Part shown: positions 1 through 64,000 of the stretch, one piece after another | Layout: the number at the start of each line of letters is the position of its first letter | How positions within the stretch are numbered: the first letter of the stretch is position 1 | Assembly (NCBI RefSeq): GCF_002572525.1 | Contig: NZ_PDBS01000001.1 | Span: forward strand, 3,038,001-3,102,000 | Direction: 5' to 3' | Source of the DNA: Natrinema sp. CBA1119 | GTDB lineage: Archaea > Halobacteriota > Halobacteria > Halobacteriales > Natrialbaceae | DNA length: 64,000 nt | Position numbers and translations under genes: made by a program | The notes under the pieces: generated by a model | Told to the model about the DNA's origin: nothing | The model's input: the letters and a program-made list of their open reading frames with translations, nothing else | Database searches by the model: none

Positions 1-884
1 CGCTCGCGCTGAACCAGGCGGGGGTGCACTCGACCGCGTTACTGGCCAACGAGTACAGCGTCTCCGCGCCGCCGATCGACGACGACACGCTGGTGATCGC
101 GGTCACCCAGAGCGGCGAGACGGCCGATACCCTGAACGCGCTCCGCCAGGCCGCCGCCGAGGGTGCTCGCACGCTCACCGTGACCAACGTCGTCGGCTCG
201 ACGGCCGCTCGCGAGGCCGACGACACCCTCTTCATCCGCGCCGGGCCGGAGATCGGCGTCGCCGCGACGAAGACGTTCTCCTCGCAGGCGGTCATGCTCA
301 CGCTGCTCGGCCAGCGCATCGCCGACGACGCCCGGGGCGAACCGCCGGCCGACCTCGAGTCGCTGTTGCCGGAACTCGAGTCGATGCCCGCCAAAATCGA
401 CGAGCTCCTCGAGTACTCGACCGCCGAGGCGATCGCAGATAAGTACAGCCGGAGCGAGGCGTACTTCTTCATCGGTCGCGGGCTCGGCTTCCCCGTGGCG
501 CTCGAGGGGGCCCTGAAGTTCAAGGAGATCACCTACGAGCATGCCGAGGGCTTCGCCTCGGGCGAACTGAAACACGGCCCACTGGCGCTGGTCACGCCCC
601 AGACGCCGGTGTTCGCGATCTTCACCGGACAGGAAGACGAGAAGACGCTGAAAAACGCCGAGGAGGCACAGACCCGCGGTGCACCCGTCATCGCGGTCTG
701 TCCCGACGGCCACCCCGCCGTCGAGGTGGCCGACGAACACCTGCGGATTCCCGACACCGATCCCGATCTGGCGGGGCTGGTCGCGAACGTCCAGCTCCAG
801 CTCGTCTCCTATCACGCCGCCGACCTGCTTGACCGGCCGATCGATAAACCGCGAAACCTCGCCAAGAGCGTCACCGTCGAGTGA
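1..884 (+). CDS. glmS: glutamine--fructose-6-phosphate aminotransferase, C-terminal part (truncated by window edge)
   Basis: This is the isomerase half of GlmS, which makes glucosamine-6-phosphate from fructose-6-phosphate and glutamine, the first step toward UDP-GlcNAc. The frame is open from base 3, so the N-terminal glutaminase domain lies upstream of the window. Two SIS sugar-binding domains are visible. The first carries TQSGETADT and ATKTFSSQ. The second carries GRGLGFPVALEGALKFKE and EGFASGELKHGP. The end, PRNLAKSVTVE, is the classic GlmS C-terminus. A GTG at 24 is an internal codon and not a start. glmU and glmM follow within 4 kb, although in the opposite orientation. Confidence 0.96.
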   Translation, partial: LALNQAGVHSTALLANEYSVSAPPIDDDTLVIAVTQSGETADTLNALRQAAAEGARTLTVTNVVGSTAAREADDTLFIRAGPEIGVAATKTFSSQAVMLTLLGQRIADDARGEPPADLESLLPELESMPAKIDELLEYSTAEAIADKYSRSEAYFFIGRGLGFPVALEGALKFKEITYEHAEGFASGELKHGPLALVTPQTPVFAIFTGQEDEKTLKNAEEAQTRGAPVIAVCPDGHPAVEVADEHLRIPDTDPDLAGLVANVQLQLVSYHAADLLDRPIDKPRNLAKSVTVE

Positions 885-1457
885 CGCAGCACATTCGACT
901 GCGACTCAGACGCGACTGACGCCGCTCGCGCTCGAGTCCTCCCTTCCCACGTCTTTCGAATCCTCCCAGTCGAGTCGCTCCACTACCCGACGCAGTCGAG
1001 TCGCTGGGCTCGTGCGTCGATTCGTTTGTACTCGAACGTCCGTCTCGAGATGGCGTTCCTCTCGGTCATCGATACAGAACATCGTCTTCGGATAGCAGCG
1101 CCGTCCCCAATCAGCGGGTAAACCGATCGATCGGACTCGAGTAAGGGTCTCGAGGCCGCAGGACGCGAAACCACCCCCGTAGTCTCGAATCCACACGGCG
1201 TCGGTCGTGACGACCCGTACTCGAACGCTGTCGGAATCGAACGTGGAGGGTCACTGTGGCGATCGAGTCACGGTGACGGCGTCACCGATGTCGTGGGTAT
1301 CGACCGATACCCTCCAAGTAGTCTAGGTGTTCGCCACTGCATAAAGGGCACACCTGATTGCTCCGGGCGGCCGAAACGTCCGCCTGCGCTCGACCGCGAC
1401 GGGGAGACGAACTATCAGTTCGACGGCGATTACGACGGATCGGATCGCGGCCCGCCG
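885..1457. other. intergenic, no gene recognised
   Basis: This is the gap between the convergent ends of glmS and glmU. The short open frames in it are arginine- and serine-rich with no haloarchaeal acidic bias, and I see no conserved motif or RNA gene. A small inverted repeat around 1270-1290 (GTGACGGCGTCAC) could form a hairpin between the two gene ends. Confidence 0.5.
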
Positions 1458-2639
1458 TCATCGATCCCGGTCGACCGTTTCACCGGGTGCCGTGGTCGTG
1501 CCGGTCGCGAGTTTCAGCCCGGGAGTCAGACTCGTGTTGATGCCGGTCTTCGCCCCGTCTCCCGCGACGACGCCGAACGTCCGCCGGCCCGTCGAGAGTC
1601 GTTCGCCCTTGACCGTAAACGAGACGTCCGCGTCGTCGTGGCGGCGATTCGCCACCGTCGTTCCCGCACCGAAGTTGACGTTCCGACCGAGGATGCTATC
1701 GGCGACGGCAGAGAGGTGGTTCACCGATACCCCCCGCGAGAGGACGCTGTTTTTCACCTCGACACCGTTTCCGATCGAAACGCCTTCACCGATCACCGTC
1801 GCACCTCGGACGGACGCGTTCGGGCCGACGGTGGCCCCCGACCGGAGCAGCACCGGTCCCTCGATCACAACGCCGGGCTCGACCGTCGCTCCCGCTTCGA
1901 CCACGACCCGCCCCTCGAGGTGCGCCGCGTCGCTGACCGCGCCGTCGATCCGGCGCTCGAGCTCGCCGACTTTCCACTCGTTGGCCGCGAGCAGTTCCCA
2001 GGGACGGCCCACGTCCAGCCACCGGTCGAGCGTGACCGGCGTGACCGCGTACCGCTCGATGACCCGCGTGAGCACGTCCGTGATCTCCCGTTCGCCCCGT
2101 TCGCTCGCGGGCACCTCGAGCCACTCGCGGGCGTCCGCCGGGAAGGCGTAGGCACCGGCGTTCGCGAGGTTCGTCGGCGGCTCGTCGGGCTTTTCGACGA
2201 TGTCCGTGACGGTGCCGTCGGTCGTACTCAGGACGCCGTAGTTGCGGGGGTCCGACACCTCGGCGGCACAGACCGCCGGACAGGCGTCGAACAGCCGATC
2301 GATGGCGGCGGGATCGTAGAGGTTGTCCCCGTTCAACACGGCGAAGGGGCCGTCGATGTGTTCGCGGGCCGCGTCGACGGCGTCGGCAGTCCCCGTCTGG
2401 GCTTCCTGGACGGCGTAGGAGACCGGGACACCGCGGTACTCCTCACCGAAGTACTCCCGGACCGTCTCACCCTCGTAGCCGACGACGAGCACGATCTCGT
2501 CCGCGCCGGCGTCGATGGCGGCGTCGGCCGTGTGCGCGGCCAGCGGCCGGTCGGCGACGGGCAGCATCGGCTTGGGACGGGACGCGGAGAGCGGCCTGAT
2601 CCGCGTCCCCTCACCTGCCGTGAGAAGGATGGCTTTCAT
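1458..2639 (-). CDS. glmU: bifunctional sugar-1-phosphate nucleotidylyltransferase/acetyltransferase (GlmU type)
   Basis: This protein of 393 aa is predicted to acetylate glucosamine-1-phosphate and/or transfer UMP to give UDP-GlcNAc in the cytoplasm. The N-terminal nucleotidyltransferase domain opens with AILLTAGEGTRIRPL and KPMLPVADRP. It also has LNGDNLYD for metal binding and VEKPDEPP. From about residue 240 a left-handed beta helix of hexapeptide repeats (VVVEAGATVEPGVVIEGPVL) gives the acyltransferase-like part. The C-terminal GINTSLTPGLKL is typical of archaeal GlmU-like proteins. The start is supported by a TATA-like TTTATAATTA on the minus strand about 26 nt upstream. Neighbouring glmS and glmM support the role. 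A dTDP-glucose type specificity cannot be fully excluded. Confidence 0.9.
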   Translation of the reverse strand: MKAILLTAGEGTRIRPLSASRPKPMLPVADRPLAAHTADAAIDAGADEIVLVVGYEGETVREYFGEEYRGVPVSYAVQEAQTGTADAVDAAREHIDGPFAVLNGDNLYDPAAIDRLFDACPAVCAAEVSDPRNYGVLSTTDGTVTDIVEKPDEPPTNLANAGAYAFPADAREWLEVPASERGEREITDVLTRVIERYAVTPVTLDRWLDVGRPWELLAANEWKVGELERRIDGAVSDAAHLEGRVVVEAGATVEPGVVIEGPVLLRSGATVGPNASVRGATVIGEGVSIGNGVEVKNSVLSRGVSVNHLSAVADSILGRNVNFGAGTTVANRRHDDADVSFTVKGERLSTGRRTFGVVAGDGAKTGINTSLTPGLKLATGTTTAPGETVDRDR

Positions 2640-3106
2640 CGAATCGACGTACGCTGATCCGGCGGATAATTATAAAGCTGTTACAGTGGTCGACTCGAGC
2701 GACGGTTGGATGCGTCCCGAGCGATGATTGGACGCTTTCCGAGCGGCGGACCGATGCATCGCCGACCCGGTTCGGCGACCTGTCTCGGCGACCCGTCTCG
2801 GCACCGAAGTCGGACCGGATCCGGTTCGGATCCGATCCGGATAGTACCGAATCGGACGGGGCTCGAGTGATCGATACGACAGTCCCGGTTCGGTCGCTCC
2901 GGGACGACGAACGGTGGGCCGGAAAACGGGCCGAAATACGATATTTCGTTTCGGTAATACTGTATTTCTCTCGAATGCGGGCCTAATACGTTCGATATCT
3001 GGAGTGTTTCGATGGGGTATCAATCGCCGCCGGCAGCGCGAACGGCCTGTCGCCGCGTCGATTATGCGGTCTATAGTAAATACCGTTCTGTGGTTACGGG
3101 TTGTTG
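2640..3106. promoter_or_regulatory. divergent promoter region of glmU and the small zinc-finger gene, with tandem palindromes
   Basis: This is a gene-free stretch of about 470 bp. The left end holds an AT-rich box (around 2665-2675) placed for glmU. The right end holds TATAGTAAATA (about 3072-3082), roughly 25 nt before the ATG at 3107. In the middle, GAAATA-CGA-TATTTC (2933-2947, perfect) and GTAATA-CTG-TATTTC (2954-2968, one mismatch) are two 6-3-6 palindromes whose centres are 21 bp apart, about two helical turns. Similar palindromes lie upstream of two beta-helix genes later in the window. Confidence 0.55.
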
Positions 3107-3313
3107 ATGTCGACGGATCCATCCGCAAACTGGACGCCAATGACGTCCGGCCAGCAAACGACCGCCCCCCGATGTGTCAACTGTGGCAACCAGGTAACTC
3201 GACAGTTCGCTCGCGTCTTCGGCGACAACCGCGACGTCGTCCACGCCTGTCCCGACTGTGCGACGTACCGCGAGATGAAGACCTCCGATTTCATTCCGAA
3301 AGAAGCCAGATAG
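3107..3313 (+). CDS. small DUF7563-type zinc-finger protein
   Basis: This 68 aa protein has two CxxC pairs (CVNCG and CPDCA) about 25 residues apart, joined by the conserved VTRQFARVFGDN segment. It is a small haloarchaeal zinc-finger family of unknown function, which I associate with DUF7563. A close paralog lies at 52166-52357. I chose the ATG at 3107 rather than the in-frame TTG at 3101, because it aligns with the paralog start and sits about 25 nt after an AT-rich box. A DNA- or RNA-binding role is inference from the zinc knuckles only. Confidence 0.8.
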   Translation: MSTDPSANWTPMTSGQQTTAPRCVNCGNQVTRQFARVFGDNRDVVHACPDCATYREMKTSDFIPKEAR

Positions 3314-3389
3314 CCGGTCCGTAACTGCCGACCGTCTCGCGTGCTCCACCGTCGGCCGGGCAGGTCTCGCCGATCAGTTGCCGCCGTCG

Positions 3390-4718
3390 TCACTCCCCCC
3401 TCGTCGCGACGGCTTCGGTAACGAACGCCTGCGCGTCCTCGAACAGCGCCTCGGCGTCGGCCGCCGACCGCGCCTCCGCCGTGACGCGGATCAACGGCTG
3501 CGTGCCGCTGGCGCGAAGCAGGAACCAGCCGTCATCGGTCTCGACCCGAACGCCGTCGAGCGTATCGATCTCGTCGTATCGCTCGCTTACCCCCTCGCTG
3601 ACGTCGGCCATCACCGTCGCCTTCGCTTCCACTTCGATCGACGTTCGCCGGATCGGATACCCCTCGATGTCTCCGACGAGTTCGGAGAGCGCCCCTCGTT
3701 CGGCGATCAGTTCCACCAGTTTACACGCCGCGAGCGGGCCGTCCGGACTCAGCGTCTCCTCGGGCCAGATCCACGCACCGCTCGGTTCGCCGCCGAAGAC
3801 GACGTCGGCCTCCGTCGTCCGCTCCGCGACGTACACGTCCCCAACCTGCGTCCGCGTCAGCGACGCGCCGACATCGGTCAGCGCGTCGTCGACGGCCAGA
3901 CTCGTGTCGACTGGGGCCGCGACCCGGTCGCCCGATCCCGCCGCCTCTCGAGCGAATATCGCCAGTAACGCGTCCTTCGGGACGAAGGTTCCCGTCTCGT
4001 CGACGGCCACCATTCGATCGGCGTCGCCGTCGTGAGCCACCCCCAACTCGGCGTCCGTTTCCGCGACGAGGGTCGAGAGCGTCTCGAGAGTTTCTGCTGT
4101 CGGTTCGCTCGGCCGGCCGGGGAAAGAGCCGTCCGCCTGCCCGTTGAGCGTCCGAACCCGACAGCCGAGGTCGTCGAGCACCGATGCCGTCACGCCGCCG
4201 GTCCCGTTCCCGATATCGACGACGACGCTCGGCGACCGCTCGAGGTCCACCGCTGACTCGATCGCGTCCGCGTGGTGGTCCTGGACGCCGTCGCGACGCG
4301 TTCGGTCGCCGACCCCGTCCCACTCGGCCAGCCCGTAGTCGTCCTCGCGAATCCGTCGTTCGACGGCCGCGCGCTGGTCGGGGCCGAAGGCCTTCCCCGA
4401 CGGGTTCCAGAGCTTGAGCCCGTTGTCGGTCGCCGGGTTGTGCGAGGCCGTCACGACGACTCCCGCATCGGCTCCGAGGTGGTCGACCGCGCGGGCGATC
4501 GCCGGCGTCGAGGCGACGCCGACTTCGACGACGTCGGCACCGCACTCGCGCAGTCCCGCGCCGACTGCCTCGACGAGCATCGAGCCGCTCTCTCGAACGT
4601 CGCGGCCGACGACGACCCGGTCGTACCCCTCCGAGGCGACGGCGCGGCCGACCGAGAGCGCCAGCGCCGCCGTCACCTCGTCGCCCACCCGCCCGCGAAT
4701 ACCGCTGGTTCCGAACAT
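3390..4718 (-). CDS. glmM: phosphoglucosamine mutase
   Basis: This 442 aa alpha-D-phosphohexomutase interconverts glucosamine-6-phosphate and glucosamine-1-phosphate, linking GlmS and GlmU. The start is MFGTSGIRG, the hallmark N-terminus of the family, so I reject a 23-residue upstream extension to 4787. Key features are the phosphoserine loop TASHNPATDNG (Ser92), the metal site HDGDADRM, the sugar-binding GGEPSGAWIWPE and the C-terminal phosphate-binding RASGTQPLIRV. A phosphomannomutase activity is possible for such archaeal enzymes, but the glm neighbourhood favours glucosamine phosphate. Confidence 0.92.
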   Translation of the reverse strand: MFGTSGIRGRVGDEVTAALALSVGRAVASEGYDRVVVGRDVRESGSMLVEAVGAGLRECGADVVEVGVASTPAIARAVDHLGADAGVVVTASHNPATDNGLKLWNPSGKAFGPDQRAAVERRIREDDYGLAEWDGVGDRTRRDGVQDHHADAIESAVDLERSPSVVVDIGNGTGGVTASVLDDLGCRVRTLNGQADGSFPGRPSEPTAETLETLSTLVAETDAELGVAHDGDADRMVAVDETGTFVPKDALLAIFAREAAGSGDRVAAPVDTSLAVDDALTDVGASLTRTQVGDVYVAERTTEADVVFGGEPSGAWIWPEETLSPDGPLAACKLVELIAERGALSELVGDIEGYPIRRTSIEVEAKATVMADVSEGVSERYDEIDTLDGVRVETDDGWFLLRASGTQPLIRVTAEARSAADAEALFEDAQAFVTEAVATRGE

Positions 4719-5125
4719 ATCGGTTCCTGAGGTGGGCTGCTGCCTTACTATGCACGGGTTACTGCCGTCGGTTCCGCGCTCCGTCATCGGGTCCGCAGCG
4801 GCCCGTGCCGTCCGCCTCGAGCGGTCGTCGACGGTCGGTCCGCGGGGTGATCGCTGCGGGTGCCCGTCCGATCGGTGACTCGGTAGTTCCTCCCTGCGAT
4901 TCTGAACTGTCGGTACCGTATATGTGACTCACGCCGATACGCTCGAGTGAGAATGAAACTGGACGGACCCGCGGCCCGCCGACGGCGTCTGCTGGCCGGT
5001 AGACGCGATCGCCGACCGATTGCTGGACGCATCACCCGACTATCACTCACGCGCCGCTCCGGTCGGATCGCCCCTGACGGACAGTCGTCGGACCCACCGC
5101 GTGTGGACTCCATCGATCGATACGC

Positions 5126-5443
5126 ATGAGCGCGACCGAATCGGATTCCGAACTCGACGAGGCCACGGATGAGACCAAAGAGACGAGCGAGGACGAGCGA
5201 AGCGACGAGAGCGAGGAAACGGCAGCCGAGAGCGCCATCTCCGAGTTCCCGCCCAGCGCGAAACTCGTCTACAAGGTCCTCGAGTACGAGGGGCCGCTGA
5301 CCCAGGAGCGGATCGCCGCCGAATCCAGACTGTGTCCCCGGACCGTCCGCTACGCGCTCGGCAAGCTCGAGGACGGCGGCCTCGTGACCAGCCGCGTCTG
5401 TCTGGAGGACGCCCGCCAGTCCAAGTACCGGATCGGCGAGTAG
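5126..5443 (+). CDS. small winged-helix (MarR/TrmB-like) regulator
   Basis: This 105 aa protein has an acidic low-complexity tail (about residues 1-40, rich in Glu, Asp and Ser). A winged-helix domain follows: LVYKVLEYEGPLTQERIAAESRLCPRTVRYALGKLEDGGLVTSR. This is a common haloarchaeal architecture for a small DNA-binding regulator. The Cys in the recognition region is unremarkable. The gene stands alone between glmM (divergent) and a MITE-like repeat. Targets are unknown. Confidence 0.82.
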   Translation: MSATESDSELDEATDETKETSEDERSDESEETAAESAISEFPPSAKLVYKVLEYEGPLTQERIAAESRLCPRTVRYALGKLEDGGLVTSRVCLEDARQSKYRIGE

Positions 5444-5505
5444 CGAACGGAACGCATACCGGTTATCCCTTCCACTGGCGCAGGGCACTGTCATCGAGGG
5501 CGGTT

Positions 5506-5591
5506 CTATAGTAGCCACTGAAAGTCATTGTACACCTGATCGAACGACGGCTGTACGATCAGTGTGTAAATCGTTTCAGTGGCTACTATAG
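5506..5591. mobile_element. MITE-like palindromic repeat, complete copy
   Basis: This is an 86 bp element with perfect 18 bp terminal inverted repeats: CTATAGTAGCCACTGAAA at 5506-5523 and its reverse complement at 5574-5591. An inner inverted repeat (ACACCTGATCG against CGATCAGTGTGT) lets the whole element fold into one long hairpin. Related copies or fragments occur at 6915, 18122, 18810, 26849 and 26879. No coding capacity is present. It lies upstream of the TRIC-family gene. Confidence 0.8.
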
Positions 5592-5833
5592 GTGAGGGGG
5601 TGGGGAGTGCGACAGGAGTGCCATTTTTGGCGGTCAGGTCGACTCGGTGCTGGTGGTGCTCGAGTTGCACCGGTGTCTTTCACACACCACCGGTTCGCCA
5701 AACAGCTATCGGCGGGAACGGGGGAGGACGTACCGCTCAACGGGGTGTATAGTTCCCACACCTGTACAGTCGGATCGGGGAGGAGAGAACACTTTAGACG
5801 GAGCACCCAAGAGAAACCCACAGAACGAGAGCA

Positions 5834-6505
5834 ATGAGTCAGGGTTTCATCGAAATACTATTTGGCGACCCATTTGCCGTTATGAATACGATCGGCCTGG
5901 TCGCGTTTGCACTCGTGGGGGCATCAAAGGCGATCCGTGAGGAGTTCGACGTATTCGGGATAACCATCGTTGGACTGGCGATGGCGTTTGCTGGTGGAGC
6001 GACACGCGACCTTCTCGTGACGCGAACTCCGTTAGCACTCCAGTCACCGATCGAAATCAGTCTGGGGCTACTCGGAGTCGGCTTGGCGATCACGCTGAGC
6101 GTCGTTCTGACGTCTCCGGAAACACATCCAGTCACCCTTGTTTCGGATGCTATCGGCCTTGCTGCCTTTACCACGACGGGTGCCATCGTCGCAACTGAGG
6201 CGGGCGTTTCAGCGTTTGGTATCGTCGCTATTGCGACGATCAACGCCGTGGGCGGTGGTGCGTTTGCAGATATTCTTCTCGATCGCCCCCCGTTTATCCT
6301 CTTCGAGGATTTCTATGCGAGTTGTGCGGTCCTCGGTGGAAGCGCATACTGGCTGGTGGGGACGGCAGGTGCTACCGGAAGTACGGCTGCCGGGGTGTGT
6401 GCGGTAGTGACCGTTGTGACTCGGTTAGCTGCGGTTACGTACAACTGGAATCTCCCGACAGCACAGAAATTAGGAGTATTAATGACTCAATTCGATCACA
6501 AATAA
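5834..6505 (+). CDS. trimeric intracellular cation (TRIC) channel family / UPF0126 membrane protein
   Basis: This 223 aa polytopic protein has about seven hydrophobic segments arranged as two related halves. Each half carries the family's glycine motif, AFAGGATRDLL in the first and AVGGGAFADILL in the second. The prokaryotic members (YadS/UPF0126) are related to TRIC potassium-permeable channels. The acidic halophile bias is absent, as usual for membrane proteins. The gene seems monocistronic and lies in a somewhat AT-richer segment after a MITE-like element. The physiological ion in haloarchaea is not established. Confidence 0.88.
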   Translation: MSQGFIEILFGDPFAVMNTIGLVAFALVGASKAIREEFDVFGITIVGLAMAFAGGATRDLLVTRTPLALQSPIEISLGLLGVGLAITLSVVLTSPETHPVTLVSDAIGLAAFTTTGAIVATEAGVSAFGIVAIATINAVGGGAFADILLDRPPFILFEDFYASCAVLGGSAYWLVGTAGATGSTAAGVCAVVTVVTRLAAVTYNWNLPTAQKLGVLMTQFDHK

Positions 6506-6590
6506 TGGGCGAAGCGCTGCTGAGTTTGCGTGCGTGGTCACCGTCCGGCGGAGGTGAGGGACGTATCGTCCCTTACGTCTAGTTCACAAC

Positions 6591-6803
6591 TCAATTCGGT
6601 TCGAGAGCCTGAACACTCACCGAGATAAAGTAGACGAACATAAACAAGAAGAAGCCCACGATAAGCGGAATGAGTCGGGCATCGATGGCAGCGAGTTCCA
6701 ATACTCCTACTATCGCGATTCCACTGACGAAGACCAGAATAACGAATACACCGACTGCATAGTAGAACCGAAGATCGGATTCGAAGTATTCTCGTATTCC
6801 CAT
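6591..6803 (-). CDS. small two-helix membrane protein, unknown
   Basis: This 70 aa protein starts MGIREYFESDLRFYYAVGV and has two strongly hydrophobic helices (about residues 13-35 and 43-62). A short loop, ELAAIDARLIP, separates them. A longer open frame reaches 6896, but its first 31 residues are Ser/Asn/Thr-rich and look non-coding, so I place the start at 6803. I recognise no family. It lies in a lower-GC island with other short orphan genes, which suggests transfer or rapid turnover. Confidence 0.55.
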   Translation of the reverse strand: MGIREYFESDLRFYYAVGVFVILVFVSGIAIVGVLELAAIDARLIPLIVGFFLFMFVYFISVSVQALEPN

Positions 6804-6914
6804 GTTTATCTGTTGATAGCTGGCGGAGAAAAGTGTGTTGTTAGCATCCGACGCCGAGTTGCGTGTAAATCCCCTCGTCGTTTTCGAGTTCGTCAACGAA
6901 CGGGACGACGAACT

Positions 6915-6950
6915 CGATCAGTACGTAACTCGTTTCAGTGGCTCCTATAG
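6915..6950. mobile_element. MITE-like repeat, right-end fragment
   Basis: These 36 bp match the right half of the palindromic element: CGATCAGTACGTAACTCG, then TTTCAGTGGCTCCTATAG. They are nearly identical to the right half of the copy at 18810. No left terminal repeat is visible. The bases to its left (6887-6914) form a different small inverted repeat. Confidence 0.6.
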
Positions 6951-6961
6951 TAGTCGCGGGC

Positions 6962-7213
6962 CTAGTCCTGCCACTCTCGAACCTCGATCGTTCCGTCAGT
7001 GGCCACGGTGACGAGCATATCGTCGATCGTAAATGCGATGACCAGTTCCGAATTCGCGGACTCGAGAAGTGTATCGAGGGCGTCCGGGTCGAGGTAGTCT
7101 CCAAACGTAAAATCGACCTCAGTGGGATCTTTCTCGACATGGTCTGCAATCGTTTCGATCACCTGGATACTATCGGGAACCGGAGGAGAAGCGGCCGTGT
7201 CGCGCTCAGTCAT
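6962..7213 (-). CDS. HalOD1 output-domain protein
   Basis: This 83 aa protein is built entirely of a HalOD1-like domain: SIQVIETIADHVEKDPTEVDFTFGDYLDPDALDTLL, followed by a short beta hairpin ending DGTIEVREW. HalOD1 is a small haloarchaeal output domain found alone or attached to signalling proteins, and its biochemical role is unknown. The neighbouring orphan gene at 7260 reads in the same direction with a gap of about 46 bp, so the two may be co-transcribed. Confidence 0.78.
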   Translation of the reverse strand: MTERDTAASPPVPDSIQVIETIADHVEKDPTEVDFTFGDYLDPDALDTLLESANSELVIAFTIDDMLVTVATDGTIEVREWQD

Positions 7214-7259
7214 GGGTATACAAGGTAATACTGTAACCCTTGTATAACAGTTGCGATAT

Positions 7260-7448
7260 TTAGGAATTCCGTTCGAACGTGATCTCCACCGGTGTCAATT
7301 TGTTCCCGGCGAATTCGTTCAGCACGTCCAAGGGAACGTCGGTGATCTCTCCTTCGACGGAAAACGCTATGGTATCTCCGTAGATTGTAATGTCCACATC
7401 GTCGAGTTCGACATTTGCATCGTCTGCAACATTGATAGTTATCCCCAT
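7260..7448 (-). CDS. small acidic protein, unknown
   Basis: This 62 aa, acidic, beta-rich sequence (MGITINVADDANVELDDVDITIYGDTIAFSVEG and onward) has a composition expected of a real haloarchaeal protein. The overlapping frame at 7210-7458 is Arg/Cys-rich and is rejected. An AT-rich sequence just upstream (about 7455-7490) could be the promoter. It has no recognised family. It resembles an accessory partner for the HalOD1 gene next to it, which is inference only. Confidence 0.55.
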   Translation of the reverse strand: MGITINVADDANVELDDVDITIYGDTIAFSVEGEITDVPLDVLNEFAGNKLTPVEITFERNS

Positions 7449-7601
7449 GTCCCTTCAAATTAGTGATATGATATAAATAGATGACGAAACGGCGATCGAA
7501 CTATTATCTATCTGATACTCATCATCTAGCCTGACGATATATCGGGTTCTGTCTGTCGGGGTTGTCCCGGGGACGCGTGGACAGCTGTGACAGCAGGGAC
7601 G

Positions 7602-8612
7602 CTACCGGTGTTTCTGATACTGATCGACCAACAGGTCGACGCCGAACGAACCCGACGTGATCTCGTAGTGGGTCTCGAGGCGCGGGTTGAACTTCGCCTT
7701 GTACCGGTTGATGCTCGGGACGCCGGCTCCGACGAGGTCGTACTCCTCGATTCCGTCGCGGAGGCCGTCGCGCATGACGTGCCAGTCCAGCAGATCATTG
7801 ATCGCAATATCGACGTCCGCGTCCGGTTTGACCCCGCCCTGCCAGCGATACCGCGTCCGGTCGGATTCGACGACGAGGATCCCGCCGAGGAACTCGCCGT
7901 CGACGCGACAGACGTAGGGACGGATCGCATTGTCGGGGAGCTGTTCGTGGAGCGACCTGGCGAAGTCAGACTGCAGCCGAAACGGTTGGCCCTGGCTCTC
8001 GTAGCGTTCTCGAACCTTCTCGACAATGCGTTCGACGTCATCGGAATTGCCCTCCTCGATCGTGTAGCTGTCGTCGTCGGCGTTTCGGATGTTGCTCCGG
8101 GCATCGCTGCTGAACCGCCCCAGTAGCTCCTCTTCGGTCCCCTCGAGGTCGACGACGTACGTGTGACAGGGTTTGACGTCGTACTCGTTCCAGACGAACG
8201 GACGAATGTCGTCGAACTCGGCGGTGACGAACTTGCTGTACAGCGGCGATATTTCGGTGTTGATCCGCTCGAGACAGCCCTCGAGGAATCGCTTGATCCG
8301 GCGATCTGCTTTGCGCTGTTTGAGCTTATCGACGTTCAGCAGGGCGGGTCCGAGGTACGATGTCCAGGAGTGTGGTGCCGGAGAGAACGCGGCGGTCACC
8401 GGGCCTTTGGTGTACTCGAAGACGGGGAAGATCCCGACCGGCTCCTGCCCTTTAAACCCGGCGAGCAGGTACGGGGTCGTTCCGGTGTATTCGGCCTGCA
8501 ATCGGAGCGCTTCCGTCCGGAAGAACGGGTTCGACCCGTCGGATCGTTCGACGTACCGATTCCACTCGTCGCCGTCGGTTCGCGGATCGAGGGTTTGTAT
8601 TTCGACGCTCAT
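7602..8612 (-). CDS. FemAB-like / GNAT-fold acyltransferase
   Basis: This 336 aa protein is made of two GNAT-type lobes, as in FemAB/CelD-like transferases. Visible segments include NPFFRTEALRLQAEYTGTTPYLLAGFKGQEPVGIFPVFE in the first lobe. The second carries FSSDARSNIRNADDD, then YVCRVDGEFLGGILVVES with RYRWQGG. Bacterial relatives transfer amino acids to cell-wall peptides, and haloarchaeal members are found in surface glycan clusters with unknown acceptor. The start codon overlaps the stop of the upstream phosphatase-superfamily gene (ATGA), so the two are translated from one transcript. A role in decorating a surface glycan is inferred. Confidence 0.83.
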   Translation of the reverse strand: MSVEIQTLDPRTDGDEWNRYVERSDGSNPFFRTEALRLQAEYTGTTPYLLAGFKGQEPVGIFPVFEYTKGPVTAAFSPAPHSWTSYLGPALLNVDKLKQRKADRRIKRFLEGCLERINTEISPLYSKFVTAEFDDIRPFVWNEYDVKPCHTYVVDLEGTEEELLGRFSSDARSNIRNADDDSYTIEEGNSDDVERIVEKVRERYESQGQPFRLQSDFARSLHEQLPDNAIRPYVCRVDGEFLGGILVVESDRTRYRWQGGVKPDADVDIAINDLLDWHVMRDGLRDGIEEYDLVGAGVPSINRYKAKFNPRLETHYEITSGSFGVDLLVDQYQKHR

Positions 8613-10234
8613 AGGTAGCCCAGGTCAGAGAGTCGGTCTTCGACGGTTCCCTCGTCGGTCGCCCTGATCGGTTCCGGATCGTAAGCCGGGTACGATTGCT
8701 CGGTGCTCCGGTCGACGGCCGGTAGCGCTTCGCCGTCCATCGCAACATCGATCGGCACGTCGAACAGCGAACAGATCGTCGGCGCGATATCGAAGATCGT
8801 CGCCCCCTCGAGCGCGGCGGACTCGTCGAACGCCGGCCCGGCGGCAGCGACGACACCGGTCGGCTTGTGGTTCCACGGCTCCATCGGCTCGCCGAAGCGC
8901 TCCGTGCCGAGATCGGCGGCGATCGCGTTGTCGAATCCCGCCGGAACCGTCAGGATGTCGGGTGCCTCGTCGACGTGCGGCCCCTCGAAGTACGTCTCCC
9001 TGGGTTCGACGGCGTCGAACATCGGCTCGCCGTCGGGCGTCCGGACGGCCGACAGCGCCTCGATGAGCTCATCGCGGACGCGCTCGTACGCCGCGGCCGG
9101 AACCTGTCCGTTCGGCTCGCGCCCCTCGAGGTTGATCCGGACGCCGAGTTCGCTCTTCGATCGGACGTATGCTCGGGAGTTCGGGAAGTCGACCTGTTCG
9201 CTCGCCGCCCGGATCATATCGTTGGGCACCCGCTTGCCGATCGGTTCCTTCAGCCCGACGCGCTCGAGTGCATCCGCAATTCGCTGGGTCGTCAGCCCAA
9301 CGGTCGCGGCCGAGTTCATCGCCCGCTCGAGCGCACCGGGCCCGGAGTCGCTGGCGACCGCACCCTCGAGCAGATCGTTCTCCCAAGATTTCGACCAGTC
9401 GGGCATTCCCTCACCCCCGCTCTGGGCGCTTACGTAACCCGCGTCCCGGAGGAACTCGTTGACGCGGAACTCGTCGCCGGTCACTTTTCCCATACCGTGA
9501 TCACTGACGATCAGGACGTTTTCGGGCTCCGTCCGCTCGAGCGTCTCCTCGAGTTGGTGGTCGACCGCCCGGTAGACCGCTTCGATCGCCTCCTTGTCTC
9601 CCGGTCGCTCGTGAAACACCGAGTCGGTCTGCTGAAACTGGAGGAAGCCAAAGTCCGGTGCGATCCGCCGACAGAGGTATCGGAAGGCCGTTCCTCGGAG
9701 TTCGATCGTCCGCTGATAGCCCTCGATCGAGCGGTCCGGCAACGGCCCGCTTTGCGGGTATATCCAGTAGTCGCCGCAGGCGAGTTTCACGTCCTCGAGG
9801 ATCCCGTCGGGGTGACAGTCCGGATCTTCCGGGGCTGTCAGTCCCGGAATCAACGCGCCGTTGAACGCACGAGGCGGATGGGTCACCGGGACGTTGACGA
9901 CGACGCTCGAGAGTCCGTTGTCACTCAGGAGTTCCCAGACCGGTCGTTCGCGGACGTGGGTCGCGTTGACCACGTCCCACTCGTAGCCGTCGAAGGAGAG
10001 GAAATCGTACACACCGTGTTTCCCCGGGTTTTTGCCGGTGTACAGCGACGGCCAGGCGCTGGCCGTCCAGGGGGGAATCTGGGACTCGAGAGGTCCTGCA
10101 ATGCCCGTTTCGAACAGCCGCTGTAAGGTGGGGAGCTTGTCCGACTCGAACATCGGCTCGAGCACCGGTCGACAACCGGCGTCGAGTCCGACGACGAGCA
10201 GACGAAGGTCGTTATCGTCAGTCGAACCTGCCAT
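8609..10234 (-). CDS. alkaline-phosphatase-superfamily phosphodiesterase/phosphotransferase
   Basis: This 541 aa protein starts MAGSTDDNDLRLLVVGLDAG. The upstream extension to 10321 has no protein-like character. Family signatures are the metal aspartate in VVGLDAG and the nucleophile loop PPWTASAWPSLYTGKNPGKHGVYDF. Two further metal sites are VSDHGMGK and the late PWNHKPTGVV segment. It belongs with type I phosphodiesterases/nucleotide pyrophosphatases. The C-terminus VEDRLSDLGYL is mirrored by VEDRLKGLGYME in the paralog at 33726-35318. It heads an operon with the FemAB-like gene. An ATAACAAAG box lies 24 nt before the start. The substrate is unknown, and a sugar-phosphate transfer role in glycan assembly is inferred from context. 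Confidence 0.86.
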   Translation of the reverse strand: MAGSTDDNDLRLLVVGLDAGCRPVLEPMFESDKLPTLQRLFETGIAGPLESQIPPWTASAWPSLYTGKNPGKHGVYDFLSFDGYEWDVVNATHVRERPVWELLSDNGLSSVVVNVPVTHPPRAFNGALIPGLTAPEDPDCHPDGILEDVKLACGDYWIYPQSGPLPDRSIEGYQRTIELRGTAFRYLCRRIAPDFGFLQFQQTDSVFHERPGDKEAIEAVYRAVDHQLEETLERTEPENVLIVSDHGMGKVTGDEFRVNEFLRDAGYVSAQSGGEGMPDWSKSWENDLLEGAVASDSGPGALERAMNSAATVGLTTQRIADALERVGLKEPIGKRVPNDMIRAASEQVDFPNSRAYVRSKSELGVRINLEGREPNGQVPAAAYERVRDELIEALSAVRTPDGEPMFDAVEPRETYFEGPHVDEAPDILTVPAGFDNAIAADLGTERFGEPMEPWNHKPTGVVAAAGPAFDESAALEGATIFDIAPTICSLFDVPIDVAMDGEALPAVDRSTEQSYPAYDPEPIRATDEGTVEDRLSDLGYL

Positions 10235-10258
10235 GGACGCGATGTCTGCCCGCCCGGG

Positions 10259-10267
10259 CTTTGTTAT
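10259..10267 (-). promoter_or_regulatory. ATAACAAAG box upstream of the phosphatase-superfamily gene
   Basis: Exact ATAACAAAG on the minus strand, 24 nt before the ATG at 10234. That is where the TATA box of a leaderless haloarchaeal transcript would sit. The same box recurs before many glycan genes in this window. Confidence 0.65.
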
Positions 10268-10444
10268 GCAAGTGCTTTCCCCGTCAGTTCGGTATCGCGG
10301 AGCGAGTGAGACGGCGAGCATCGGCTGTAAGTAGCCATTGCCACTCGGTCCTGAGCTGTATCGTCCGGTTCACTAAGACCACGCGACTACCAACTGATTC
10401 GATAACCGCCGCTCTCGGTATCGATTCACAAAGCGGTCACACGT

Positions 10445-11569
10445 ATGATCACTACTACCCCCTCCGTCTTCGATCTCTCCCGCTCCCGGTCGGGTACGGG
10501 AGGAATCGACTCCTTCGTCGACCGACACGCCCCCGGTGTGGCGTACACGCACTACGGCTCCGGGAAAGCCGCGCTCAGGGACGGGCTCGCCGGGGTCGCC
10601 GATCCCGGCGGAAACGTCGTCGTTCCGGCCTACCTCTCGCCGGCGATCGCCGAACCGTTCCGCGACCTCGGGCTCGAGACGCGATTTTACGCGATCGAGG
10701 AGACGTTGGCTCCCGATTTCGGCGACCTCGAGGCACGGATCGACGACGACACCGTCGCCGTTATGTCCGTCAACTACTTCGGCTTTCCACAGCCCGGCCT
10801 CGAGCGGATCGCATCGCTGACCGACGAATACGACTGTTACCACGTCGACGACAACGCACATTCGCCGCTCAGCATCCACGAGGGGACGCTGCTGGGGACG
10901 GACGGCGATCTCGGCATCACGACGCTACGGAAGCTGCTCCCGGTTCCCGATGGCGCCTTGCTCTATCGAACCGACGAGGAGATTCGCGAGCGGTATTCCC
11001 CGTCGTCGTTCGCCGGGCCCGCCGACCGCGTCGGGAGCGTCGACTGCCGGTTCCTCGCCACGTCGGTCGCAGGAGCCCTCCTCGAGACGAGTCCGTCGCT
11101 CTACCGGTCGGTCGAGTCTGCCCTCTCCGACGGTTCTGACGGCTCGGAATCGGTCGATCCGAAGGCGAGATACGAGGCTGCGAAAGTACCCATGTCGAAG
11201 CTCTCGGCGTCGATCGCCGACGCCGCCGACCCGGACGCGATTCGGAAGCGGCGGCGGGAGAACTACCGAACATGGCGGGAGATCTTCGGCGACCGAGACG
11301 ACATGACGCTGCTGTTCGACTCGCTTCCCACCGGGATCTCGCCGTACGAATTCCCCGTCCGGGCCGACGATTCGGCCGCGATTCTCGCGGAACTCGAGGC
11401 GGCCGGCGTCACGGGAGCCCACACCTGGCCGATACTCAGAGAGTCGGTCCGGGGGAGCGACGAGTACGTGACCGCAAACCGGCTCTCGCGGGAACTCGTC
11501 GCGCTTCCCGTCCACCAGGGAACCGAGCCGGCCGCGATCGAGGCGGTCGGCGACCGTCTCCGACGGTGA
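10445..11569 (+). CDS. DegT/DnrJ-like PLP-dependent aminotransferase, divergent member
   Basis: This 374 aa protein has the fold landmarks of sugar aminotransferases. YGSGKAALRDGL is the phosphate-binding N-terminal turn. VVVPAYLSPAIAEPF follows it. HVDDNAHSPLS contains the PLP-ring aspartate. ITTLRKLLPVPDGALL holds the candidate Schiff-base lysine. The usual TKNMxxxEGG context around that lysine is altered to RKLLPVPDGA, so the substrate probably differs from that of canonical members such as 46357-47601. It is divergent from the phosphatase/FemAB operon (210 bp apart) and probably acts in the same surface pathway. Confidence 0.8.
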   Translation: MITTTPSVFDLSRSRSGTGGIDSFVDRHAPGVAYTHYGSGKAALRDGLAGVADPGGNVVVPAYLSPAIAEPFRDLGLETRFYAIEETLAPDFGDLEARIDDDTVAVMSVNYFGFPQPGLERIASLTDEYDCYHVDDNAHSPLSIHEGTLLGTDGDLGITTLRKLLPVPDGALLYRTDEEIRERYSPSSFAGPADRVGSVDCRFLATSVAGALLETSPSLYRSVESALSDGSDGSESVDPKARYEAAKVPMSKLSASIADAADPDAIRKRRRENYRTWREIFGDRDDMTLLFDSLPTGISPYEFPVRADDSAAILAELEAAGVTGAHTWPILRESVRGSDEYVTANRLSRELVALPVHQGTEPAAIEAVGDRLRR

Positions 11570-11623
11570 CGTGACGTGACAGGACGGGACGACACGACCG
11601 GCGCTCGACGCGGGTCCCGACGC

Positions 11624-13357
11624 TCACTCGTCGGCGGCCGAGGGAGCCAGTTCCGCACGGACGTCCTCGGACAGCGCGTACGTCCGTTCTTCGGTGCGCT
11701 CGAGTATCCCGCCCGTCCGCAGCTCCGAGAGGAGACTCTGCACCGCGACCGTCGACCGGTTCACCCGAGCCGCGATCGACTCCGCCTCGAGCGGACCGTC
11801 CTTGGCGAATACGGCCAGAATCTCCCGGGCCGCACCGACCGAGCACCGCGATCCCTCGCACGCTCGAGTGACTCGGTCGCGGACCCACGGGATCTCGAGC
11901 AGCTCCGCGAGTTCGCGTTCCTCGTCGGCGACGACGAGCGTCGGATCGTCGATCGCAGCCGCGTCCGACCCGCTCTCGCCGTCCGAACCGCCGTCCGCGT
12001 CGACGGGCGTGTAGCCGAATTCGATGTCGTCGCCGCCGGCCTGCAGAATGGGTGACTCGTCGCCGGCCCCGCTCTTGGCGGTCCCGTTTCCGTCGGCGCC
12101 CTCGCGCTCGAGGTCGCGAACGACCTCGCGTAACTGTTCGTTGTCCGTGCGAAGCGTTGCCAGTTCGTCCTCGCGAGCCGCGAGCTCGGTCTCGAGGCCC
12201 TCGATCCGGTCGTTGCGCGCGTCGAGCGCCTCCCGAAGCTCGTCGCGTTCGGTCTCGAGTTCGGCGATCTCCTCGTGGAGCCGGCGGAGGTCGTCGCTCG
12301 AGCCAGGGAGCTCCGACTGGACCGTGTCCGTGTTCTGTAACGCGTCGGCCATCTGTCTGGCCGCACTCGAGACGTCCCGCGCCGAGGATAACTCGTCCTC
12401 GAGGGTCTCGATCCGTTTCTCCTTTTTCTCGAGTACGTTCTCGAGTTCGTTGATCCGGTCTTGCTCGCGGTCCTTGCGCTCGGAGATGTCCTGGAGGTCG
12501 CCGACCAGCGTGTCCGAGACGGACTTGAGTTCGGGGCGCTCGAAGTCCTCGAGACCGGGCGTCGCGCCGGCGTCGAAGGTCCGCTTGCGGCGGAACTGGA
12601 CCTTTCGGACGTCGGCCTCGGTCCAGTCGGTCTGCACGAACGCCTGCCCGTCGTCGAGGTCGGCGACGAGCTCCGAGTACTCGGTGTCGATGATGCGGCC
12701 GACGACCTTGGTGTCGTTGTCCCAGGTTAGCCGGTGCCAGACGAGCCAGTTCGCCTGCGTAATGAAGTCCTTCTTGACGTCGGCGGGTCGCTGGCTGATC
12801 CCCAGGATTCCGAGGCCGTGTTTCCGGCCGCGCTTGCTGATCTTGATCAACAGGTTCCCCGTCTCGCCGACGCCGCCGCCCTCCGGAATGTACTCGTGGA
12901 CCTCCTCGACCACCAGCAAGAACGGCTTCTTCATCTTCTTCTCCTTGACGAACAGCTGGCGGGCGACCTCTCGGAGCAACTCGTCGGCCACGCTCTCGTC
13001 GAGATAGCCAGAGACGTCGAGGATGACGGGGACGTTCTCCTCGAGGGCGATGGTCGCCATCTGTTCGGCGTGTTCCGGCCCGATCTGGATGTCGCACTCC
13101 TCGTCGGCTCCCGCGTGGAGCATCTCGTACTCCTCTTTGAGCCCGTAGTACTCCCCGTCGGTGTCGACGATGAGGAGGGGATAGCCCGCCTCGAGCAGTT
13201 CCTCGGCGATGACCGACGCGGTGTTCGATTTCCCGGAGCCTGATTTCCCCGTCACGAACCCGCGGCCGGTCAGCAGTTCCACGACCGGCAGTTTCAGGTT
13301 CGCGCCGTCGGCCGTTTCGCCGACGAGAATCTGGCGCTGTGTCCCTCCGTCGCTCAC
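11624..13357 (-). CDS. HerA-like ATPase with coiled coil and C-terminal winged helix
   Basis: This 577 aa protein has an N-terminal DUF87/HerA ATPase domain. The Walker A motif is GKSGSGKS (residues 37-44), Walker B is FLLVVEEVHEYIP and the sensor region is ILGISQRPADV. From about residue 290 to 440 the sequence is a heptad-rich coiled coil (ENVLEKKEKRIETLEDEL). The end (ARVNRSTVAVQSLLSELRTGGILERTEERTYALSEDV) is a winged helix. HerA relatives drive DNA translocation in end resection together with NurA nuclease, but no nurA is adjacent. The neighbouring XPB-like helicase on the same strand suggests a DNA-processing locus. Confidence 0.87.
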   Translation of the reverse strand: MSDGGTQRQILVGETADGANLKLPVVELLTGRGFVTGKSGSGKSNTASVIAEELLEAGYPLLIVDTDGEYYGLKEEYEMLHAGADEECDIQIGPEHAEQMATIALEENVPVILDVSGYLDESVADELLREVARQLFVKEKKMKKPFLLVVEEVHEYIPEGGGVGETGNLLIKISKRGRKHGLGILGISQRPADVKKDFITQANWLVWHRLTWDNDTKVVGRIIDTEYSELVADLDDGQAFVQTDWTEADVRKVQFRRKRTFDAGATPGLEDFERPELKSVSDTLVGDLQDISERKDREQDRINELENVLEKKEKRIETLEDELSSARDVSSAARQMADALQNTDTVQSELPGSSDDLRRLHEEIAELETERDELREALDARNDRIEGLETELAAREDELATLRTDNEQLREVVRDLEREGADGNGTAKSGAGDESPILQAGGDDIEFGYTPVDADGGSDGESGSDAAAIDDPTLVVADEERELAELLEIPWVRDRVTRACEGSRCSVGAAREILAVFAKDGPLEAESIAARVNRSTVAVQSLLSELRTGGILERTEERTYALSEDVRAELAPSAADE

Positions 13358-13492
13358 CGCTCCCTCACCCCGCGACCGCGTGGCTCGTTCATACTATCAG
13401 TACAGTTCGAACACGCGACCTTGAATATTGGCCTCGGTTCGGGGTCGCACTCGTGGGGCCGTTCTGCCTCACCTCTCTCCGACCGACCCCAC

Positions 13493-15424
13493 TCAGTCCT
13501 CGCCGCGCTCGACGGCCTGCTCGCGGACCGTGATCCCCTTTCGACCCAGATGCTGGAGCTGTTTCCGGGCGAAGTCCTCCTCGCGCGTCCCTCGAGTCGC
13601 AAGGACGTAGACGAGCGCGCCGCCGGCGGGACGCATCGTCCGCCCGGCTCGCTGGGTCCCCTGTCGCCGCGAGCCGCCCAAGCCGGAGGCGACGATCGCC
13701 AGATCCGCCGTCGGCAGGTCGATCCCCTCGTCGCCGACCCGCGAGATGAGCAGCAGGTCGCGCTCGTTCCGGCGGAACTCCTCGAGCAGCCGCCGTCGCT
13801 CGTGGTGTGGCGTTTCGCCGCTGAGGAAGGGCACCTCGAGCGCCTCGGATAGCTCGCGGCCCTGGTCGAGGTAGTCGACGAAGACGATCGCCTTCGCGTC
13901 GGGGTGAGCCGACAGCAGGTACCGGACCTCGTCGATCTTGCCCCGGTTTTCCGCGGCGATGCGGTACTTCTCGCGGCCCTCGGCCGAGCCGTAGGCGTTG
14001 GCCTGTTCGTCGTCGCCCCACGGCACGTAGCGGATCTCGAGTTCGGGTTCGGCGACGAAGCCGGCCTCGAACAGCGCCTCCCAGTCGGTGCCGATCGGCG
14101 GCCCGACGAGGGTAAAGATCTCGGTCTGGCGGTCGTCCTCCCTGATTGGGCTGGCGCTGAGCCCCAGGCGATGCTTGGACTGTAGGTGCGTACTCCGCCG
14201 GTACACGTCCGAGGGGACGTGCTGGCACTCGTCGAAGATCACCAGCCCCCACTCGCGGTCGTCGAACAGCGAGCGGTGGCGATCCATCCCCGCGATCTGG
14301 TAGGTGGCGATGGTCACCGGCCGCACTTCCTTCCGGCCGCCGTGGTACTGGCCGATCTGATGGGGCTCGAGCGAGGTGTACTCCTCGATCGCGTCGGCCC
14401 ACTGCTGTGCGAGGTCGCGGCTCGGGACCAGGACGAGCGTCTCGCCCTCGACGTGGGCCATCGCGCCCATCGCGGCCACCGTCTTCCCGCTGCCCGGCGG
14501 GCCGACGAAGACGCCCTCACCCGCCTCCGCGAAGCGATCGACCCACGTCTGCTGGTAGTCCCGCAGTACCACCCCCAGATCGATCGGCAACTCCTCGCCG
14601 GAGGCCAGTTCGCGGTGGTCCTGGACCGGATACCCAGCTTCGTAGAGGATGCGCTTGATCGCGGCCTCAGAGCCCTCCTGTACCCAGTCTTCGGTCTCGG
14701 AAATCGGCGCGTGGACGTGTTCCTCGTCGAGCTTCTGCCGGGCGACGTTGCCCATGATTTCGGGACTCTGTGCCTCGAGAACCGTATACCCGTCATCGTG
14801 GGTCACCAGCCGGAACTGGTGGGCGCGGTCCCACTGACTCTCGACCCACTCCTCGAGTGCATCCGACCGCTGGCCCAGCGCCTGTCGCATCGTCCGCGCG
14901 AGGTCCTCGAAGGAGTCGTGGGGCGTACCCCAGATATCGGCCGGCCGAACGACGTAGCGGTAGCCCTGTTCGCCGTTCGCATCCGCGAGGTGAGCGAACT
15001 GCGATAGTTGCGCGCGCGTGAACTGGTCGGGCCGATCGACGACGATCTCCCGCTGTTTCGGAAAGACGACCACCCGTTCTCGATCCGTCAGGTCCTCGAG
15101 TTCGGTCGGGTACCAGACGACGGGATCCGTCGAGACGGCGTGGCGCTCGACGTCGCCGTTTTCGGCGAGCGCCTCGAGTCGCTCGTTCGCTTCCTCGTGG
15201 GGGATCTCGAGCGCTCGAGAGACGGCCGCGGCGGTGAGAACGGGCCGTCCCTCCTGCTGGCTGGCGTCGTGGAAGTCGGCGATGGTGAACTCGTCGGCGT
15301 CGTCGGTCGCGTCGGCGTCGTTCTCGTCCGAAGTCGCGTCGGCGTCGGCCGTCTCCCCGTCGCTCGAGTCGTGGGGATCGCTTCGCTGTTCGTCGGAGGG
15401 CGGCGAAGAACGTTCGTCGGTCAC
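13493..15424 (-). CDS. XPB/Rad25-like DEAD/DEAH-box DNA helicase
   Basis: This 643 aa superfamily 2 helicase has an acidic N-terminal tail (about 1-50) and a winged-helix-like segment (TAAAVSRALEIPHEEANERLEALAENGDVER). The RecA1 domain carries Walker A VGPPGSGKT, motif II IFDECQHVP and motif III GLSASP. The RecA2 domain carries AIVFVDYLDQG and the arginine fingers QRAGRTMRP. The DECQ box instead of DEAH and the overall layout resemble archaeal XPB-type proteins. It probably unwinds DNA in repair or transcription. It lies 135 bp upstream of the HerA-like gene on the same strand. Confidence 0.88.
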   Translation of the reverse strand: MTDERSSPPSDEQRSDPHDSSDGETADADATSDENDADATDDADEFTIADFHDASQQEGRPVLTAAAVSRALEIPHEEANERLEALAENGDVERHAVSTDPVVWYPTELEDLTDRERVVVFPKQREIVVDRPDQFTRAQLSQFAHLADANGEQGYRYVVRPADIWGTPHDSFEDLARTMRQALGQRSDALEEWVESQWDRAHQFRLVTHDDGYTVLEAQSPEIMGNVARQKLDEEHVHAPISETEDWVQEGSEAAIKRILYEAGYPVQDHRELASGEELPIDLGVVLRDYQQTWVDRFAEAGEGVFVGPPGSGKTVAAMGAMAHVEGETLVLVPSRDLAQQWADAIEEYTSLEPHQIGQYHGGRKEVRPVTIATYQIAGMDRHRSLFDDREWGLVIFDECQHVPSDVYRRSTHLQSKHRLGLSASPIREDDRQTEIFTLVGPPIGTDWEALFEAGFVAEPELEIRYVPWGDDEQANAYGSAEGREKYRIAAENRGKIDEVRYLLSAHPDAKAIVFVDYLDQGRELSEALEVPFLSGETPHHERRRLLEEFRRNERDLLLISRVGDEGIDLPTADLAIVASGLGGSRRQGTQRAGRTMRPAGGALVYVLATRGTREEDFARKQLQHLGRKGITVREQAVERGED

Positions 15425-15512
15425 TGACCGGTCGTAGCGGCGGTGGGGGTAAACCGATTTCGCTCGCCGATCACGGCCAACAGATATGCTTGATGCGAAC
15501 GTACGTCGTCGT

Positions 15513-15695
15513 ATGTACCGCGCGATCCTCCCCGAAGGACAGATCGTCTGCGAGCGCTACGATCACACCGACGACGGACTCGAGCTATACGACGATGACG
15601 ACCGGTTCCTCGCGTTCGTTCCCTACAGTAACCTCCACGCGCTGCTCGACGAGGAGGTCTACGAGGAAGACGAGAAGGACCGCTCGATCATGTAG
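15513..15695 (+). CDS. conserved small acidic haloarchaeal protein, unknown
   Basis: This 60 aa protein starts MYRAILPEGQIVCERYDHTDDGLELYDDDDRFLAFVPYSNLHALLDEE. It is highly acidic and resembles small conserved haloarchaeal proteins. An in-frame ATG at 15486 would add nine residues (MLDANVRRR), but their basic character argues for the downstream start. It is divergent from the helicase gene. Its stop overlaps by 8 bp the 3' end of the convergent TFB gene. Function unknown. Confidence 0.7.
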   Translation: MYRAILPEGQIVCERYDHTDDGLELYDDDDRFLAFVPYSNLHALLDEEVYEEDEKDRSIM

Positions 15696-16647
15696 CCGGC
15701 TGCTGGTCGATCGCCTCGAGTTGCTCGCGATACCGGTTCCGGACGGTCACGACGGTCGTCTGGGCGGTGTCGGCGACCGCTCGCTGCGGAATGGTTTCGT
15801 CGCAGAGCAATCCGGCGGCGTAGATCGCCGCGGCGGCGAACCCGGTCGGTGACTTGCCCGAATGGAGCCCCTTTTCGGTCGTTAGATCGATGATCTCGAC
15901 GGCCTTGGTTTCGACGTCCTTGTCGACGTCTAGATCAGAGCAAAAGCGCGGGACGAACTGCCGAGGGTTCGTCGGCTCGAGGTTAATATCCAATTCGTCC
16001 GCAATGTAGCGATAGGTGCGACCGATCTCGCGTTGGTCGACGCGTGAAACCGACGTTACTTCCTCGAGGCTCCGCGGTATGTCCTCTTTACGACATGCGG
16101 TGTAGAGCGCGCTGGTCGCGACGCCCTCGATCGATCGGCCTCGGATGAGGTCCTGCTCGAGCGCCTGTCGATAGATGACGCTCGCGGTCTCCTTGACTGG
16201 CTTGGGGACGCCTAACGCGCTCACCATCCGGTCGATCTCGGAGAGGGCGTATTTGAGGTTTCGTTCGCCCGCGTTTTTCGTTCGAATTCGTTCCTGCCAG
16301 ACCCGAAGCCGGTGGAGCTGACCGTGTTTGTCGGCCGACATCGAGTGACCGTTCGCGTCCTTGTTGCGCCAATCGATGGTCGTTGTCAGCCCCCGATCGT
16401 GCATCGACTGGGTCAGGGGCGCGCCGACCCGCGAGAGTTCGTCGTGCTCCTGGGCGTTGAACGCTCGCCATTCCGGGCCGTAATCGATGGGGTCCTCGGT
16501 GAGAACGAGGCCGCATTCCTCACAGACCCGTTCGCCGCGGTCCGGATCGTGGACGATCGTATCGGTCTCACAGTCTGGACAGAGACCAGCCTCGACCGCC
16601 TCCGACTGCGATTCGGTGCTGGCGTGATCGATTATAGACCGCGTCAT
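15688..16647 (-). CDS. tfb: transcription initiation factor IIB (TFB)
   Basis: This 319 aa general transcription factor recruits RNA polymerase to TBP-bound promoters. It has an N-terminal zinc ribbon (Cys23, Cys26, Cys42, Cys45) and a B-reader-like segment (DYGPEWRAFNAQE, then SRVGAPLTQSMHDRGLTTTIDW). Two cyclin folds follow, the second ending TQTTVVTVRNRYREQLEAI. The length is standard. Haloarchaea carry several tfb genes that steer different promoter sets. Which paralog this is cannot be told here. Confidence 0.96.
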   Translation of the reverse strand: MTRSIIDHASTESQSEAVEAGLCPDCETDTIVHDPDRGERVCEECGLVLTEDPIDYGPEWRAFNAQEHDELSRVGAPLTQSMHDRGLTTTIDWRNKDANGHSMSADKHGQLHRLRVWQERIRTKNAGERNLKYALSEIDRMVSALGVPKPVKETASVIYRQALEQDLIRGRSIEGVATSALYTACRKEDIPRSLEEVTSVSRVDQREIGRTYRYIADELDINLEPTNPRQFVPRFCSDLDVDKDVETKAVEIIDLTTEKGLHSGKSPTGFAAAAIYAAGLLCDETIPQRAVADTAQTTVVTVRNRYREQLEAIDQQPAT

Positions 16648-17468
16648 CAGTATCCGACCGAAACCGTGCAGTCACTGTAAGGGGTTCACATGGTTTCGCA
16701 GGAAACACCGACTTACCATTCTGACGCCTGACTGTCAGGAAGTGTATTCACCGGATGGGTTCGGGGAGCATCTACGTAACAGCCAGTAAGGAGTCCCGTC
16801 GCCGACGCTAAACCGAGCGGCGACGACGACCGACGCGACCGTCACTCTCGAGCAAACAACCGTGACGGTCGCGTCGAGACCGTGTCCCATCGGTCGTATC
16901 CGGGCGAAACGGCCGTCACCGGTCGCTTCGACCCACATAGGTTCGTGTGATCATACTACATGAAATGCGGGGATAGTCGACTCGAGCAATCGGCGTAAAT
17001 CCCTCTATTCGACGTGTAAACCAGTCGTTCGTGTGTGAACTGTCGATCGACTTTATATCCGATCGGCCGAACGATCGGTATCGCTGCCGTGTTGTCACTC
17101 AGTTCCCCGAGTCGCGCCGGTATCAGATCCGTTCTCGGCCCGCGTCTCCGTACCCTGTCGATACGCGCCCACAATCGATCGGTACCGACCGACTTCGCCG
17201 GCGACCGAGAGCGGCCGTCACGACGGCGAGAAGTCACCACTGAGACTCCCTCCGGAAGCCGCTCCGTACGTCCTTTGCAGCCGGTGCGAAACGTGGCCGT
17301 TTTTAAGAGTATCTCCGTTGGTGTTCAACTTGGTGTGTCAAACGTGATTCGGATCCGCCGTTCGAACGTACAGCGGTCACCGTCGAGCCGATGCTCTGGT
17401 GGCTTTTCCTGCCGTGCACTGGGGACAACGAACGCGAATGGGGTCGCTACGATCGGAGGGTCGCGATA
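16648..17468. other. long intergenic region with a perfect 15 bp hairpin
   Basis: No convincing gene is present in these 820 bp between the divergent tfb and DUF7344 genes. The only strong structure is an inverted repeat at 16831-16845 and 16862-16876 (GACGCGACCGTCAC core, 16 nt loop). The part nearest 17469 probably contains the promoter of the DUF7344 gene. The short open frames here are arginine- and serine-rich and not supported. Confidence 0.5.
16831..16876. repeat. perfect inverted repeat, 15 bp arms
   Basis: The arms CGACGCGACCGTCAC and GTGACGGTCGCGTCG are separated by a 16 nt loop containing CTCGAG. The stem is very G+C-rich and would be stable in RNA. It lies about 185 bp upstream of tfb and 590 bp upstream of the DUF7344 gene. 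Function unknown. Confidence 0.6.
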
Positions 17469-18062
17469 ATGTCGTCGGTAGACACGTCACTTCCGGATGA
17501 GATCGCCTCGGTCACCGACGAGACGGACGAGCGGCTCTCGAAGGACGTCATTTTCGAGCTCTTAAAGAATCGCCGTCGGCGCGAAGTCCTCGCGTACCTC
17601 CTGGACGCCGACGAAACGGTGACGCTCGGCGAGCTCGCGGAACAGATCGCCGCCTGGGAGAACGACACTGATATCAACGCCCTCAGCTCCGACCAGCGAA
17701 AACGAGTCTACGTCGCCCTCTATCAGACCCATCTTCCGAAGATGGACGACGCTGGTATCGTCGAGTACGACCAGGACCGAGGGTTGATCTCGCTGGCGGA
17801 CAACGCCGACCTGTTGATGATGTACCTCGATACGGATACCCATCGACAGGATCGGTGGGATCGGTGGTATGCGGGGCTTAGCGTGGCCGGGGCGTCCCTT
17901 ATCGGTGCGGCGTTCCTCGGGATCCCGCTCCTGTCGGCCGTGCCGATGACTGCCCTCGCCGGCCTCGTCGTCGCCGCCTTTTTCTGCCTCTCGAGCGCTC
18001 ACGTCGTTCGGAACCGCCATCACGAACGCAACGTCGACGGAAAGCTCTCCCGTATCGAGTAA
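17469..18062 (+). CDS. DUF7344-type winged-helix membrane protein (paralog 1 of 3)
   Basis: This 197 aa protein has a winged-helix domain: SKDVIFELLKNRRRREVLAYLLDADETVTLGELAEQIAAWEND, then KRVYVALYQTHLPKMDDAGIVEYDQDRGLI. Two C-terminal membrane helices lie at about residues 137-175, and the short tail is basic. This DNA-binding head plus membrane anchor is the haloarchaeal DUF7344 layout. I chose ATG 17469, because the residues before it (MLWWLFLPCTG) look non-coding. Paralogs sit at 48654 and 52713. Role unknown; a membrane-tethered regulator is the obvious inference. Confidence 0.8.
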   Translation: MSSVDTSLPDEIASVTDETDERLSKDVIFELLKNRRRREVLAYLLDADETVTLGELAEQIAAWENDTDINALSSDQRKRVYVALYQTHLPKMDDAGIVEYDQDRGLISLADNADLLMMYLDTDTHRQDRWDRWYAGLSVAGASLIGAAFLGIPLLSAVPMTALAGLVVAAFFCLSSAHVVRNRHHERNVDGKLSRIE

Positions 18063-18168
18063 TCCCATGCGACGGCAACTGTGCCGTGGCTGCGACGAAT
18101 CTGCTCTCTGCTATTGTGATTCTATGGTACTCTCTGACAGTCACTACACATCCGATCGCACGTTGGAG

Positions 18169-18231
18169 GCGCGGTTCGGAGCGAGCGCGGTTCGGAGCGA
18201 GCGCGGTTCGGAGCGAGCGCGGTTCGGAGCG
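18169..18231. repeat. 16 bp tandem repeat, about four copies
   Basis: The unit GCGCGGTTCGGAGCGA recurs head to tail about four times directly before the 57 bp repeats. The sequence is open in several frames but shows no protein-like composition. Confidence 0.8.
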
Positions 18232-18425
18232 AGCGAAGTGAGCGAGAACCGCGGGAATGCGAACGGCGAGCGAAGCGAGCCGTGAGCGAGCGAAGTGAGC
18301 GAGAACCGCGGGAATGCGAACGGCGAGCGAAGCGAGCCGTGAGCGAACGAAGTGAGCGAGAACCGCGGGAATGCGAACGGCGAGCGAAGCGAGCCGTGAG
18401 CAAACACCGTAAGCGAGAACCGCGG
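18231..18425. repeat. 57 bp tandem repeat, three copies plus a partial fourth
   Basis: Units span 18231-18287, 18288-18344 and 18345-18401, with a diverged partial unit to 18425. Each contains GAGCGAAGTGAGCGAG, AACCGCGGGAATGCGAACGG and CGAGCGAAGCGAGCC. The period is 19 codons, so several frames stay open across it, but the predicted peptides are Arg/Ser/Glu repeats. GAGCGAAGCGAGC-type words are common in haloarchaeal intergenic DNA. There are no unique spacers, so this is not a CRISPR array. Confidence 0.85.
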
Positions 18426-18809
18426 ACTGTGCGATCGGTGTGTGAATCGTTTCAGCTGGTACTATCGTGACGCGGTCGTCGATTCCGTACCAGTCGGACG
18501 GCGAATCGTCCGGTCGGCCGGATGTTCGCGTTCGTCACCGTCTCGATTTCCGTTCCGGCCTCAGTCTCCCTCTCTGTTTGTTCCCGGGTCCCCCGCACGG
18601 ATGGACGACGGAATCGATCCGTTCTCGCACGGCGGTCTCTCATCGACCGCTAAGAAGGCTTTTTATTACCCGCTTCCGTACATTCATCTGGCTCCCGACG
18701 ACCGTCATCCAGTACCGGAACAGTCGCGTGCCAGCAGCTGTTCTCGGCGCGGGAGCCTTCTGACGCGACCGATTCGCCGACGTGCGCGAATTCTGTGCCC
18801 GCAGAGTGA

Positions 18810-18890
18810 CTATAGTAGCCACTGAACGTCACTCTACACCTGATCGCACGATTGCGTTGCGATCAGTATGTAACTCGTTTCAGTGGCTAT
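18810..18890. mobile_element. MITE-like palindromic repeat, copy with degraded right end
   Basis: The left arm CTATAGTAGCCACTGA is intact. The inner pair TACACCTGATCG and CGATCAGTATGTA is present. The right arm TTTCAGTGGCTATA lacks the final bases. It lies about 170 bp upstream of the asparagine-synthase-like gene. Confidence 0.72.
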
Positions 18891-19056
18891 ACCGGCTCGA
18901 GTCGACTGCCTCGCGGGCGAACGCCCCGAGACGGTAGTCGATCGATCAGAACCTCGTGCTTCAGGTCGGTTACGGCCGATCACCGCATTCGGTAGCCCGG
19001 ATCTGGCCATCGTAAACGTGGCCATTACTATGACGCTGACTATCACATCTTCTAAT

Positions 19057-20883
19057 ATGGTTGGCATCACCGGGCGAACGCCGGATGCAGACGACGGATC
19101 GTTCGCCGGATCGCTCGAGCCACTCGTTCACACGGATCGGTACGAGGCCAACGTGGTCCTCGAATCGGCGTCTCGTTCGGTCGGGACGACGGCGTACCCC
19201 GAGTATCCGATCCGGATCGTCGAGAACGACGAGTACTGGGTCTGTCTCGAGGGCCGGATCTACGACCGCGACGACGAGACGCTCGAACGCGAACTCCTCG
19301 AGGTTGCGGCACACGTGCTCGCGGCCGACGGCGACGACGAGTTCCTGACCGAGTGGCTACTCGAGACCGACGGCGAGTTCCTGCTCGTCGCCGCCGACAA
19401 GGAAACCGACCGGCTCGGCTTGCTCAACGATCCGCTCGCTCGGCTGCCGACGTACTACTTCCACGACGGAGAGACGTTTCTGTTCTCGCGGGAACTGCGC
19501 TATCTCATCAACGAGGCGCCGATCGAGGGGTTCGCTCCGATGGGCGTCGCTCAGTGTCTCCTCTTTGGCTACTCGCTGGGCGACCGGACGCTGATCGACG
19601 GGGCGAACCGGCTGCGTCCGGGGACGAAACTCACCATCGATCCGGAGCGCGGCGCGGTCACGGAGACGACGCTCCACCGGTTCGACTTCGGTGAGCCGGC
19701 CTACGCGGATCGAAGCCGATCGCGAAACGCTGCCGAACTCGTCGATCGGTTCGAACGGGCCTGCCGCCAGCGATCGGGCGACGGTACTCGTGACGTAATT
19801 TCGTTGAGCGGGGGGCTCGACTCGCGGTCCGTGCTGGCCGGGTACCACGCAGAGGGGATCCCGACGACTGCGGCAACGATGGCCTCCGACGAGTTCGTAC
19901 CGCCGTCCGACGTCGAACTCGCTCGAGAGTTGGCCGAGACGTTCGATATCGACTGGCAGCGCTACGATGTCGGGCCGCCCAACGGGTCGGATCTGGACCG
20001 AATCATCAAGACGAAAAACGGACAGATCGGTCTTTTGACCTCGTTTATCCTCGATTTCTTCAGGCAGCTTCGCGAGGAGTACGACGCCGGTCTCACTTAC
20101 GTCACCGGCGACGGCGGGGACAAGGTGCTCCCCGATCTCACTCCCGCGACATCGATCGACGACGAATCGGCGCTGGTCGACTACGTCATCGCGGAAAACT
20201 GCTTTCTCTCGCTCGAGGAGGTGGCCCAGATTACGGGGCTCTCCGTGGACGCGATTCGGCGGAGCGTTCGTGAGCGGCTCCGACTGTACCCCGAGACCGA
20301 TCCCGCCTCGAAGTACGTCCACTTCCTCGTCTACGAGCGCGGCGTCAACTTCCTGTTCGAGGGCGAGGACCGGAATCGATTCTTCTTCTGGAGTACGACC
20401 CCGTTTTACTCGATCGACTTCTTCCGGTACGCGATGAACTGCCCGCCCGAGCAGAAGACTCGGTACAACCTCTATCGGTCGTTCCTCACGGAACTCGCGC
20501 CCGCTGCCGCGGCGCTGACTCATCCCGATTACGGCGTCCCGGTCGCCTCGACCCGCCACGAGGCCGCGGCGTTCGTCGACGATCTGCTGTCGCGATATCC
20601 ACGGGTGTTCGATGTCTTGCGACCGATCATTAAATCGCTCAACGGTCTCGAGACGGAGTCCCAACTGAGACCGAGCACGGTCGACTGCATTCGAACGCAG
20701 ATCGAACAGTGCGGGGCCGTCGACGACGTGCTCTCGACCGACGAACTCCACGCGTTCCTCGACGCACACGCGGACCGCGATCGGGTGTCGGTCTACCGTC
20801 TCTTCGCGCTCACCTCGCTTATCGACGATATTCACTCCACGGAGAGCGTCCTCGAGTCACGGCGGGATGTCGTCTTCGGGTGA
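19057..20883 (+). CDS. asparagine-synthase-like enzyme lacking the N-terminal cysteine
   Basis: This 608 aa protein has an N-terminal Ntn-hydrolase-like domain (about 1-200, including LLNDPLARLPTYYFHDGETFLFSRELR). An adenylating PP-loop domain follows, with LSGGLDSR at residues 250-257. The start MVGITG aligns with the usual MCGIAG of glutamine-hydrolysing enzymes, but the catalytic Cys2 is Val. The glutaminase is therefore probably dead, and the enzyme would use ammonia or another amine. It has a sizeable C-terminal extension. It lies among surface-glycan and exported-protein genes, so amidation of a sugar acid or of a surface molecule is more likely than asparagine synthesis. The residues upstream of 19057 overlap a MITE and are not coding. 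Confidence 0.82.
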   Translation: MVGITGRTPDADDGSFAGSLEPLVHTDRYEANVVLESASRSVGTTAYPEYPIRIVENDEYWVCLEGRIYDRDDETLERELLEVAAHVLAADGDDEFLTEWLLETDGEFLLVAADKETDRLGLLNDPLARLPTYYFHDGETFLFSRELRYLINEAPIEGFAPMGVAQCLLFGYSLGDRTLIDGANRLRPGTKLTIDPERGAVTETTLHRFDFGEPAYADRSRSRNAAELVDRFERACRQRSGDGTRDVISLSGGLDSRSVLAGYHAEGIPTTAATMASDEFVPPSDVELARELAETFDIDWQRYDVGPPNGSDLDRIIKTKNGQIGLLTSFILDFFRQLREEYDAGLTYVTGDGGDKVLPDLTPATSIDDESALVDYVIAENCFLSLEEVAQITGLSVDAIRRSVRERLRLYPETDPASKYVHFLVYERGVNFLFEGEDRNRFFFWSTTPFYSIDFFRYAMNCPPEQKTRYNLYRSFLTELAPAAAALTHPDYGVPVASTRHEAAAFVDDLLSRYPRVFDVLRPIIKSLNGLETESQLRPSTVDCIRTQIEQCGAVDDVLSTDELHAFLDAHADRDRVSVYRLFALTSLIDDIHSTESVLESRRDVVFG

Positions 20884-21171
20884 CTGTCTCGCTTGCCTGT
20901 TCGACAGGCGAATAGTTAGGTCACAATTCTGGAGTACGTGTTTGTTCCCCCGCTTCTGACAGTTGCGAAACTGCTACTGTCTTTATACAAAACTTGAAGC
21001 TAATAAATATATATGCCACCCCGCCGCAGCCGTCTGGTTTTTAATATAAGAAACCGTGATTAGACTGTATAATTAGAGAAAATATCTACAGTGATATAAT
21101 GAAAATCACAAAATCTTACTGATAGTGAGGCAGGAAAGTTTATGGTCTGGTAGTGTTCTCTCTCAGATCGC
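20884..21171. promoter_or_regulatory. AT-rich promoter region of beta-helix paralog 1
   Basis: This is 288 bp of markedly A+T-rich DNA with several runs of TATAT and AAAATC. GGAAAGTTTATGG at 21133-21145 ends 26 nt before the ATG at 21172 and is shared with the two other beta-helix genes. I take it as the TATA element of a leaderless transcript. Confidence 0.6.
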
Positions 21172-23217
21172 ATGGCACGCGACGAACCGGTACGGGACGC
21201 AGACGGTCCCGCCGAACCGACAGTCAGTGACGACGAACAGAGCGAAGACAGCATACTCGACCGGCGATCGTACCTGAAGTTAGCCAGCGCAACGGCCGTC
21301 GCAGCGGGCGTCGGGACGAGCGCGGCGAGCGCGGCCGAGGGTGACTACGAAGTCATCGAGGCGCGCGGCCAGTCGATCAGGATCGATTCGGGCGAGACCT
21401 GGGAGAACAAACTCATCGACTTCGGCGATCGAAACAACATCACGATCACCGCCAAGGGATCGAACTGGACGATCCGGAACATCGGCTTTACGGGCACTAT
21501 TCCCTACAACGAGACCATTTTCGGGGTCTGCGATTCCGGCTCCGGAACGTCGGTGATGGAGAACGTCTACTTCGGCGAATCGACCGGCGAACAGCCAAGC
21601 GGCGAGCGCTCGATCTGTATCTGGGTCGATCCCAGCCACTCGGGGCACCTCGACGTGACGAACGTCAACTTCAACGTTCCCGGAAACAACGGTATCTACG
21701 GCTCCGCGCCCGCCTACAACGGCGACGGCGGGACGATCGCACTCGAGGGCTGTTACGGTAACGACTGCCATCACACCGCGTTTCGAATCGGTGACTGTGG
21801 CATGTCCATCGAGAACTGCGTGAGTTACAAGAGCGGGACGCGCGCGGCGAACCGCAACATCTGGGTCTGGGAAGGCAACTACGGCGGCGGCGCGACCGTC
21901 CGCAACTCCCATTTCATTACGAACGGTACGGGCGGCTCGGTTGTAACGAACGGGAGTCCGAACCTGACACTCGATAACGTCCACACCGACGACGGCCGCG
22001 GCGACGGCTCGAACCCGCAACACTTCGTCCCCGACGGCTGTCCGGAAAGCGGTGCGGAAGCGGCGAGCGGTGGGAGCGCCGGAAGCGGCGGGGGCTCCTC
22101 GAGCCCGCCCGCGGACAATGAGGACAGTGAGGACGAGGACCTCCCCGAGAACACCCTGACGGTCACCGGGACCGGTGACGCGACGGAGTACTACGTCGAG
22201 ACTACCGACGAACTCGTCGCCGATCCGAACGCCGGCTCGCTCGAGGTTCACGACGAAATTACTGGCACGAGCGCGTCCGGCTGGGTGACGACGTCGTCCC
22301 ACGTCGATGGCTTCCGCTTCGCCGGCGACCTCCACGAGGTCGCGTTCCGACAGGGCTCGGCCCGCGTCGAGGTCAACGGCGAGGTGATCGACCCCGATCA
22401 GTACAACGGCGATCAACCGAGCCTCGAGAACACGCTACTGGTCGACGGGATCGGCACCGCGGGCGGAACGAGCTACGAGTTCACGGTCTCGGGGGCCGTC
22501 GAAAAGGCGACCGTCGAGGGAGCCACGATCGACGACGAGGACGCCATCGACGGCGGCCACGTCTCGGGCGGCGTCGCCGGCTGGCGCGACGGCTTCCGCT
22601 TCGGCGGCGAACTCGAGGAGCTCACCGTCGACGGCGATGCGCGCGTGCTCGTCAACGGCGAGGCGGTCGATCCGGCCGACTACGGTCAGGAGCAGCCACA
22701 CGTGTTGACGCTGGTTGGCAACGGGTCGGCCGCGAACTACGAGATCACGGTCGACGGCACGATCGATACGGTCGACGGCGACGATTCGGAGGACTACGCG
22801 ACGGTATCCTCCGGAACCACGGTCGAGGGATCGATCGAACGTAGCGCTCAGCGCTTCCGGTTCTCCGGGACGCTCACCGACGTCACCTTCATCGACGGCT
22901 CGGCGCACGTCTACCTCGACGACCGGCGAATCGACCCCGATCAGTACGGCGAGCAGGAACTGCTCCCCAACGCCATCGTGATCGACGGTGCCGGCACCGA
23001 CGGCGAGACGAACTACTCCTTCGAGATCGACGGCGAGGTCGTCACCGCGAGCTACCGCGACGCGTCGATCGACCCTGGCGACGAGATCGACGGCCGATCC
23101 GTCAGCGGCAGCGTCGACGACGAACTGGACGCCTACTGGTTCGACGGCGACATCACGGACTTCCGGCTCAGCGGGAACGCGAGCGTCGACGTCCAGTACA
23201 ACGCCCGAAGCAACTGA
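21172..23217 (+). CDS. Tat-exported beta-helix protein with four C-terminal repeats (paralog 1 of 3)
   Basis: This is a 681 aa exported protein. A twin-arginine signal (Arg31-Arg32 in DRRSYLKL, hydrophobic core to about residue 54) follows an acidic N-tail. Residues about 57-290 look like a right-handed parallel beta helix (NWTIRNIGFTGTI, VMENVYFGES, VTNVNFNVPGNNGIY, MSIENCVSYK). A Gly/Ser/acidic linker (about 295-330) leads to four repeats of 80-90 residues, each with LxVDGxGT, FRFxGxL, VxVNGxxVDPxxYG. The last ends FDGDITDFRLSGNASVDVQYNA. No anchor is visible, so it is probably secreted or surface-bound. Paralogs are at 24691 and 27132. The substrate is unknown; such helices often bind or cut polysaccharides, but no catalytic residues can be assigned. 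Confidence 0.8.
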   Translation: MARDEPVRDADGPAEPTVSDDEQSEDSILDRRSYLKLASATAVAAGVGTSAASAAEGDYEVIEARGQSIRIDSGETWENKLIDFGDRNNITITAKGSNWTIRNIGFTGTIPYNETIFGVCDSGSGTSVMENVYFGESTGEQPSGERSICIWVDPSHSGHLDVTNVNFNVPGNNGIYGSAPAYNGDGGTIALEGCYGNDCHHTAFRIGDCGMSIENCVSYKSGTRAANRNIWVWEGNYGGGATVRNSHFITNGTGGSVVTNGSPNLTLDNVHTDDGRGDGSNPQHFVPDGCPESGAEAASGGSAGSGGGSSSPPADNEDSEDEDLPENTLTVTGTGDATEYYVETTDELVADPNAGSLEVHDEITGTSASGWVTTSSHVDGFRFAGDLHEVAFRQGSARVEVNGEVIDPDQYNGDQPSLENTLLVDGIGTAGGTSYEFTVSGAVEKATVEGATIDDEDAIDGGHVSGGVAGWRDGFRFGGELEELTVDGDARVLVNGEAVDPADYGQEQPHVLTLVGNGSAANYEITVDGTIDTVDGDDSEDYATVSSGTTVEGSIERSAQRFRFSGTLTDVTFIDGSAHVYLDDRRIDPDQYGEQELLPNAIVIDGAGTDGETNYSFEIDGEVVTASYRDASIDPGDEIDGRSVSGSVDDELDAYWFDGDITDFRLSGNASVDVQYNARSN

Positions 23218-23323
23218 CCGGTCTCGACCGGTTTTGCTGACGGAATCGCGGCTCGAGACGATCGCGTTCGGAACCTGCGCGCGATCGCGTTCGCGATAGC
23301 GGTCGCCATTGTTCGCCGCAGGT

Positions 23324-24484
23324 TCAGACCGTATCCGCCCGGATCGGATCGCTCGACGGGCGATCGGCCCCCTCGGTCGACTCGAGTGCGGTGCGACAGA
23401 CCCGCTCGAAGCGTTCAGCCTGGGCGGTCCAGCGAAACGCGTGTGCGTCTTCGCGAGCCTGCGCACCGAGGCGCGACCGGAGCGAGGGGGAGTCCACGAG
23501 CATCGTCAGCTTGTCCGCGAGATCCTGGGGATCGCCGACGCGGGCCAGCAGACCGTTTTCCCCGTTGGACAGGTAGGTCCCGATCCCCTCGAGATCGGTC
23601 GTGACGACCGGGAGGCCACAAGCCATCGCTTCCAGGTTCGCCATCCCGAAACTCTCCTTGTGGCTTGGGAGACAGAACACGTCGGCTCCGGCGTGGTACG
23701 CCGGGAGGTCAGGGTGGGGAACCTCGCCGTGGCAGACGACGTCGTCGTCAATCCCGAGGGCCGCGGCCCGATCCCGAATCCGGGTGCGTTCGCCCCGCCC
23801 GACGAAGTGGAGTTCCTGCCGTCCGTCGAGGGCCGCGACCGCCTCGAGCAGGTCGTCGATCCCCTTCGATTCGACGAGTCGGCCGACGAACAAGATTGCC
23901 GGGTCGTCGCTCTCGAACGCGGGCTCGATACCGGGCCGAAACGCCTCGGGATCGATGCCGGGCGCGATAACGCCCTCGAAGTCGTAGCCGAACGTCTCGG
24001 TGAGCTTCTGGGCGGTATCCGGCGAGTTGGCAAGCAGCAGGTCCGTTTGCGAAAACCGGTCGCGAAGCCAGGCCGCCGGAGAGCGGTCCGAGGCCTTGTG
24101 AAACGTGTAGACGGTCGGCACGTCGACGAGGTTCGAGAGGAGCAGGTCGTCCAGAAACTGGGACGTACAGAGCACGTCGAGCCGTTCGTTCATCTGATCG
24201 ATGACGTCGTTACGGGCCGCCCACAGCGTCATCAGGAACTTCTTGCGGTTCTGGGTCCCGAGGGGGTTGATCGGATCAGTTACCCGAGAGGGATGGTCGT
24301 CGAACGACGGGGTCTCGACGATTCGCACGTCCGACTCGAGCAACACGGGGGAGAGCTCACCGCGTCTGGTGTACAGCGTCACGTCGTTCGTCTCGCTGAG
24401 TTCGACCGCCATCCGCTGCGTGTAGACGGCGATCCCCCCGGCGTGGCGCGTGCCCGCCGCGTCGTGATAGAACCCGATGTGCAT
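23324..24484 (-). CDS. glycosyltransferase family 4 (GT-B) enzyme
   Basis: This 386 aa GT-B transferase starts MHIGFYHDAAGTRHAGGIAVYTQRMAVELSE with a glycine-rich acceptor loop. The C-terminal donor site reads PAILFVGRLVESKGIDDLLEA, then PSHKESFGMANLEAMACGLPVVTTDLEG, which contains the EX7E motif of GT4. I chose the ATG at 24484 because an ATAACAAA box lies 25 nt upstream and the family begins here. It lies between two beta-helix paralogs, so its product may involve the same surface structure. Donor and acceptor are unknown. Confidence 0.88.
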   Translation of the reverse strand: MHIGFYHDAAGTRHAGGIAVYTQRMAVELSETNDVTLYTRRGELSPVLLESDVRIVETPSFDDHPSRVTDPINPLGTQNRKKFLMTLWAARNDVIDQMNERLDVLCTSQFLDDLLLSNLVDVPTVYTFHKASDRSPAAWLRDRFSQTDLLLANSPDTAQKLTETFGYDFEGVIAPGIDPEAFRPGIEPAFESDDPAILFVGRLVESKGIDDLLEAVAALDGRQELHFVGRGERTRIRDRAAALGIDDDVVCHGEVPHPDLPAYHAGADVFCLPSHKESFGMANLEAMACGLPVVTTDLEGIGTYLSNGENGLLARVGDPQDLADKLTMLVDSPSLRSRLGAQAREDAHAFRWTAQAERFERVCRTALESTEGADRPSSDPIRADTV

Positions 24485-24509
24485 ACGACAGTAGACGCAT
24501 ATCAACTGG

Positions 24510-24517
24510 TTTGTTAT
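24510..24517 (-). promoter_or_regulatory. ATAACAAA box upstream of the GT4 gene
   Basis: ATAACAAA on the minus strand, 25 nt before the ATG at 24484, at TATA-box position for a leaderless transcript. The final G of the consensus is C here. Confidence 0.6.
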
Positions 24518-24690
24518 TACGCTCGTACCGACAGTACAACCCGCCTATCTCTCCCGCTGGATGTCTGATATGGGACTTTGCGGCGTGAGAATCCGAGCCG
24601 CGGTCGGGTCGCTCGGCGCGTTCGAGCCTCGCCACTCGAGCAACGGCGAGGGAGCGAAACGGGAAAATCGAGTCGTATTATGGAGTCGTA

Positions 24691-26508
24691 TCAGTGATCG
24701 CGCGCGTTGTACTGGACGTCGACGCTCGCGTTGCCGCGGAGCTGGAAGTCCGTGATGTCGCCGTCGAACCAGTAGGCGTCGAGCCAGTTGCCGACGGCGC
24801 CGCGAACGGCTCGACCCTCGATCACGTCTTCGTCGTCGATCGAGGCGTTCCGGTACTCCGACTTGACGACCGCGCCGTCGACCTCGAGGGAGTACGTGCT
24901 CGGTCCGCCGGCGTCGACGCCGTCGATCACGAGGGCGTGTGGAAGCAGTTCGTGTTCTCCGTACTCGCTCGGATCAATCGATTCGCCGTCGACCGTCACA
25001 TCCGCCGCGCCGTCGCTGAACGTGAGGTCCGTCAGCGCACCCGAGAATCGGAAGGATTGGGTTTCGTCGGTGAGCGAACTCTGAACCGTCGACCCCGAGA
25101 CCGTCGTCGCGTCCGCTTCCGGCTGCGCGTCCGACGCGAGCTCAATCGATCCGTCAACCGTGATCTCGTAGCTCGTCGGCGTCCCCTGTCCCGCGACCTC
25201 GAGGACGTGTGGAAGCTGTTGCCCGACGTCGGCCGGATCGACCGCCTCGCCGTTGACGAATACCGTTCCGGGGCCGTCGACGGTGAGTTCGGCGAGGTCG
25301 CCGTCGAACCGGAAGGCGTCCTTCCAGTCGGCCACGCCCCCCTGCACGGTCGCGCCGTCGATGGTGTCCTCGTCGTCGATCGAGGCTCCCTCGTAGTTGG
25401 TGTGTTCGATCGCACCGTCGACCGTGAACTCGTATCGGGTCGCGTCCGACGGATCGCCGTCGACCAGGAGGACGTTCGGCAGTTGCGAGCCCTCCTCGTT
25501 GCTCGTCGCCTCGTCGTTGGCTCCGCCGCTCGAGCCGGCCGATTCGGTTCCCGATGCGGCCGCCTCGGGCGACGTCGGGACGCCGTCGGGGATCGAGAGA
25601 TCGGGCTCCCTCGAGACGTCGTTGCCGATGGAGACCGTGGAACCGTTTGCCTCCCGGATCTGTCCGCGATAGCCGCCGCTCTGGAAGTCGACGCTGCCCG
25701 CGGAACCGTTCGCGCCGGCCACGAGCGAGTACGGGTAGGGGCCGTCGGCGAAGTGCGAGTCGCGGATGGTTACGGTACCGCCGTTCCAGACCCAGACGGG
25801 GCGGCCGTTGGTCTCGCCGTAGCCGCCGTAGCCGCGCCCGTAGTCAGTATCGTCGTTGTAGGCGACGCAGTCGATGATTTCGTCGTCCTCGCTGCCACAG
25901 CGGAAGGTGGTAACGCCGTTGTTCTTGCCGAAACAGCGCTCGAATCGGACGCTGCCGCCGTACGGCGTGTTGGAACAGTAAAAGCCGTTGTTCGGGTATC
26001 CCTGGACGTTGCAGTTGCGGAAGGTGAGGTCCGCTTCGCTTCCTCGGTGCATGAATACGGCACCGGGCCCGTGAACGAAGCTCGCGCCTTCCTTCGTCGC
26101 GCCGTCGCCCAGATAAATGTTCTCGAAGAGGATGTCTCCCTGCCCGGCGTTGATCGAGATCATGAACGAGTCCCCGCGATAGAGACCTTTGAAACCGATA
26201 TTCCGAACCGCCGAGTCGGCTCCCTCGACCATGATCAGGAAACTCTCACCGGTCGTGAGGTCGATCAGTTTGTTTTCGTACGTTTCGCCGCGGTTGACCG
26301 TCACCGTCTGCCCGCGCGCCTCGACGACTTCGTAGTCATCTTCGACGGCGCTCGCGGCTCCAGTTAGCGTCGCGGCCGCCGTCGTCGCACCGGCCAGCTT
26401 CATATACGATCGCCGGTGTAGTAATTTCTCGTTACCGCCTTCGTCGGTCGCCTCCGCGTCGGTGGAGACGGACGACTCGTCGTCCAGTACCGAAGGGTCG
26501 CGTGCCAT
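24691..26508 (-). CDS. Tat-exported beta-helix protein with three C-terminal repeats (paralog 2 of 3)
   Basis: This 605 aa protein has the same plan as the one at 21172. A twin-arginine signal (HRRSYMKLAG, Arg32-Arg33) follows an acidic N-tail. The beta-helix part (AVRNIGFKGLYRGD, LFENIYLGDGAT, LTFRNCNVQGYPNNGFYCS) comes next. The linker starts DGVPTSPEAAASG. Three repeats of 80-90 residues close the protein, ending FDGDITDFQLRGNASVDVQYNA. It has one repeat fewer than paralog 1. It reads toward the GT4 gene on the same strand. Its promoter carries CATAAACTTTCC (minus-strand GGAAAGTTTATG) 26 nt upstream. It is probably a secreted or surface protein of unknown role. Confidence 0.8.
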   Translation of the reverse strand: MARDPSVLDDESSVSTDAEATDEGGNEKLLHRRSYMKLAGATTAAATLTGAASAVEDDYEVVEARGQTVTVNRGETYENKLIDLTTGESFLIMVEGADSAVRNIGFKGLYRGDSFMISINAGQGDILFENIYLGDGATKEGASFVHGPGAVFMHRGSEADLTFRNCNVQGYPNNGFYCSNTPYGGSVRFERCFGKNNGVTTFRCGSEDDEIIDCVAYNDDTDYGRGYGGYGETNGRPVWVWNGGTVTIRDSHFADGPYPYSLVAGANGSAGSVDFQSGGYRGQIREANGSTVSIGNDVSREPDLSIPDGVPTSPEAAASGTESAGSSGGANDEATSNEEGSQLPNVLLVDGDPSDATRYEFTVDGAIEHTNYEGASIDDEDTIDGATVQGGVADWKDAFRFDGDLAELTVDGPGTVFVNGEAVDPADVGQQLPHVLEVAGQGTPTSYEITVDGSIELASDAQPEADATTVSGSTVQSSLTDETQSFRFSGALTDLTFSDGAADVTVDGESIDPSEYGEHELLPHALVIDGVDAGGPSTYSLEVDGAVVKSEYRNASIDDEDVIEGRAVRGAVGNWLDAYWFDGDITDFQLRGNASVDVQYNARDH

Positions 26509-26534
26509 GCAATCAGGTAATTAGATACTACCGG

Positions 26535-26546
26535 CATAAACTTTCC
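26535..26546 (-). promoter_or_regulatory. shared TATA-like box of the beta-helix genes (paralog 2)
   Basis: GGAAAGTTTATG on the minus strand, 26 nt before the ATG at 26508. The same spacing is seen at 21133-21145 and 28109-28121 for the other two paralogs. Confidence 0.65.
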
Positions 26547-26722
26547 GCATTTCTGCCCTTAAAATTTACAGACTGTATCTCTTCCCTGCACTATTACTAA
26601 AAGTTTGAGTGGTTTTTAGCTTCGGAATTATATGTGCGGAACATTCTCGTTTTCGTATCGGTATACTCGTATTACCAGGAAACGGGCGCCGAAAGCCGGT
26701 TGATTCTGGATGTCCGTCGCCG

Positions 26723-26737
26723 GTAATACGATATTAC
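26723..26737. promoter_or_regulatory. perfect palindrome GTAATA-CGA-TATTAC, candidate operator
   Basis: A 6-3-6 perfect palindrome 215 bp upstream of the paralog 2 start. Its centre is 62 bp from that of a weaker match (26661-26675), close to a whole number of helical turns. A palindrome of the same form lies at 28374-28388. Confidence 0.5.
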
Positions 26738-26848
26738 TTTGCAGCGACACTCCGACGACCCCCGGAAGAAGCGATCGTCTACAACCGTTTTGTCTCTCGA
26801 GAAACGGATCCCTCGAATCCGGACGCAAAACCACCTCCTGCGGACTGT

Positions 26849-26884
26849 GCGATCAGCGGGGAATCGTTTCGGTGACTACTATAG
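26849..26884. mobile_element. MITE-like repeat, right-end fragment abutting a full copy
   Basis: CGATCAGCGGGGAATCG followed by TTTCGGTGACTACTATAG is a diverged right arm. Its last bases CTATAG are also the first bases of the next copy. GCGGACTGTGCGATC at its left edge also precedes the right arm of the array-bearing copy at 18422. Confidence 0.6.
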
Positions 26885-26963
26885 TAGCCACTGAAACGGA
26901 TTAACACTGATCGCAACGCCGTTATGCGATCAGGTGTGCAGTGACTTGCAGTGGCTACTATAT
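26879..26963. mobile_element. MITE-like palindromic repeat, nearly complete copy
   Basis: This 85 bp copy has left arm CTATAGTAGCCACTGAAA, inner pair ACACTGATCGC and GCGATCAGGTGTG, and right arm GCAGTGGCTACTATA. It lies between the divergently regulated flanks of beta-helix paralogs 2 and 3. Confidence 0.75.
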
Positions 26964-27131
26964 ACTCCTCATCGGAGACGGCTCGAGTCTGTGACAACCG
27001 TCGAACGAGAAGTGAATACGGCGAGAGTGTGCCAGTGCGGATCGCGGGAGGGGGAAGCAACGATCCGCACTGTGGAGGAAGGGCGCGTCAGCGGGGAACG
27101 GAACGTGTGGAGGGATGCGTCAGCGGCGGAT

Positions 27132-28082
27132 TCAGTTCGAAGCGCCCGATGCGGCGGCTTCGGGGGAGGTTGGAACGCCATCCGGGATGACTGCCTCGGG
27201 ATCGGTACCGACGCCGTCGCCCAGTTGGACGCTCGAACCTGCTTCTTCGGAGATGCCGGCACCCTCGTCGTAGTCGGAGTTCGTCACGGAGACCTGGGTA
27301 GGGCTTCCGTTCGCACCGGCGACGATGGCGGAGTTCTGGCCGTTCATCTCGATCTGGCAGTTGTCGACCTCGATCGTCCCGGGGGCCCACGCCCAGATTC
27401 CGCGGCCGACGTAGCCCTCGCTGGCGTCGACGGAGACGCTGGAATTGGTCACCTTGCTGCCTTCGGTGGCCAGTCGGAAGTGCGAGACATAGCAGTTCGC
27501 GGCGAAACTGCTGTCGATGTGGATCGTACCGCCGCCCTTGTTGCCGGGTGCGGAGGCGTAGATTGCGTTGTCCGCGAAGTTCTGGATGTTGACGTTTTTG
27601 AAGTCGATGTGACCGGAGTGGTCGGGAGCGACCCAGAAAGCGGTCTGGCCGTGCCCGTTCGGGTTACCGTTACCCGTACTCGAGCCGTCGCCGAGGTAGA
27701 CGTTTTCGACGGTACAGGTCCCGCCGGCGGTGTCGGAGATACCGAAGGTGGCGGAGCCGGTGCCGGAGGTATTCTTGCCCTTGAATCCGATATTTCGGAT
27801 CGTCCAGTCGCTGCTGTGGGCCGTGACGATGATGTCCTGTCCGGTCGTCATGTCGATGAGTTTGTTCTCCCAGGTCTCACCGGAGCCGATGGTAATCGTC
27901 TGTCCCTCGGCTTCGATGACCTCGTAGTCGTCCTGGGCCGAGGCTGCACCGGCACCGCCGAGTGCGGTCGCCGCGGTCGCCACCGCGGCGAACGAGCGAA
28001 CGTAGTTACGGCGGGTTAATCCGGAATTTCGGCCTGTCGTCGGAGCGGATTCCGTTTCGGACGTACGGGGATTCTGCGCCAT
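27132..28082 (-). CDS. Tat-exported beta-helix protein without C-terminal repeats (paralog 3 of 3)
   Basis: This 316 aa protein has a twin-arginine signal (LTRRNYVRSFAAVATAATALG) and a beta-helix part closely matching the paralogs (DYEVIEAEGQTITIGSGETWENKLIDM, WTIRNIGFKGKN, CTVENVYLGDGS). It ends at DGVPTSPEAAASGASN, exactly where the linker to the repeats begins in paralog 2. It is therefore either the ancestral short form or one that lost the repeats cleanly. I chose ATG 28082 over the ATG at 28100 because the shared promoter box lies 26 nt upstream of it. Confidence 0.8.
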   Translation of the reverse strand: MAQNPRTSETESAPTTGRNSGLTRRNYVRSFAAVATAATALGGAGAASAQDDYEVIEAEGQTITIGSGETWENKLIDMTTGQDIIVTAHSSDWTIRNIGFKGKNTSGTGSATFGISDTAGGTCTVENVYLGDGSSTGNGNPNGHGQTAFWVAPDHSGHIDFKNVNIQNFADNAIYASAPGNKGGGTIHIDSSFAANCYVSHFRLATEGSKVTNSSVSVDASEGYVGRGIWAWAPGTIEVDNCQIEMNGQNSAIVAGANGSPTQVSVTNSDYDEGAGISEEAGSSVQLGDGVGTDPEAVIPDGVPTSPEAAASGASN

Positions 28083-28108
28083 ACATTTTCGTAACACCAT
28101 CTTACGCC

Positions 28109-28121
28109 CATAAACTTTTCC
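28109..28121 (-). promoter_or_regulatory. shared TATA-like box of the beta-helix genes (paralog 3)
   Basis: GGAAAAGTTTATG on the minus strand, 26 nt before the ATG at 28082, matching the position of the same box before the other two paralogs. Confidence 0.65.
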
Positions 28122-28373
28122 TTGTTACTATGGCTTAAATTTACAGACATAGTTACTAACTTTGCAGAAACTGGCACAATCTATGCATCTTCGTTCTCGA
28201 ATATACGAATGATCACGCGGTGTAACGACGGCGTGCAATCACGTATTTTCTCGAGAAACGAGGGAATTCCTCGGAGTGTGGGGTTCTCCGAGCTGAATTC
28301 GACGAGTTGCTTCCCGCATCGTTTTTCCGGTGGTGACGCTGTTTCGTTCGGACAGGAATCCGTTTCCTCGGTC

Positions 28374-28388
28374 GTAATACCCTATTAC
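28374..28388. promoter_or_regulatory. perfect palindrome GTAATA-CCC-TATTAC, candidate operator
   Basis: A 6-3-6 perfect palindrome, 292 bp upstream of the paralog 3 start. Its half sites are identical to those of 26723-26737, with a different spacer. Confidence 0.5.
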
Positions 28389-28735
28389 CGGCCGGAACGC
28401 CGACTGACGTCACCGTCGCCCGTCAGTCACTCCGTCAGCACGATTGACGAACAGCGTCGAACCACCGCGGTCGCCAGTGAGGTGCCGATACCGGACTCGG
28501 TACGACCCGTCCCGAGTGTGCGTCCAGGCGCCGCCCAACGCACGCATATCATCATCCATATCTCGAGCCGGACGACCCGACGACCGAGTTGGACACCCCC
28601 TCCGGAGGGGCCGTGATCGACCGCGACAGTGCGAGAGCGACGATTCGATACCGAGCACGAGAGGCGACTTCATCGCTCGACGTACCGGTTCGCTCTCTCC
28701 GAAGAAACGCAGTCGCGCTGGGCGATGAGGGGCCC

Positions 28736-30526
28736 CTACGGTGCGCTATCGATCGCGTACATCTCGAAGTCGTCGTTCGAAATGACCTTGTTCGCACCCG
28801 GCTCGGTGTCGAGTGCCTCGAGGGCCCTCCTGTCGTAGTTGAGTTCACGGTAGACGTCGAGTTCCCGCGACTCGTCCCAGTCGGTGACGACGAAGTAGTA
28901 CTCGTCGGTGGGATAAGCCCCGCTGTAGTTCCCCTCCGAAAACACGGTGGCGTTGACGGAGCCGGTCGCGGCCGACGCGCCGCTGATCGTGTCGCCGCCG
29001 GAAACCCCGTTGATGCCGTGGTCGTATCGATAGGGGTCGTATCCCATCCCCGCGTAGGGGACGTCCTCGGCCCCGTGATCGAACCCGTCCTCGTAACCGC
29101 TCATCATTTCGCCGGTCACATGCTGGCCCGGGTTGTAGATCAGCGGCGACGTGAACACCGTCATGAGCCCGAGGACGAGACACGCCCCGAGTACCAACGC
29201 CGTGACTGCATTCGCGCCCGGTCTCGTGATCACGCTCGAGAGGCCGCCCACGAGCCCTGCGAGGGCGATGCCGGCCAGGATCGTCAGGAGCACATATATG
29301 AACCCCATCTGCCGGAACGCCATCGTGGGCGTCCCGAGGAAGTAGACGAGAAACATCGCGGAGAGCGGGAACAGCGCGAACGCGAAGTAGTTGACGAGGG
29401 ATTTGGTCTCCCCGTCCAGGCTCGTCCGGCCGAGCCAGACGACCAGGATGAAACAGCCGACGACGAGGCCGATGATCGCCGCGTCGAGGAACATCTTCAC
29501 GAACAACTCGGTGAGGCTGCCACCGATCTCGGTCAACGACGTCCCCCGCTGGTCGACTTCGGTGCCGCCGCCGATATCCTGTGCGAGCAACCCGGTGACG
29601 AGGCCGCCGACGGCCTGCCTGAACCGCTCGTTGCCGAGCGCCCAGAGCCCGAAGAGGGCCCCGAGGGAGAGCGTGTGAACGTAGGTCGTCGGATGCTCGA
29701 GCATCGGGTGGTCGTCGTAGCGCCGGCGGGCGAGATACTGGACGCCGCTGATCGCGCCAATGAGAACGACGACATTGAACATCTGCTGGGGATGCACCAA
29801 CAAGAGCGCAAGGCCGGTGAGAAAGATGAGGACACTGAACGGCGACACGTCGAGCGGGAGTCGCTCGAGCGTCGAGCGCCGGTGGAGGTAGGCGACGATC
29901 GCGAAGAGCACGGGCGGAACGAGGAACAGCGCGTTCGAGTTGGTGTGAACGCCCATGTGCGTCGCGATGTTGTTGATCGGCAGCACCATCCAGGAGACGA
30001 TCGCGGCGAGGCCAACCGCCAGCCCGTCGCCGGTCATATCGCGGACGACGAGCGGGACGAAGATGACGAAGGGGACGAAGAGGACGACCATCCCGATCAG
30101 GAGCCCCCGTTCGATCGAGGCACCGCCGGCGAAGTGCAGGACCGTCGCGATAGCGTGGAGTCCCGGATAGAAGAGTTCGTGCGGCGCGGTTCCGCCGGTG
30201 ACGATGTCGCGCGTCCACCCGAGGTGCGTGAGTGCGTCGCCCATTCCGGCGAACCGATAGTTCCTGAGTATCGGGAGGCTCACGATGGCCGTGACCGTCA
30301 GTCCCCCGAGACCGATTCCGAGTCCCTGCTGACGGCCGCGACAGGACAGGGTCACCCCCACCGCGACCGCGAGCGCGAGTGCGAACCCGATCCAGGAGAC
30401 CGTCGGAGCGCCCGCGTAGACCGACGGCTCGTAGGCGGTCGCGGGGTTCGCCCTCGCCACGAGGATCCCCATCGCAACCGCAAGAAAGCCGATTGCGACC
30501 GTCACGTTGAGCGTCGATCGTCTCAT
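28736..30526 (-). CDS. polytopic membrane protein, GT-C glycosyltransferase-like
   Basis: This 596 aa protein has about twelve hydrophobic segments and a soluble C-terminal part of roughly 130 residues (from GQHVTGEMMSGYEDGF to the end). The first external loop contains FAGMGDALTHLGWTRDIVTGG, with an acidic Gly-Asp motif as in GT-C transferases. The third region has FYPGLHAIATVLHF. This suggests a lipid-linked-sugar transferase, or an oligosaccharide-handling protein such as those with ArnT/PMT-like topology. The family is not certain. The start is fixed by an in-frame stop immediately upstream. An ATAACAAA box lies 71 nt upstream. Confidence 0.7.
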   Translation of the reverse strand: MRRSTLNVTVAIGFLAVAMGILVARANPATAYEPSVYAGAPTVSWIGFALALAVAVGVTLSCRGRQQGLGIGLGGLTVTAIVSLPILRNYRFAGMGDALTHLGWTRDIVTGGTAPHELFYPGLHAIATVLHFAGGASIERGLLIGMVVLFVPFVIFVPLVVRDMTGDGLAVGLAAIVSWMVLPINNIATHMGVHTNSNALFLVPPVLFAIVAYLHRRSTLERLPLDVSPFSVLIFLTGLALLLVHPQQMFNVVVLIGAISGVQYLARRRYDDHPMLEHPTTYVHTLSLGALFGLWALGNERFRQAVGGLVTGLLAQDIGGGTEVDQRGTSLTEIGGSLTELFVKMFLDAAIIGLVVGCFILVVWLGRTSLDGETKSLVNYFAFALFPLSAMFLVYFLGTPTMAFRQMGFIYVLLTILAGIALAGLVGGLSSVITRPGANAVTALVLGACLVLGLMTVFTSPLIYNPGQHVTGEMMSGYEDGFDHGAEDVPYAGMGYDPYRYDHGINGVSGGDTISGASAATGSVNATVFSEGNYSGAYPTDEYYFVVTDWDESRELDVYRELNYDRRALEALDTEPGANKVISNDDFEMYAIDSAP

Positions 30527-30597
30527 GCCCTCTCACCGAGTTCGGCCGGCCCAGTCTCGATACGCATGTGTTGGGCCAGTGGTCGGCACTGTCGGGG

Positions 30598-30605
30598 TTT
30601 GTTAT
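30598..30605 (-). promoter_or_regulatory. ATAACAAA box upstream of the polytopic membrane gene
   Basis: ATAACAAA on the minus strand, 71 nt before the ATG at 30526. If it acts as a TATA element, the transcript would have a leader of about 45 nt. Confidence 0.5.
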
Positions 30606-30781
30606 AGGCTTCCTACCCTCGAAAACAGCCGTTGTGAGCCCTCCATCCAAAGTATGCTATCCCTATCGAATCCGAACGGTCAGCTACGGATTGGTTTCTC
30701 GCGTCGGAATCGATCAACGATTATGCCGGTTTTTGTAGGCGGTCGTGATCGGTCGAGACGACACCCGAACTCGCCCTCACT

Positions 30782-32089
30782 ATGTCATCCATCATCATCG
30801 ACGAGATCTCAACTCACGAGGCGACTCTCGAGTGTTCGGTCCGCAGCGCTGCCGACCTCGAGCGATTCTTCACCGACGAATCGTTTCGGACCAGCTACGA
30901 CGTTCCGATCGGGGACGTTCCCGAGGGCGTGCTCGCGATCCCCGTCCTCGCGCAGGTCTGTCCGGTCGCGTGGGCCAACGGAGCCGACGTCTACGTCGAC
31001 GAGGTCGACGCGACGTTCGCCCGCGCGCTCGAGAACGTAAAAGAGTCGCTGTGTGACATGCACGACTTCCTCGAGGGCGGGACGCTCTACGCGCGCCGAA
31101 CTATCGAACCGGAACCGGACGCGACCGCCGAGAGCGGCCTGCTGTTCACCGGCGGCGTCGACTCGACGTGCTCGTACGTCCGCCACCGCGAGGAGTCGCC
31201 GACGCTGATCAGCGTTCGCGGCTGGACGATCACCCCGGACGCCGCCGACGACGGGAAGTGGAACGCCCTCCGCGAGCGCGTCTCGGGCTTCGCCGCTGAC
31301 CACGACTGCGAGACGGCGTTCGTCGAGTCGAACATGCTCTCTTTCCTCGATCATCCCATGCTGTTGGCCCACTACAAGCGCTACGTCGACGGCGGCTGGT
31401 ACAGCTCCGTGGGTCACGGGCTGGGACTGCTCGGGCTCTGCGCACCGATGGCCTACGCGCGCGGAATGGAAGACCTCTACGTCGCCGCGACTCACTGGGA
31501 CGGGATCGACCTCGAGTGGGGTTCTCGCCCCGACATCGACGAGCACGTCCGATGGGCCGGGACGCGGTGTCACCACGACGCCTACGAACTCACCCGGCAG
31601 GAACGCCTCGACGTCATCGCCGACTACGTCCGCGATGAGGATCCCGAACTGCAACTCCAGACCTGTAACGACCGCATGGACGGTAACTGCGGCGAGTGCG
31701 AGAAGTGTTATCGAACGGCGGTCGGCCTTCGCCTGTCAGGCCTCGAGCCGTCGAACCACGGCTATCCGTTCTCGGACGCGGACTACCGCGACCTCCGTCG
31801 CTCCCTCGAGCGCGGCGAGTGGGTGCTCGGGCAGGACGAGCGCCACATGTGGGCCGACATCCGCGAGCGCGCGAGCGAGACCGAACCCGCGACGCCGGCC
31901 GAGCGAACCTTCTTCGAGTGGCTCGAAACCGCGGACCTGGCCGATCTGATATCGTCGTCCGGCTCGCCGCTGGTCCACCGACTCCTCTGGGCCGGCGCGC
32001 GAAACGCGCCGAACAGCGTCTACAACACCGTGTACCCGGCCTGGACGACGGCGAAAGCCGGCCTTCGACTCGTCCGATCCGGTCGATAG
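30782..32089 (+). CDS. PP-loop ATPase family protein (QueC-like) with a cysteine cluster
   Basis: This 435 aa protein has an N-HUP/PP-loop signature LLFTGGVDSTCSY (Gly124 to Ser128), which binds ATP to adenylate a carboxylate or similar group. Near the end of the core are Cys295 and C-GEC-EKC (Cys303, Cys306, Cys309), which look like a zinc site, as in 7-cyano-7-deazaguanine synthase. The N-terminal 110 residues and the C-terminal extension are not those of QueC, and no preQ0 genes are nearby. With the asparagine-synthase-like gene 10 kb upstream, it is one of two adenylating enzymes in the glycan region. A role in modifying a surface sugar is inferred. Confidence 0.72.
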   Translation: MSSIIIDEISTHEATLECSVRSAADLERFFTDESFRTSYDVPIGDVPEGVLAIPVLAQVCPVAWANGADVYVDEVDATFARALENVKESLCDMHDFLEGGTLYARRTIEPEPDATAESGLLFTGGVDSTCSYVRHREESPTLISVRGWTITPDAADDGKWNALRERVSGFAADHDCETAFVESNMLSFLDHPMLLAHYKRYVDGGWYSSVGHGLGLLGLCAPMAYARGMEDLYVAATHWDGIDLEWGSRPDIDEHVRWAGTRCHHDAYELTRQERLDVIADYVRDEDPELQLQTCNDRMDGNCGECEKCYRTAVGLRLSGLEPSNHGYPFSDADYRDLRRSLERGEWVLGQDERHMWADIRERASETEPATPAERTFFEWLETADLADLISSSGSPLVHRLLWAGARNAPNSVYNTVYPAWTTAKAGLRLVRSGR

Positions 32090-32163
32090 AGCGAGGCGTT
32101 CGGTCGGTGACGCGCCCACCACGCTTTTCATCATCCTACGTGAACAATTGCCACAATAGTGAG

Positions 32164-33561
32164 ATGACCGTCGAAATCGGCGATCTGGCCTCGGTTTTGC
32201 TCGAGAACGCCCAGGACAAACTCGCCGTCGTCGACGAGGCGGGGACGTACCTCTACGTCAACGATGCGAGTCGCTCTATCCTCGGGTACGAGCCGGACCA
32301 GCTCGTCGGCGAGGACTCCCAGGAGTACATCCATCCGGACGATCGGCAAACCGTCGCGGACCAGTTCCAGCAGATCAGTTCGACGGGGGAGTCGTCCGCG
32401 TCGGTCCAATATCGTCACGCGACCCGAAGCGACGAGTGGGTGTGGCTCGAGAGCCGCTTTACGGATCTGCCCGACGACACGCTCGAGGGGTACGTTGTCA
32501 GCTCGCGGGATATCTCCCAACAGGTCGCTGCGGAACGCGATCGCCGCACCGCCGAGAGTCGACTGCAGACGATCGCCGGGACGGTCGGGGACGTTCTCTG
32601 GATGTTCAACAGTGACTGGACCGAGCTCCTGTTCGTCAACCCGGTCTACGAAGACGTCTTCGGCCAACCGGTCGAGGATCTCGAGGCGAACCCGCATGAG
32701 TTTCTCGATGTCGTCCACCCTGACGACGTTTCCCGCGTCACGGCAGCGATGGCCCGCACCTCGGACGGCGAATCGGTCGACATCGAGTATCGCGTCAATC
32801 CGGACACAGACTACAGCCGCTGGGTCTGGGTGCGTTCCGAACCGATCATCGAAGACGGTGAGGTCGACCGTATCGTCGGGTTCTCCCGGGATATCACCGA
32901 TCGTCGTCGCCGGGAACGCCAGCTCGTGATCATGGACAATCTCCTTCGACACAACCTGCGAAACGATCTGTCCGTGATGCTCGGCAACGCAGAGTGCATC
33001 GCGAGGGACGGCGACGAATCGTCCCGCGAACACGCGGCGACCATCCGCCGACAGGGGCAGGAACTCCTCGAGACCGCCGCCAAGCAGCGCGAGATCATCG
33101 AGTTGCTAACGGAGGGATCGGTGCCCGCCTCGATCGACCTCGTCCCAGTCGTAACCGAGGCAATCGAAACGATACGCGACCAGTATCCGAACGCGACGAT
33201 CGAGACGACGTCTCCGGACACCGCGACCGCCCGCGCAGTAACTGAAATCGAGTTGGCCGTGGCGGAACTCCTCGAGAACGCGGTTCGACACGAACCGCAC
33301 GGTAAGCCGGAACTGTCGGTAACCGTCCGCTCGCATCCGGAAACGATCTCCGTCTCGATTCGAGATAACTGTCCGCCGATCCCGGAAGTCGAGTTTCGCA
33401 TTCTCACCGGTGACTGGAAGATGGACGACGTCTATCACACGTCCGGGTTGGGGTTGTGGCTCGTCTACTGGGTCGCCGACCTCTCGGACGGCAATATCGC
33501 GTTCGATCGATCCGAGACGGGAAACACTATCACGCTGACGCTACCGCGCGATCGGACGTGA
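32164..33561 (+). CDS. PAS-domain sensor histidine kinase
   Basis: This 465 aa soluble kinase has two PAS domains (about 10-120 and 130-250, the second ending IVGFSRDITDRRRRERQL). The H-box LLRHNLRND has the phosphorylated His263. The HATPase domain shows AVAELLENAVRH (N box) and HTSGLGLWLVYWVAD (G box). There is no membrane segment, so the signal is probably internal. A 156-residue in-frame extension upstream overlaps the PP-loop gene and is non-coding, so I start at ATG 32164. No response regulator is adjacent, as is common in haloarchaea. Confidence 0.9.
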   Translation: MTVEIGDLASVLLENAQDKLAVVDEAGTYLYVNDASRSILGYEPDQLVGEDSQEYIHPDDRQTVADQFQQISSTGESSASVQYRHATRSDEWVWLESRFTDLPDDTLEGYVVSSRDISQQVAAERDRRTAESRLQTIAGTVGDVLWMFNSDWTELLFVNPVYEDVFGQPVEDLEANPHEFLDVVHPDDVSRVTAAMARTSDGESVDIEYRVNPDTDYSRWVWVRSEPIIEDGEVDRIVGFSRDITDRRRRERQLVIMDNLLRHNLRNDLSVMLGNAECIARDGDESSREHAATIRRQGQELLETAAKQREIIELLTEGSVPASIDLVPVVTEAIETIRDQYPNATIETTSPDTATARAVTEIELAVAELLENAVRHEPHGKPELSVTVRSHPETISVSIRDNCPPIPEVEFRILTGDWKMDDVYHTSGLGLWLVYWVADLSDGNIAFDRSETGNTITLTLPRDRT

Positions 33562-33725
33562 GAGGAGGGTGGCGGCCGTTCGGTATCCGTTCGAGCGGAC
33601 CGGAAGTATTCGGGATCGAAGAGCGCCGGAAAAGAGCCCTATCACGATGTATACGGCGGTAGTTACCCGCCCCTGCCGAGCCGATAGTCACTCGGAGAAC
33701 GGGTCGCGACGGACCGCGGGATCAC

Positions 33726-35318
33726 TCACTCCATGTAACCGAGCCCCTTCAGTCGGTCCTCGACGTCGTCGAAGTCCTCATCGACCGCATCGTCGGTGTC
33801 GGTCCGGCTGACCGTCGTGCGGTCGACCTTTCTCGAGGCCGGGCGCGCTTCCTCGGCGAACGCATCGAACAACACCCGTCCGTCGGCGTTTTCCGGGACC
33901 GGTTCGCCGATTCCGTGGAGCAGCGTCGGCGCGACGTCGACCACGCGCGCGCCCCGAAGCGTCGCTCCGGCGTCGATCGACGGCCCGCGACACAGGACGA
34001 TCCCCTCGCTGCGGTGGCTCGCGTCGTAAACCCCGGTATCGCCGATCACGTCGTCGGCGACCGTGCTTCGTGACTCGTAGGTTCCCCGACCGCTCACGAC
34101 GAGGTCCGGTGACTTCTCGTCCGTCGGGAACAGATCGTCCCCGTCGGACACCTCGAGCAGCGCCCCCCCGTCGGCGTCGGTCGCCGACTCCAGGGCGGCC
34201 CTGATATCGGCCTTGATCTCCGAGATCTCGCTGGGATCGACGACGCCGCTGTCGAAGCGCTCGGTGTCGTTGATGTACAGGTTGCCGGTGTCGTGGACGA
34301 ACGCGACCGTGCGGTCGAAGTCAACGTCGTAGAGGGCGTGATCGCCGGGAATCTGCTCGGCAACGGAGTCGACCAGCTGTCGGGGGAGCGACTGGACGAG
34401 CGCTTTTTCGGTGATCCCGACGCGATTGAGCGCACCGGTGATGGCGTCCCGGGAGATGCCGAGGCTCGCGAGCGCGCCGCGGGTCCCGTCGTCTTCGCGG
34501 CGGAACAGGTACCCCTCCCGCTCGAGGATGCGGTTGACGTAGACGAGGTCCTCGATCGGGCCGAAGCCGTGATCGGAGACGACGTAGAGGTCCGCGTCGT
34601 GGTCGTCCGTGTAGTCCATGACCTCGCCGAGCACGTCGTCGAGTTTCTTGTAGTGGGCGAGGAGCCGATCCATGTCCCAGATGAGGTGCTGGAATCGGTC
34701 GGGTGCGGTGTAGACGAAGAAAAACAGTTGCCAGTCGTCGCCGGCGCGGTCCATCTGAATCCGCATCAGTTCGCGGCGCTTTGCGAGCACGTCGTCGACG
34801 GCGACTTCGAAGTCGTCCAGTCGATCGGCGTACTCGGGGTAATCGAGGCTGATCTCGTAGTTCGGGATCCGGGATTCGATCTCGTCCCGGAGATCCGGTG
34901 GATGGGTGAACTCCCGGTCCGTCGAGGGCGTCATCATGCCCGTGACCATGGTGCCATCGATCTCGCTGACCGGATACGTCATCGGGACGTTCCCGACGTG
35001 GGCCGGCCCGAGTTGTTCCCAGAGGGCCGGCTGTTGGAGATCTCGACTCGTGTACATCTCGTGGCTGTATTCCGAAGAGAGGTTCTGAAAGCCGTATATT
35101 CCGTGTTTGTCCGGCCAGACACCCGTCGCGATCGACGGCCACGCGAGCGGCGTCGTCGGCGGACGGGTGCTCTCGAGCGTTCCGGACGCGCCCTCCTCGC
35201 GCATCCGGGCGAAGTTCGGGAGTTCGCCCTCCTCGCTCCACTGCTCGATGAGTCTCCACGGTACGCCGTCGAGTCCAAGCACGAACGCTCGCTCGGAGGG
35301 GGTTGTAGATCCGCTCAT
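33726..35318 (-). CDS. alkaline-phosphatase-superfamily phosphodiesterase, paralog
   Basis: This 530 aa protein is in the same family as 8609-10234. Metal and nucleophile motifs are VLGLDGVPWRL, RPPTTPLAWPSIATGVWPDKHGIYGF, then VVSDHGFGPIEDLVYVN. A late GVYDASHRSEGIVL carries another candidate metal His. The C-terminus is VEDRLKGLGYM. Relatives hydrolyse phosphodiesters or transfer phospho-groups. The pairing of two paralogs with glycan genes suggests transfer of a phospho-substituent to surface sugars, which is inference. It is divergent from the polysaccharide deacetylase gene, and both face an ATAACAAAG box. Confidence 0.85.
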   Translation of the reverse strand: MSGSTTPSERAFVLGLDGVPWRLIEQWSEEGELPNFARMREEGASGTLESTRPPTTPLAWPSIATGVWPDKHGIYGFQNLSSEYSHEMYTSRDLQQPALWEQLGPAHVGNVPMTYPVSEIDGTMVTGMMTPSTDREFTHPPDLRDEIESRIPNYEISLDYPEYADRLDDFEVAVDDVLAKRRELMRIQMDRAGDDWQLFFFVYTAPDRFQHLIWDMDRLLAHYKKLDDVLGEVMDYTDDHDADLYVVSDHGFGPIEDLVYVNRILEREGYLFRREDDGTRGALASLGISRDAITGALNRVGITEKALVQSLPRQLVDSVAEQIPGDHALYDVDFDRTVAFVHDTGNLYINDTERFDSGVVDPSEISEIKADIRAALESATDADGGALLEVSDGDDLFPTDEKSPDLVVSGRGTYESRSTVADDVIGDTGVYDASHRSEGIVLCRGPSIDAGATLRGARVVDVAPTLLHGIGEPVPENADGRVLFDAFAEEARPASRKVDRTTVSRTDTDDAVDEDFDDVEDRLKGLGYME

Positions 35319-35372
35319 GATTATGTAGGGAGACGTCGAAGACGCCTATGGACAGAAATTGCCCGACGAGCG

Positions 35373-35381
35373 CTTTGTTAT
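35373..35381 (-). promoter_or_regulatory. ATAACAAAG box upstream of the second phosphatase-superfamily gene
   Basis: Exact match on the minus strand, 54 nt before the ATG at 35318. It forms a back-to-back pair with the plus-strand box at 35523. Confidence 0.58.
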
Positions 35382-35522
35382 AGAGAGGTTTCACCCGGTA
35401 GCCGCCTCCATTCGATTCCGTTCGCTCCGATTAATTCTTCCGCCAGCATGTCCGCGTTCGGCGGCGTTCGAGCGGCGGCGGTAACCACGACGGTTCTCGG
35501 TCCCCGTCCCGACAAGAGATCC

Positions 35523-35531
35523 ATAACAAAG
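35523..35531 (+). promoter_or_regulatory. ATAACAAAG box upstream of the polysaccharide deacetylase
   Basis: Exact match on the plus strand, 41 nt before the GTG at 35573. The ATG at 35556 is out of frame and opens only a 14-codon frame. Confidence 0.58.
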
Positions 35532-35572
35532 TCATCCCGGGCGGACCGTCCCGATATGAAACGCGTTCAACA

Positions 35573-36517
35573 GTGGTGGATCCCGTGGGCAGCGTCGTAA
35601 TTTCCCTCGACGCCGAACTCGGCTGGGGATTTCACGATCTGGCCGATCCGCCGACCGAGCGGGTCGAGGCCGGTCGCCGCGGCTGGTCGGTCATGCTCGA
35701 GTTGTTCGAGGAGTTCGATATCCCGGCGACATGGGCCGTCGTCGGTCACCTCATGCTCGACGACTGCGACGGCGTCCACGCCGACCATCCGGCCCCCGAC
35801 GGCTGGTTCGACCGCGAGCGAACCGACTGGGCGGACCGCGATGACCTTCGATACGCCCCCGATCTCGTGACGGATCTCCTCGAGTCGGGCGCCGACCACG
35901 AGTTCGCCAGCCACTCCTTCTCGCACGCCCTGTTCGGCCGCCCGGAGACGGATCGCGAGTTCGCCGTCGCCGAACTCGAGCGCAGCCGCGAAATCGCGGC
36001 CGACTGGAACGAGTCGATCGACTCGTTCGTCTACCCGCGCAACGATATCGGCCACCGGGAGGTGCTGGCCGAGCAGGGCGTCTCGGCGTATCGGGGACGA
36101 TCACCGACGCGGGACGGCGTGCGCGGAATATTTGATTCGACGATTCGAGACCGGTCGATGCTGGTCGAACCGGCCGTCGACGAGTACGGGCTGGTCAACG
36201 TGCCGGCGTCGATGTTCCTCTTCGGGTTCGAGGGGCCGGCGCGGACGGTTGCCGAGTCGATCTGGACGGATCCGATGGTCGAACTGGCCCATAGCGGGAT
36301 CGACGAGGCGGCCCGGACCGACGGGCTCTTTCACATGTGGCTCCACCCGAACAACCTGACCCACGAGCGGGACGATCGCCGCATGCGGGCGATTCTCTCT
36401 CACCTCGAGCGCCGGCGGACCGCGACCGATCTCACGGTCGAGACGATGGGAGATGTTGCCCGCCGTGTCTCGGGATCGTCGCCGGTTACGGAGCAGGCGA
36501 CGGCGAGCTGGAAGTGA
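35573..36517 (+). CDS. polysaccharide deacetylase (NodB-like)
   Basis: This 314 aa carbohydrate esterase is predicted to remove N- or O-acetyl groups from sugars. Motif 1 is SLDAELGW, with Asp as base and metal ligand. Motif 2 is HEFASHSFSH with the two metal His. Later motifs are YPRNDIGH and HMWLHPNNL. The protein has no signal peptide, so it probably acts in the cytoplasm on a precursor. GTG 35573 is the most likely start, with GTG 35576 as an alternative. The gene is followed by the oxidoreductase/DUF362/epimerase operon on the same strand. Confidence 0.87.
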   Translation: MVDPVGSVVISLDAELGWGFHDLADPPTERVEAGRRGWSVMLELFEEFDIPATWAVVGHLMLDDCDGVHADHPAPDGWFDRERTDWADRDDLRYAPDLVTDLLESGADHEFASHSFSHALFGRPETDREFAVAELERSREIAADWNESIDSFVYPRNDIGHREVLAEQGVSAYRGRSPTRDGVRGIFDSTIRDRSMLVEPAVDEYGLVNVPASMFLFGFEGPARTVAESIWTDPMVELAHSGIDEAARTDGLFHMWLHPNNLTHERDDRRMRAILSHLERRRTATDLTVETMGDVARRVSGSSPVTEQATASWK

Positions 36518-36574
36518 CCGAGACGAACGACTGAAGGGATTTGCTACTCGAGCGCTCTGGCGGGTACGACGACG

Positions 36575-36583
36575 ATAACAAAG
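36575..36583 (+). promoter_or_regulatory. ATAACAAAG box upstream of the oxidoreductase/DUF362/epimerase operon
   Basis: Exact match on the plus strand, 26 nt before the ATG at 36610, at TATA position for a leaderless transcript. Confidence 0.65.
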
Positions 36584-36609
36584 CCCGCAGCCGGCCCGTT
36601 CTCGGACAG

Positions 36610-37731
36610 ATGGCACCAACACCTCTTTTGCATCGGTTGACCGACTCGAATGCGCTCTCGCTGGGCATCCTCGGCGTCGGGAACATCGGCATGGTACACC
36701 TGAAGTCAGCAGCCGCGATGCCCGGCGTCACGGTTGTGGCGGCCGCTGACGCCGTCCCCGAGAACCGCGAGCGCGCCGAACGCGCCGGTGCGTCGCGCAC
36801 GTACGACGATTACGCGACGCTGCTCAACTCCGAGGACCTGGACGCAGCGGTCGTCGCACTCCCGCCGTTCCTCCACGGCGAAGCCGTCGAACGGGCCGCC
36901 GAGGCCGGCGTCGATGTCTTCGTCGAGAAACCCCTGGCTCGGACGACCGACGAGGCCGACGAGATGCTCGAGACCGCCCGCAAGGCGGGCATCGCGATCG
37001 GCGTCGACCATACGCTGCGTTACCAGCCGGACATGGCCGGCGTCAAGGCGGCCTACGACGAGGGGAGCGTTGGTCACGTCCCCTACGCCTCGATCACCCG
37101 GCTCAACGACGGGCCGCTCGGCCGACCACCGGTCGAGAACGCGCCGCCGTCGTGGCCGCTGGATTCCGACGCGGTCGGCGGGGGCTCCCTGCTCGAGCTC
37201 GGCGTCCACTGCTTCGACGTCCTCGAGTGGCTGTTCGGCGAGCTCCGAGTCCGGGACGCCTCGATGGGGCAGACGCTCGAGATCGACGTCGAGGACGCCG
37301 CGACCGTCCTCATGGAAGCGCCGGAGACGGGGACGACTATCACGCTCCACTGCGGCTCCTACCAGTGGGAACAGCTTCCGGAGGTCAACACCCGGCTTCG
37401 CCTCGAGGGCGTGACGGGAACGATCAGCAATCAGGACCACCTGCCGCAGAACTTCTACGCCGGCGCTGCCAAATCCGCCCTCTCGAACGTCGCGAGTCGA
37501 CTCACGCGCGACGAGCCGGCCGTCTTCGGTCCGACGTTCTACCTGCAGGCTCACTACGACGCCCTGGCGGACTTCTGTGATGCGATCCGCGAGGACGAAC
37601 AGCCGCCGGTCGACGGGGCCGACGGTCGCCGCACGCTCGAACTCGCCGAACGGGCATACGAGCTGGCAGTCGCGGAGACCGACGACGCCGACGACATCGA
37701 CGGACTCGAGACGCCCGAGGTGACCCTATGA
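36610..37731 (+). CDS. Gfo/Idh/MocA-family sugar oxidoreductase
   Basis: This 373 aa NAD(P)-dependent dehydrogenase of sugars or sugar nucleotides has a Rossmann start LGILGVGNIGMVHLKSA and the family motif VEKPLAR. The C-terminal beta-sheet domain contains GGGSLLELGVHCFDVLEWLFGE. I start at ATG 36610, because the 23 residues upstream run through the promoter box. It is the first gene of a three-gene operon in which each stop overlaps the next start (ATGA). Substrate unknown. Confidence 0.88.
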   Translation: MAPTPLLHRLTDSNALSLGILGVGNIGMVHLKSAAAMPGVTVVAAADAVPENRERAERAGASRTYDDYATLLNSEDLDAAVVALPPFLHGEAVERAAEAGVDVFVEKPLARTTDEADEMLETARKAGIAIGVDHTLRYQPDMAGVKAAYDEGSVGHVPYASITRLNDGPLGRPPVENAPPSWPLDSDAVGGGSLLELGVHCFDVLEWLFGELRVRDASMGQTLEIDVEDAATVLMEAPETGTTITLHCGSYQWEQLPEVNTRLRLEGVTGTISNQDHLPQNFYAGAAKSALSNVASRLTRDEPAVFGPTFYLQAHYDALADFCDAIREDEQPPVDGADGRRTLELAERAYELAVAETDDADDIDGLETPEVTL

Positions 37732-38702
37732 GCGCGACGGATAACACGACGAGCACGACGGACGACGCGACGAACGGGGACACGGTCCGCGCAGCCGCCG
37801 TCGACGCCACCGGACGCCGCGGCGGGTGGGATCCCGATATCGACGCCCGCATGGCGGCGCTCGAGTCGCCCGTCCGCGACGTGCTCGAGCCCTCACTCGA
37901 GACGCTCGCCGCTGCCGACCGACTAACGCTCGTCCCCGATGCCCATTACCCGTTCCACCCGTCGTCGGGGATGGTCACCGACCCGGCCGTGATCGGCTCG
38001 ATCGTGTCCCACCTCGAGCGGCGGACTGACGCCGATATAGCCGTCGTTGGCGCGAGCGACGAGCGGATCTCCGTCGCTCGAACCGCCGAGTACATAGGCT
38101 ACGCGAGCCTGCTCGAGCGCTTCGACGCGGAATTCGTCGATCTGGCGGACGAGTCCCGGACCGAGGACATCTGTACCGTTGACGGGAGTCCGATCGCGCT
38201 TTCGGTGCCCGAGCGGCTCGCCGAGAGTACCGTGATCGTCGTCCCGTCGCTGCGACCTACCGAGAATGGGCCGGTCGCCGGCGCGATGCGGACGCTCGCC
38301 GCGCTCGTCGATTCGATGGCGGATCCCGAGCGAGTTCCCGTCGCGGCGACGCGCGTCATCGAGCCCGCCGTCTCCGTTCTGGACGCGACGATCGCCTACG
38401 GCGGCGATCCCACTGCAGGAAACGCACTGTTCGCGGGTTCGGCTTCCGCCGTCGACGCCGTCGCGTCCTCGCTGCTCGGCCGATCGCTCGAGACCGACGC
38501 GGCGCTGAAGACGGCCCGCGGTGAGGCCGGACCGGTCACCGTTGAGGGAGACGGCGTCGACTTCGAGCGGCTTCGAGAGCGGATCCCCGACGGCGAGCTT
38601 CCGCCCTCAGACGAGACCCATCCCGCCGTCTCCATCGCCTACCGCGTGTACGCGGCGGTCGCCGGCGACGCCGTCCCGCCGCAACTCGAGGGTGGTCGAT
38701 GA
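37728..38702 (+). CDS. DUF362-like protein
   Basis: This 324 aa soluble protein resembles the DUF362 family: LVPDAHYPFHPSSGMVTDPAVIGSIVSHLERR, VVGASDERISVARTAEYIGY, then STVIVVPSLRPTENGPVAGAMRTLAALV. The family has no established reaction. No ferredoxin-type cysteines, which some DUF362 proteins carry, are present. It is sandwiched between a sugar dehydrogenase and an epimerase with ATGA overlaps on both sides, so the three act in one pathway, probably making or modifying a rare sugar. Confidence 0.75.
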   Translation: MSATDNTTSTTDDATNGDTVRAAAVDATGRRGGWDPDIDARMAALESPVRDVLEPSLETLAAADRLTLVPDAHYPFHPSSGMVTDPAVIGSIVSHLERRTDADIAVVGASDERISVARTAEYIGYASLLERFDAEFVDLADESRTEDICTVDGSPIALSVPERLAESTVIVVPSLRPTENGPVAGAMRTLAALVDSMADPERVPVAATRVIEPAVSVLDATIAYGGDPTAGNALFAGSASAVDAVASSLLGRSLETDAALKTARGEAGPVTVEGDGVDFERLRERIPDGELPPSDETHPAVSIAYRVYAAVAGDAVPPQLEGGR

Positions 38703-39679
38703 CCGCGACGACCGGATCCCGAACCGCGGCGGTCACCGGCGCGACCGGCTTCCTCGGTTCGCGGCTCTGTGATCGCCTCCTCGAGGAGGGCTGGACGGTC
38801 CGCGGGCTCAGCCGGCCGACCTCGGATCGGGGAGACCTCGACGACGTGGAGTGGTACGTCGGCGATATCCTCGACGACGAGACGCTCCGGGACCTCGTCG
38901 ACGGGGCCGACGCCGTCTTCCATCTCGCGGGAATCGGCCTCTGGAGCGCCGGTCCCGAGACCGTCCGGGAGGTCAACCGCGACGGGACCGAGCGTGTGCT
39001 CGAGGCCTGCCGGGACGGCGATGTCGGCCGCGTCGTCTTTACCAGTACGTCCGGCACGCGTCGACCGAAGAACGGGAGCGACTTCGCGGACGAGACGGAC
39101 GTTGCCGAGCCGATCGGTGCCTACCAGGCCTCGAAAGCCGAGGCGGAGGAACTGGTCGATCGCTACGCCGAAACGGACGGAGACGCCGTCACCGTCCACC
39201 CGACGTCGATCTTCGGCCCCGGCGACGAGGAGTTCACCGCGCAACTGCTCTCGATGGGCGTCGAACCGACGATGCCCGCCTACCTCCCCGGCGGCCTGAG
39301 CATCGTCGGCGTCTCGGACGTCGTCGACGGCATACTTGCGGCGTACGAGCACGGAACCAGCGGCGAGCACTACATCCTCGGCGGCGAGAACCTTACCTAC
39401 GACCGGGCGGTCGCCAGAATCGCCGACGCGGCCGGCGGCTCGCCCGCGCGGATCCGCGTTCCGTCCGCGGCGATTCGGGCCGCCGGACCGGTCGCCGAGG
39501 TCGTCGACGCCGTCGCCGACCGCCGGCTGTTCCCCTTCGACCGGCAGATGGCGAGGCTCGCCACCGAGCGGCTGTTCTACAGTTCGCGGAAAGCCAGCGA
39601 GGAGCTCGGATACGAGTATCAGCCGCTCGAGGCGCACGTGCCCGAGGCGATGGAGTGGTATCGGGCGGAAGTGCAGTAG
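38699..39679 (+). CDS. NAD-dependent epimerase/dehydratase (extended SDR)
   Basis: This 326 aa extended short-chain dehydrogenase has the cofactor loop AAVTGATGFLGSRL, the substrate motif FTSTSGTRRPK with its Ser/Thr, and the YxxxK catalytic pair in GAYQASKAEAE. The C-terminal segment (ERLFYSSRKASEELGYEYQPLEAHV) is typical of sugar or flavonoid-type reductases of this group. It is the last gene of the operon with the Gfo/Idh/MocA dehydrogenase and DUF362. The substrate is likely a nucleotide sugar, from context. Confidence 0.87.
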   Translation: MTATTGSRTAAVTGATGFLGSRLCDRLLEEGWTVRGLSRPTSDRGDLDDVEWYVGDILDDETLRDLVDGADAVFHLAGIGLWSAGPETVREVNRDGTERVLEACRDGDVGRVVFTSTSGTRRPKNGSDFADETDVAEPIGAYQASKAEAEELVDRYAETDGDAVTVHPTSIFGPGDEEFTAQLLSMGVEPTMPAYLPGGLSIVGVSDVVDGILAAYEHGTSGEHYILGGENLTYDRAVARIADAAGGSPARIRVPSAAIRAAGPVAEVVDAVADRRLFPFDRQMARLATERLFYSSRKASEELGYEYQPLEAHVPEAMEWYRAEVQ

Positions 39680-39846
39680 CCATCGAAATTTTATCATCAC
39701 CGACTGCGATCGAATCGGTTGGAGAACGGTTTTCCGCGTACCTCAGTTCGCCGGAGCGGCTGAACGACCGCAGTTTTCGATTCCCATTTGAGAGCGGAAA
39801 GTGGGAGTAGATTACTTTCTCGCCCGCCCGTCGACGCTAGATAGGT

Positions 39847-40071
39847 ATGTCCGAGATCACGACCGACGAGCGCGGGCGGATTACGATCCCGAAGGCAGTC
39901 CGTGAGCGCTTCGGTGAGCGGTATCGGCTCGTCGAACTGGAGGACGGTATCAAACTCATGCCTGTCCCCGATGATCCGCTCGAGTCACTACGGAACGCGG
40001 CCAGCGACGAGTTGAAAGCTGCATCCATGGACGAACTGCGTGAAGCCGGTCTCGACGAAGGCCGAAAGTAA
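39847..40071 (+). CDS. AbrB/SpoVT-like DNA-binding protein, orphan antitoxin-like
   Basis: This 74 aa protein has the swapped-hairpin AbrB domain EITTDERGRITIPKAVRERFGERYRLVELEDGIKLMPV and a C-terminal helix (PLESLRNAASDELKAASMDELREAGLDEG). This is the size and form of VapB-type antitoxins. No PIN-domain VapC gene follows: the next gene is a glycosyltransferase on the opposite strand. It may be a stand-alone regulator or a remnant of a toxin-antitoxin pair. Confidence 0.85.
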   Translation: MSEITTDERGRITIPKAVRERFGERYRLVELEDGIKLMPVPDDPLESLRNAASDELKAASMDELREAGLDEGRK

Positions 40072-40114
40072 GCGACCGAGCACGTACGCTGATACAGCTA
40101 CGACTCTTCTGCCG

Positions 40115-41104
40115 TCACTCGATCCGTGCCGTCCCCTGTACCTGCTGTTTCTCCCTGTCGTCTGCGGTCTCGATGACCTGCCCCGCGACCGCCTCGTAGA
40201 CCTCGAGCATCCGATCGGCCGTCCGGTCGATGCTCACCTCGCGGGCGGCCTCGCGGCCGTTCGATCGCTCGCCGGATTCGAGGACGTCGATGAGTCCCCG
40301 GACGAGTTCCTCGTCGCTCGCGGCGACGCGGGAGGGTTCGACGCCGGCGAGGCGCTCCCGAACGTCGCCGACATCGACGGCAACCACGGGGAGGTTGCAG
40401 GCCAGGGCCTCCTTCACAGAGTTGGGCGACCCCTCGCTGTGAGAGGTCAACAGGAGCGCGTCGGCGGCGTTCATGTAGTCGGGCACCGCATCGTGATCGA
40501 CGCCGGAGACGGTCCGGAGTCGCACGGGTCGTTCGAGGAGGTTGTCGGCCACGGTCACCACGCGCTCGGCCCGCGAATAATTTTTCACTCCGCGCGCGGG
40601 CGAGTAGGGAAAGAGGACCTCGTACGCGTCCACATCGTCGTCCCAGCCGACCCGCGCTCTGGCTCGGTCCCGGGGCTCCGGGCGAAAGGTCTCGAGGTCG
40701 ACGCCGTCGGGGATCACCCGACAGTCGCGGCCGAGTACCGCACGCATCTCCTCGGACATGACGACGACCTCGTCACAGAGCGGCGCAGACGCACGACTGA
40801 CGGGTGCGACCGGGCCGTGGACGTCCGACCCCCACAGCGAGAGGACGACCGGTTTGCGGAGCTGTGCGAGCGCTATCGGCCCCGTCAATCCGTAGTGGGC
40901 GTGGATCAGATCGTAGCCGTTTCCCGCTTCCCGAATGATCTCCGGAACCGTCCGAATGTAATCTACCGGACTCCGGTCGGTTTCGGCGTCGATCTCACCG
41001 GCCACCGACATCGTGGTAAACGAGACGCCGCGCTCCTCGAGCGCGTCCATCTGCTGAACCATGAACGGGGCGTCGGCGTACGCAGTGAGCGTGAGAACGT
41101 CCAT
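40115..41104 (-). CDS. glycosyltransferase family 4 (GT-B) enzyme
   Basis: This 329 aa GT-B transferase has an N-terminal half including YDLIHAHYGLTGPIALAQLRKPVVLSLWGSD. The donor half contains KNYSRAERVVTVADNLLE and ALLLTSHSEGSPNSVKEALACNLPVVAVDVGDV with the EX7E motif. It is slightly short for GT4. An ATAACAAA box lies 32 nt upstream. It is divergent from the DUF354 gene, which carries a near match to the same box. Confidence 0.87.
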   Translation of the reverse strand: MDVLTLTAYADAPFMVQQMDALEERGVSFTTMSVAGEIDAETDRSPVDYIRTVPEIIREAGNGYDLIHAHYGLTGPIALAQLRKPVVLSLWGSDVHGPVAPVSRASAPLCDEVVVMSEEMRAVLGRDCRVIPDGVDLETFRPEPRDRARARVGWDDDVDAYEVLFPYSPARGVKNYSRAERVVTVADNLLERPVRLRTVSGVDHDAVPDYMNAADALLLTSHSEGSPNSVKEALACNLPVVAVDVGDVRERLAGVEPSRVAASDEELVRGLIDVLESGERSNGREAAREVSIDRTADRMLEVYEAVAGQVIETADDREKQQVQGTARIE

Positions 41105-41136
41105 TTCGAGTACCGGACGAAACGGACTGGATCCGT

Positions 41137-41144
41137 TTTGTTAT
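41137..41144 (-). promoter_or_regulatory. ATAACAAA box upstream of the GT4 gene at 40115
   Basis: ATAACAAA on the minus strand, 32 nt before the ATG at 41104. It is followed by A rather than the consensus G. Confidence 0.55.
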
Positions 41145-41235
41145 CCGCTCAACCCACGCGAGTTTTCCTTCACGTACATCTAGATGTGGGATTCGTATAC
41201 GGTGGCTTCCGGTCGGCGTCCCCCGTAGCGATGGG

Positions 41236-41244
41236 ATTACAAAG
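41236..41244 (+). promoter_or_regulatory. ATTACAAAG, one-mismatch version of the box, upstream of DUF354
   Basis: It differs from ATAACAAAG at one base and lies 25 nt before the ATG at 41270, the same spacing as the exact boxes at leaderless genes. Confidence 0.5.
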
Positions 41245-41269
41245 GGTCGAGATGGGGTAGTTCGCAGCG

Positions 41270-42370
41270 ATGCGGATCCTCGTCTTGGCGAATACGCCAG
41301 CTCACGTCCATCTGTATCGACACGCCGTCGACCGCCTCGAGCGAGCGGGCCACGACGTGCTCGTGCTCACTCGGCGCTACGCCTGTACGACCGACCTACT
41401 CGACTATTTCGACATGCCGTACCGAGTGTACGGCGATCACGAAACGGAGCGGTACTCGAAACTGGGGTTCGCACGCGAGTTAGGGGGCCAGTTCCTGACG
41501 ATCGCGACCGAAGCGATCCGGTTCGGTCCCGACGTAATCTTCGGCAGGGGACCCTACGCGGCCGCCGCCGGTACGCTGACGAGAACCCCAGTCGTGCTCG
41601 TCCTCGACGACGAGCCCGGTGACTTCAACCACACCGTTTCTCGGCCGTTCGCCGATTGCATTCTCTCCCCGGCGGTGACGCGCCGCGATCTCGGTGACGC
41701 CCACTACACCTTCGACGGCTTCAAGGAGTGCGCCTATCTCCACCCCGACGTTTTCGAGCCGAACGCCGACGTTCTGGAATACCTTGGGGTGACTCCGGAC
41801 GAACCGTACGCAATCGTCCGATTCAACGCCCTCGATGCCCTCCACGACGCCGACCTCGAGGGGTTCCGCCCCGAACAGCGACGTGACCTGATCGAGCGAC
41901 TGAGCGAGGAAGCGACCGTCTTTGTCTCCGACGAGGGAGACGAGATGGACCTCCGGGACCTCCCCGCGCGGGCGTACGATCTCCACCCGGCGCTGATTCA
42001 CGACGCGATGGCCGAGGCCTCGCTGCTGGTCGCCGACACCGGGACGATGGTCAACGAGGCCGCACTACTCGGAACGCCCGCCTTTCGCTACCGCGGCACC
42101 GACCGTCACGAGTACGGCGAGTTCCAGGAACTCGAGCGCGCCGGCCTCGCCGAGCAGTTCGACGAGTACGACGCGGTCTGCGAGCGGTCTCTCGAGGTCC
42201 TCGCCGACGACGAGGCCGACGAGCGCTGGCAGCGGCGGCGACGGGAGTACGTCGGGGATCTCGTGAGCCTCACCGATCTGCTCGTCGACGTCGCCCGCTC
42301 TCGGGGAACGGTCGACCGTCTCGACCGTTCGACGAAGCGAGCGTTGCAGCCGCGTTCGCAGACGATGTGA
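41270..42370 (+). CDS. DUF354-family (UDP-GlcNAc 2-epimerase-like, GT-B fold) protein
   Basis: This 366 aa protein starts MRILVLANTPAHVHLYRHAVDRLERAGHDVLVLTRR, the usual DUF354 opening. FGRGPYAAAAGTLTRTPVVLVLDDEP and LVADTGTMVNEAALLGTPAFRYRG follow, the latter being the nucleotide-binding region seen in UDP-GlcNAc 2-epimerases and GT-B transferases. It could epimerise or transfer an amino sugar. The substrate is not decided by the sequence. Nearby genes for a UDP-GlcNAc-derived uronic acid support a nucleotide-sugar role. Confidence 0.82.
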   Translation: MRILVLANTPAHVHLYRHAVDRLERAGHDVLVLTRRYACTTDLLDYFDMPYRVYGDHETERYSKLGFARELGGQFLTIATEAIRFGPDVIFGRGPYAAAAGTLTRTPVVLVLDDEPGDFNHTVSRPFADCILSPAVTRRDLGDAHYTFDGFKECAYLHPDVFEPNADVLEYLGVTPDEPYAIVRFNALDALHDADLEGFRPEQRRDLIERLSEEATVFVSDEGDEMDLRDLPARAYDLHPALIHDAMAEASLLVADTGTMVNEAALLGTPAFRYRGTDRHEYGEFQELERAGLAEQFDEYDAVCERSLEVLADDEADERWQRRRREYVGDLVSLTDLLVDVARSRGTVDRLDRSTKRALQPRSQTM

Positions 42371-42521
42371 CTCCGGGAACGAGCTGTTTCTGGTAGAAAT
42401 TTACGGTGGTAACTCACATCACATCTACTGCTACCGTTGAAGCATACGGAACGATGAGCGTATCGTCCGGCTCACGAAACGCTTATACCTATCTCTGGAA
42501 TAGGGCCGACAACCCCGTTCT

Positions 42522-42728
42522 ATGAGTCTCTCCACACTACTTAGTCAACTGTTCTCCGGGTCCGAAACCACGACGGACACTCCAGAAACTGCCGCACAAA
42601 GCGGCGATGGCGTCCGATCCGTTACGGTCGTCCACGAGTGTCGTGACTGTGGAACGAACGTTTCGGCCGGAACCACTCAGTGTCCGACCTGCGAGAGCGA
42701 CGCGATCGTCACTCACTCGATCGATTGA
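42522..42728 (+). CDS. small zinc-ribbon protein
   Basis: This 68 aa protein has a zinc ribbon CRDCGTNVSAGTTQCPTCES near the C-terminus and a Thr/Glu-rich N-terminal half. It is common in haloarchaea as a stand-alone small protein of unknown role. Its stop overlaps the 3' end of the convergent GT2 gene by 16 bp. TTATACC near 42483 may be part of its promoter. Confidence 0.75.
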   Translation: MSLSTLLSQLFSGSETTTDTPETAAQSGDGVRSVTVVHECRDCGTNVSAGTTQCPTCESDAIVTHSID

Positions 42729-43795
42729 GCCGGCGGTCCATCGTCGCGCCCGACTGTCCGATCAGTCGTCGCGTCGCGTTTGTCACACGGAAGCTCGAGA
42801 TCCTCGTTCGCCTCGGCGTCGAGTTGGATAGCGCTGCCGAGCGAGACGAGCCCGATCAGAATCGCAGCGAACGAGGCGAGACTCGCCGTCGCGGCCCCGT
42901 TGCCGCGGGCGACTCGAACGAGCGAGCCACCGACTCCCGCCAGCCCGACGGCCAGCCCCCCGGAGCCGACGGCGTAGTGGACGATGGCCGGATTGAACGA
43001 TCTGACCACGTACCGCGTTTTCAGCCGCCAGCAGAAGCTCCGGAGTAACAACAGGGAGACGTACCGGACGAAGGGGATGTACCGAATGCTGCTTTCCTCA
43101 TCACCGTAGACCGCCGTCATGGGTACGTCCGCGACCCGACAGCCCGCGACGTTGAGGTGCGTCAGGAGGTGGTTCAGAAAGCCGTACTGGTCGGTGATCG
43201 CCTCGAGATCGAGTCGCTCGATCGCGTCCCGCGAGATGGCGGTGTACCCGTTCTGCGGGTCGCCGATCGACCAGTAGCCCGACGCGAACTTCGAGAGTCC
43301 GGTGAGGATCGCGTTCCCGACGAACCGGAACGTCGACATATCCTCGCGGTCTTCGGGTCGAAGCAGCCGATTCCCCTTGGCGTAGTCGGCCTCGCCGGTC
43401 ACGACGGGATCGATGATTCGATCGAGGATCGCGGGGTCCATCTGGCCATCGCCGTTCATGACGGCGACGACGTCCATTCCCTCCTCCGTCGCACGGCGGT
43501 AGCCGGTCTTGACCGCCGCGCCGTAGCCGCGGTTTTCCTGGTGACGGATCGGCACGACGCGCCGGTCGTCGCCGCCGTCGGCCACCGCGACCGCCGGTTC
43601 GGTCGCGTCGCTTTCGGCCGACGCGTTGACCCGCTCGGCGACGCGCTGGATCACCTGCCAGCTCTCGTCCGGTGACCTATCGTCGATCGCATAGATCCGA
43701 TCGACGAACTCCGGAACGGTTTCGATGACACGACCGACGAACGACGCTTCGTCGTAGGCCGTTACGACAACGCCGATCCGCTTTCCCTTATACAT
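42713..43795 (-). CDS. glycosyltransferase family 2 with C-terminal membrane helices
   Basis: This 360 aa GT-A enzyme starts MYKGKRIGVVVTAYDEASFVGRVIETVP. The nucleotide site YAIDDRSPDESWQVI and the DxD-like VMNGDGQMDPAIL are present. Two to three hydrophobic helices near the C-terminus (YAVGSGGLAVGLAGVGGSLVRVA, then ASLAAFAAILIGLVSLG) anchor it in the membrane, as in dolichol-phosphate sugar synthases. It probably charges a lipid carrier or extends a lipid-linked glycan. Its start overlaps the upstream dehydrogenase gene by 8 bp, and it is the last gene of the operon that starts at 48188. Confidence 0.88.
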   Translation of the reverse strand: MYKGKRIGVVVTAYDEASFVGRVIETVPEFVDRIYAIDDRSPDESWQVIQRVAERVNASAESDATEPAVAVADGGDDRRVVPIRHQENRGYGAAVKTGYRRATEEGMDVVAVMNGDGQMDPAILDRIIDPVVTGEADYAKGNRLLRPEDREDMSTFRFVGNAILTGLSKFASGYWSIGDPQNGYTAISRDAIERLDLEAITDQYGFLNHLLTHLNVAGCRVADVPMTAVYGDEESSIRYIPFVRYVSLLLLRSFCWRLKTRYVVRSFNPAIVHYAVGSGGLAVGLAGVGGSLVRVARGNGAATASLASFAAILIGLVSLGSAIQLDAEANEDLELPCDKRDATTDRTVGRDDGPPAQSIE

Positions 43796-45335
43796 CGTTT
43801 CCTCCGTCGGTGCTCGCGCTCGTCGCCGCCGACGTCTCGCGCTCGGTGCCGTCGCGATCGGTGCCGTTGCGATCGGTCCCATCGCGATTAGCGCCGTCGC
43901 GTTCGATACCGTCGTCGGGGTCCCGCGACTCCCGCGGCGGCCGCCCGTCGCTCGAGCCGGCGAGGTCGTACTCCCGATGGGGCGTCTCCGAGAGGTCGAC
44001 CGCATCTCGCCCGTCGATGACGACCATCGGCTCGAGGCCACCCCAGTCGATTCGATCGAACGCCTCGTGGGGAGTGACGATCACGGCGGCGTCGAATACT
44101 TCGTCCGACAGCTCCTCGATCGTCACCGGGCGCGCGCCGTAGTCGGCCGGATCGACGAGCGGATCGACGCCCGCGACGTCGGTTCCCCGCTCGAGCAGGT
44201 CGTCGATGATCCCCAGTGCGGGCGAGGCGCGCGTCTCCTCGACGCCGGGACGGTACGTGACGCCGAGAACGACGACCGATGCCTCCTCGATGTCGGTGTC
44301 CACCCGCGCGAGTTCGCGCTCGAGTCGATCGACGACGACCGACGGCATCGCGTGGTTGACTCGGCGAGCCGTCTCCGTGACGGTCATCGGCTCGTCGGTT
44401 CGGCCGAGCAGGAAGTGCGGGTAATACGGAATGCAGTGCCCGCCAACGCCCGGGCCGGGGTCGTGGAGTTGACACATCGGCAGCTCGTTCGCCGTATCCA
44501 TCGCTTCGCGGGTCGAAACGTCGAGTTCGTCCGCGAGCAGCCCCAACTCGTTCGCAAGGCCGATGTTTACGTCACGGTAGATGCCCTCGAACACCTTGAC
44601 GGCCTCCGCCGTCGTCGCGTCCGAGACGGGATGAACCTCGTTGTCCGAGAGCTCGTCGTAGACGACCGCGGCCGCGCGCGTACTCTCCGGATCGACGCCG
44701 CCGACGACCTTCGGATACTGGCCGCGGATGTCCCGTAGTGCCGTTCCCGAGGATGTCCGTTCGGGACAGAACGCGAGCCCAAACTCGTCCGGTTCGAGGC
44801 CGCTCTCGCTCGCGAGATGGGGCTCGAGCACGTCGCGACAGGTCCCCGGCGGTAACGTCGACTCGGCGATCACCAGATCGCCGGGAGCGAGACCGGCGGC
44901 GATGTCGTCGGCGACCGACTCGACCGTCGTCAGATCCGGATCGTTCTCGTCGTCCAGCAGCGTCGGGACGATGATGACGTGAATTCGTGCCGCGGACGCC
45001 GCAGCCGTCCCGTCGGTCGTGGCCTCGAGTCGGCCCGCATCGACCTGGTCGGCGACGAGGGCCGCGAGGCCGGGTTCACCGACGACGTGACTCTCGCCGT
45101 CGGTGATCGTCTCGATGACGGTTGGATCGATGTCGACGCCGGTTACGTTCCCCGTGGTCTCTGCGTAGACCGCCGCGAGCGGGAGCCCCATCTTGCCGAG
45201 ACCGTAGACGGCGACCGGAACGTCGCCGCTCGTCAGGCGATCACGCTGACGGTCGGAGGATTGGCTCGAGCCGTAGAGCCCGTCGGTAGTCCGGGAATCG
45301 GTCGCGTCGCGGCCGCTGCCAGCGGTGTCCGACAT
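43788..45335 (-). CDS. UDP-N-acetylhexosamine 6-dehydrogenase (WbpA/UDP-glucose dehydrogenase family)
   Basis: This 515 aa NAD-dependent enzyme oxidises C6 of a UDP-sugar to the uronic acid. Motifs are VYGLGKMGLPLAAVYAE, AESTLPPGTC, and GGHCIPYYPHFLL with the catalytic Cys. The GTDVAGVDPLV segment is in the C-terminal domain. The last 70 or so residues are a hydrophilic low-complexity tail of imperfect RDGTDRNGTDRDGT repeats that the family lacks. Its start overlaps the stop of the upstream dehydrogenase gene (TGATG). With the next three genes it fits the WbpA-B-E-D route. Whether it acts on UDP-GlcNAc or UDP-ManNAc is inferred. Confidence 0.88.
   Translation of the reverse strand: MSDTAGSGRDATDSRTTDGLYGSSQSSDRQRDRLTSGDVPVAVYGLGKMGLPLAAVYAETTGNVTGVDIDPTVIETITDGESHVVGEPGLAALVADQVDAGRLEATTDGTAAASAARIHVIIVPTLLDDENDPDLTTVESVADDIAAGLAPGDLVIAESTLPPGTCRDVLEPHLASESGLEPDEFGLAFCPERTSSGTALRDIRGQYPKVVGGVDPESTRAAAVVYDELSDNEVHPVSDATTAEAVKVFEGIYRDVNIGLANELGLLADELDVSTREAMDTANELPMCQLHDPGPGVGGHCIPYYPHFLLGRTDEPMTVTETARRVNHAMPSVVVDRLERELARVDTDIEEASVVVLGVTYRPGVEETRASPALGIIDDLLERGTDVAGVDPLVDPADYGARPVTIEELSDEVFDAAVIVTPHEAFDRIDWGGLEPMVVIDGRDAVDLSETPHREYDLAGSSDGRPPRESRDPDDGIERDGANRDGTDRNGTDRDGTERETSAATSASTDGGNDV
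43846..43912. repeat. imperfect 15 bp direct repeats inside the uronate dehydrogenase tail
   Basis: GATCGGTGCCGTTGC-like units recur about four times and encode the (D/N)R(D/N)GT repeats at the C-terminus. The array suggests recent slippage-type expansion. Confidence 0.7.
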
Positions 45336-46360
45336 CAGGCTTCCACCTCCGGCTCTTGGGTCGGTTCGTCGTCCGTCTCGTCCGTCGGCCCCATCGCGAG
45401 CCGATCGATCAACTGGACCGTCTCGAGGGCCTGAATCCCGTCCTCGGCGGTCACCTCCGGCTCGGTGCCGGTGCGAACCGCCTCGACGAACGACTCGAGT
45501 TCGTTTCGAAGCGGTTCGCCGGTGTCGACGCGAGGTCGCTCGACGACGCTCTCGTGGCGGTAGCGGGACTGGCCGTCGTTCGTGAGGTACTCGGGGTAGG
45601 AATCGCGGTGGATCAACACCGACTGCTCGAGGTAGTCGACCTCGACGAGACACTCGCGGGCGGTGACGGTGAGCTTCCGGACCTTTTTCTGGGTGACGCG
45701 GCTCGCCGTCACCGTCGCGATAACGTCGTCGTACTCGATCGTCGCGGTAGCGTACTGACCGTTCTCGGCCCCCATCGCGGCGACCGAGTGCGGTTTCTCG
45801 TCGAGTATCGAGCCGACGACATCGACGTCGTGGACCATCAGGTCGAAGACCACGTTACCCGGTGCCGTCCGGTCGATCGGCGGGCCGAGCCGGTGGGCCT
45901 CGATGCTGATTACGTCCAGCTCGTCGATCAGTTCCGCGACCGTCTGCACCGCCGGGTTGAACCGCTCGATGTGACCGACCTGCAAGACGAGTCCCGCCTC
46001 GCGGGCCCGTTCGGCCAGTTTCTGGCCCTGCTCGACGGTTTCCGCGATCGGCTTCTCGACCAGTACGTTGACACCCGCCTCGAGACAGGTCGAGACCGTC
46101 TCGTAGTGTGCGTGGGTCGGAACGGCCACCGTCACGAGGTCACAGCGCTCGCACAGCGTCTCGAGATCGACCGGTTCGGTCCCGTATTCGTCGGCGACTT
46201 GCCGCGCGATCCCGTCGTCGTGGTCGGTAACGCCGACGAGTTCGACGCGTGGGAGTTCAGCGTAGATGCGCGCATGGTTTTCGCCCATCGAGCCGACGCC
46301 GATGACGCCGGCTCGAATCTGTTCGTCGGTCGTCCCGTCAGTCGTTCTGTCCGTACTCAT
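45335..46360 (-). CDS. Gfo/Idh/MocA dehydrogenase, WbpB-like
   Basis: This 341 aa NAD-dependent dehydrogenase has the Rossmann motif AGVIGVGSMGENHARIYAE, the motif VEKPIAET, and LVLQVGHIERFNPAVQ. The last is the WbpB/WlbA-type sequence for oxidation of C3 of UDP-GlcNAcA. It overlaps the aminotransferase gene upstream by ATGA and the 6-dehydrogenase gene downstream by one base. It would produce the 3-keto sugar that the adjacent aminotransferase uses. Confidence 0.87.
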   Translation of the reverse strand: MSTDRTTDGTTDEQIRAGVIGVGSMGENHARIYAELPRVELVGVTDHDDGIARQVADEYGTEPVDLETLCERCDLVTVAVPTHAHYETVSTCLEAGVNVLVEKPIAETVEQGQKLAERAREAGLVLQVGHIERFNPAVQTVAELIDELDVISIEAHRLGPPIDRTAPGNVVFDLMVHDVDVVGSILDEKPHSVAAMGAENGQYATATIEYDDVIATVTASRVTQKKVRKLTVTARECLVEVDYLEQSVLIHRDSYPEYLTNDGQSRYRHESVVERPRVDTGEPLRNELESFVEAVRTGTEPEVTAEDGIQALETVQLIDRLAMGPTDETDDEPTQEPEVEA

Positions 46361-47601
46361 TGGCTGGTAACGTGATCCCGCACTGCTTCGACGACAGTCT
46401 CCCTGTCGCGTGTCGACAGGCCCTGGTGAACGGGCAGTGAGAGCACCTCCTCGGCCGCCCGTTCCGCGCGGGGGAGCCGCGCCGCGGCCGTGCTGACCGT
46501 TTCGTAGGCCGGCTGGTGATGAATCGGCGTCTCGTAGTAGATCCCGGTCCCGACATCGCGATCGGCGAGGGCCGCCTCGAGGGCGTCCCGATCTCCCGTC
46601 CGAACCGTATACTGGTGGTAGACGTGGCGAGCGCCGGTCGGCTCCGTCGGCGTCTCGAGCGGGAGGTCGGCGAACCGCTCGTCGTACGCGGCGGCGTTCT
46701 CGCGACGGGCTCGGTTGAACTCCGACAGCCGCTCGAGCTGGACGCGGCCGATCGCCGCCTCGATGCTGGTCATCCGGAAGTTGTGCCCGAGAGCGACGTG
46801 GTCGTAGCCGCCGGTCCCGTTCACGTCCCGGCCGTGATTGACGTAGCTCGCGGCGCGCTCGGCGACATCGTCGCGGTCGGTGACGATCATTCCGCCCTCG
46901 GCGGTCGTCATGTTCTTCGTCGGATAGAACGAGAAGCAGGCCGCGTCACCGAACGTGCCGACTCGCTCGCCGTCGACTTTCGCGCCGTGGGCCTGACACG
47001 CGTCCTCGAGGACGAACAGGTCGCGCTCGTCGGCGATGTCACACAGCGCCGGCATATCCGCGGGCAGTCCGTAGAGGTGAACCGGCAGGAGTCCGGCGAT
47101 GTCGTCGCGCTCGGCGAGCACCCGCTCCACGTCGGCCGGATCAAGCGTGTAGGTCTCGGGGTCGATATCGGCGAAGACGGGTTTGCCGCCCGCCAGTCGA
47201 ATCGCGTTCGCGCTCGCGACGAAGGAAAACGGCGACGTGATCACCGCGTCGCCGTCCTCGAGTCCGATCGCCTCGAGGGCGGCGTGTAACGCGGTCGTTC
47301 CGTTGGCCGTCGCAACCGCGTCGTCGGTGCCACAGTAGGCTGCGAACTCCTCTTCAAAGGCCCTGACTTCCGGCCCGTCCGCTAGTCGGCCGTCCTCGAG
47401 AACGGATTCGACCCGCCGGACGGCGTCAGCGCTGAGTTGGGGGTCGGCGATCGGAACGGGGGTCGCGTCGCGGTCGGGTTCGGTATCGGCGTCTACCGTC
47501 TCGGGTTCGGTATCGGCGTCCACCGTCTCGGCCCCGGTATCGGCACCAGTGGCGGCATCGATACCCGTCTCCGCCTCTCGGTTCGTTTCGGTGTCAGTCA
47601 T
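46357..47601 (-). CDS. DegT/DnrJ/EryC1 sugar aminotransferase, WbpE-like
   Basis: This 414 aa PLP enzyme has VATANGTTALHAALEAIGL for phosphate binding and VLEDACQAHGAKVDG with the ring aspartate. The Schiff-base lysine lies in CFSFYPTKNMTTAEGGMIV. The C-terminal HYQPAY-like region (IYYETPIHHQPAYETV) is typical of sugar 3- or 4-aminotransferases. The first 60 residues are an extra acidic tail with DTEPETVDADTEP duplicated. It would aminate C3 of the keto sugar from the neighbouring dehydrogenase. ATGA overlaps on both sides place it in the operon. Confidence 0.9.
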   Translation of the reverse strand: MTDTETNREAETGIDAATGADTGAETVDADTEPETVDADTEPDRDATPVPIADPQLSADAVRRVESVLEDGRLADGPEVRAFEEEFAAYCGTDDAVATANGTTALHAALEAIGLEDGDAVITSPFSFVASANAIRLAGGKPVFADIDPETYTLDPADVERVLAERDDIAGLLPVHLYGLPADMPALCDIADERDLFVLEDACQAHGAKVDGERVGTFGDAACFSFYPTKNMTTAEGGMIVTDRDDVAERAASYVNHGRDVNGTGGYDHVALGHNFRMTSIEAAIGRVQLERLSEFNRARRENAAAYDERFADLPLETPTEPTGARHVYHQYTVRTGDRDALEAALADRDVGTGIYYETPIHHQPAYETVSTAAARLPRAERAAEEVLSLPVHQGLSTRDRETVVEAVRDHVTSQ

Positions 47602-48188
47602 GCGAGCTGGTTCGCCCCCTCGAGTGGCTCCGGTAACTCCTGGACGGTCGCCGGCGTGCCGACGGCCAGACTGTCGGCCGGAACGTCGTCCGTGACGACG
47701 GCTCCGGCGGCGACGAACGCGTTCTCGCCGACCGTGACGCCGGGCAACAGCGTCGCGTTCGCGCCGATCGACGCGCCGTCCTCGATCGTCGGCCCCTCGA
47801 GTCCGTCGTCGGTCCGTATCGGGTACTCGTCGTTGGTCAGGACGGCCCCGGGTCCGACGAAGACGTTGTTGCCGATCGTCGTCTCGGTCGGCACGTAGAC
47901 ATTGGTCTGGAGGCTGACGTGCGAGCCGATCGTCGTCTGCCCGTCGATGACCGTCTTGGTTCCGACGAGTACGTCGTCACCGATCGTCGTCCCTTCGCGG
48001 ACGAGGACGTCGTGTCCGGTCGCGAACTCGTCGCCGATCGTCACGTCGCCGTAGACGATCGAGCCCGCCCTGATCGTCGCGTCGTCGCCGATCCGAGTCG
48101 GCTCGTCGAACTCGCCGTAGCCGACCGTCGCCTCGGCGTCGATCGTACAGCCGTCGCCGCGGACGACCTCTCGTACCGCCTCGCTCAT
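47598..48188 (-). CDS. left-handed beta-helix N-acetyltransferase, WbpD-like
   Basis: This 196 aa hexapeptide-repeat acyltransferase (GYGEFDEPTRIGDDATIRAGSIVYGDVTIG, then VYVPTETTIGNNVFVGPGAVLTND) resembles the WbpD/PglD group, which acetylates the new amino group of UDP-sugars. It is the first gene of the five-gene operon. I start at ATG 48188, which overlaps the stop of a 40-codon upstream frame. The longer extension upstream is arginine-rich and non-coding. Confidence 0.86.
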   Translation of the reverse strand: MSEAVREVVRGDGCTIDAEATVGYGEFDEPTRIGDDATIRAGSIVYGDVTIGDEFATGHDVLVREGTTIGDDVLVGTKTVIDGQTTIGSHVSLQTNVYVPTETTIGNNVFVGPGAVLTNDEYPIRTDDGLEGPTIEDGASIGANATLLPGVTVGENAFVAAGAVVTDDVPADSLAVGTPATVQELPEPLEGANQLA

Positions 48189-48653
48189 CGTGGTTCGCCT
48201 CCGTCGTCGCGGCTCCCCCGGACGTCGCTCGAGCGACCGCGACGGTGAATCGTGGCGTGCGCTCGAGCCGCTACTCGGCGTCGTGGTCGGTCGCGTATTC
48301 GTTTCATAGTCAATCGATACCCGCGTGGGTAATCGTGCTGAAACAGCCGGTAGCGAGGCTTTGTTATCCCCGGCTTGCAGGGGGCGTAGTTCGTGGCTAC
48401 GGTGGCAGTGAAACCGCACACCCTGCTATCGTCGTGAGCCTGGTGATCGCGGCCGCGGACGAGCGCACAGCGCGCGTTCGGACGCTGAAACATCGTATTT
48501 CTCGTCTGTCACGGACGCCAACTGGTACAATTCCCTTTCCCGCGGGTAGCCGAGCGATAGTAAAGTGACACAGTCTGGCATTCGCTGGTGTGAGGTATCC
48601 GACTACACCCGTCAGACGGAACCGGGACTCGAGACGACACGACGAGAGCAGCC
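48189..48653. promoter_or_regulatory. divergent control region of the five-gene sugar operon and a DUF7344 gene
   Basis: The operon's ATAACAAAG box lies at 48359-48367 (minus strand), 170 nt before the first ATG, so a leader of roughly 140 nt is expected. A 40-codon frame (48185-48307, minus strand) inside it ends in an ATGA overlap with the first gene. Its peptide is strongly basic, so it may be a leader rather than a protein gene. A second AT-rich stretch close to 48560 could serve the DUF7344 gene. Confidence 0.5.
48359..48367 (-). promoter_or_regulatory. ATAACAAAG box upstream of the five-gene sugar operon
   Basis: Exact match on the minus strand, far (170 nt) from the ATG at 48188 but 51 nt before the upstream frame at 48307. 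Confidence 0.52.
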
Positions 48654-49190
48654 ATGTCTGAGACTGAACTCACGCAAGCCGAGCTATTCGACGTCTTCAG
48701 CAACGCGCGGCGACGACGGGCGGTCCAGTACCTGAAACGGCAGGGCGGCTCCTGCGATCTCGCGCCGCTCGTCCAGCAGGTCGCCGCGTGGGAAAACGAC
48801 ACCGAGCCCGACGACGTGACTCGAACCCAGCGCCGGCGAGTGTACATCTCGCTGTACCAGACCCATCTGCCGATGCTCGAGGACCACGACATCGTCGACT
48901 GGGATCCCGACGGGCACACGATCGAACTGCTGCCAAGCGAGGACCGCTTCGAGCCGTACCTCGACCGCCACCTCGAGAACGATCGGGCGTGGCATCGCAG
49001 TTACGCGGCGGTGACGGCGGTCGGCGTCGTCGCGCTTGGGCTGTCGTTGCTCGCAGTCGGCCCCCTGACGACCGGTCTGGCACCGATCGTCGCACTGGCA
49101 CTCTGTCTCGTCGTCCTCGTCCTCTCGGCGGTACAACACGTCTCCCGCCGTCCGGATCTGGACCTTCCGTTCGGCTTCGCGAGCCGGTAA
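48654..49190 (+). CDS. DUF7344-type winged-helix membrane protein (paralog 2 of 3)
   Basis: This 178 aa protein has a winged-helix part: ELFDVFSNARRRRAVQYLKRQGGSCDLAPLVQQVAAWEND, then RRVYISLYQTHLPMLEDHDIVDWDPD. Two C-terminal membrane helices lie at about 118-160. The QTHLPxLEDxxIV core matches the paralogs at 17469 and 52713. It is divergent from the sugar operon, so regulation of surface-glycan genes is possible, but nothing in the sequence proves it. Confidence 0.8.
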   Translation: MSETELTQAELFDVFSNARRRRAVQYLKRQGGSCDLAPLVQQVAAWENDTEPDDVTRTQRRRVYISLYQTHLPMLEDHDIVDWDPDGHTIELLPSEDRFEPYLDRHLENDRAWHRSYAAVTAVGVVALGLSLLAVGPLTTGLAPIVALALCLVVLVLSAVQHVSRRPDLDLPFGFASR

Positions 49191-49578
49191 GAGCGTTTTC
49201 CGCGCCCGACTTCCGTCGTCGTTCGCTATCCTCGCCATCCCCGTTCGCGCCGACACGCACCCCTCTGGCCATCTCGGCGCGTCTGGAATCTATTCCGAAC
49301 CGATGTGAGCGCAGCCCATCCGCCGGACGGCAGCCGTCTGTTCCGTCGCTGGCTGATTCATCCCCGCCGTCTCGAAGGGGTAGCTCCAGCTCGGGTGGTC
49401 ACTTCCGACTCGGGGGGTCGCTCCGACTCGAGTTGATACCGCTGTCTCGAAGCAGTAGGACAGTATTTCGTCGGCATCGAACGCGTCAAACGCGCCCAAA
49501 ACGGAGTGGCCCACCCACGGAATTCGATACCGTCCCCGATCGGCGATTACGTCCACGGCGGGGGCCCTGCGGGAGTCG
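49191..49578. other. intergenic, no gene supported
   Basis: This 388 bp gap lies between the convergent DUF7344 and DUF1616 genes. An 88-codon minus-strand frame (49290-49556) exists, but its composition is not acidic and I recognise nothing in it. No terminator-like hairpin stands out. Confidence 0.45.
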
Positions 49579-50568
49579 TTACGTCTCGGTTATTTCCACC
49601 CAGAAGTGGGTTTCCTCCGCAGCGTTTTCGTTCGTCGGCGTGGCCGGCGGCTCGCCCTGATAGAGCAACATACTGATCCTGACCGTTTCGCCGGGTCCTG
49701 CCGTCGGCGTCACCGATCGTTCCCCGCTCGCGGTCGCGCCGTCCGAGACGGTCGCGTCGATCCGTCGTAACTCCGTTCGTTCGACCACCTCGCCGTCTTC
49801 GACGACCTGTTCCTGGACCACGACCGTGTAGCGCTGTTGGTCGCCCTCCTGGTTTTCGATCGAGACGGTTAGCGGGATCGACTCGCCCGGCTCGACCTCG
49901 CTCGGCAGCGCGCCGGCGACCAGTTCGCCGTCTTCGTCTTCGCTGTACAACGCAAGTTCGGTGTACCCACCGCCCGCCACGGGCAGCAAAAATCCAACGA
50001 GTAACGCGCCGACCGCCGTTCCGATCGCGACCACGAGCAGTACCGACGACGCCGTCGCGACCGCGCTCTCGTCGCCGCGGAGGCGTCCTAGACTCGAGAT
50101 CGGGGAGATGCTGAACCGCTCGGCGTCCGGAGTCCGGAGCCGTCGCACGACGCCCAGTTGGGCGGCGACGACCGTCACGAGAGCGAGCGCCGCTGCGATC
50201 GACGCAGTTGTCAGCCCCCAGCCGGTGATCGGCAAGAGCAGTACGGCCAGCGGAACGATCGCGAGCGAGAGGACGAATCCCAGACCGACGCGTTCGGTGA
50301 TGTCGATTCCGCGGGGACGGGCCTCGGCGGCCGTCGCCGCCGTTTCCCGCGCGTCCCGCTCGCGGGCCGGAAACAGGACCGAAACGAGCGCGTAGCCCGG
50401 GAGAAACAGAGCAAGCGGCATCGTAACGAACAATCGAAGGCCGTTTCCGGACTCGAACGCCGTCACGATCAGGAACGCGAGTACTGCACCGATCGAGACG
50501 GCCGCGAGATCGAACGGGTACCGGCGAACGAACGCGAGCCGCGTCCGACTACTCGTTCGATGACTCAT
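49579..50568 (-). CDS. DUF1616-family membrane protein
   Basis: This 329 aa protein starts MSHRTSSRTRLAFVRRYPFDLAAVSIGAVLAFLIV. Four N-terminal membrane helices carry the family signature PLALFLPGYALVSVLFP and VGLGFVLSLAIVPLAVLLL. A further helix near residue 190 is followed by an extracytoplasmic Ig-like beta domain (LTVSIENQEGDQQRYTVVVQEQVVEDGEV, then GETVRISMLLYQGEPP). DUF1616 proteins are frequent in archaeal surface-glycan clusters, with unknown function. I start at ATG 50568, because upstream residues are not hydrophobic or conserved. An ATAACAAAG box lies 90 nt upstream. Confidence 0.83.
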   Translation of the reverse strand: MSHRTSSRTRLAFVRRYPFDLAAVSIGAVLAFLIVTAFESGNGLRLFVTMPLALFLPGYALVSVLFPARERDARETAATAAEARPRGIDITERVGLGFVLSLAIVPLAVLLLPITGWGLTTASIAAALALVTVVAAQLGVVRRLRTPDAERFSISPISSLGRLRGDESAVATASSVLLVVAIGTAVGALLVGFLLPVAGGGYTELALYSEDEDGELVAGALPSEVEPGESIPLTVSIENQEGDQQRYTVVVQEQVVEDGEVVERTELRRIDATVSDGATASGERSVTPTAGPGETVRISMLLYQGEPPATPTNENAAEETHFWVEITET

Positions 50569-50658
50569 CGACGATCCACCGGGGTTCGTCGTGCAACGTT
50601 TGATCCCTGTGCGGACAAGACGAGTGCCATTCTCGTTGGAGCGATACACTCTTCCGTG

Positions 50659-50667
50659 CTTTGTTAT
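50659..50667 (-). promoter_or_regulatory. ATAACAAAG box upstream of DUF1616
   Basis: Exact match on the minus strand, 90 nt before the ATG at 50568, implying a leader if it acts as a TATA element. Confidence 0.52.
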
Positions 50668-50774
50668 GGCCGCGTTACCGCGAGAATGAAAACTGTCGTC
50701 CGGTGGGAGAGACACGGGTCACTGTGAGACCGACTGTACTCGCAGTCTGCCGCCGTCCATGGCCACCTGTCGCC

Positions 50775-51050
50775 CTAGAAGTCGATATACTGTCCCTCCC
50801 ACTCCCGACGATCTTCGATCTGCTGTCGACCGGCATCAGTGATCGCGTAGTAGTTCGTTCGCCTGTCGAGTTGTCCCTTCTCGACCAGTTCCTTGTTGAC
50901 GAGCGTGTCCAGATTCGGATACAACCGTCCATGGTTGATCTCCGAACTGTAGTACTTCTCGACTTCGTCTTTGACGGTCTGCCCCGACGGTCGGTCGGCA
51001 CCTGCGATCACGTAGAGCAGGTCGCGCTGGAAGCCGGTCAGATCGTGCAT
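50775..51050 (-). CDS. PadR-family transcriptional regulator
   Basis: This 91 aa winged-helix protein starts MHDLTGFQRDLLYVIAGADRPSGQTVKDEVEKYYSSEINHGRLYPNLDTLVNKELVEKG. DRRTNYYAITDAGRQQIEDRREW follows. The length and the HGRLYPNLDTLV recognition motif are standard for short haloarchaeal PadR proteins. An ATAACAAA box 35 nt upstream puts it in the same putative promoter class as the glycan genes, so it is a candidate local regulator, possibly of itself. The effector is unknown. Confidence 0.9.
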   Translation of the reverse strand: MHDLTGFQRDLLYVIAGADRPSGQTVKDEVEKYYSSEINHGRLYPNLDTLVNKELVEKGQLDRRTNYYAITDAGRQQIEDRREWEGQYIDF

Positions 51051-51085
51051 TGCTCAATCACACTGACCGTTCCAGTGAATAGATA

Positions 51086-51093
51086 TTTGTTAT
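51086..51093 (-). promoter_or_regulatory. ATAACAAA box upstream of the PadR gene
   Basis: ATAACAAA on the minus strand, 35 nt before the ATG at 51050. Confidence 0.52.
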
Positions 51094-51276
51094 CCGTCTC
51101 ATACACTGTCCGTTCCGTCATTTCGTGGGGTATTACTCGAGTGAAACTGCGGATTCACAGACTATTACTCGATCTCCGACGCGTCGATCGGGTCGGCGGT
51201 CGAGGCGGTCATCAGCGGTGTCAGAAACAGTCGTTTCACCGGGCAGACACCACATCCGTGGCCCATCCGAGGCCGA

Positions 51277-51609
51277 TCAGCTGTCGTTATCAGAGATGAC
51301 AACGTTGATGCCGTCCGCGTCGATCCGAACGCGAAGGGCGTCGACAGTCGTCTCGTAGGCGGTCGTATGGGAACCGTCGTTCTCGAACCGCACGCACTCC
51401 GCCAGGAGATCGCTCTCGAGGAGGTTGTTGATTCGTCGGTAGACCGTTGCCGACGAGCTGTCCGTTTGTTTTGTCAGTTCCTTTGCCGTCTTTGGCCCTT
51501 CGCTCGTGGCGATAAGGATCGTCCGTGCGCAGTCGTCACCGAGGACATCGAGTTTGGCCGCTGGATTGGCAGTCGACTCGGATCGCGTGTTACTTGCTTG
51601 CGTTGACAT
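51277..51609 (-). CDS. winged-helix (ArsR-like) regulator
   Basis: This 110 aa protein has a winged-helix fold: KLDVLGDDCARTILIATSEGPKTAKELTKQTDSSSATVYRRINNLLESDLLAE. A beta-rich C-terminal part ends DALRVRIDADGINVVISD. I start at ATG 51609 rather than the GTG at 51621. This is a typical small haloarchaeal HTH regulator whose signal and targets are unknown. It is preceded by an A+T-rich region. Confidence 0.83.
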   Translation of the reverse strand: MSTQASNTRSESTANPAAKLDVLGDDCARTILIATSEGPKTAKELTKQTDSSSATVYRRINNLLESDLLAECVRFENDGSHTTAYETTVDALRVRIDADGINVVISDNDS

Positions 51610-52165
51610 AGTCGTAGTCACCCGTCCAGGACGGGCAGGGTTCGTTCGCTCTGTGTAAGAGGTGACGATTCGGGAGGCTCTGTCGCCGGACCACCACTGT
51701 CGGCGGTTCCACCATTACATTCCAGCACAAAAATCGGTAAGCGATAGTGGTATTTTATAACGATGTACCTTATCGTCCGTCGCCATTTTGTTCCGCGACG
51801 TAAGATCGTATTTCGATCCGGAAAGTACAGCTTTCGACGATTCCACGAACCGGTCAATCCCCTGTTTGACTACCTAATACGGCTGAATTCTGGTTGAGGT
51901 CGATCGGGTGGTGTTCGACTACACGTCGGTATCGGCGCTTCTACGGGGCCAAACTGCCCGGAAACCGGTTGTTTCCCGGTTCTCAGACCGGCTTCTCGGG
52001 TGAACGGTCAACGTCCTTTATTCGCGATTGCTCCCCTCGATACGATGATGCCCGGACGGGTATCGCGTCAGATCGGCCGCCTCGTGACCGGATCGAGTCA
52101 GGCGTCGGTCCATCCGGTCAGTTGCGTCCCCGATCGTATCCGTCCGAGTACACCCCCTACAACCC
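51610..52165. other. intergenic region, A+T-rich promoter and no gene recognised
   Basis: Bases 51735-51775 are A+T-rich and may be the promoter of the winged-helix gene on the minus strand. The rest has only short basic frames without family resemblance. The end near 52166 would contain the promoter of the DUF7563 gene. Confidence 0.45.
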
Positions 52166-52357
52166 ATGAACTCCACACAACACGACTGGAAGCCCATGGA
52201 ATCGTCGACAGCCGGTGCTCGATGTCGAAACTGCGGAACGCATGTAACGCAGCAGTTCGCGCGTGTCTTCGGTGACAACGGCGACATCGTCCACGGCTGT
52301 CCATCCTGTACGACCTATCGGGAGATGCAATCCGGCGGTCATCTCCCGGGTGACTGA
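52166..52357 (+). CDS. small DUF7563-type zinc-finger protein, paralog
   Basis: This 63 aa protein has two zinc knuckles, CRNCG and CPSCT, flanking VTQQFARVFGDNGDIVHG. That segment is nearly identical to the protein at 3107-3313. Outside the core the two differ, so they are diverged paralogs, not a recent copy. Function unknown. Confidence 0.83.
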   Translation: MNSTQHDWKPMESSTAGARCRNCGTHVTQQFARVFGDNGDIVHGCPSCTTYREMQSGGHLPGD

Positions 52358-52712
52358 TCGCCTCCGGTCCGCTCCGTTTTTCGTTTCGACACCACCCCAC
52401 TCCTGTCCCCCCTCGAGACGGGTGACCGATACGTTCGGCGACTCGAGGGGTTTTCTCCCGTCCGCTCCGTTCGTTACGTCTTCCGGACACGGTTTGCCAC
52501 ATCGTCCGGCCACGCTGTGACCGGTGGGCGGAACCGATGGCTCGAGTGACTGTATCCGTCTCCTACTCCCCTCGCGCGGATCCCGGTCACACAGTCCGAC
52601 TCGGGCGATGGCGTAACCTGCAAAAGTTAAAGGTAGTGGTGGGAGAAATGGGGAGACATGGTCACAGGTGGTGGACGGCCGTTCGAGTACCCTTGCCCTT
52701 TCTCTTTGATCG
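52358..52712. other. intergenic, nothing recognised
   Basis: No supported gene is present in these 355 bp. A short AT-rich patch (about 52620-52640, GCAAAAGTTAAAGG) could be part of the promoter of the following DUF7344 gene. Confidence 0.45.
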
Positions 52713-53216
52713 ATGTCAGTTCAAACGAACAGAACTGAGCCGCTCGAGGAGAGCGAGGTCTTTCACATCCTCGGTAACGATAGACGGCGGGCTATCGTCC
52801 AGCTGCTCGCGGAGGAAGGCGGACAGATCGACGTCTCCGACGTGGCGACCGAGATCGCTGCGACGGAATCCGATACCACGCCCGTCCCGAATAACCTCTA
52901 CAAGAGCGTCTACGTCTCCCTCCAACAGACGCATCTCCCCCAGCTCGAGGAAGACGCCGTGATCGAGTACGACTCCGACGCGAAGACGATCCAGCCCGGT
53001 CGTCACTTCGACGAGGTCCTCCAGTACGTCGACGGACACAACGACGACCACTCGCGCGTCTTGGGGCTTCACCTCGGGCTCTGTCTGCTCGGGCTCGCGA
53101 TCATCGCGCTCGCCGGCCTCGGACTGCCGGTCGTCTCGAGCATCGATCCGGTGCTCTCGAGCGTGCTACTGTTTCTCGCCGTCGCTGCGAGCGGCCTCTA
53201 TCAGCTGCTTGGTTGA
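52713..53216 (+). CDS. DUF7344-type winged-helix membrane protein (paralog 3 of 3)
   Basis: This 167 aa protein has a winged-helix head: SEVFHILGNDRRRAIVQLLAEEGGQIDVSDVATEIAATES, then KSVYVSLQQTHLPQLEEDAVIEYDSDAKTI. Two membrane helices follow at about 115-165, ending almost at the last residue. It has the same layout as the proteins at 17469 and 48654, but lacks the WEND segment after the helix-turn-helix. Probably a membrane-tethered DNA-binding protein of unknown role. Confidence 0.8.
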   Translation: MSVQTNRTEPLEESEVFHILGNDRRRAIVQLLAEEGGQIDVSDVATEIAATESDTTPVPNNLYKSVYVSLQQTHLPQLEEDAVIEYDSDAKTIQPGRHFDEVLQYVDGHNDDHSRVLGLHLGLCLLGLAIIALAGLGLPVVSSIDPVLSSVLLFLAVAASGLYQLLG

Positions 53217-53486
53217 ACGAGGTGCCCACCCAACTGACGCCCGGCCGCCCTCGAACAGCGGCGCTCAACGTGCGCCTCGGCCACATCTGCACGTCTATCC
53301 GTCGGTGACTGCTCGTTCGGGACGACGCCGTCGCTCCGTGCCTGGTGACTGCTGAATCGAGTGTCGTCATCCGCCGAGCGAACGATAGCATACCGTCGCG
53401 ACGCTCGCTGCGACGGAGAGAAAAGACGCGCCGTCCGTTGGATCTGTCGGCCGTTCGCTACCGAACCCAGTCGCCGCAGGGTCGGC

Positions 53487-55322
53487 TCAGTCGGCCGTCA
53501 CACCGTCGGTAGTGTTTTCACCGGTGTCGTTGAGACCGTCTTCAGTCTCGTTCGTCTCGTTGTCGAGTCCGGTGTCTTCGGTTTCGGACTCGTTTGTTTC
53601 GTCGTCGATACCGGTGTCAGTCTCTTCGGTTTCCTCGGTCAGCTCGAGGGCCGCGACCTCACCGGATTCGTCCGACAGCACCATGTGGACGTAGTCGCCG
53701 GTAGCGAGGCCAGTGGTGTCGACCTCGAACTCGACGTCCTCGCTCGCGCCGCTCTCGAGGGTCACGTTCTGCTCGGCGACGAGGTCACCATCGAGACGGA
53801 ACTGGATCGCCTCGGTGCGTTCCTCGTCCGTCGGGTTCGAGACGTTCGCCGTCACGGTGATATTCTCACCGATCGTGGCGCTGCTGGGCGCCTCGAGGTC
53901 ACTAACGTTGAAGGATTCGGCTGCCGCAACATCGGCGGCGTCATCCTCAGTTTCGTTGTCGTCGATCGGTTCTTCGTCGATCGGTGTGAGGTTATCTTCC
54001 GTCTCGTTATCCTCGGTCTCGTTGTCGTCGATCGGCGTAAGGTCGTCTTCCGTTTCGTTGTCCTCGGTGACGTTGTCTTCGGTTTCGTCGTCGATCGGTT
54101 CTTCGTCGATCTGCGTGATGTTCTCGTCCGATTCGTTATCGTCAGTGACGTTGTCTTCGGTTTCGTCGTCGTCAACCGGCATCTCACCGTCGGTGACGTT
54201 GTTGATCTGGTCTGCGATCTCGTCACCGTCAACGTCTTCACCGACGACGAGAACGTAAACGGTCACGTTCTCGATGTTCAGGTTCTCGATGGTTGGATTC
54301 TCGACGGTCACGAAGATCGGCTGTCCGTCACCATCGACCGGTAGATCCTCCATCGGCATCTCATCGACTGGCTCTTCGTCGGCCCCCTCGTCCTCGTCGG
54401 TTACGTTGTCGTCAATCGGTTCGTCGGTTTCGTTGTCGTCAATCGGTTCGTCGGTTTCGTTGTCGTCAATCGGTTCGTCGGTTTCGTCATCGACGAGCTC
54501 ATCATCAGTCTCGTTGTCGTCAGCTAGCCCGTCGTCGTCGGTTTCGTTGTCGTCGACGAGGCCATCATCGGTTTCGTTGTCGTCAACCGGTTCGTCGGTG
54601 ACGTTATCGGTTGGTTCTTCGTCAGTGACGTTGTCGTCCGGCTGCTGAACGTCCTCGTCGGTCTCGGTATCCTCGACCGGCTCCTCATCGGTCGCATCCT
54701 CGACGGTGACCACTGCATCGTCGGTCACCGGCTCGTCGTCGGCCGTGAGGAAGGGTCCGTCAAACTGCCCCTCCGATTCGACGAAATCGTACGTCTGATT
54801 GTCGTTCGTATCGCGATGGGGCATCGCAATCAGGGTCTCGTCCTCCTCGAGCGGTTCGTCGAGGGTGACTTCGACCTGTTCATGCGTGCCGGCCTCGAGG
54901 TACTCCGAGGTACCGATGACGCTCTCGAAGACCTCTCCCACGAGGAGGCTGCTATCGTGGATCGTCACGAAACCGGGGCTCGCGATCGTGACGTTCTCGA
55001 CGACGACCGTCTCGCCATCGGTCGTCTGATCGTCGAACGTCACGTACGCGGGCTGGGAGTCGTTGTCCGTGTCCGCGGTTTCATTGTCAGCGTCACCGTC
55101 GTCGGGGACCGTCTCGTTTCCGTCGATCCCCGTGGCTGTCTCGTCCTGTTCGTCGTCTACCGTTTCGTTCGTCGTCTCGTTCGCTGAGTCGTACTCGTTC
55201 GCGCTGGCCTCGCTGCTCTGATCGATGGTGTCACCGGATGTGGCGGCTGTGACCATCGCCCCGCTCGAGCAAACGAGCATCAGCGCGGTAAGTACGACGA
55301 GCAACTGATTGCGTGCGTTCAT
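53487..55322 (-). CDS. exported DUF7282-type surface protein with very many N-glycosylation sequons
   Basis: This 611 aa protein has a Sec-type signal (MNARNQLLVVLTALMLVCSSGAMVTAA). A DUF7282-like beta domain (AYVTFDDQTTDGETVVVENVTIASPGFVTIHDSSLLVG, then HRDTNDNQTYDFVESEG) spans about residues 85-205. Long Asp/Glu/Asn/Thr-rich stretches of DDNETDEP and EDNETEDN repeats follow. A CARDB-like domain near 490-580 (VSDLEAPSSATIGENITVTANVS) and an acidic tail complete it. I count more than 30 N-x-S/T sequons. No C-terminal anchor (PGF or helix) is visible. It is probably a heavily glycosylated cell-surface or secreted protein. The first 14 residues of a longer frame are rejected as upstream. Confidence 0.78.
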   Translation of the reverse strand: MNARNQLLVVLTALMLVCSSGAMVTAATSGDTIDQSSEASANEYDSANETTNETVDDEQDETATGIDGNETVPDDGDADNETADTDNDSQPAYVTFDDQTTDGETVVVENVTIASPGFVTIHDSSLLVGEVFESVIGTSEYLEAGTHEQVEVTLDEPLEEDETLIAMPHRDTNDNQTYDFVESEGQFDGPFLTADDEPVTDDAVVTVEDATDEEPVEDTETDEDVQQPDDNVTDEEPTDNVTDEPVDDNETDDGLVDDNETDDDGLADDNETDDELVDDETDEPIDDNETDEPIDDNETDEPIDDNVTDEDEGADEEPVDEMPMEDLPVDGDGQPIFVTVENPTIENLNIENVTVYVLVVGEDVDGDEIADQINNVTDGEMPVDDDETEDNVTDDNESDENITQIDEEPIDDETEDNVTEDNETEDDLTPIDDNETEDNETEDNLTPIDEEPIDDNETEDDAADVAAAESFNVSDLEAPSSATIGENITVTANVSNPTDEERTEAIQFRLDGDLVAEQNVTLESGASEDVEFEVDTTGLATGDYVHMVLSDESGEVAALELTEETEETDTGIDDETNESETEDTGLDNETNETEDGLNDTGENTTDGVTAD

Positions 55323-55574
55323 GGTTGCCGTGAAGGCACCAATTTCGTCGTTGCTTCGGCGCATAAACCGGCGGAACCATTACGCGAGAAATCGGATACT
55401 ACGGCCCAGCAGTGGCGTATTCAGTGTCGGGTTCGTTCGCGGAAAACAACGATTGCTGATAGGAACGGTCGACGGTCAGTTCCGTTCCGCTCGGTACCGG
55501 CAACGAGAACCGGGACACCACATGCGGATCGGGGACGCCACACGCGGATCGCGCTCTGCTGTCGGGATGAATGA

Positions 55575-56075
55575 CTAATCGTCGTTCACCTGTTCGGGCG
55601 ATTTCGACGCCGTCGGTTCGTGACCCGGCAGGCAGACCAGGTTCTCCCGTCCGAGACGCAGTTTCGTGATCTGTTCGTCCTCCTCGAGGTCCGCGAGCAG
55701 TCGACTGACCTTCGCCTTCGACCAGTCGACGGAGTCGACGATGCTCGACTGCTTCATCCGCCCGCCGTTTTCTCGGAGGAGTTGTCGAACGCGCTCCCGA
55801 TCGGTCACGAACTCCTCGTGGTGCGTCTCGGGACCGGCCGCGAGCGAGGCCGGCTCCTCGTATCGGTTGCGAGCGACGAGTATCCCTCCAAGAAGCGCGA
55901 GCGCGATCATGCCGGCGAGCGCAGCGATGTGGGCGCTTCCCTCCAGCTGGAGCGGTTGGGCTGACCACGAGATGAACCCCGGCCGAGCGCCCGTGGTCAC
56001 CGCTGACGCGACGGCTCCACTGATCGACGGAACGAGCGCGACGATGGATCGGGGAGCTCGTCGGTGGCTGCTCAT
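55575..56075 (-). CDS. membrane-anchored winged-helix regulator (DUF7343-like)
   Basis: This 166 aa protein has an N-terminal membrane helix (HIAALAGMIALALLGGILVARN, about 48-70) and a weaker hydrophobic stretch before it. The C-terminal winged helix is DRERVRQLLRENGGRMKQSSIVDSVDWSKAKVSRLLADLEEDEQITKLRLGRENLVCLPGHEP. This is the layout of haloarchaeal membrane-bound HTH proteins with the KAKVSRLLxxLE motif. It is upstream of, and co-directional with, the sequon-rich surface protein at 250 bp, so it may control it; that is inference. Confidence 0.85.
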   Translation of the reverse strand: MSSHRRAPRSIVALVPSISGAVASAVTTGARPGFISWSAQPLQLEGSAHIAALAGMIALALLGGILVARNRYEEPASLAAGPETHHEEFVTDRERVRQLLRENGGRMKQSSIVDSVDWSKAKVSRLLADLEEDEQITKLRLGRENLVCLPGHEPTASKSPEQVNDD

Positions 56076-56559
56076 GGCTGTGGAAAACCCGTGTTCACGT
56101 CGTTCATATCCTGTATCCTCGTGACCGTTCTACAAATCGCTTTTTATAACCCATGTGCTGTTAGTACGTTATCTATATCTCTTCCAGAACGTGAATTCCA
56201 CTCGACCAACCGATTCCGATCCGTCGGTATCAGTGGGATTCCCCAATGGGGCCCCGGACAGTTGTTCCCTATCGATGTCAGGCGGTGATCGACCCGATCC
56301 GCGATCATCGCAGCTGAACACTCGCCAGTCATGGTATAGGCAGTCTTTGTTCGACGGACCGAATAAACTCGTCCGGACGTTTCGAACGGTTAGTGCGGAT
56401 TCGTTCCGGATTTAGCGAGTAACAAAATATTGGCGTGACTGTCAATGAATCGAATACGAGCGAGTGATGCGCTCGTCTCGGCGATATCCGTCTCGGTGTC
56501 GCACCGGTTTACGGGCCGACATATCGGCGGATATGACCCGTCCCGTGCTATCGACCGAA
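56076..56559. other. intergenic, no gene recognised
   Basis: The left part (about 56110-56170) is A+T-rich and is placed as promoter of the HTH gene on the minus strand. GTAACAAAATATT near 56420 resembles the ATAACAAA box, but no start codon follows at suitable distance. Short open frames here lack coding character. Confidence 0.45.
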
Positions 56560-57549
56560 TCAACTGTACGAACCGTGTTCCCGGTTCGACTCCAGTAGCG
56601 TGTTAGCGTCTTCCTCGAGCAGCGTCCGCTCGCCTTCCCCAACCAGCGAATGGATTCCGGACTCGAGATCGATCCGGGCGTCGAACCCGAGTTCGCACGT
56701 CGCCTTCGTGGTGTCCGCGCCGCTGTGTCTGATATCGCCGGGGCGGGAATCTCGGTGGACGATCGGCGAGGACGATCCGGTCGCGTCCCGGACGATCTCG
56801 GCGAGTTCCAGGATCGTCGTTCGCTGGCCCGTCCCGATGTTGAACGCCTCGCCGACCGCGTCGGTCGTCGCCGCCCGCAGGTTCGCCCGGACGACATCGC
56901 TCACGTGAACGAAGTCGCGACTCTGCTCGCCGTCCCCCTCAACCGTGATCGGCTCGCCCGCCCGCGCCTGCTCGAGGAACGTCGAAATCACGCCGCTGTA
57001 GGGCCCCCGCTGGCGCGGGCCGTAGGCGTTGAAATAGCGCAACGCGACGGTCGGCAGATCGTACAACTCCTCGTAGAGGCGGGTATACTGGTCGAGCGCG
57101 AGCTTCTGGACGCCGTAGGGCGAGGTCGGGTTCGTCGGCGTCGTTTCGGTGACCGGAAGCTCTTCGGGGTGGCCGTAGACCGCCGCGCTCGAGGCGACGA
57201 CGACCCGGGCGTCCTCCTGGCGGGCCTGCTCGAGGACCAGCAGACTCGCCTCGAGGTTCGTGCGATTGCTCTGTCGGGGCGCGTCGACGCTCCGTTCGAC
57301 GCTGACGAGTGCGGCGTGATGGAAGATTATGTCCACGCCGCGGGCCGCTTGCTGCAGCGCGATCGGGTCCCGAATGTCGCCCTCGATCACCGTCACGCCG
57401 TCGGGGAGGTGGGTTCGGTCGCCGGTCGTGAGGTTGTCGAGGACCCTAACCTCGTTGTGGGGCGTCAGCGCCTCGACGAGGTGGCTGCCGATAAAGCCCG
57501 CGCCGCCGGTCACGAGCACCGTGCTGTCGCGAATCGCTGGCGAGTCCAT
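56560..57549 (-). CDS. NAD-dependent nucleotide-sugar epimerase (GalE-type extended SDR)
   Basis: This 329 aa extended SDR has VLVTGGAGFIGSHLVEAL for NAD binding and ASSAAVYGHPEELPVTE with the catalytic Ser. The YxxxK pair is in TSPYGVQKLALDQYTR. LRYFNAYGPRQRGPYSGVI and EGDGEQSRDFVHVSDVV are the substrate-binding region. The family acts on UDP-glucose, UDP-GlcNAc or UDP-glucuronate; the exact sugar is undetermined. It stands alone between the HTH gene and the divergent dihydroorotase gene. It may supply another sugar for the surface glycans. Confidence 0.9.
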   Translation of the reverse strand: MDSPAIRDSTVLVTGGAGFIGSHLVEALTPHNEVRVLDNLTTGDRTHLPDGVTVIEGDIRDPIALQQAARGVDIIFHHAALVSVERSVDAPRQSNRTNLEASLLVLEQARQEDARVVVASSAAVYGHPEELPVTETTPTNPTSPYGVQKLALDQYTRLYEELYDLPTVALRYFNAYGPRQRGPYSGVISTFLEQARAGEPITVEGDGEQSRDFVHVSDVVRANLRAATTDAVGEAFNIGTGQRTTILELAEIVRDATGSSSPIVHRDSRPGDIRHSGADTTKATCELGFDARIDLESGIHSLVGEGERTLLEEDANTLLESNREHGSYS

Positions 57550-57774
57550 TTCCTGGCGGTAGCACCACCTCGCTGTTTAGTATCCGATTCGTACCCCCTG
57601 CGCTTTCGGTGTCCGATCCGGCGTAAGCAGTGCTTACACACCAGTGGGCTACGATATGGTGAACAACTGCTCGCGCGTCTCTCTCACGTTTCGGATCGCT
57701 ATCGCCCGTTTTACTCGGCGGGACTCGAGCCGTTTGGGGAAGCTATATGCGCGGTCCTCGGCAACTTCACGGCA

Positions 57775-59139
57775 ATGACCGTGGATCTCGTCGTGCGGAA
57801 CAGTACCGTCATCACGCCCGCGGGCCGGACGCCCGACGCGGGCGTCGCCGTCGAGGACGGACAAATCGTCGCCGTCGGCCGGAGTGACCGGCTTCCCGAC
57901 GCCGATCGCGTCCTCGACGCCGAGGGGAACGTGCTGGTTCCCGGGATTGTCGACTGCCACATCCACAACCGCGAACCCGGCCTCGAGTACAAGGAAGACT
58001 GGGAGTCCGCGACGCGAGCGGCCGCCGCCGGCGGCGTGACGACCGTCGTCGGGATGCCCAACACGGACCCGGTCATCGACAGCCCCGAGAACCTCGAGCT
58101 CAAATTCGAGCGCGGTGAGGCCTCGGCCCACGTCGACTTTCAGAGTTACGCGGTCGTCACGAGCGAAAATCTCGATCTCATTCCCGAAATTGACGCGGTC
58201 GGCCCGCTCGGCTTCAAGGTCTTTCTCGGTTCGACAGTCGGTGACGTCCCGCCGCCGAACGACGGCGAGATACTCGAGGCCATGGAGAAGATCCGAGAGA
58301 CGGGCAAGCGACTGGGTTTCCACGAGGAAAACGGCGAGATCATCGATCACTACACGGAGCGCTTCAAGGCCGAGGGACGAAACGAACCGATCGATCACTC
58401 CCGCTCGCGGCCCGTGATTGCCGAACGGGAAGCCGTCGAGCGGATGATCACCTTCGCCGAGGAGACCGGCGCGAAGATCCACATGTTCCACGTCTCATCG
58501 GGATCGGCCGCCGAGGCGGTCGCCCGCGGCAAGGACCGCGGCGTCGACGTGACCGCCGAGACGACGCCCCACTACCTCTGGTTCACCGAGGAGGTCATGC
58601 GCGAGAAGGGCAACGTCGCGCGGGTTCAGCCACCCATTCGGGACGCCGAGGAACGTGACAGGCTCTGGGAGGTCGGTATCGACGACGGCGTGATCGACTG
58701 CATCGCCACCGACCACGCACCGCACACGCCCGCGGAAAAGAAAGTCGACGACCCCTTCGGCAACACCTGGGATGCGATCTCGGGCTTCGTCGGCCTCGAG
58801 ACCGAGGTGCCGACCATGCTCACCTTCGTCGATCAGGATCGGCTCTCGCTCGAGGAGTGGGTCCGCCGACACTCGACGAATCCGGCCCAGGTCTGGGGGA
58901 TGTACCCCCAGAAGGGGTCGCTGCAGGTGGGTACCGACGCCGACCTCACGATCGTCGATCCCGACCGAGAGTGGACGGCGGACGGCGCCGACTTCCACTC
59001 GAAGAACTGCGTGACGCCGTTCGAGGGCGAGTCTTTCCGGGGGAAAGCGGTCGCGACCGTCGTCCGCGGCGAGGTCGTCTACGAGGACGGTGACGTGATC
59101 GGCGAATCCGGATACGGTACGCGCGTGGACGTCGACTGA
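57775..59139 (+). CDS. pyrC: dihydroorotase (class I)
   Basis: This 454 aa cyclic amidohydrolase closes carbamoyl-aspartate to dihydroorotate in pyrimidine synthesis. Metal ligands are visible in PGIVDCHIHNREPG (HxH), in GFKVFLG (the carbamylated Lys), and in LGFHEEN, MFHVSSG and ATDHAPHTPAEK. I start at MTVDLVVRNSTVITPAG (57775), because the longer upstream frame is antisense to the epimerase gene. An allantoinase or hydantoinase role is less likely given the REPG loop and pyrD 1.5 kb away. Confidence 0.92.
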   Translation: MTVDLVVRNSTVITPAGRTPDAGVAVEDGQIVAVGRSDRLPDADRVLDAEGNVLVPGIVDCHIHNREPGLEYKEDWESATRAAAAGGVTTVVGMPNTDPVIDSPENLELKFERGEASAHVDFQSYAVVTSENLDLIPEIDAVGPLGFKVFLGSTVGDVPPPNDGEILEAMEKIRETGKRLGFHEENGEIIDHYTERFKAEGRNEPIDHSRSRPVIAEREAVERMITFAEETGAKIHMFHVSSGSAAEAVARGKDRGVDVTAETTPHYLWFTEEVMREKGNVARVQPPIRDAEERDRLWEVGIDDGVIDCIATDHAPHTPAEKKVDDPFGNTWDAISGFVGLETEVPTMLTFVDQDRLSLEEWVRRHSTNPAQVWGMYPQKGSLQVGTDADLTIVDPDREWTADGADFHSKNCVTPFEGESFRGKAVATVVRGEVVYEDGDVIGESGYGTRVDVD

Positions 59140-59249
59140 TCGATCGACCGAAGACGGAGTGTCGTTCGTCGCGACCGTTCTCAGTTCGTGAAAGTTGCGG
59201 TCGATTTATATACATTATCCGTGCCACCGAATCTGGTAGGTAGACGAAC

Positions 59250-59480
59250 ATGACCGACGCAGACCCCACTGACGATATCGACCGCGAGACGGACAAGACG
59301 GAACAGCTCAGATCGGTTTTCCTCTCCGTCACTGACGGTGATACCGAACCGATGGTCGAATCACAACGGGAGGACTCCAACTCCCGGGAGATCCGCGAGG
59401 AGCAGACCGACGGGGTCGTTGGCCCGGCCGAACACCATGGGCTCGACGACGCGATCGGAGACCTCGAACCGGCTGATTGA
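59250..59480 (+). CDS. small acidic protein, unknown
   Basis: This 76 aa protein is very acidic: MTDADPTDDIDRETDKTEQLRSVFLSVTDGDTEPMVESQREDSNSREIREEQ and onward. The composition, the clean ATG and the A+T-rich TATA-like sequence TTTATATAC at 59205-59215 argue for a real haloarchaeal gene. No family recognised. It seems monocistronic between pyrC and an exported protein. Confidence 0.65.
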   Translation: MTDADPTDDIDRETDKTEQLRSVFLSVTDGDTEPMVESQREDSNSREIREEQTDGVVGPAEHHGLDDAIGDLEPAD

Positions 59481-59705
59481 TCTCTGTCGAAGCCACCACT
59501 GACGACCGACTGGTTTCCGTTCCCGTGCTTTCCTTTTTCGATCGCCGATTACGAACCGGTATCTTCACCTTTCCGTTACTCTGTGCTCCGGTCTTCTGAG
59601 GCCAACTCTCGAATTCGGAAAGAATTTATATAATACATATATGGGAGACATATAATATATCGCTAGAAAAAATATAAATGAGATACCATAGTTGTATCTA
59701 TTGAA
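59481..59705. promoter_or_regulatory. very A+T-rich promoter region of the exported protein
   Basis: Bases about 59615-59700 consist almost only of A and T with alternating ATATAT, including partly palindromic ATACATATAT around 59635-59655. It is the most A+T-rich stretch of the window. The start codon is at 59706. Such regions are typical of recently acquired or strongly regulated haloarchaeal genes. Confidence 0.5.
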
Positions 59706-60629
59706 ATGTCTGGCAGACCCAACAGTACGGACGAGAGGACGAATCGATCGCGTCGAACCGTTCTGAAAGCCGTCGGTGGGACCGGGCTCGCAGCGGCGAC
59801 CCTCCCCGGACTCGGTGCCGGGGCGACCGGTGATGGGTTCCTCTGTTCGGTCGGGATCCCCACGCTGTTCCAGAAAGACGAGACGCCGCTGGACCCGGAA
59901 CAGGTCGGCGCCGTCAATGGCCAGTGGAACGCCGACGGGATCTTCATGCACCAGAACGAATCGCTCCGCGGCTGTGGTTGGTTCGGTGGGAACTGTGACT
60001 CATACACCGTCGATTTCCCGTTCGTCATTAGCTGGGCGACAGACGCGGACCCGAGCGATGTCGGTGACGTCTACGTGCGTCTTAGCATTGAGACACCCGG
60101 CACGTCCTACGGCGGCAACGGCTGGAGCTGGACGATCGAGAGTACCGAGACGACGGTCGAGAGCCAAAACGCCGTCGGCTCGCTCAGCGCCGAGTATCAT
60201 ACGGAAACCGGAATGCCAGGGAATCTGTTTCGACCCACGTACCTCGAGCTCGAGGTTGACTTCCAGGATTCCAACATCGCCGACGGAGTCGAGCGACACA
60301 CGGTCGAGTTTGCGACCCCGAACCAGGGTCTGCTCGAGGCGGCGAACCTGATAGAGACGACGGACACCATCTACGATAACGGCGTCAGGATCGCGGATCG
60401 GCTTGTGAAAATTGACCTGAACACGCTGCGAAAGGCGGTCCGGCTCTGGGCATACTCGCCGACGGCCGGCAGCATCGATATGATCGACCCGAACGATCTC
60501 CCCGAGCAAGCAGTCGTGTCGGGAATTTCGGCGTTCGAGGGGCCGATCGAGGATCAACAGGAACGCAACGCCTGGGGCGCAGACGCGGTTCCGACCCTCT
60601 CCGGCCCGACGGTCGTTCGCCGTTCGTAG
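59706..60629 (+). CDS. Tat-exported protein of unknown function
   Basis: This 307 aa protein has a twin-arginine signal TNRSRRTVLKAVGGTGLAAATLPGLGAGA (Arg-Arg near residues 20-21). The mature part is mostly beta (WNADGIFMHQNESLRGCGWFGGNCDSYTVDFPFVISWATD). Three Cys lie in the first part, GCGWFGGNC and an earlier FLCSVG, and may form a disulfide. No family recognised, and no lipobox or anchor is visible, so a secreted fate is likely. It is downstream of an extremely A+T-rich promoter. Confidence 0.72.
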   Translation: MSGRPNSTDERTNRSRRTVLKAVGGTGLAAATLPGLGAGATGDGFLCSVGIPTLFQKDETPLDPEQVGAVNGQWNADGIFMHQNESLRGCGWFGGNCDSYTVDFPFVISWATDADPSDVGDVYVRLSIETPGTSYGGNGWSWTIESTETTVESQNAVGSLSAEYHTETGMPGNLFRPTYLELEVDFQDSNIADGVERHTVEFATPNQGLLEAANLIETTDTIYDNGVRIADRLVKIDLNTLRKAVRLWAYSPTAGSIDMIDPNDLPEQAVVSGISAFEGPIEDQQERNAWGADAVPTLSGPTVVRRS

Positions 60630-60658
60630 TCTCTCCGCGGGTCGATACCGGTTCTCGA

Positions 60659-61732
60659 TCAGCGCTCGAGATCCGCGCCGACCGCTTCCTCGACCGACGA
60701 GAAGCCGTCGCGATCGAGCAACGCAACGAGCCCCCGATTGATCCGCTTCGCGGTCGAGGGCCCTTCGTAGACGAATCCGGTGTACAACTGGACGAGCGAG
60801 GCGCCGGCCCGGATCTTCTCGTATGCGCTTTCGGCCGAGTCGACGCCGCCGACGCCGATGATGGGCAATTCGCCGTCCGTGTACTCGGCAAGTGTGCGAA
60901 TGACCTCGGTCGAGCGACTTTCGAGGGGGTTCCCGCTGAGTCCGCCCCACTCCTCGCGCCGGGGCGACTCGAGTCCCTCGCGACTCGTCGACGTGTTCGT
61001 CGCGACGATGCCATCGAGATCGAACTCCCGGACGATGTCGACCAGGTCGAAGACTGACTCCTGGGGCTCGTCCGGGCCGATCTTTACCAGTATCGGCACG
61101 TCCCGATCGTTTTCGGCCTCGAGCGTTTCGAAGATCGCCCGGAGGTGCTCGGGTGACCCCTCGTCGAACTCGTCGGGCGTGTTCGGACAGGAGACGTTGA
61201 CTACGACGTAGTCGGCGAACGGCGAGAGCCGATCGAAGACGCGCCGATAATCCTCGATCGCCTCTGCTTCGCTCGAGGAGTTCATCTTGCCGACGTTGAC
61301 GCCCAGCGGGACGTCGGGGGTGCCGTCGGCCTCGAGTCGCGATTTGACGCGCTCCATTCCCTGGCCGTTGAATCCCATCCGGTTGACCATCGCCTTGTCC
61401 TCGCGCAGGCGGAAGAGTCGGGGCCGGTCGTTACCCGACTGCGGATAGGGCGTGACGGTTCCGATTTCGACGAAACCGAAGCCCAGCGCCGCGAGCGCGT
61501 GGGTCACTTCGGCGTTCTTGTCGAACCCGGCGGCGACGCCGACCGGGTTCGGAAACGTCGCGTCGAACAGGTCGACCTCGAGCGCCGGATCGTCGTACCG
61601 ATACGCGTACGAGAGGGCTGCACGTGTCGGCCACGTCGACTGGGCCGCCCGGAGCGTCCGCTTGCCCAGATCGTGGGCCGTCTCGGCCGGCAGTTTGAAC
61701 GCGAAGGAGCGAATCCGCGAGTACAGCGTCAT
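60659..61732 (-). CDS. pyrD: dihydroorotate dehydrogenase (quinone), class 2
   Basis: This 357 aa FMN enzyme oxidises dihydroorotate to orotate with membrane quinone as acceptor. It has the class 2 N-terminal helix (MTLYSRIRSFAFKLPAETAHDLGKRTLRAAQ), GVAAGFDKNAEV for FMN, MVNRMGFNGQG, and VVVNVSCPNTPDEF with the class 2 catalytic Ser. LVKIGPDEPQE, ATNTS and GVGGVDSAESAYEKIRAGASLVQLYTGF follow. The full length and the clean ATG make the assignment firm. pyrC is nearby on the other strand. Confidence 0.95.
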   Translation of the reverse strand: MTLYSRIRSFAFKLPAETAHDLGKRTLRAAQSTWPTRAALSYAYRYDDPALEVDLFDATFPNPVGVAAGFDKNAEVTHALAALGFGFVEIGTVTPYPQSGNDRPRLFRLREDKAMVNRMGFNGQGMERVKSRLEADGTPDVPLGVNVGKMNSSSEAEAIEDYRRVFDRLSPFADYVVVNVSCPNTPDEFDEGSPEHLRAIFETLEAENDRDVPILVKIGPDEPQESVFDLVDIVREFDLDGIVATNTSTSREGLESPRREEWGGLSGNPLESRSTEVIRTLAEYTDGELPIIGVGGVDSAESAYEKIRAGASLVQLYTGFVYEGPSTAKRINRGLVALLDRDGFSSVEEAVGADLER

Positions 61733-61808
61733 TGCCGGGACGTGAGAGCGGGCAACAGGTAAACGTCCCGAAGCGGTCGCGACCGACCACTCGTCGAGTC
61801 GGTCGCGA

Positions 61809-63164
61809 TCAGAGTGACTCGAGTGCGTCGCTCACGTCCGATACCGACCGCAGGTCGTCCAGGGCTGCCAGCGCGTCGTCGACGGCCACAGATGCCGGGG
61901 CGTACGCGGCGCACATCTGGAACTTCTCGTGGAGCTCCTCGATCGAGAGTGGGTCGTCGTGGGTGCCCGGCGGCCGCTCTTGCATGCGTTCGTGGGTCTC
62001 GCCGTCGCGGGTCGTCACCGCGACGCGGGCGGCGTTGGAGTCGTAGGGCAACTCCTCGTCGACGGCCAGCGAGACCCGTTCACGAACGGTCTGAACCGCC
62101 GGCTCGTCGATGTTGTCCTCGTCGAATGCGGCGAGTCCGACGTCCCGGTCGGCGATCGCGCGCCCGATCAGGTACGGCATCGAGAACTTCGCCTCGAGTC
62201 CCGTCGCAGGGTCGTCGTGGGCGAGCGCGTCGGCCGCGCCCTGGGAGGCCGTCACCCGAACCTCGTCGATATCGGCCGCCTCGAGGGCGTACTCCTCGGC
62301 GAGCTCGATCGCGGCGTAGATCGCGGTGTGAGTGTAGTAACAGCAGGGATACTTCTTGACGTCGATGCCGTCCTCGCACAGCGCCCAGTGCGAGCCGAGG
62401 TCGGGCACCCGCTCGAGGTCCGGTTCGCGGTCCCCGCGATAGAGGTCGAAGAAGCCGCGATCTCCGTCGATCGCTCTCGAATCGGCGGTCGCCCCCTCGG
62501 CGGCGAGTAGGGCCGCGGTCGTGCCCGATCGAGCGGCCTGGCCAGCGTGGATCGACTTGGTCGTCGTCCCGAAGTTTCGCTTGAGGCCGGCCGGCATCGA
62601 GGCGGCGATATTGAGCGCGTGTTCGGCGTGGCCGGGGGAGAGCCCGAGCAAGTTCGCGACGGCCGCGGTGGCACCGAAGAGGCCGATCGTCGACGTGGCG
62701 TGCCAGCCGCCCTCGTAGTGGCCGGGGCTGATCGGTCTCGAGAGGTAGTGTTGCGCCTCGAAACCGGCGACGAAGGCCGTAAGAACGTCTCGTCCGCTCG
62801 CTCCCTCGCGCTCGCCGACGGCCAGCAGCGGGGCGACCATCGGCACGCTCGGGTGACCGTCCATCGCCGCCAGCGCGACGTCGTCGAAGTCCAGCGCGTG
62901 GCCGGCGGTCGCGTTCACCAGGACGGCGTCGGACAGCGGGAGTTGCCGGTCGCGACCGAGCACCGTCGTCTCGCCGGTTTCGGCGGCGGTCGCACTCCCG
63001 GCGACGGTCCCGCCCTCGGCACCCGCTCCCGCGAGGGTCACGCCGACGGTATCGAGGATCGCGCGTTCGGCCAGTCGACGCGCGTCGTCGGGCACGTCGT
63101 CGTCCGAGAGCGATACCACGAACGCTGCGAGGTCGGTTGCCACGCCGCTCTCGCCTGCGGGCAT
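61809..63164 (-). CDS. MmgE/PrpD-family protein
   Basis: This 451 aa protein starts MPAGESGVATDLAAFVVSLSDDDVPDDARRLAERAILDTVGVTLAGAG. The family motif DTVGVTLAG is present, with DFDDVALAAMDGHPSVPMVAPLLAVGE and KYPCCYYTHTAIYAAIELAEE. Relatives are 2-methylcitrate dehydratase (PrpD) and cis-aconitate decarboxylase. The substrate cannot be told from sequence. Upstream, on the same strand, are a truncated acyl-CoA dehydrogenase and an acyl-CoA synthetase, so a role in organic or fatty acid metabolism is likely. I start at ATG 63164, since the longer upstream frame is arginine-rich. Confidence 0.88.
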   Translation of the reverse strand: MPAGESGVATDLAAFVVSLSDDDVPDDARRLAERAILDTVGVTLAGAGAEGGTVAGSATAAETGETTVLGRDRQLPLSDAVLVNATAGHALDFDDVALAAMDGHPSVPMVAPLLAVGEREGASGRDVLTAFVAGFEAQHYLSRPISPGHYEGGWHATSTIGLFGATAAVANLLGLSPGHAEHALNIAASMPAGLKRNFGTTTKSIHAGQAARSGTTAALLAAEGATADSRAIDGDRGFFDLYRGDREPDLERVPDLGSHWALCEDGIDVKKYPCCYYTHTAIYAAIELAEEYALEAADIDEVRVTASQGAADALAHDDPATGLEAKFSMPYLIGRAIADRDVGLAAFDEDNIDEPAVQTVRERVSLAVDEELPYDSNAARVAVTTRDGETHERMQERPPGTHDDPLSIEELHEKFQMCAAYAPASVAVDDALAALDDLRSVSDVSDALESL

Positions 63165-63166
63165 CA

Positions 63167-63364
63167 CTACAGATCCTCCGGAAGCAGGAGTCTCATCCAG
63201 CCGTGGTCGACCAGCGCGTCGACGAACTCGTGAGGGGACTCCCCCTCCGCGGGGTGTCGACGCCGGCACTCGGCGTCGTAATCGGAGCAGACGTTGCGAA
63301 CGCTCGAGCGGACGAGCCGCTGGCTTTCCGTCAGCTCGACCGCATCGCGCAGAGGTTGGACCAT
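63167..63364 (-). pseudogene. N-terminal stump of an acyl-CoA dehydrogenase
   Basis: The 65 aa sequence VELTESQRLVRSSVRNVC, then ALVDHGWMRLLLPEDL resembles the first helical domain of acyl-CoA dehydrogenases, where LLPEEYGG normally follows. Here a stop codon follows LLPEDL, and the remaining 300 or more residues are absent: the MmgE/PrpD start is 3 bp further. So the gene was truncated, probably by a deletion that joined it to the MmgE gene. Expression of a functional short protein is unlikely but cannot be ruled out. Confidence 0.6.
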
Positions 63365-63439
63365 CGGGTTACCCTCATCCAGTCGGGCAAAAAGCGTTGC
63401 GCCGCTCCCCCTCGATTTCCGGAATTTCGGATCCGTTCG

Positions 63440-64000
63440 CTATCCCCCAAATCGGTCTCGTATCCGCTCCCTGAGCGCGGTCTTTCGGACCTTCTCCCCG
63501 TTCGGTCCCTCCGTCGTGGGGAAGCCGTCGACGAACTCGAACGCCTCGGGGACCTTGTAGTCGGCCACGCGGGACTCGAGGAACGCCTCGAGGCCGTCGG
63601 ACGTGGGCTCGTCACCATCGGACTCGACGGGGACGACGAACGCGACCGGCACCTCGCCGTGGCGGGGATGGGGCGCGCCGACGACCTCGCAGGAGCGAAC
63701 GTCGGGGTGGTCCTCGACGGCGGCTCCGATCTCGCGGGGTGCGACGAGGAAGCCGCGAACTCGCAGGGCGTCGTCGAGCCGCGACCGATAGTAGACGTAA
63801 CCGTCAGCGTCCGTCTCGGCGAGATCACCGGTGTAGAACCATCCCTCTTCATCGAAGGCCGCGGCCGTCGCCGTCGGCTTGCCGAGGTAGCCGTCGGCCA
63901 GTAGATAGCCCCTGATCGCCAGTTCGCCCTCCTCGCCGGCCGGCAGTTCCGCGCGCGTTTCGGGATCGACGACTCTCGCCTCGATCTCTGGGTGGATCGG
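63440..64000 (-). CDS. acyl-CoA synthetase (AMP-forming), C-terminal part (truncated by window edge)
   Basis: The frame is open to the right window edge, so only the end of the protein is seen. The C-terminal subdomain of AMP-binding ligases is recognisable: VRSCEVVGAPHPRHGEVPVAFVVPVE, then VADYKVPEAFEFVDGFPTTEGPNGEKVRKTALR. A Lys lies near the end of the latter, where the adenylation lysine of the family sits. The enzyme forms acyl-CoA from an acid, ATP and CoA. It reads toward the acyl-CoA dehydrogenase stump and the MmgE/PrpD gene, probably as an operon for acid catabolism. Confidence 0.87.
   Translation of the reverse strand, partial: PIHPEIEARVVDPETRAELPAGEEGELAIRGYLLADGYLGKPTATAAAFDEEGWFYTGDLAETDADGYVYYRSRLDDALRVRGFLVAPREIGAAVEDHPDVRSCEVVGAPHPRHGEVPVAFVVPVESDGDEPTSDGLEAFLESRVADYKVPEAFEFVDGFPTTEGPNGEKVRKTALRERIRDRFGG

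Follow-up and report, generated by a model that had tools for sequence, protein, structure and literature searches.

Gene content of the locus

The window, i.e. the whole 64 kb stretch of Natrinema sp. CBA1119 DNA that was analysed, contained three paralogous genes, here called A, B and C. The genome is 5.06 Mb in size, and its nearest named record is N. zhouii, with B at 84% and a transcription initiation factor IIB paralog (TFB) at 99%. Gene A (21172..23217, plus strand) encoded a protein of 681 amino acids, composed of a Tat signal, a beta-helix part, a linker and four repeats, as determined from the open reading frames and a repeat profile. Gene B (24691..26508, minus strand; 605 amino acids), for which an AlphaFold2 model was also available, had the same order of parts with three repeats. 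Gene C (27132..28082, minus strand; 316 amino acids) encoded a Tat signal and a beta-helix and was repeat-free. The longest frame of C begins at 28100. The shared TATA box is situated 32 nt before position 28082, a spacing equal to that of most B and C orthologs, and the start at 28082 (316 amino acids) was therefore considered better. The paralogs shared 48% (A and B) and 43% (A and C) identity.

The twin-arginine signals read RRSYLKLA (A), RRSYMKLA (B) and RRNYVRSF (C), and were followed by the opening motif (D/G)DYEV(I/V)EA(R/E)GQ. In A, the signal (LDRRSYLKLA...ASA) spans 21256..21333 on the plus strand, and in B (LLHRRSYMKLA...ASA) 26347..26424 on the minus strand, both delimited by the sequence motif. 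All three proteins had the twin arginines, a hydrophobic stretch and an AxA-like end, and both arginines were kept in 99% of 96 relatives. From this signal motif, A, B and C are predicted to be exported by the Tat pathway. The beta-helix parts, with approximate ends, extend over 21334..22071 in A (plus strand; from the alignment and the model of B) and 25549..26346 in B (minus strand; from AlphaFold2 and structure comparison). The linker of B (25480..25548, minus strand) was predicted to be disordered. C terminates with IPDGVPTSPEAAASGASN, precisely where B continues into this linker. The possibility that C is a pseudogene or a truncated B was rejected, as 38 of its 39 relatives were repeat-free at 312–375 amino acids and no repeat remnant lay downstream of C.

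The repeats of A, on the plus strand, are located at 22147..22419 (fourth from the C-terminus, the A-type extra copy), 22426..22698 (third), 22696..22962 (second) and 22966..23214 (last, ending in VDVQYNARSN). Those of B, on the minus strand, are located at 25213..25479 (third from the C-terminus, the repeat that was modelled alone), 24946..25212 (second) and 24694..24942 (last, ending in VDVQYNARDH). A profile of the seven repeats gave exactly four matches in A and three in B (E 1e-31 to 1e-38), which follow by construction from a profile built on these same seven; the pairwise identities, mostly 25–65%, are independent of it. The profile found no repeat in C or adjoining C, and three further single-domain proteins elsewhere in the genome. 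The repeats were 82–93 residues long with invariant G, Y, G, F, G, G and V, and A and B had the common end ...DGDITDFxLxGNASVDVQYNAR. At the level of sequence, the repetition in A and B is far above chance. No tandem array was found at the DNA level, indicating that the repetition is old and exists at the protein level. Open reading frames, signal motifs and profile counts agreed with an earlier note on this DNA, which had described three Tat-exported beta-helix paralogs with four, three and no repeats, a shared opening motif, repeats of 80–90 residues with the same end in A and B, and a clean stop of C at the linker.

Promoters of A, B and C

The element AAAGTTTAT occurred three times in the 64 kb, once each before A, B and C, with 0.03 copies expected. 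It lies at 21135..21143 on the plus strand before A. The promoter of B (26516..26544, minus strand) combines AAAGTTTAT at 26536–26544 with the palindrome GGTAGTATCTAATTACC at 26516–26532, and that of C (28091..28118, minus strand) combines AAAGTTTAT at 28110–28118 with the palindrome GTAAGATGGTGTTAC at 28091–28105. In relatives, 29/30 C, 28/33 B and 13/16 A genes had a TTTA that begins 30–35 nt (typically 32) before the start codon. A GTA-N9-TAC palindrome preceded 20/30 C, 29/33 B and 4/16 A genes at a distance of 20–30 nt from the start (23 nt in the individual examples listed). Of 557 other genes in these loci, none was preceded by it. In eight other genomes of the family, the combined pattern had 11 matches, each just upstream of C, B or another repeat gene (assigned to genes by coordinates), and a reversed control pattern had none. 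A relaxed pattern gave five matches in the own genome, two of which were B and C. As judged from these patterns, a dedicated, conserved putative promoter with a palindrome at fixed spacing is common to the B and C orthologs. The likeness among the paralog promoters may be partly by descent.

Glycan genes and conservation of the locus

The genes around the locus encoded GT4 and GT2 glycosyltransferases, DegT aminotransferases, GFO/IDH/MocA proteins, an epimerase, a hexapeptide transferase, a polysaccharide deacetylase family protein (35573..36517, plus strand), FemAB/GNAT proteins and phosphodiesterases (one family member at 33726..35318, minus strand). This set of sugar enzymes indicates a surface-glycan cluster. 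A GT4 gene (23324..24505, minus strand) lies between A and B, and an AsnB-like amidotransferase gene (18883..20883, plus strand) is a recurrent neighbour of repeat-bearing beta-helix genes. The constant flanks include TFB (15688..16647, minus strand) and a DUF7344 protein (REG; 17391..18062, plus strand). C has a constant neighbour encoding a hydrophobic, probably multi-pass membrane protein (MEM; 28736..30526, minus strand) with no confident family, followed by a probable PP-loop ATP pyrophosphatase (PP; 30782..32089, plus strand), recognised by eye from TGGVDSTCSY and with no family match.

In most of the Natrialbaceae loci examined, the order was HEL-TFB-REG, a variable interior and C-MEM-PP, and this core order was retained on Haloterrigena and Natronorubrum plasmids. 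C was nearly constant and, as given above, repeat-free. The interior held B with three repeats, an A-type gene with the AsnB-like gene, a GT4 gene or other repeat-bearing relatives, in either direction. A MEM ortholog (E below 1e-150) was present in 68 of 75 Natrialbaceae genomes, and all 68 encoded a repeat-bearing beta-helix protein, 64 by strong matches to the repeat profile and four (genus g5; L194–L197) via a divergent, Trp-rich repeat variant. The seven family genomes without a MEM ortholog had no strong repeat match. Since there were few independent losses, the correlation between MEM and the repeat is suggestive. Outside Natrialbaceae, 16/20 repeat loci contained homologs of the cluster (BLAST matches to the window), compared with 5/20 control stretches taken from the same genomes (p 0.0012). 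The AsnB-like gene was near seven repeat loci and no controls (p 0.008). The loci had been picked by repeat score, and some genomes contributed two. The assignment of the neighbouring genes to a surface-glycan cluster in the earlier note was supported by their content and by a layout conserved across the family; within the family, the repeat accompanied MEM genome by genome, and the three genes did not lie in unrelated contexts in relatives.

Novelty and predicted fold of the repeat

The earlier note had not recognised the repeat, and the repeat is indeed new to Pfam, NCBIfam and the PDB sequences: no described domain matched, and only sub-threshold noise (ThiS, S4, RodZ_C) was obtained. No open-access paper describing it was found either. 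AlphaFold2 modelled a single repeat, with 130 sequences, as a compact nine-strand beta-sandwich (pLDDT 87.9, pTM 0.79). The beta-sandwich fold is common to many families. In the full-length model of B, pLDDT was mostly above 90 in the helix and mostly 72–94 in the repeats, and the linker was disordered at model residues 269–287; with a pTM of 0.53, the orientation of the domains in this model is unreliable.

Foldseek gave nothing at E 0.001 for the repeat against PDB and viral models. The best PDB matches, both non-significant, were a CBM2 (rank 1, E 0.09) and a non-cellulosomal archaeal cohesin (rank 2, E 0.32). In a second-look structure alignment (VIA), Z reached at most 4.7, and CBM2 and chitin-binding domains, at 3.6–4.5, were tied with unrelated folds. 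No exposed aromatic platform was conserved across the whole repeat family; a Trp at column 52 occurred only in part of Natrialbaceae. A viral origin was rejected, as no relative turned up when viral contigs were scanned with one of the single-domain relatives.

The second-ranked match raises the question of whether the repeat is a cohesin-like docking module that joins secreted beta-helix proteins to each other or to the S-layer glycoprotein. A beta-helix paralog on contig C6 and its neighbouring proteins carry dockerin-like tails, and free-standing copies of the repeat could serve as soluble partners. However, the cohesin match was non-significant, and the tails are found on repeat-free proteins of another replicon, with none seen in the A/B/C cluster. 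We consider docking quite improbable.

Distribution of the repeat

Matches to the repeat were present in 204 of 292 Halobacteria genomes and in 65 of 77 genera. When genomes were sampled across the phylum, the 36 positive ones all belonged to one order, and none of approximately 240 genomes outside that order was positive. As judged from these searches, the repeat is a haloarchaea-specific accessory module. Outside Natrialbaceae it was found on several beta-helix subtypes (13/36 proteins matched Pfam Beta_helix) and on GH16, subtilase plus GH26, VWA, PKD, malectin-bearing and pectate-lyase-like proteins, at either end of the carrier. This range of carriers points to a mobile accessory module, which is mostly extracellular and not peculiar to the A/B/C locus. 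A study of cellulose use in haloarchaea described many long GH5 proteins with additional 'yet undetectable domains' (PMC10267330).

Stand-alone single-domain relatives had no signal peptide and appeared to be cytoplasmic. They are the main puzzle for the mechanism proposed below. Their genes often adjoined a PadR or winged-helix regulator gene on plasmids.

Evolution of the repeat array

In 53 A/B-type proteins, the best foreign match of each of the last three repeats was the one with the same rank counted from the C-terminus, in 159 of 159 cases (53, 53 and 53), across genera and also between A and B. The median identity among repeats within one protein was 39%. Matched by position and diverged within the protein, the last three repeats form an array that is old and position-locked. 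Additional copies occurred only on the N-terminal side and between species, with three to five repeats in A-type proteins and up to six in L199. Both N. hispanicum records had three repeats; the sample otherwise comprised essentially one genome per species. The suggestion in the earlier note that copy number is under variation was therefore not upheld, as rapid change in copy number is hard to reconcile with a position-locked array that has extra copies at its N-terminal side alone. Copy number driven by slippage was ruled out by the absence of a DNA-level tandem array together with the position-locked repeats. The position-locking suggests that the three repeat positions may have distinct roles.

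These properties also bear on a possible role of the repeat as a structural spacer or stalk, resembling Ig, PKD or FN3 domains, that sets the distance of the helix in or above the S-layer and has no specific ligand. Tandem arrays of one to seven copies across the carriers, some of them together with PKD domains, the lack of a conserved aromatic and the long disordered linker of B are consistent with such a stalk. A spacer is harder to reconcile with last three repeats that are position-locked and diverged rather than homogenised, with arrays that are mostly terminal instead of lying between the helix and an anchor (none was seen), and with the occurrence of the repeat alone as a small protein. 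We regard this explanation as somewhat unlikely.

The beta-helix part

In the second-look alignment of the modelled helix, 305 PDB chains aligned at Z ≥ 8. The closest were PL6 lyases (Z 19.6 over 239 residues, rmsd 3.0), followed by pectate lyases (Z 18.8), alginate epimerase/lyase (18.6) and AlgE/AlgG epimerases (17.3–18.1); phage tailspikes and the pneumococcal adhesin PfbA (Z 18.0) also aligned. Since the top rows were all right-handed helices, these matches indicate the fold class and not the function. On the basis of the model, the beta-helix of A, B and C is assigned to the right-handed parallel beta-helix superfamily at the fold level only. The Pfam Beta_helix gathering score was missed (C 22.0 bits versus 25.9; B 10.5), A, B and C matched no PL6 or AlgE/AlgG profile of Pfam or NCBIfam, and PDB sequence searches with A and with the B alignment gave no match. 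In the 96 relatives (C numbering), R203 and R227, one coil apart, were invariant, W230 and W232 were nearly so, and N73, N97 and N127 had a ladder-like spacing. The two arginines are candidate catalytic residues.

Instead of being enzymes, the helices might serve in the cell coat as adhesins or as structural scaffolds that bind glycan. The alignment with PfbA is in line with this, as are the sub-cut-off scores of all Pfam enzyme families and the absence of a confirmed catalytic set, whereas the two invariant arginines, the best structural matches being lyases and epimerases, and the fusion of the same repeat to GH16 and GH26 catalytic domains argue for enzymes. A non-enzymatic helix seems unlikely to us.

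Proposed function

Our preferred explanation, with a probability of roughly 0.45, is that the beta-helix proteins A, B and C are carbohydrate-active and act on the surface polysaccharide of the cell itself, with the repeats as retention or binding modules. The estimates for this explanation and for its alternatives refer to different parts and do not have to add up to one. A, B and C would be exported pre-folded via Tat, bind the polysaccharide made by the cluster and modify it by cleavage, epimerisation or some other reaction. Three or more repeats behind the flexible linker would tether A and B to the surface glycan or matrix, a role proposed because their sequences show neither a lipobox nor a C-terminal anchor. 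C would work untethered, or together with MEM. We infer the glycan as ligand and substrate, the catalysis and the retention role. The architecture of the repeat fits a binding or retention module, as its fusion at either end to GH16, GH26, VWA and beta-helix types follows the pattern of an accessory module.

We count for a glycan enzyme the PL6/AlgE-like helix, the invariant arginines, the sandwich model, the weak CBM2/chitin-binding matches, the glycan cluster, the co-occurrence with MEM (68/68) and the shared promoter. Against glycan binding stand the lack of a significant CBM match by fold or sequence and of a family-wide exposed aromatic, the cytoplasmic appearance of the signal-less relatives, and the presence of the repeat on subtilase and VWA proteins. 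As regards an enzyme role, the helix fold is no proof of activity, as tailspikes and PfbA score similarly.

More broadly, the repeat could represent a Halobacteria-wide family of ligand-binding modules by which enzymes are kept on glycans that the cell makes itself. The A/B/C locus would then be a glycan-specific exchange site, with constant flanks and swappable repeat-bearing beta-helix proteins, in which the adjacent DUF7344 protein or the TFB paralog reads the palindromic operator of the dedicated promoter and thereby fits the set of enzymes to the surface polysaccharide being made. We think this extension doubtful. The module, present in approximately 70% of the sampled haloarchaeal genomes on many secreted proteins including glycoside hydrolases, has no name in Pfam, NCBIfam or the PDB. 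Naming it would give annotation to many stretches now labelled hypothetical and would help to characterise the surface-polysaccharide loci of Natrialbaceae, about which little is known, and the way they are regulated. The repeat is also a testable handle on how anchor-less Tat-exported proteins stay on archaeal cells.

Comparison with known systems

Bacterial exopolysaccharide/PEP-CTERM (XrtA) loci resemble the window in that genes for exported proteins lie close to GT4s and to an asparagine-synthase-like amidotransferase (a weak TIGR03108 match). In contrast to those systems, A, B and C carry Tat motifs and no sortase-type C-terminus, and XrtA-type models scored far below cut-off in the window. 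PKD, Ig-like and cohesin domains are, like the repeat, tandem beta-sandwiches in similar proteins, sometimes on the same chain. However, none of their profiles matched the repeat, which also occurs as a lone protein without signal peptide. CBM2 and archaeal chitin-binding domains, the best but weak fold matches of the repeat (E 0.09; Z 3.6–4.5), are likewise small beta-sandwiches, often repeated and linked to secreted glycoside hydrolases; the repeat differs from these domains in having no sequence match, no family-wide aromatic platform and a non-significant structure match. PL6, PL1 and AlgE/AlgG share 8–16% identity with A, B and C and are without the repeat module, but they have in common with them a helix over approximately 210–240 residues (Z 17–19.6), export and a glycan gene context.

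Promoters and variants of the A/B/C locus

The genes for the three Tat-exported beta-helix paralogs A, B and C (four, three and no repeats, respectively) had a promoter element in common, AAAGTTTAT. The promoter elements were located at window positions 21135–21143 (A, + strand), 26516–26544 (B, − strand) and 28091–28118 (C, − strand). Before B and C, a palindrome (GTA-N9-TAC) was situated 23 nt upstream of the start. This promoter type also occurred in orthologs (loci L118–L165) and was almost restricted to the A/B/C gene family (nine genomes). The A gene of Natrinema zhouii appeared as two adjacent frames (L136, 13773–15360), so that either the gene is disrupted or the sequence contains an error. 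In one genus of the Natrialbaceae (g5, L194–L197) the same locus was kept, with a strongly diverged, tryptophan-rich repeat variant (WLTEGEAYGDDWAEWWLSGSDEARTVWEYTG).

Related genes elsewhere in the genome

An additional beta-helix paralog was encoded on contig C6 (G000:C6:70310–71179; L005, 1456–2877). In place of the repeats it had a DUF7282 domain and a tail resembling a dockerin, and it was one of a row of proteins whose tails were alike. MEM, the probable membrane protein next to C, had a 95% identical second copy on another replicon (L201, 8451–11540; G000:C2:74453–76243), with neither B nor C next to it; the accompanying copy of PP, a probable PP-loop ATP pyrophosphatase, appeared partly disrupted.

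Stand-alone proteins consisting of a single repeat (G000:C1:2568706, C1:2285983 and C2:115555; L006–L008) were small (about 100–140 aa) and lacked a signal peptide. On plasmids, such single-repeat genes were often adjoined by a PadR or other helix-turn-helix regulator (L168–L173). A PadR-family regulator in the window (50775–51050) resembled those paired with single-domain repeat proteins; none of these proteins was detected next to it. In Haloterrigena and Natronorubrum, a single-repeat gene adjoined PP within the A/B/C-type locus itself (L166, L167).

Follow-up and report, generated by a model that had tools for sequence, protein, structure and literature searches.

The locus raises the question of why one acidic protein of Natrinema sp. 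CBA1119 contains so many N-x-S/T sequons: whether they follow from its composition, or whether they are retained as sites of N-glycosylation. The protein was read from the minus strand of the window (the whole stretch of DNA that was analysed, 64,000 nucleotides). The start MNARNQ at 55322 and the stop codon at 53487 delimited a protein of 611 amino acids, in agreement with the coordinates originally predicted, and a longer frame around it opened at 55364 (55364..53487, 625 codons). Past the signal region, the protein contained three basic residues and no cysteine, and Arg170, Arg502 and Arg509 were its only trypsin sites. Pfam gave a full-length DUF7282 match and no other family over the cut-off, an NCBIfam profile scan of the protein gave no match, and a sequence search of it against solved structures reached a best E of only 0.79. 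AlphaFold2, run with 32 sequences, predicted confident beta domains at about 92-207 and 472-562, and the linker was mostly at pLDDT <50. A promoter scan of sigma-70 style, a consensus unsuited to archaea, found no promoter. The features are listed in Table 1.

Table 1. Coordinates of the sequon-rich gene, its parts and its two neighbours in the window.
Feature	Position	Strand	Basis
Sequon-rich DUF7282/CARDB-fold acidic ORF, exported-looking, 611 aa, 35 sequons	53487..55322	-	ORF reading, sequon count
Sec-type signal-peptide-like N-terminus, residues 1-27, MNARNQLLVVLTALMLVCSSGAMVTAA	55242..55322	-	Sequence; predicted helix 3-19; cleavage site inferred
N-terminal acidic linker, residues 28-88, 5 sequons	55059..55241	-	Sequon count, predicted structure
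DUF7282 beta-sandwich domain, residues 92-206	54705..55049	-	Pfam E ~2.5e-42; AlphaFold2
DxNxNxxxDxxE loop inside DUF7282, DTNDNQTYDFVE, residues 171-182	54777..54812	-	Pattern kept in 36/40 aligned domains
Repeat array 1, residues 228-312, DDN[EV]TDE-type units, 8 sequons	54387..54641	-	Repeat search, sequon count
Mid segment QPIFVTVENPTIENLNIENVTVYVLVVGEDVDGDEIADQ, residues 334-372, alternating hydrophobic, low model confidence	54207..54323	-	Sequence, predicted structure
Repeat array 2, residues 386-465, EDNETEDN / PIDDNET-type units, 9 sequons	53928..54167	-	Repeat search, sequon count
CARDB-fold domain (predicted), residues 471-563, 4 sequons	53634..53912	-	Predicted structure vs 3idu
Acidic C-terminal tail, residues 564-611, 5 sequons, without transmembrane segment	53490..53633	-	Sequence, hydropathy
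Upstream neighbour, hydrophobic segment and DUF7343 winged helix, possibly membrane-anchored regulator	55575..56075	-	Pfam 1.9e-28, synteny
Downstream neighbour, DUF7344 domain and hydrophobic C-terminus	52713..53216	+	Pfam 2.1e-25, synteny

The 35 sequons comprised 15 NET, 9 NVT and 11 others. When the 625-aa frame was shuffled, the mean was 7.2 and the maximum 16 sequons, and the observed number was reached in none of 10,000 shuffles; the original prediction of more than 30 sequons was thus confirmed and exceeds what composition would give. Among 279 ORFs of the window and 390 kb of the same genome, sequon density and sequon number were both highest in this ORF, in a comparison that used crude ORF calling over about 9% of the genome and non-random background stretches, several of them placed on AglB, S-layer-type and DUF7282 loci. 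The sequons had been expected between the two domains, which held for the 19 in the inter-domain linker (207-470); the other 16 lay elsewhere, namely 5 in the linker at the N-terminus, 2 within DUF7282 and the remainder distributed over the CARDB-like domain and the tail. The regular spacing of one sequon every 8-12 residues was not found, the gaps in the inter-domain linker being uneven and ranging from 5 to 46 residues. Similarly, the proposed repeats DDNETDEP and EDNETEDN occurred as exact octamers just 2 and 1 times, and the looser word [DE]DNx[TS] occurred 15 times.

A similarity search of 100 relatives gave a match in 86, including 28/28 same-genus genomes, and part of the matches outside Natrinema are merely other DUF7282 proteins. 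The genome sets searched held one genome per species. With the window, the 47 fetched loci made 48, of which 45 were usable orthologues: 28 from Natrinema (window included) and 17 from other genera. A truncated gene (L065), a gene cut by the contig end (L074) and one whose domain core was not recovered (L082) were left out. The loci of other genera were the better matches to the query and therefore non-random, coming from 18 of 32 same-family genomes and from one genome of another family (L084).

In the part outside DUF7282, all 28 Natrinema orthologues exceeded every one of 1,000 composition shuffles, compared with 7 of the 17 from other genera, and the sequons numbered 17-55 (median 24.5) and 0-30 (median 3), respectively. 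Unique 8-residue contexts were counted to lessen the effect of copied repeat units. In Natrinema, T/S stood at +2 of Asn in 372/466 of these contexts (80%) and at +2 of Asp in 180/1,647 (11%); for Asn in other genera, the count was 101/241. The strongest point against chance is that Asn of the Natrinema linkers lies mostly within sequons. The enrichment was also present in the N-terminal linker, where 97/121 Asn of Natrinema were inside sequons (sequon shuffle mean 25.7), and in the last 45 residues (90/95; shuffle mean 17.4). In the neighbouring DUF1616 protein of Natrinema, which served as a control, 43/217 Asn were inside sequons. Furthermore, in 20 orthologue pairs (>=80% identical), which share branches and so are not independent and whose alignment inside repeats is ambiguous, 198/247 aligned linker sequons were common to both members, against 54/136 for D/E-x-S/T, and the Thr/Ser codon of the sequons had 83 silent and 39 replacing changes. 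Because all 28 orthologues were enriched and Asn differed so much from Asp in sequon-type contexts, the sequons of Natrinema linkers look selected rather than incidental. The unusual density that drew attention to the gene is thus kept throughout the genus, and the shuffles together with the Asn-versus-Asp comparison ruled out a by-product of composition. Copying of repeats as the sole cause was weakened by the enrichment in non-repeat segments and by the differing units elsewhere.

The DUF1616 control also weakened the idea that sequon richness is a habit of all exported proteins of Natrinema, although other sequon-rich exported proteins exist. A 458-aa ORF (L110:5839-7212; G000:C1:3705839-3707212) had 19 sequons, 4.15 per 100 aa. 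By eye, its N-terminal part looks exported and is crowded with N-x-T, and is followed by a hydrophobic stretch rich in Gly and Ala and then by a winged-helix-like sequence; the ORF is apparently a sequon-packed, membrane-anchored regulator. In N. gari (L116, about 2746-3618) and N. ejinorense (L117, about 2491-4014), a different exported-looking protein carried LEDNETEDD / DGNETDDEL tandem repeats, which match the acidic sequon style of the arrays on an apparently unrelated scaffold.

The history of the sequons was examined on a FastTree phylogeny of seven concatenated flanking proteins (46 taxa), in which Natrinema formed a single clade. Sequon-rich tips outside it (>=10 sequons; L066, L069, L070, L072 and L073) lay on scattered branches. 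Fitch parsimony gave 5 to 7 changes of sequon state by threshold, with an ambiguous root state at 3/4 thresholds, so that gains are not firmly separable from losses. The sequon-bearing units were EEPNETEEPVV in L069, PNETDDEPV in L070 and DENVTDDEEEEDEF in L073; other tips had sequon-poor acidic units (EEPVEEEP, DDEPVDDEP, DEPEEDEPE or DADDNGLED). These differences in the units favour several gains, losses being less likely. In the other-family locus L084, the orthologue-like protein had VETTEEVETTEE repeats that were Thr-rich and not sequon-rich; their O-glycosylation is a guess.

The arrays themselves change length, at least between species. In the closest relative, G008/L043 at 93% identity, array 1 was about 48 residues shorter than in the window and array 2 about 50 residues longer; both differences were in frame, and the total lengths were nearly equal (602 against 611 in the window). 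The mid segment was retained between both arrays in this relative. In the window, two adjacent repeat units were identical in all nine codons, and other units differed silently. Variation of repeat length by slippage had been proposed, and the part of it that stood is the in-frame array change between species. Elsewhere in the window, a 16-bp unit in 4.2 copies with 100% matches and a 57-bp unit in 3.5 copies formed tandem arrays at 18169-18425, near 18.2-18.4 kb.

The DUF7282 domain (PF23951), which had been called DUF7282-like, matched the whole profile (1-112) at 144 bits against a cut-off of 27 (E ~2.5e-42), and its model alone had a mean pLDDT of 94.3. The family was present in 120/145 genomes sampled from the class, and a literature search under the name DUF7282 found no paper. 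Tandem ORFs with at least 4 DUF7282 domains occurred in several Halobacteria (G010, G011, G027, G028, G091, G093 and others). In addition, a short exported-looking protein of Aquibium sp. (L118, about 2866-3315), an alphaproteobacterium, had a DUF7282-like match that included YETNDNQTYDF. The loop DTNDNQTYDFVE followed the pattern D.[ND].[ND]...D..[ED], with a spacing that we take to be that of an EF-hand-type calcium loop, and may be a divalent-metal site. One sequon (NQT) is part of this loop and may thus be retained for a reason other than glycans.

For the second domain, the prediction of a CARDB-like identity was right by fold. The predicted domain (464-564) matched 3idu (PF1109 CARDB) at Z 12.9 with 98 aligned residues and an rmsd of 3.3, and 2kl6 at Z 12.5; other Ig-like folds scored close behind. 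The Pfam CARDB profile was absent among the matches of the 611-aa protein at E<=1, and absent at E<=0.01 among the families matched by 32 aligned orthologues. The domain is accordingly called CARDB-like by its predicted fold only.

It could be argued that the polyacidic linker itself is the conserved function, as a salt-adapted, cation-binding or entropic spacer, and that the sequons are a minor, lineage-specific addition to solubility or stability that is mostly unoccupied. Linker acidity is indeed conserved in all orthologues, and sequons are not: the acidic fraction outside DUF7282 was 0.33-0.48 in Natrinema and 0.34-0.54 in other genera (0.33-0.54 across all 45), and the sequons varied from 0 to 55. 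Other genera use sequon-free acidic units, the metal-like loop of DUF7282 was kept in 36/40 aligned domains, and PF1109 CARDB (3idu) was solved with metal ions, according to the title of the structure. Moreover, 10/17 orthologues of other genera were not sequon-enriched and yet the gene was kept, which is the strongest point against an essential role of glycans. Because these genera keep the gene in place with equally acidic, sequon-poor repeats, the core function cannot hinge on N-glycans. However, incidental sequons would not stand far above composition, as N-x-S/T does in Natrinema, also in non-repeat segments, and we regard this spacer explanation as rather unlikely.

The gene order DegT - DUF1616 - PadR - HTH - DUF7344 - sequon gene - DUF7343 HTH - epimerase - dihydroorotase was largely retained across the family, with a DUF7344 relative at 27/27 counted Natrinema loci and 16/17 others. 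In the truncated locus L065 (G020), the orthologue match stopped after about residue 177, the flank was rearranged, and the usual downstream neighbours were not found within the 17 kb fetched. The conserved genes on both sides of the sequon gene encode DUF7344 and DUF7343 proteins that look like regulators, have hydrophobic segments and are possibly membrane-bound. As both stay adjacent to it across the family, the protein might be the secreted partner of a surface-sensing circuit, i.e., an extracellular target or reporter of this helix-turn-helix-type pair. Such a role is improbable in our view, being suggested by synteny alone: the conserved neighbours include unrelated housekeeping genes (dihydroorotase and dihydroorotate dehydrogenase), and the gap of 252 bases to the upstream DUF7343 regulator makes a shared transcript not evident. 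The nearby glycan locus, together with the sequon density, had also been taken to make the protein a likely main acceptor of glycans. A DegT aminotransferase was nearby at 7/7 sequon-enriched loci of other genera, but also at 6/10 non-enriched ones, and the AglB-type oligosaccharyltransferase lies about 0.42 Mb from the window; since the glycan locus is also present where the orthologue lacks sequon enrichment, its proximity was discounted, and the protein is at most a candidate main acceptor.

The predicted N-terminal helix and the sequence give the protein a signal-peptide-like start, many residues of which are near-invariant among orthologues, and the protein is probably exported. TIGR04207 (halo_sig_pep) was found at 5 places in the genome, the 611-aa ORF not among them. 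An STT3/AglB-type oligosaccharyltransferase was matched at C1:2618405 (65.7 bits, cut-off 24.5), upstream of the window start. The ArtA signature of the S-layer glycoprotein consists of a C-terminal PGF motif, a transmembrane segment and a basic tail. None of this was seen in the tail TNETEDGLNDTGENTTDGVTAD: hydropathy gave neither a C-terminal transmembrane segment nor a positively charged end, and the last 40 residues lacked K/R, so that the protein might be released rather than kept at the surface. In 25/45 orthologues, a very acidic stretch is followed by a short hydrophobic C-terminal tail (e.g. AAIGFVVA; L047, L048 and L067), which is missing in several from Natrinema, the window's included. 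We know of no anchor signal of this form.

The protein might alternatively be an adhesin or a component of the biofilm matrix, its reach set by the glycosylated repeats and its adhesion tuned by length change, as both arrays do change length in frame between close relatives. In a second-look structural ranking of DUF7282, a biofilm-associated protein came first with its BSP domain (Z 8.7), but this entry stood just 0.8 over the next (7.9), and Foldseek with the domain model alone gave no match at E<=0.001; this likeness is a hint at most. With no anchor found by hydropathy at the C-terminus, we consider adhesion quite improbable as the main role. Finally, the repetitive, low-complexity DNA, with long frames also on the opposite strand, might suggest that the frame is spurious or the gene decayed. 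This is practically excluded by the existence of orthologues, which come from 27 further Natrinema genomes and from other genera, by their conserved domains and residues, and by silent changes.

On balance, we consider it probable, with considerable reserve, that the protein is exported and that its acidic linker is decorated by AglB, so that an anionic brush rich in glycans would stand on a conserved scaffold of beta domains. Two rigid beta-sandwich domains (DUF7282 and the CARDB fold), joined and trailed by long, disordered polyacidic segments, would be exported by Sec. In the Natrinema lineage, these segments would have been loaded with sequons, and selection would maintain the N-x-S/T sites through the duplication, loss and rewriting of repeat units. 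AglB, at the external side of the membrane, would add oligosaccharides to the linker sequons. The glycosylated linker may then form a stiff, hydrated and anionic brush that keeps both domains apart or shields them, on the cell surface or within the matrix around the cell, and the DUF7282 loop, the CARDB fold and the acidic linker might bind divalent cations. A broader proposal is offered as a tentative possibility, namely that haloarchaea have repeatedly and independently made a polyacidic linker an N-glycan brush by means of sequons in fast-copying repeats. The density of sites, and not the repeat sequence, would be selected, several unrelated exported proteins of the genus would be affected, and the process would be an N-linked counterpart of mucin repeat evolution.

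The DUF7282/CARDB family provides a natural experiment, in which one scaffold with the same place and acidity occurs with and without sequons, switched several times. It permits a direct test of the role of N-glycans on disordered acidic repeats in high salt, and a test of whether, beyond animals, the density of sites for N-linked sugars evolves in a mucin-like way. No description of such a protein was found in the literature on haloarchaeal acidic tandem-repeat secreted glycoproteins, Natrinema N-glycosylation (titles and abstract starts) and archaeal mucin-like proteins, in which subscription journals were thinly covered.

Among haloarchaeal proteins, those of the S-layer and the pili are the best-known cases of dense N-glycosylation. 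The S-layer glycoprotein (SLG; HVO_2072 of Hfx. volcanii) is an exported AglB substrate, as the 611-aa protein would also be. Within the sampled stretches of the Natrinema genome, the two halo_sig_pep surface proteins, of about 800 aa, carry 10 and 11 sequons, in contrast to the 35 in 611 aa found here. In archaeal glycosites, position X shows little preference except that proline is excluded (PMC8342417). For Haloferax volcanii, another report (PMC8241124) gives 39 N-glycoproteins with 102 sites, and 19 confirmed AglB sites for the probable secreted glycoprotein HVO_2160; multi-site exported glycoproteins are thus already known in haloarchaea. HVO_2160 resembles the 611-aa protein as a haloarchaeal exported-type protein with many N-glycosites or sequons, and the DUF1616 protein HVO_2173 is encoded in its cluster hvo_2160-2173, a DUF1616 gene being also near the 611-aa ORF. 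However, HVO_2160 is the largest protein of Hfx. volcanii and predicted to be ArtA-processed, and no anchor was seen in the Natrinema protein. Halomucin Hmu1 of Haloquadratum walsbyi is a secreted coat protein for which a negative charge and glycosylation have been proposed, but it has 9,159 aa, and the mucin comparison is one of function only (PMC1544339, PMC4378361).

With the repeat domains of animal mucins (e.g. MUC7), the likeness lies in glycan sites on fast-changing tandem repeats, here in the sites and the array change only. Mucins are mainly O-glycosylated on Ser/Thr. In contrast, the Natrinema motif is N-linked and the repeats are acidic, so the analogy is functional and no homology is claimed. 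Among these systems, the 611-aa protein would be a compact, repeat-based case of a multi-site haloarchaeal glycoprotein.
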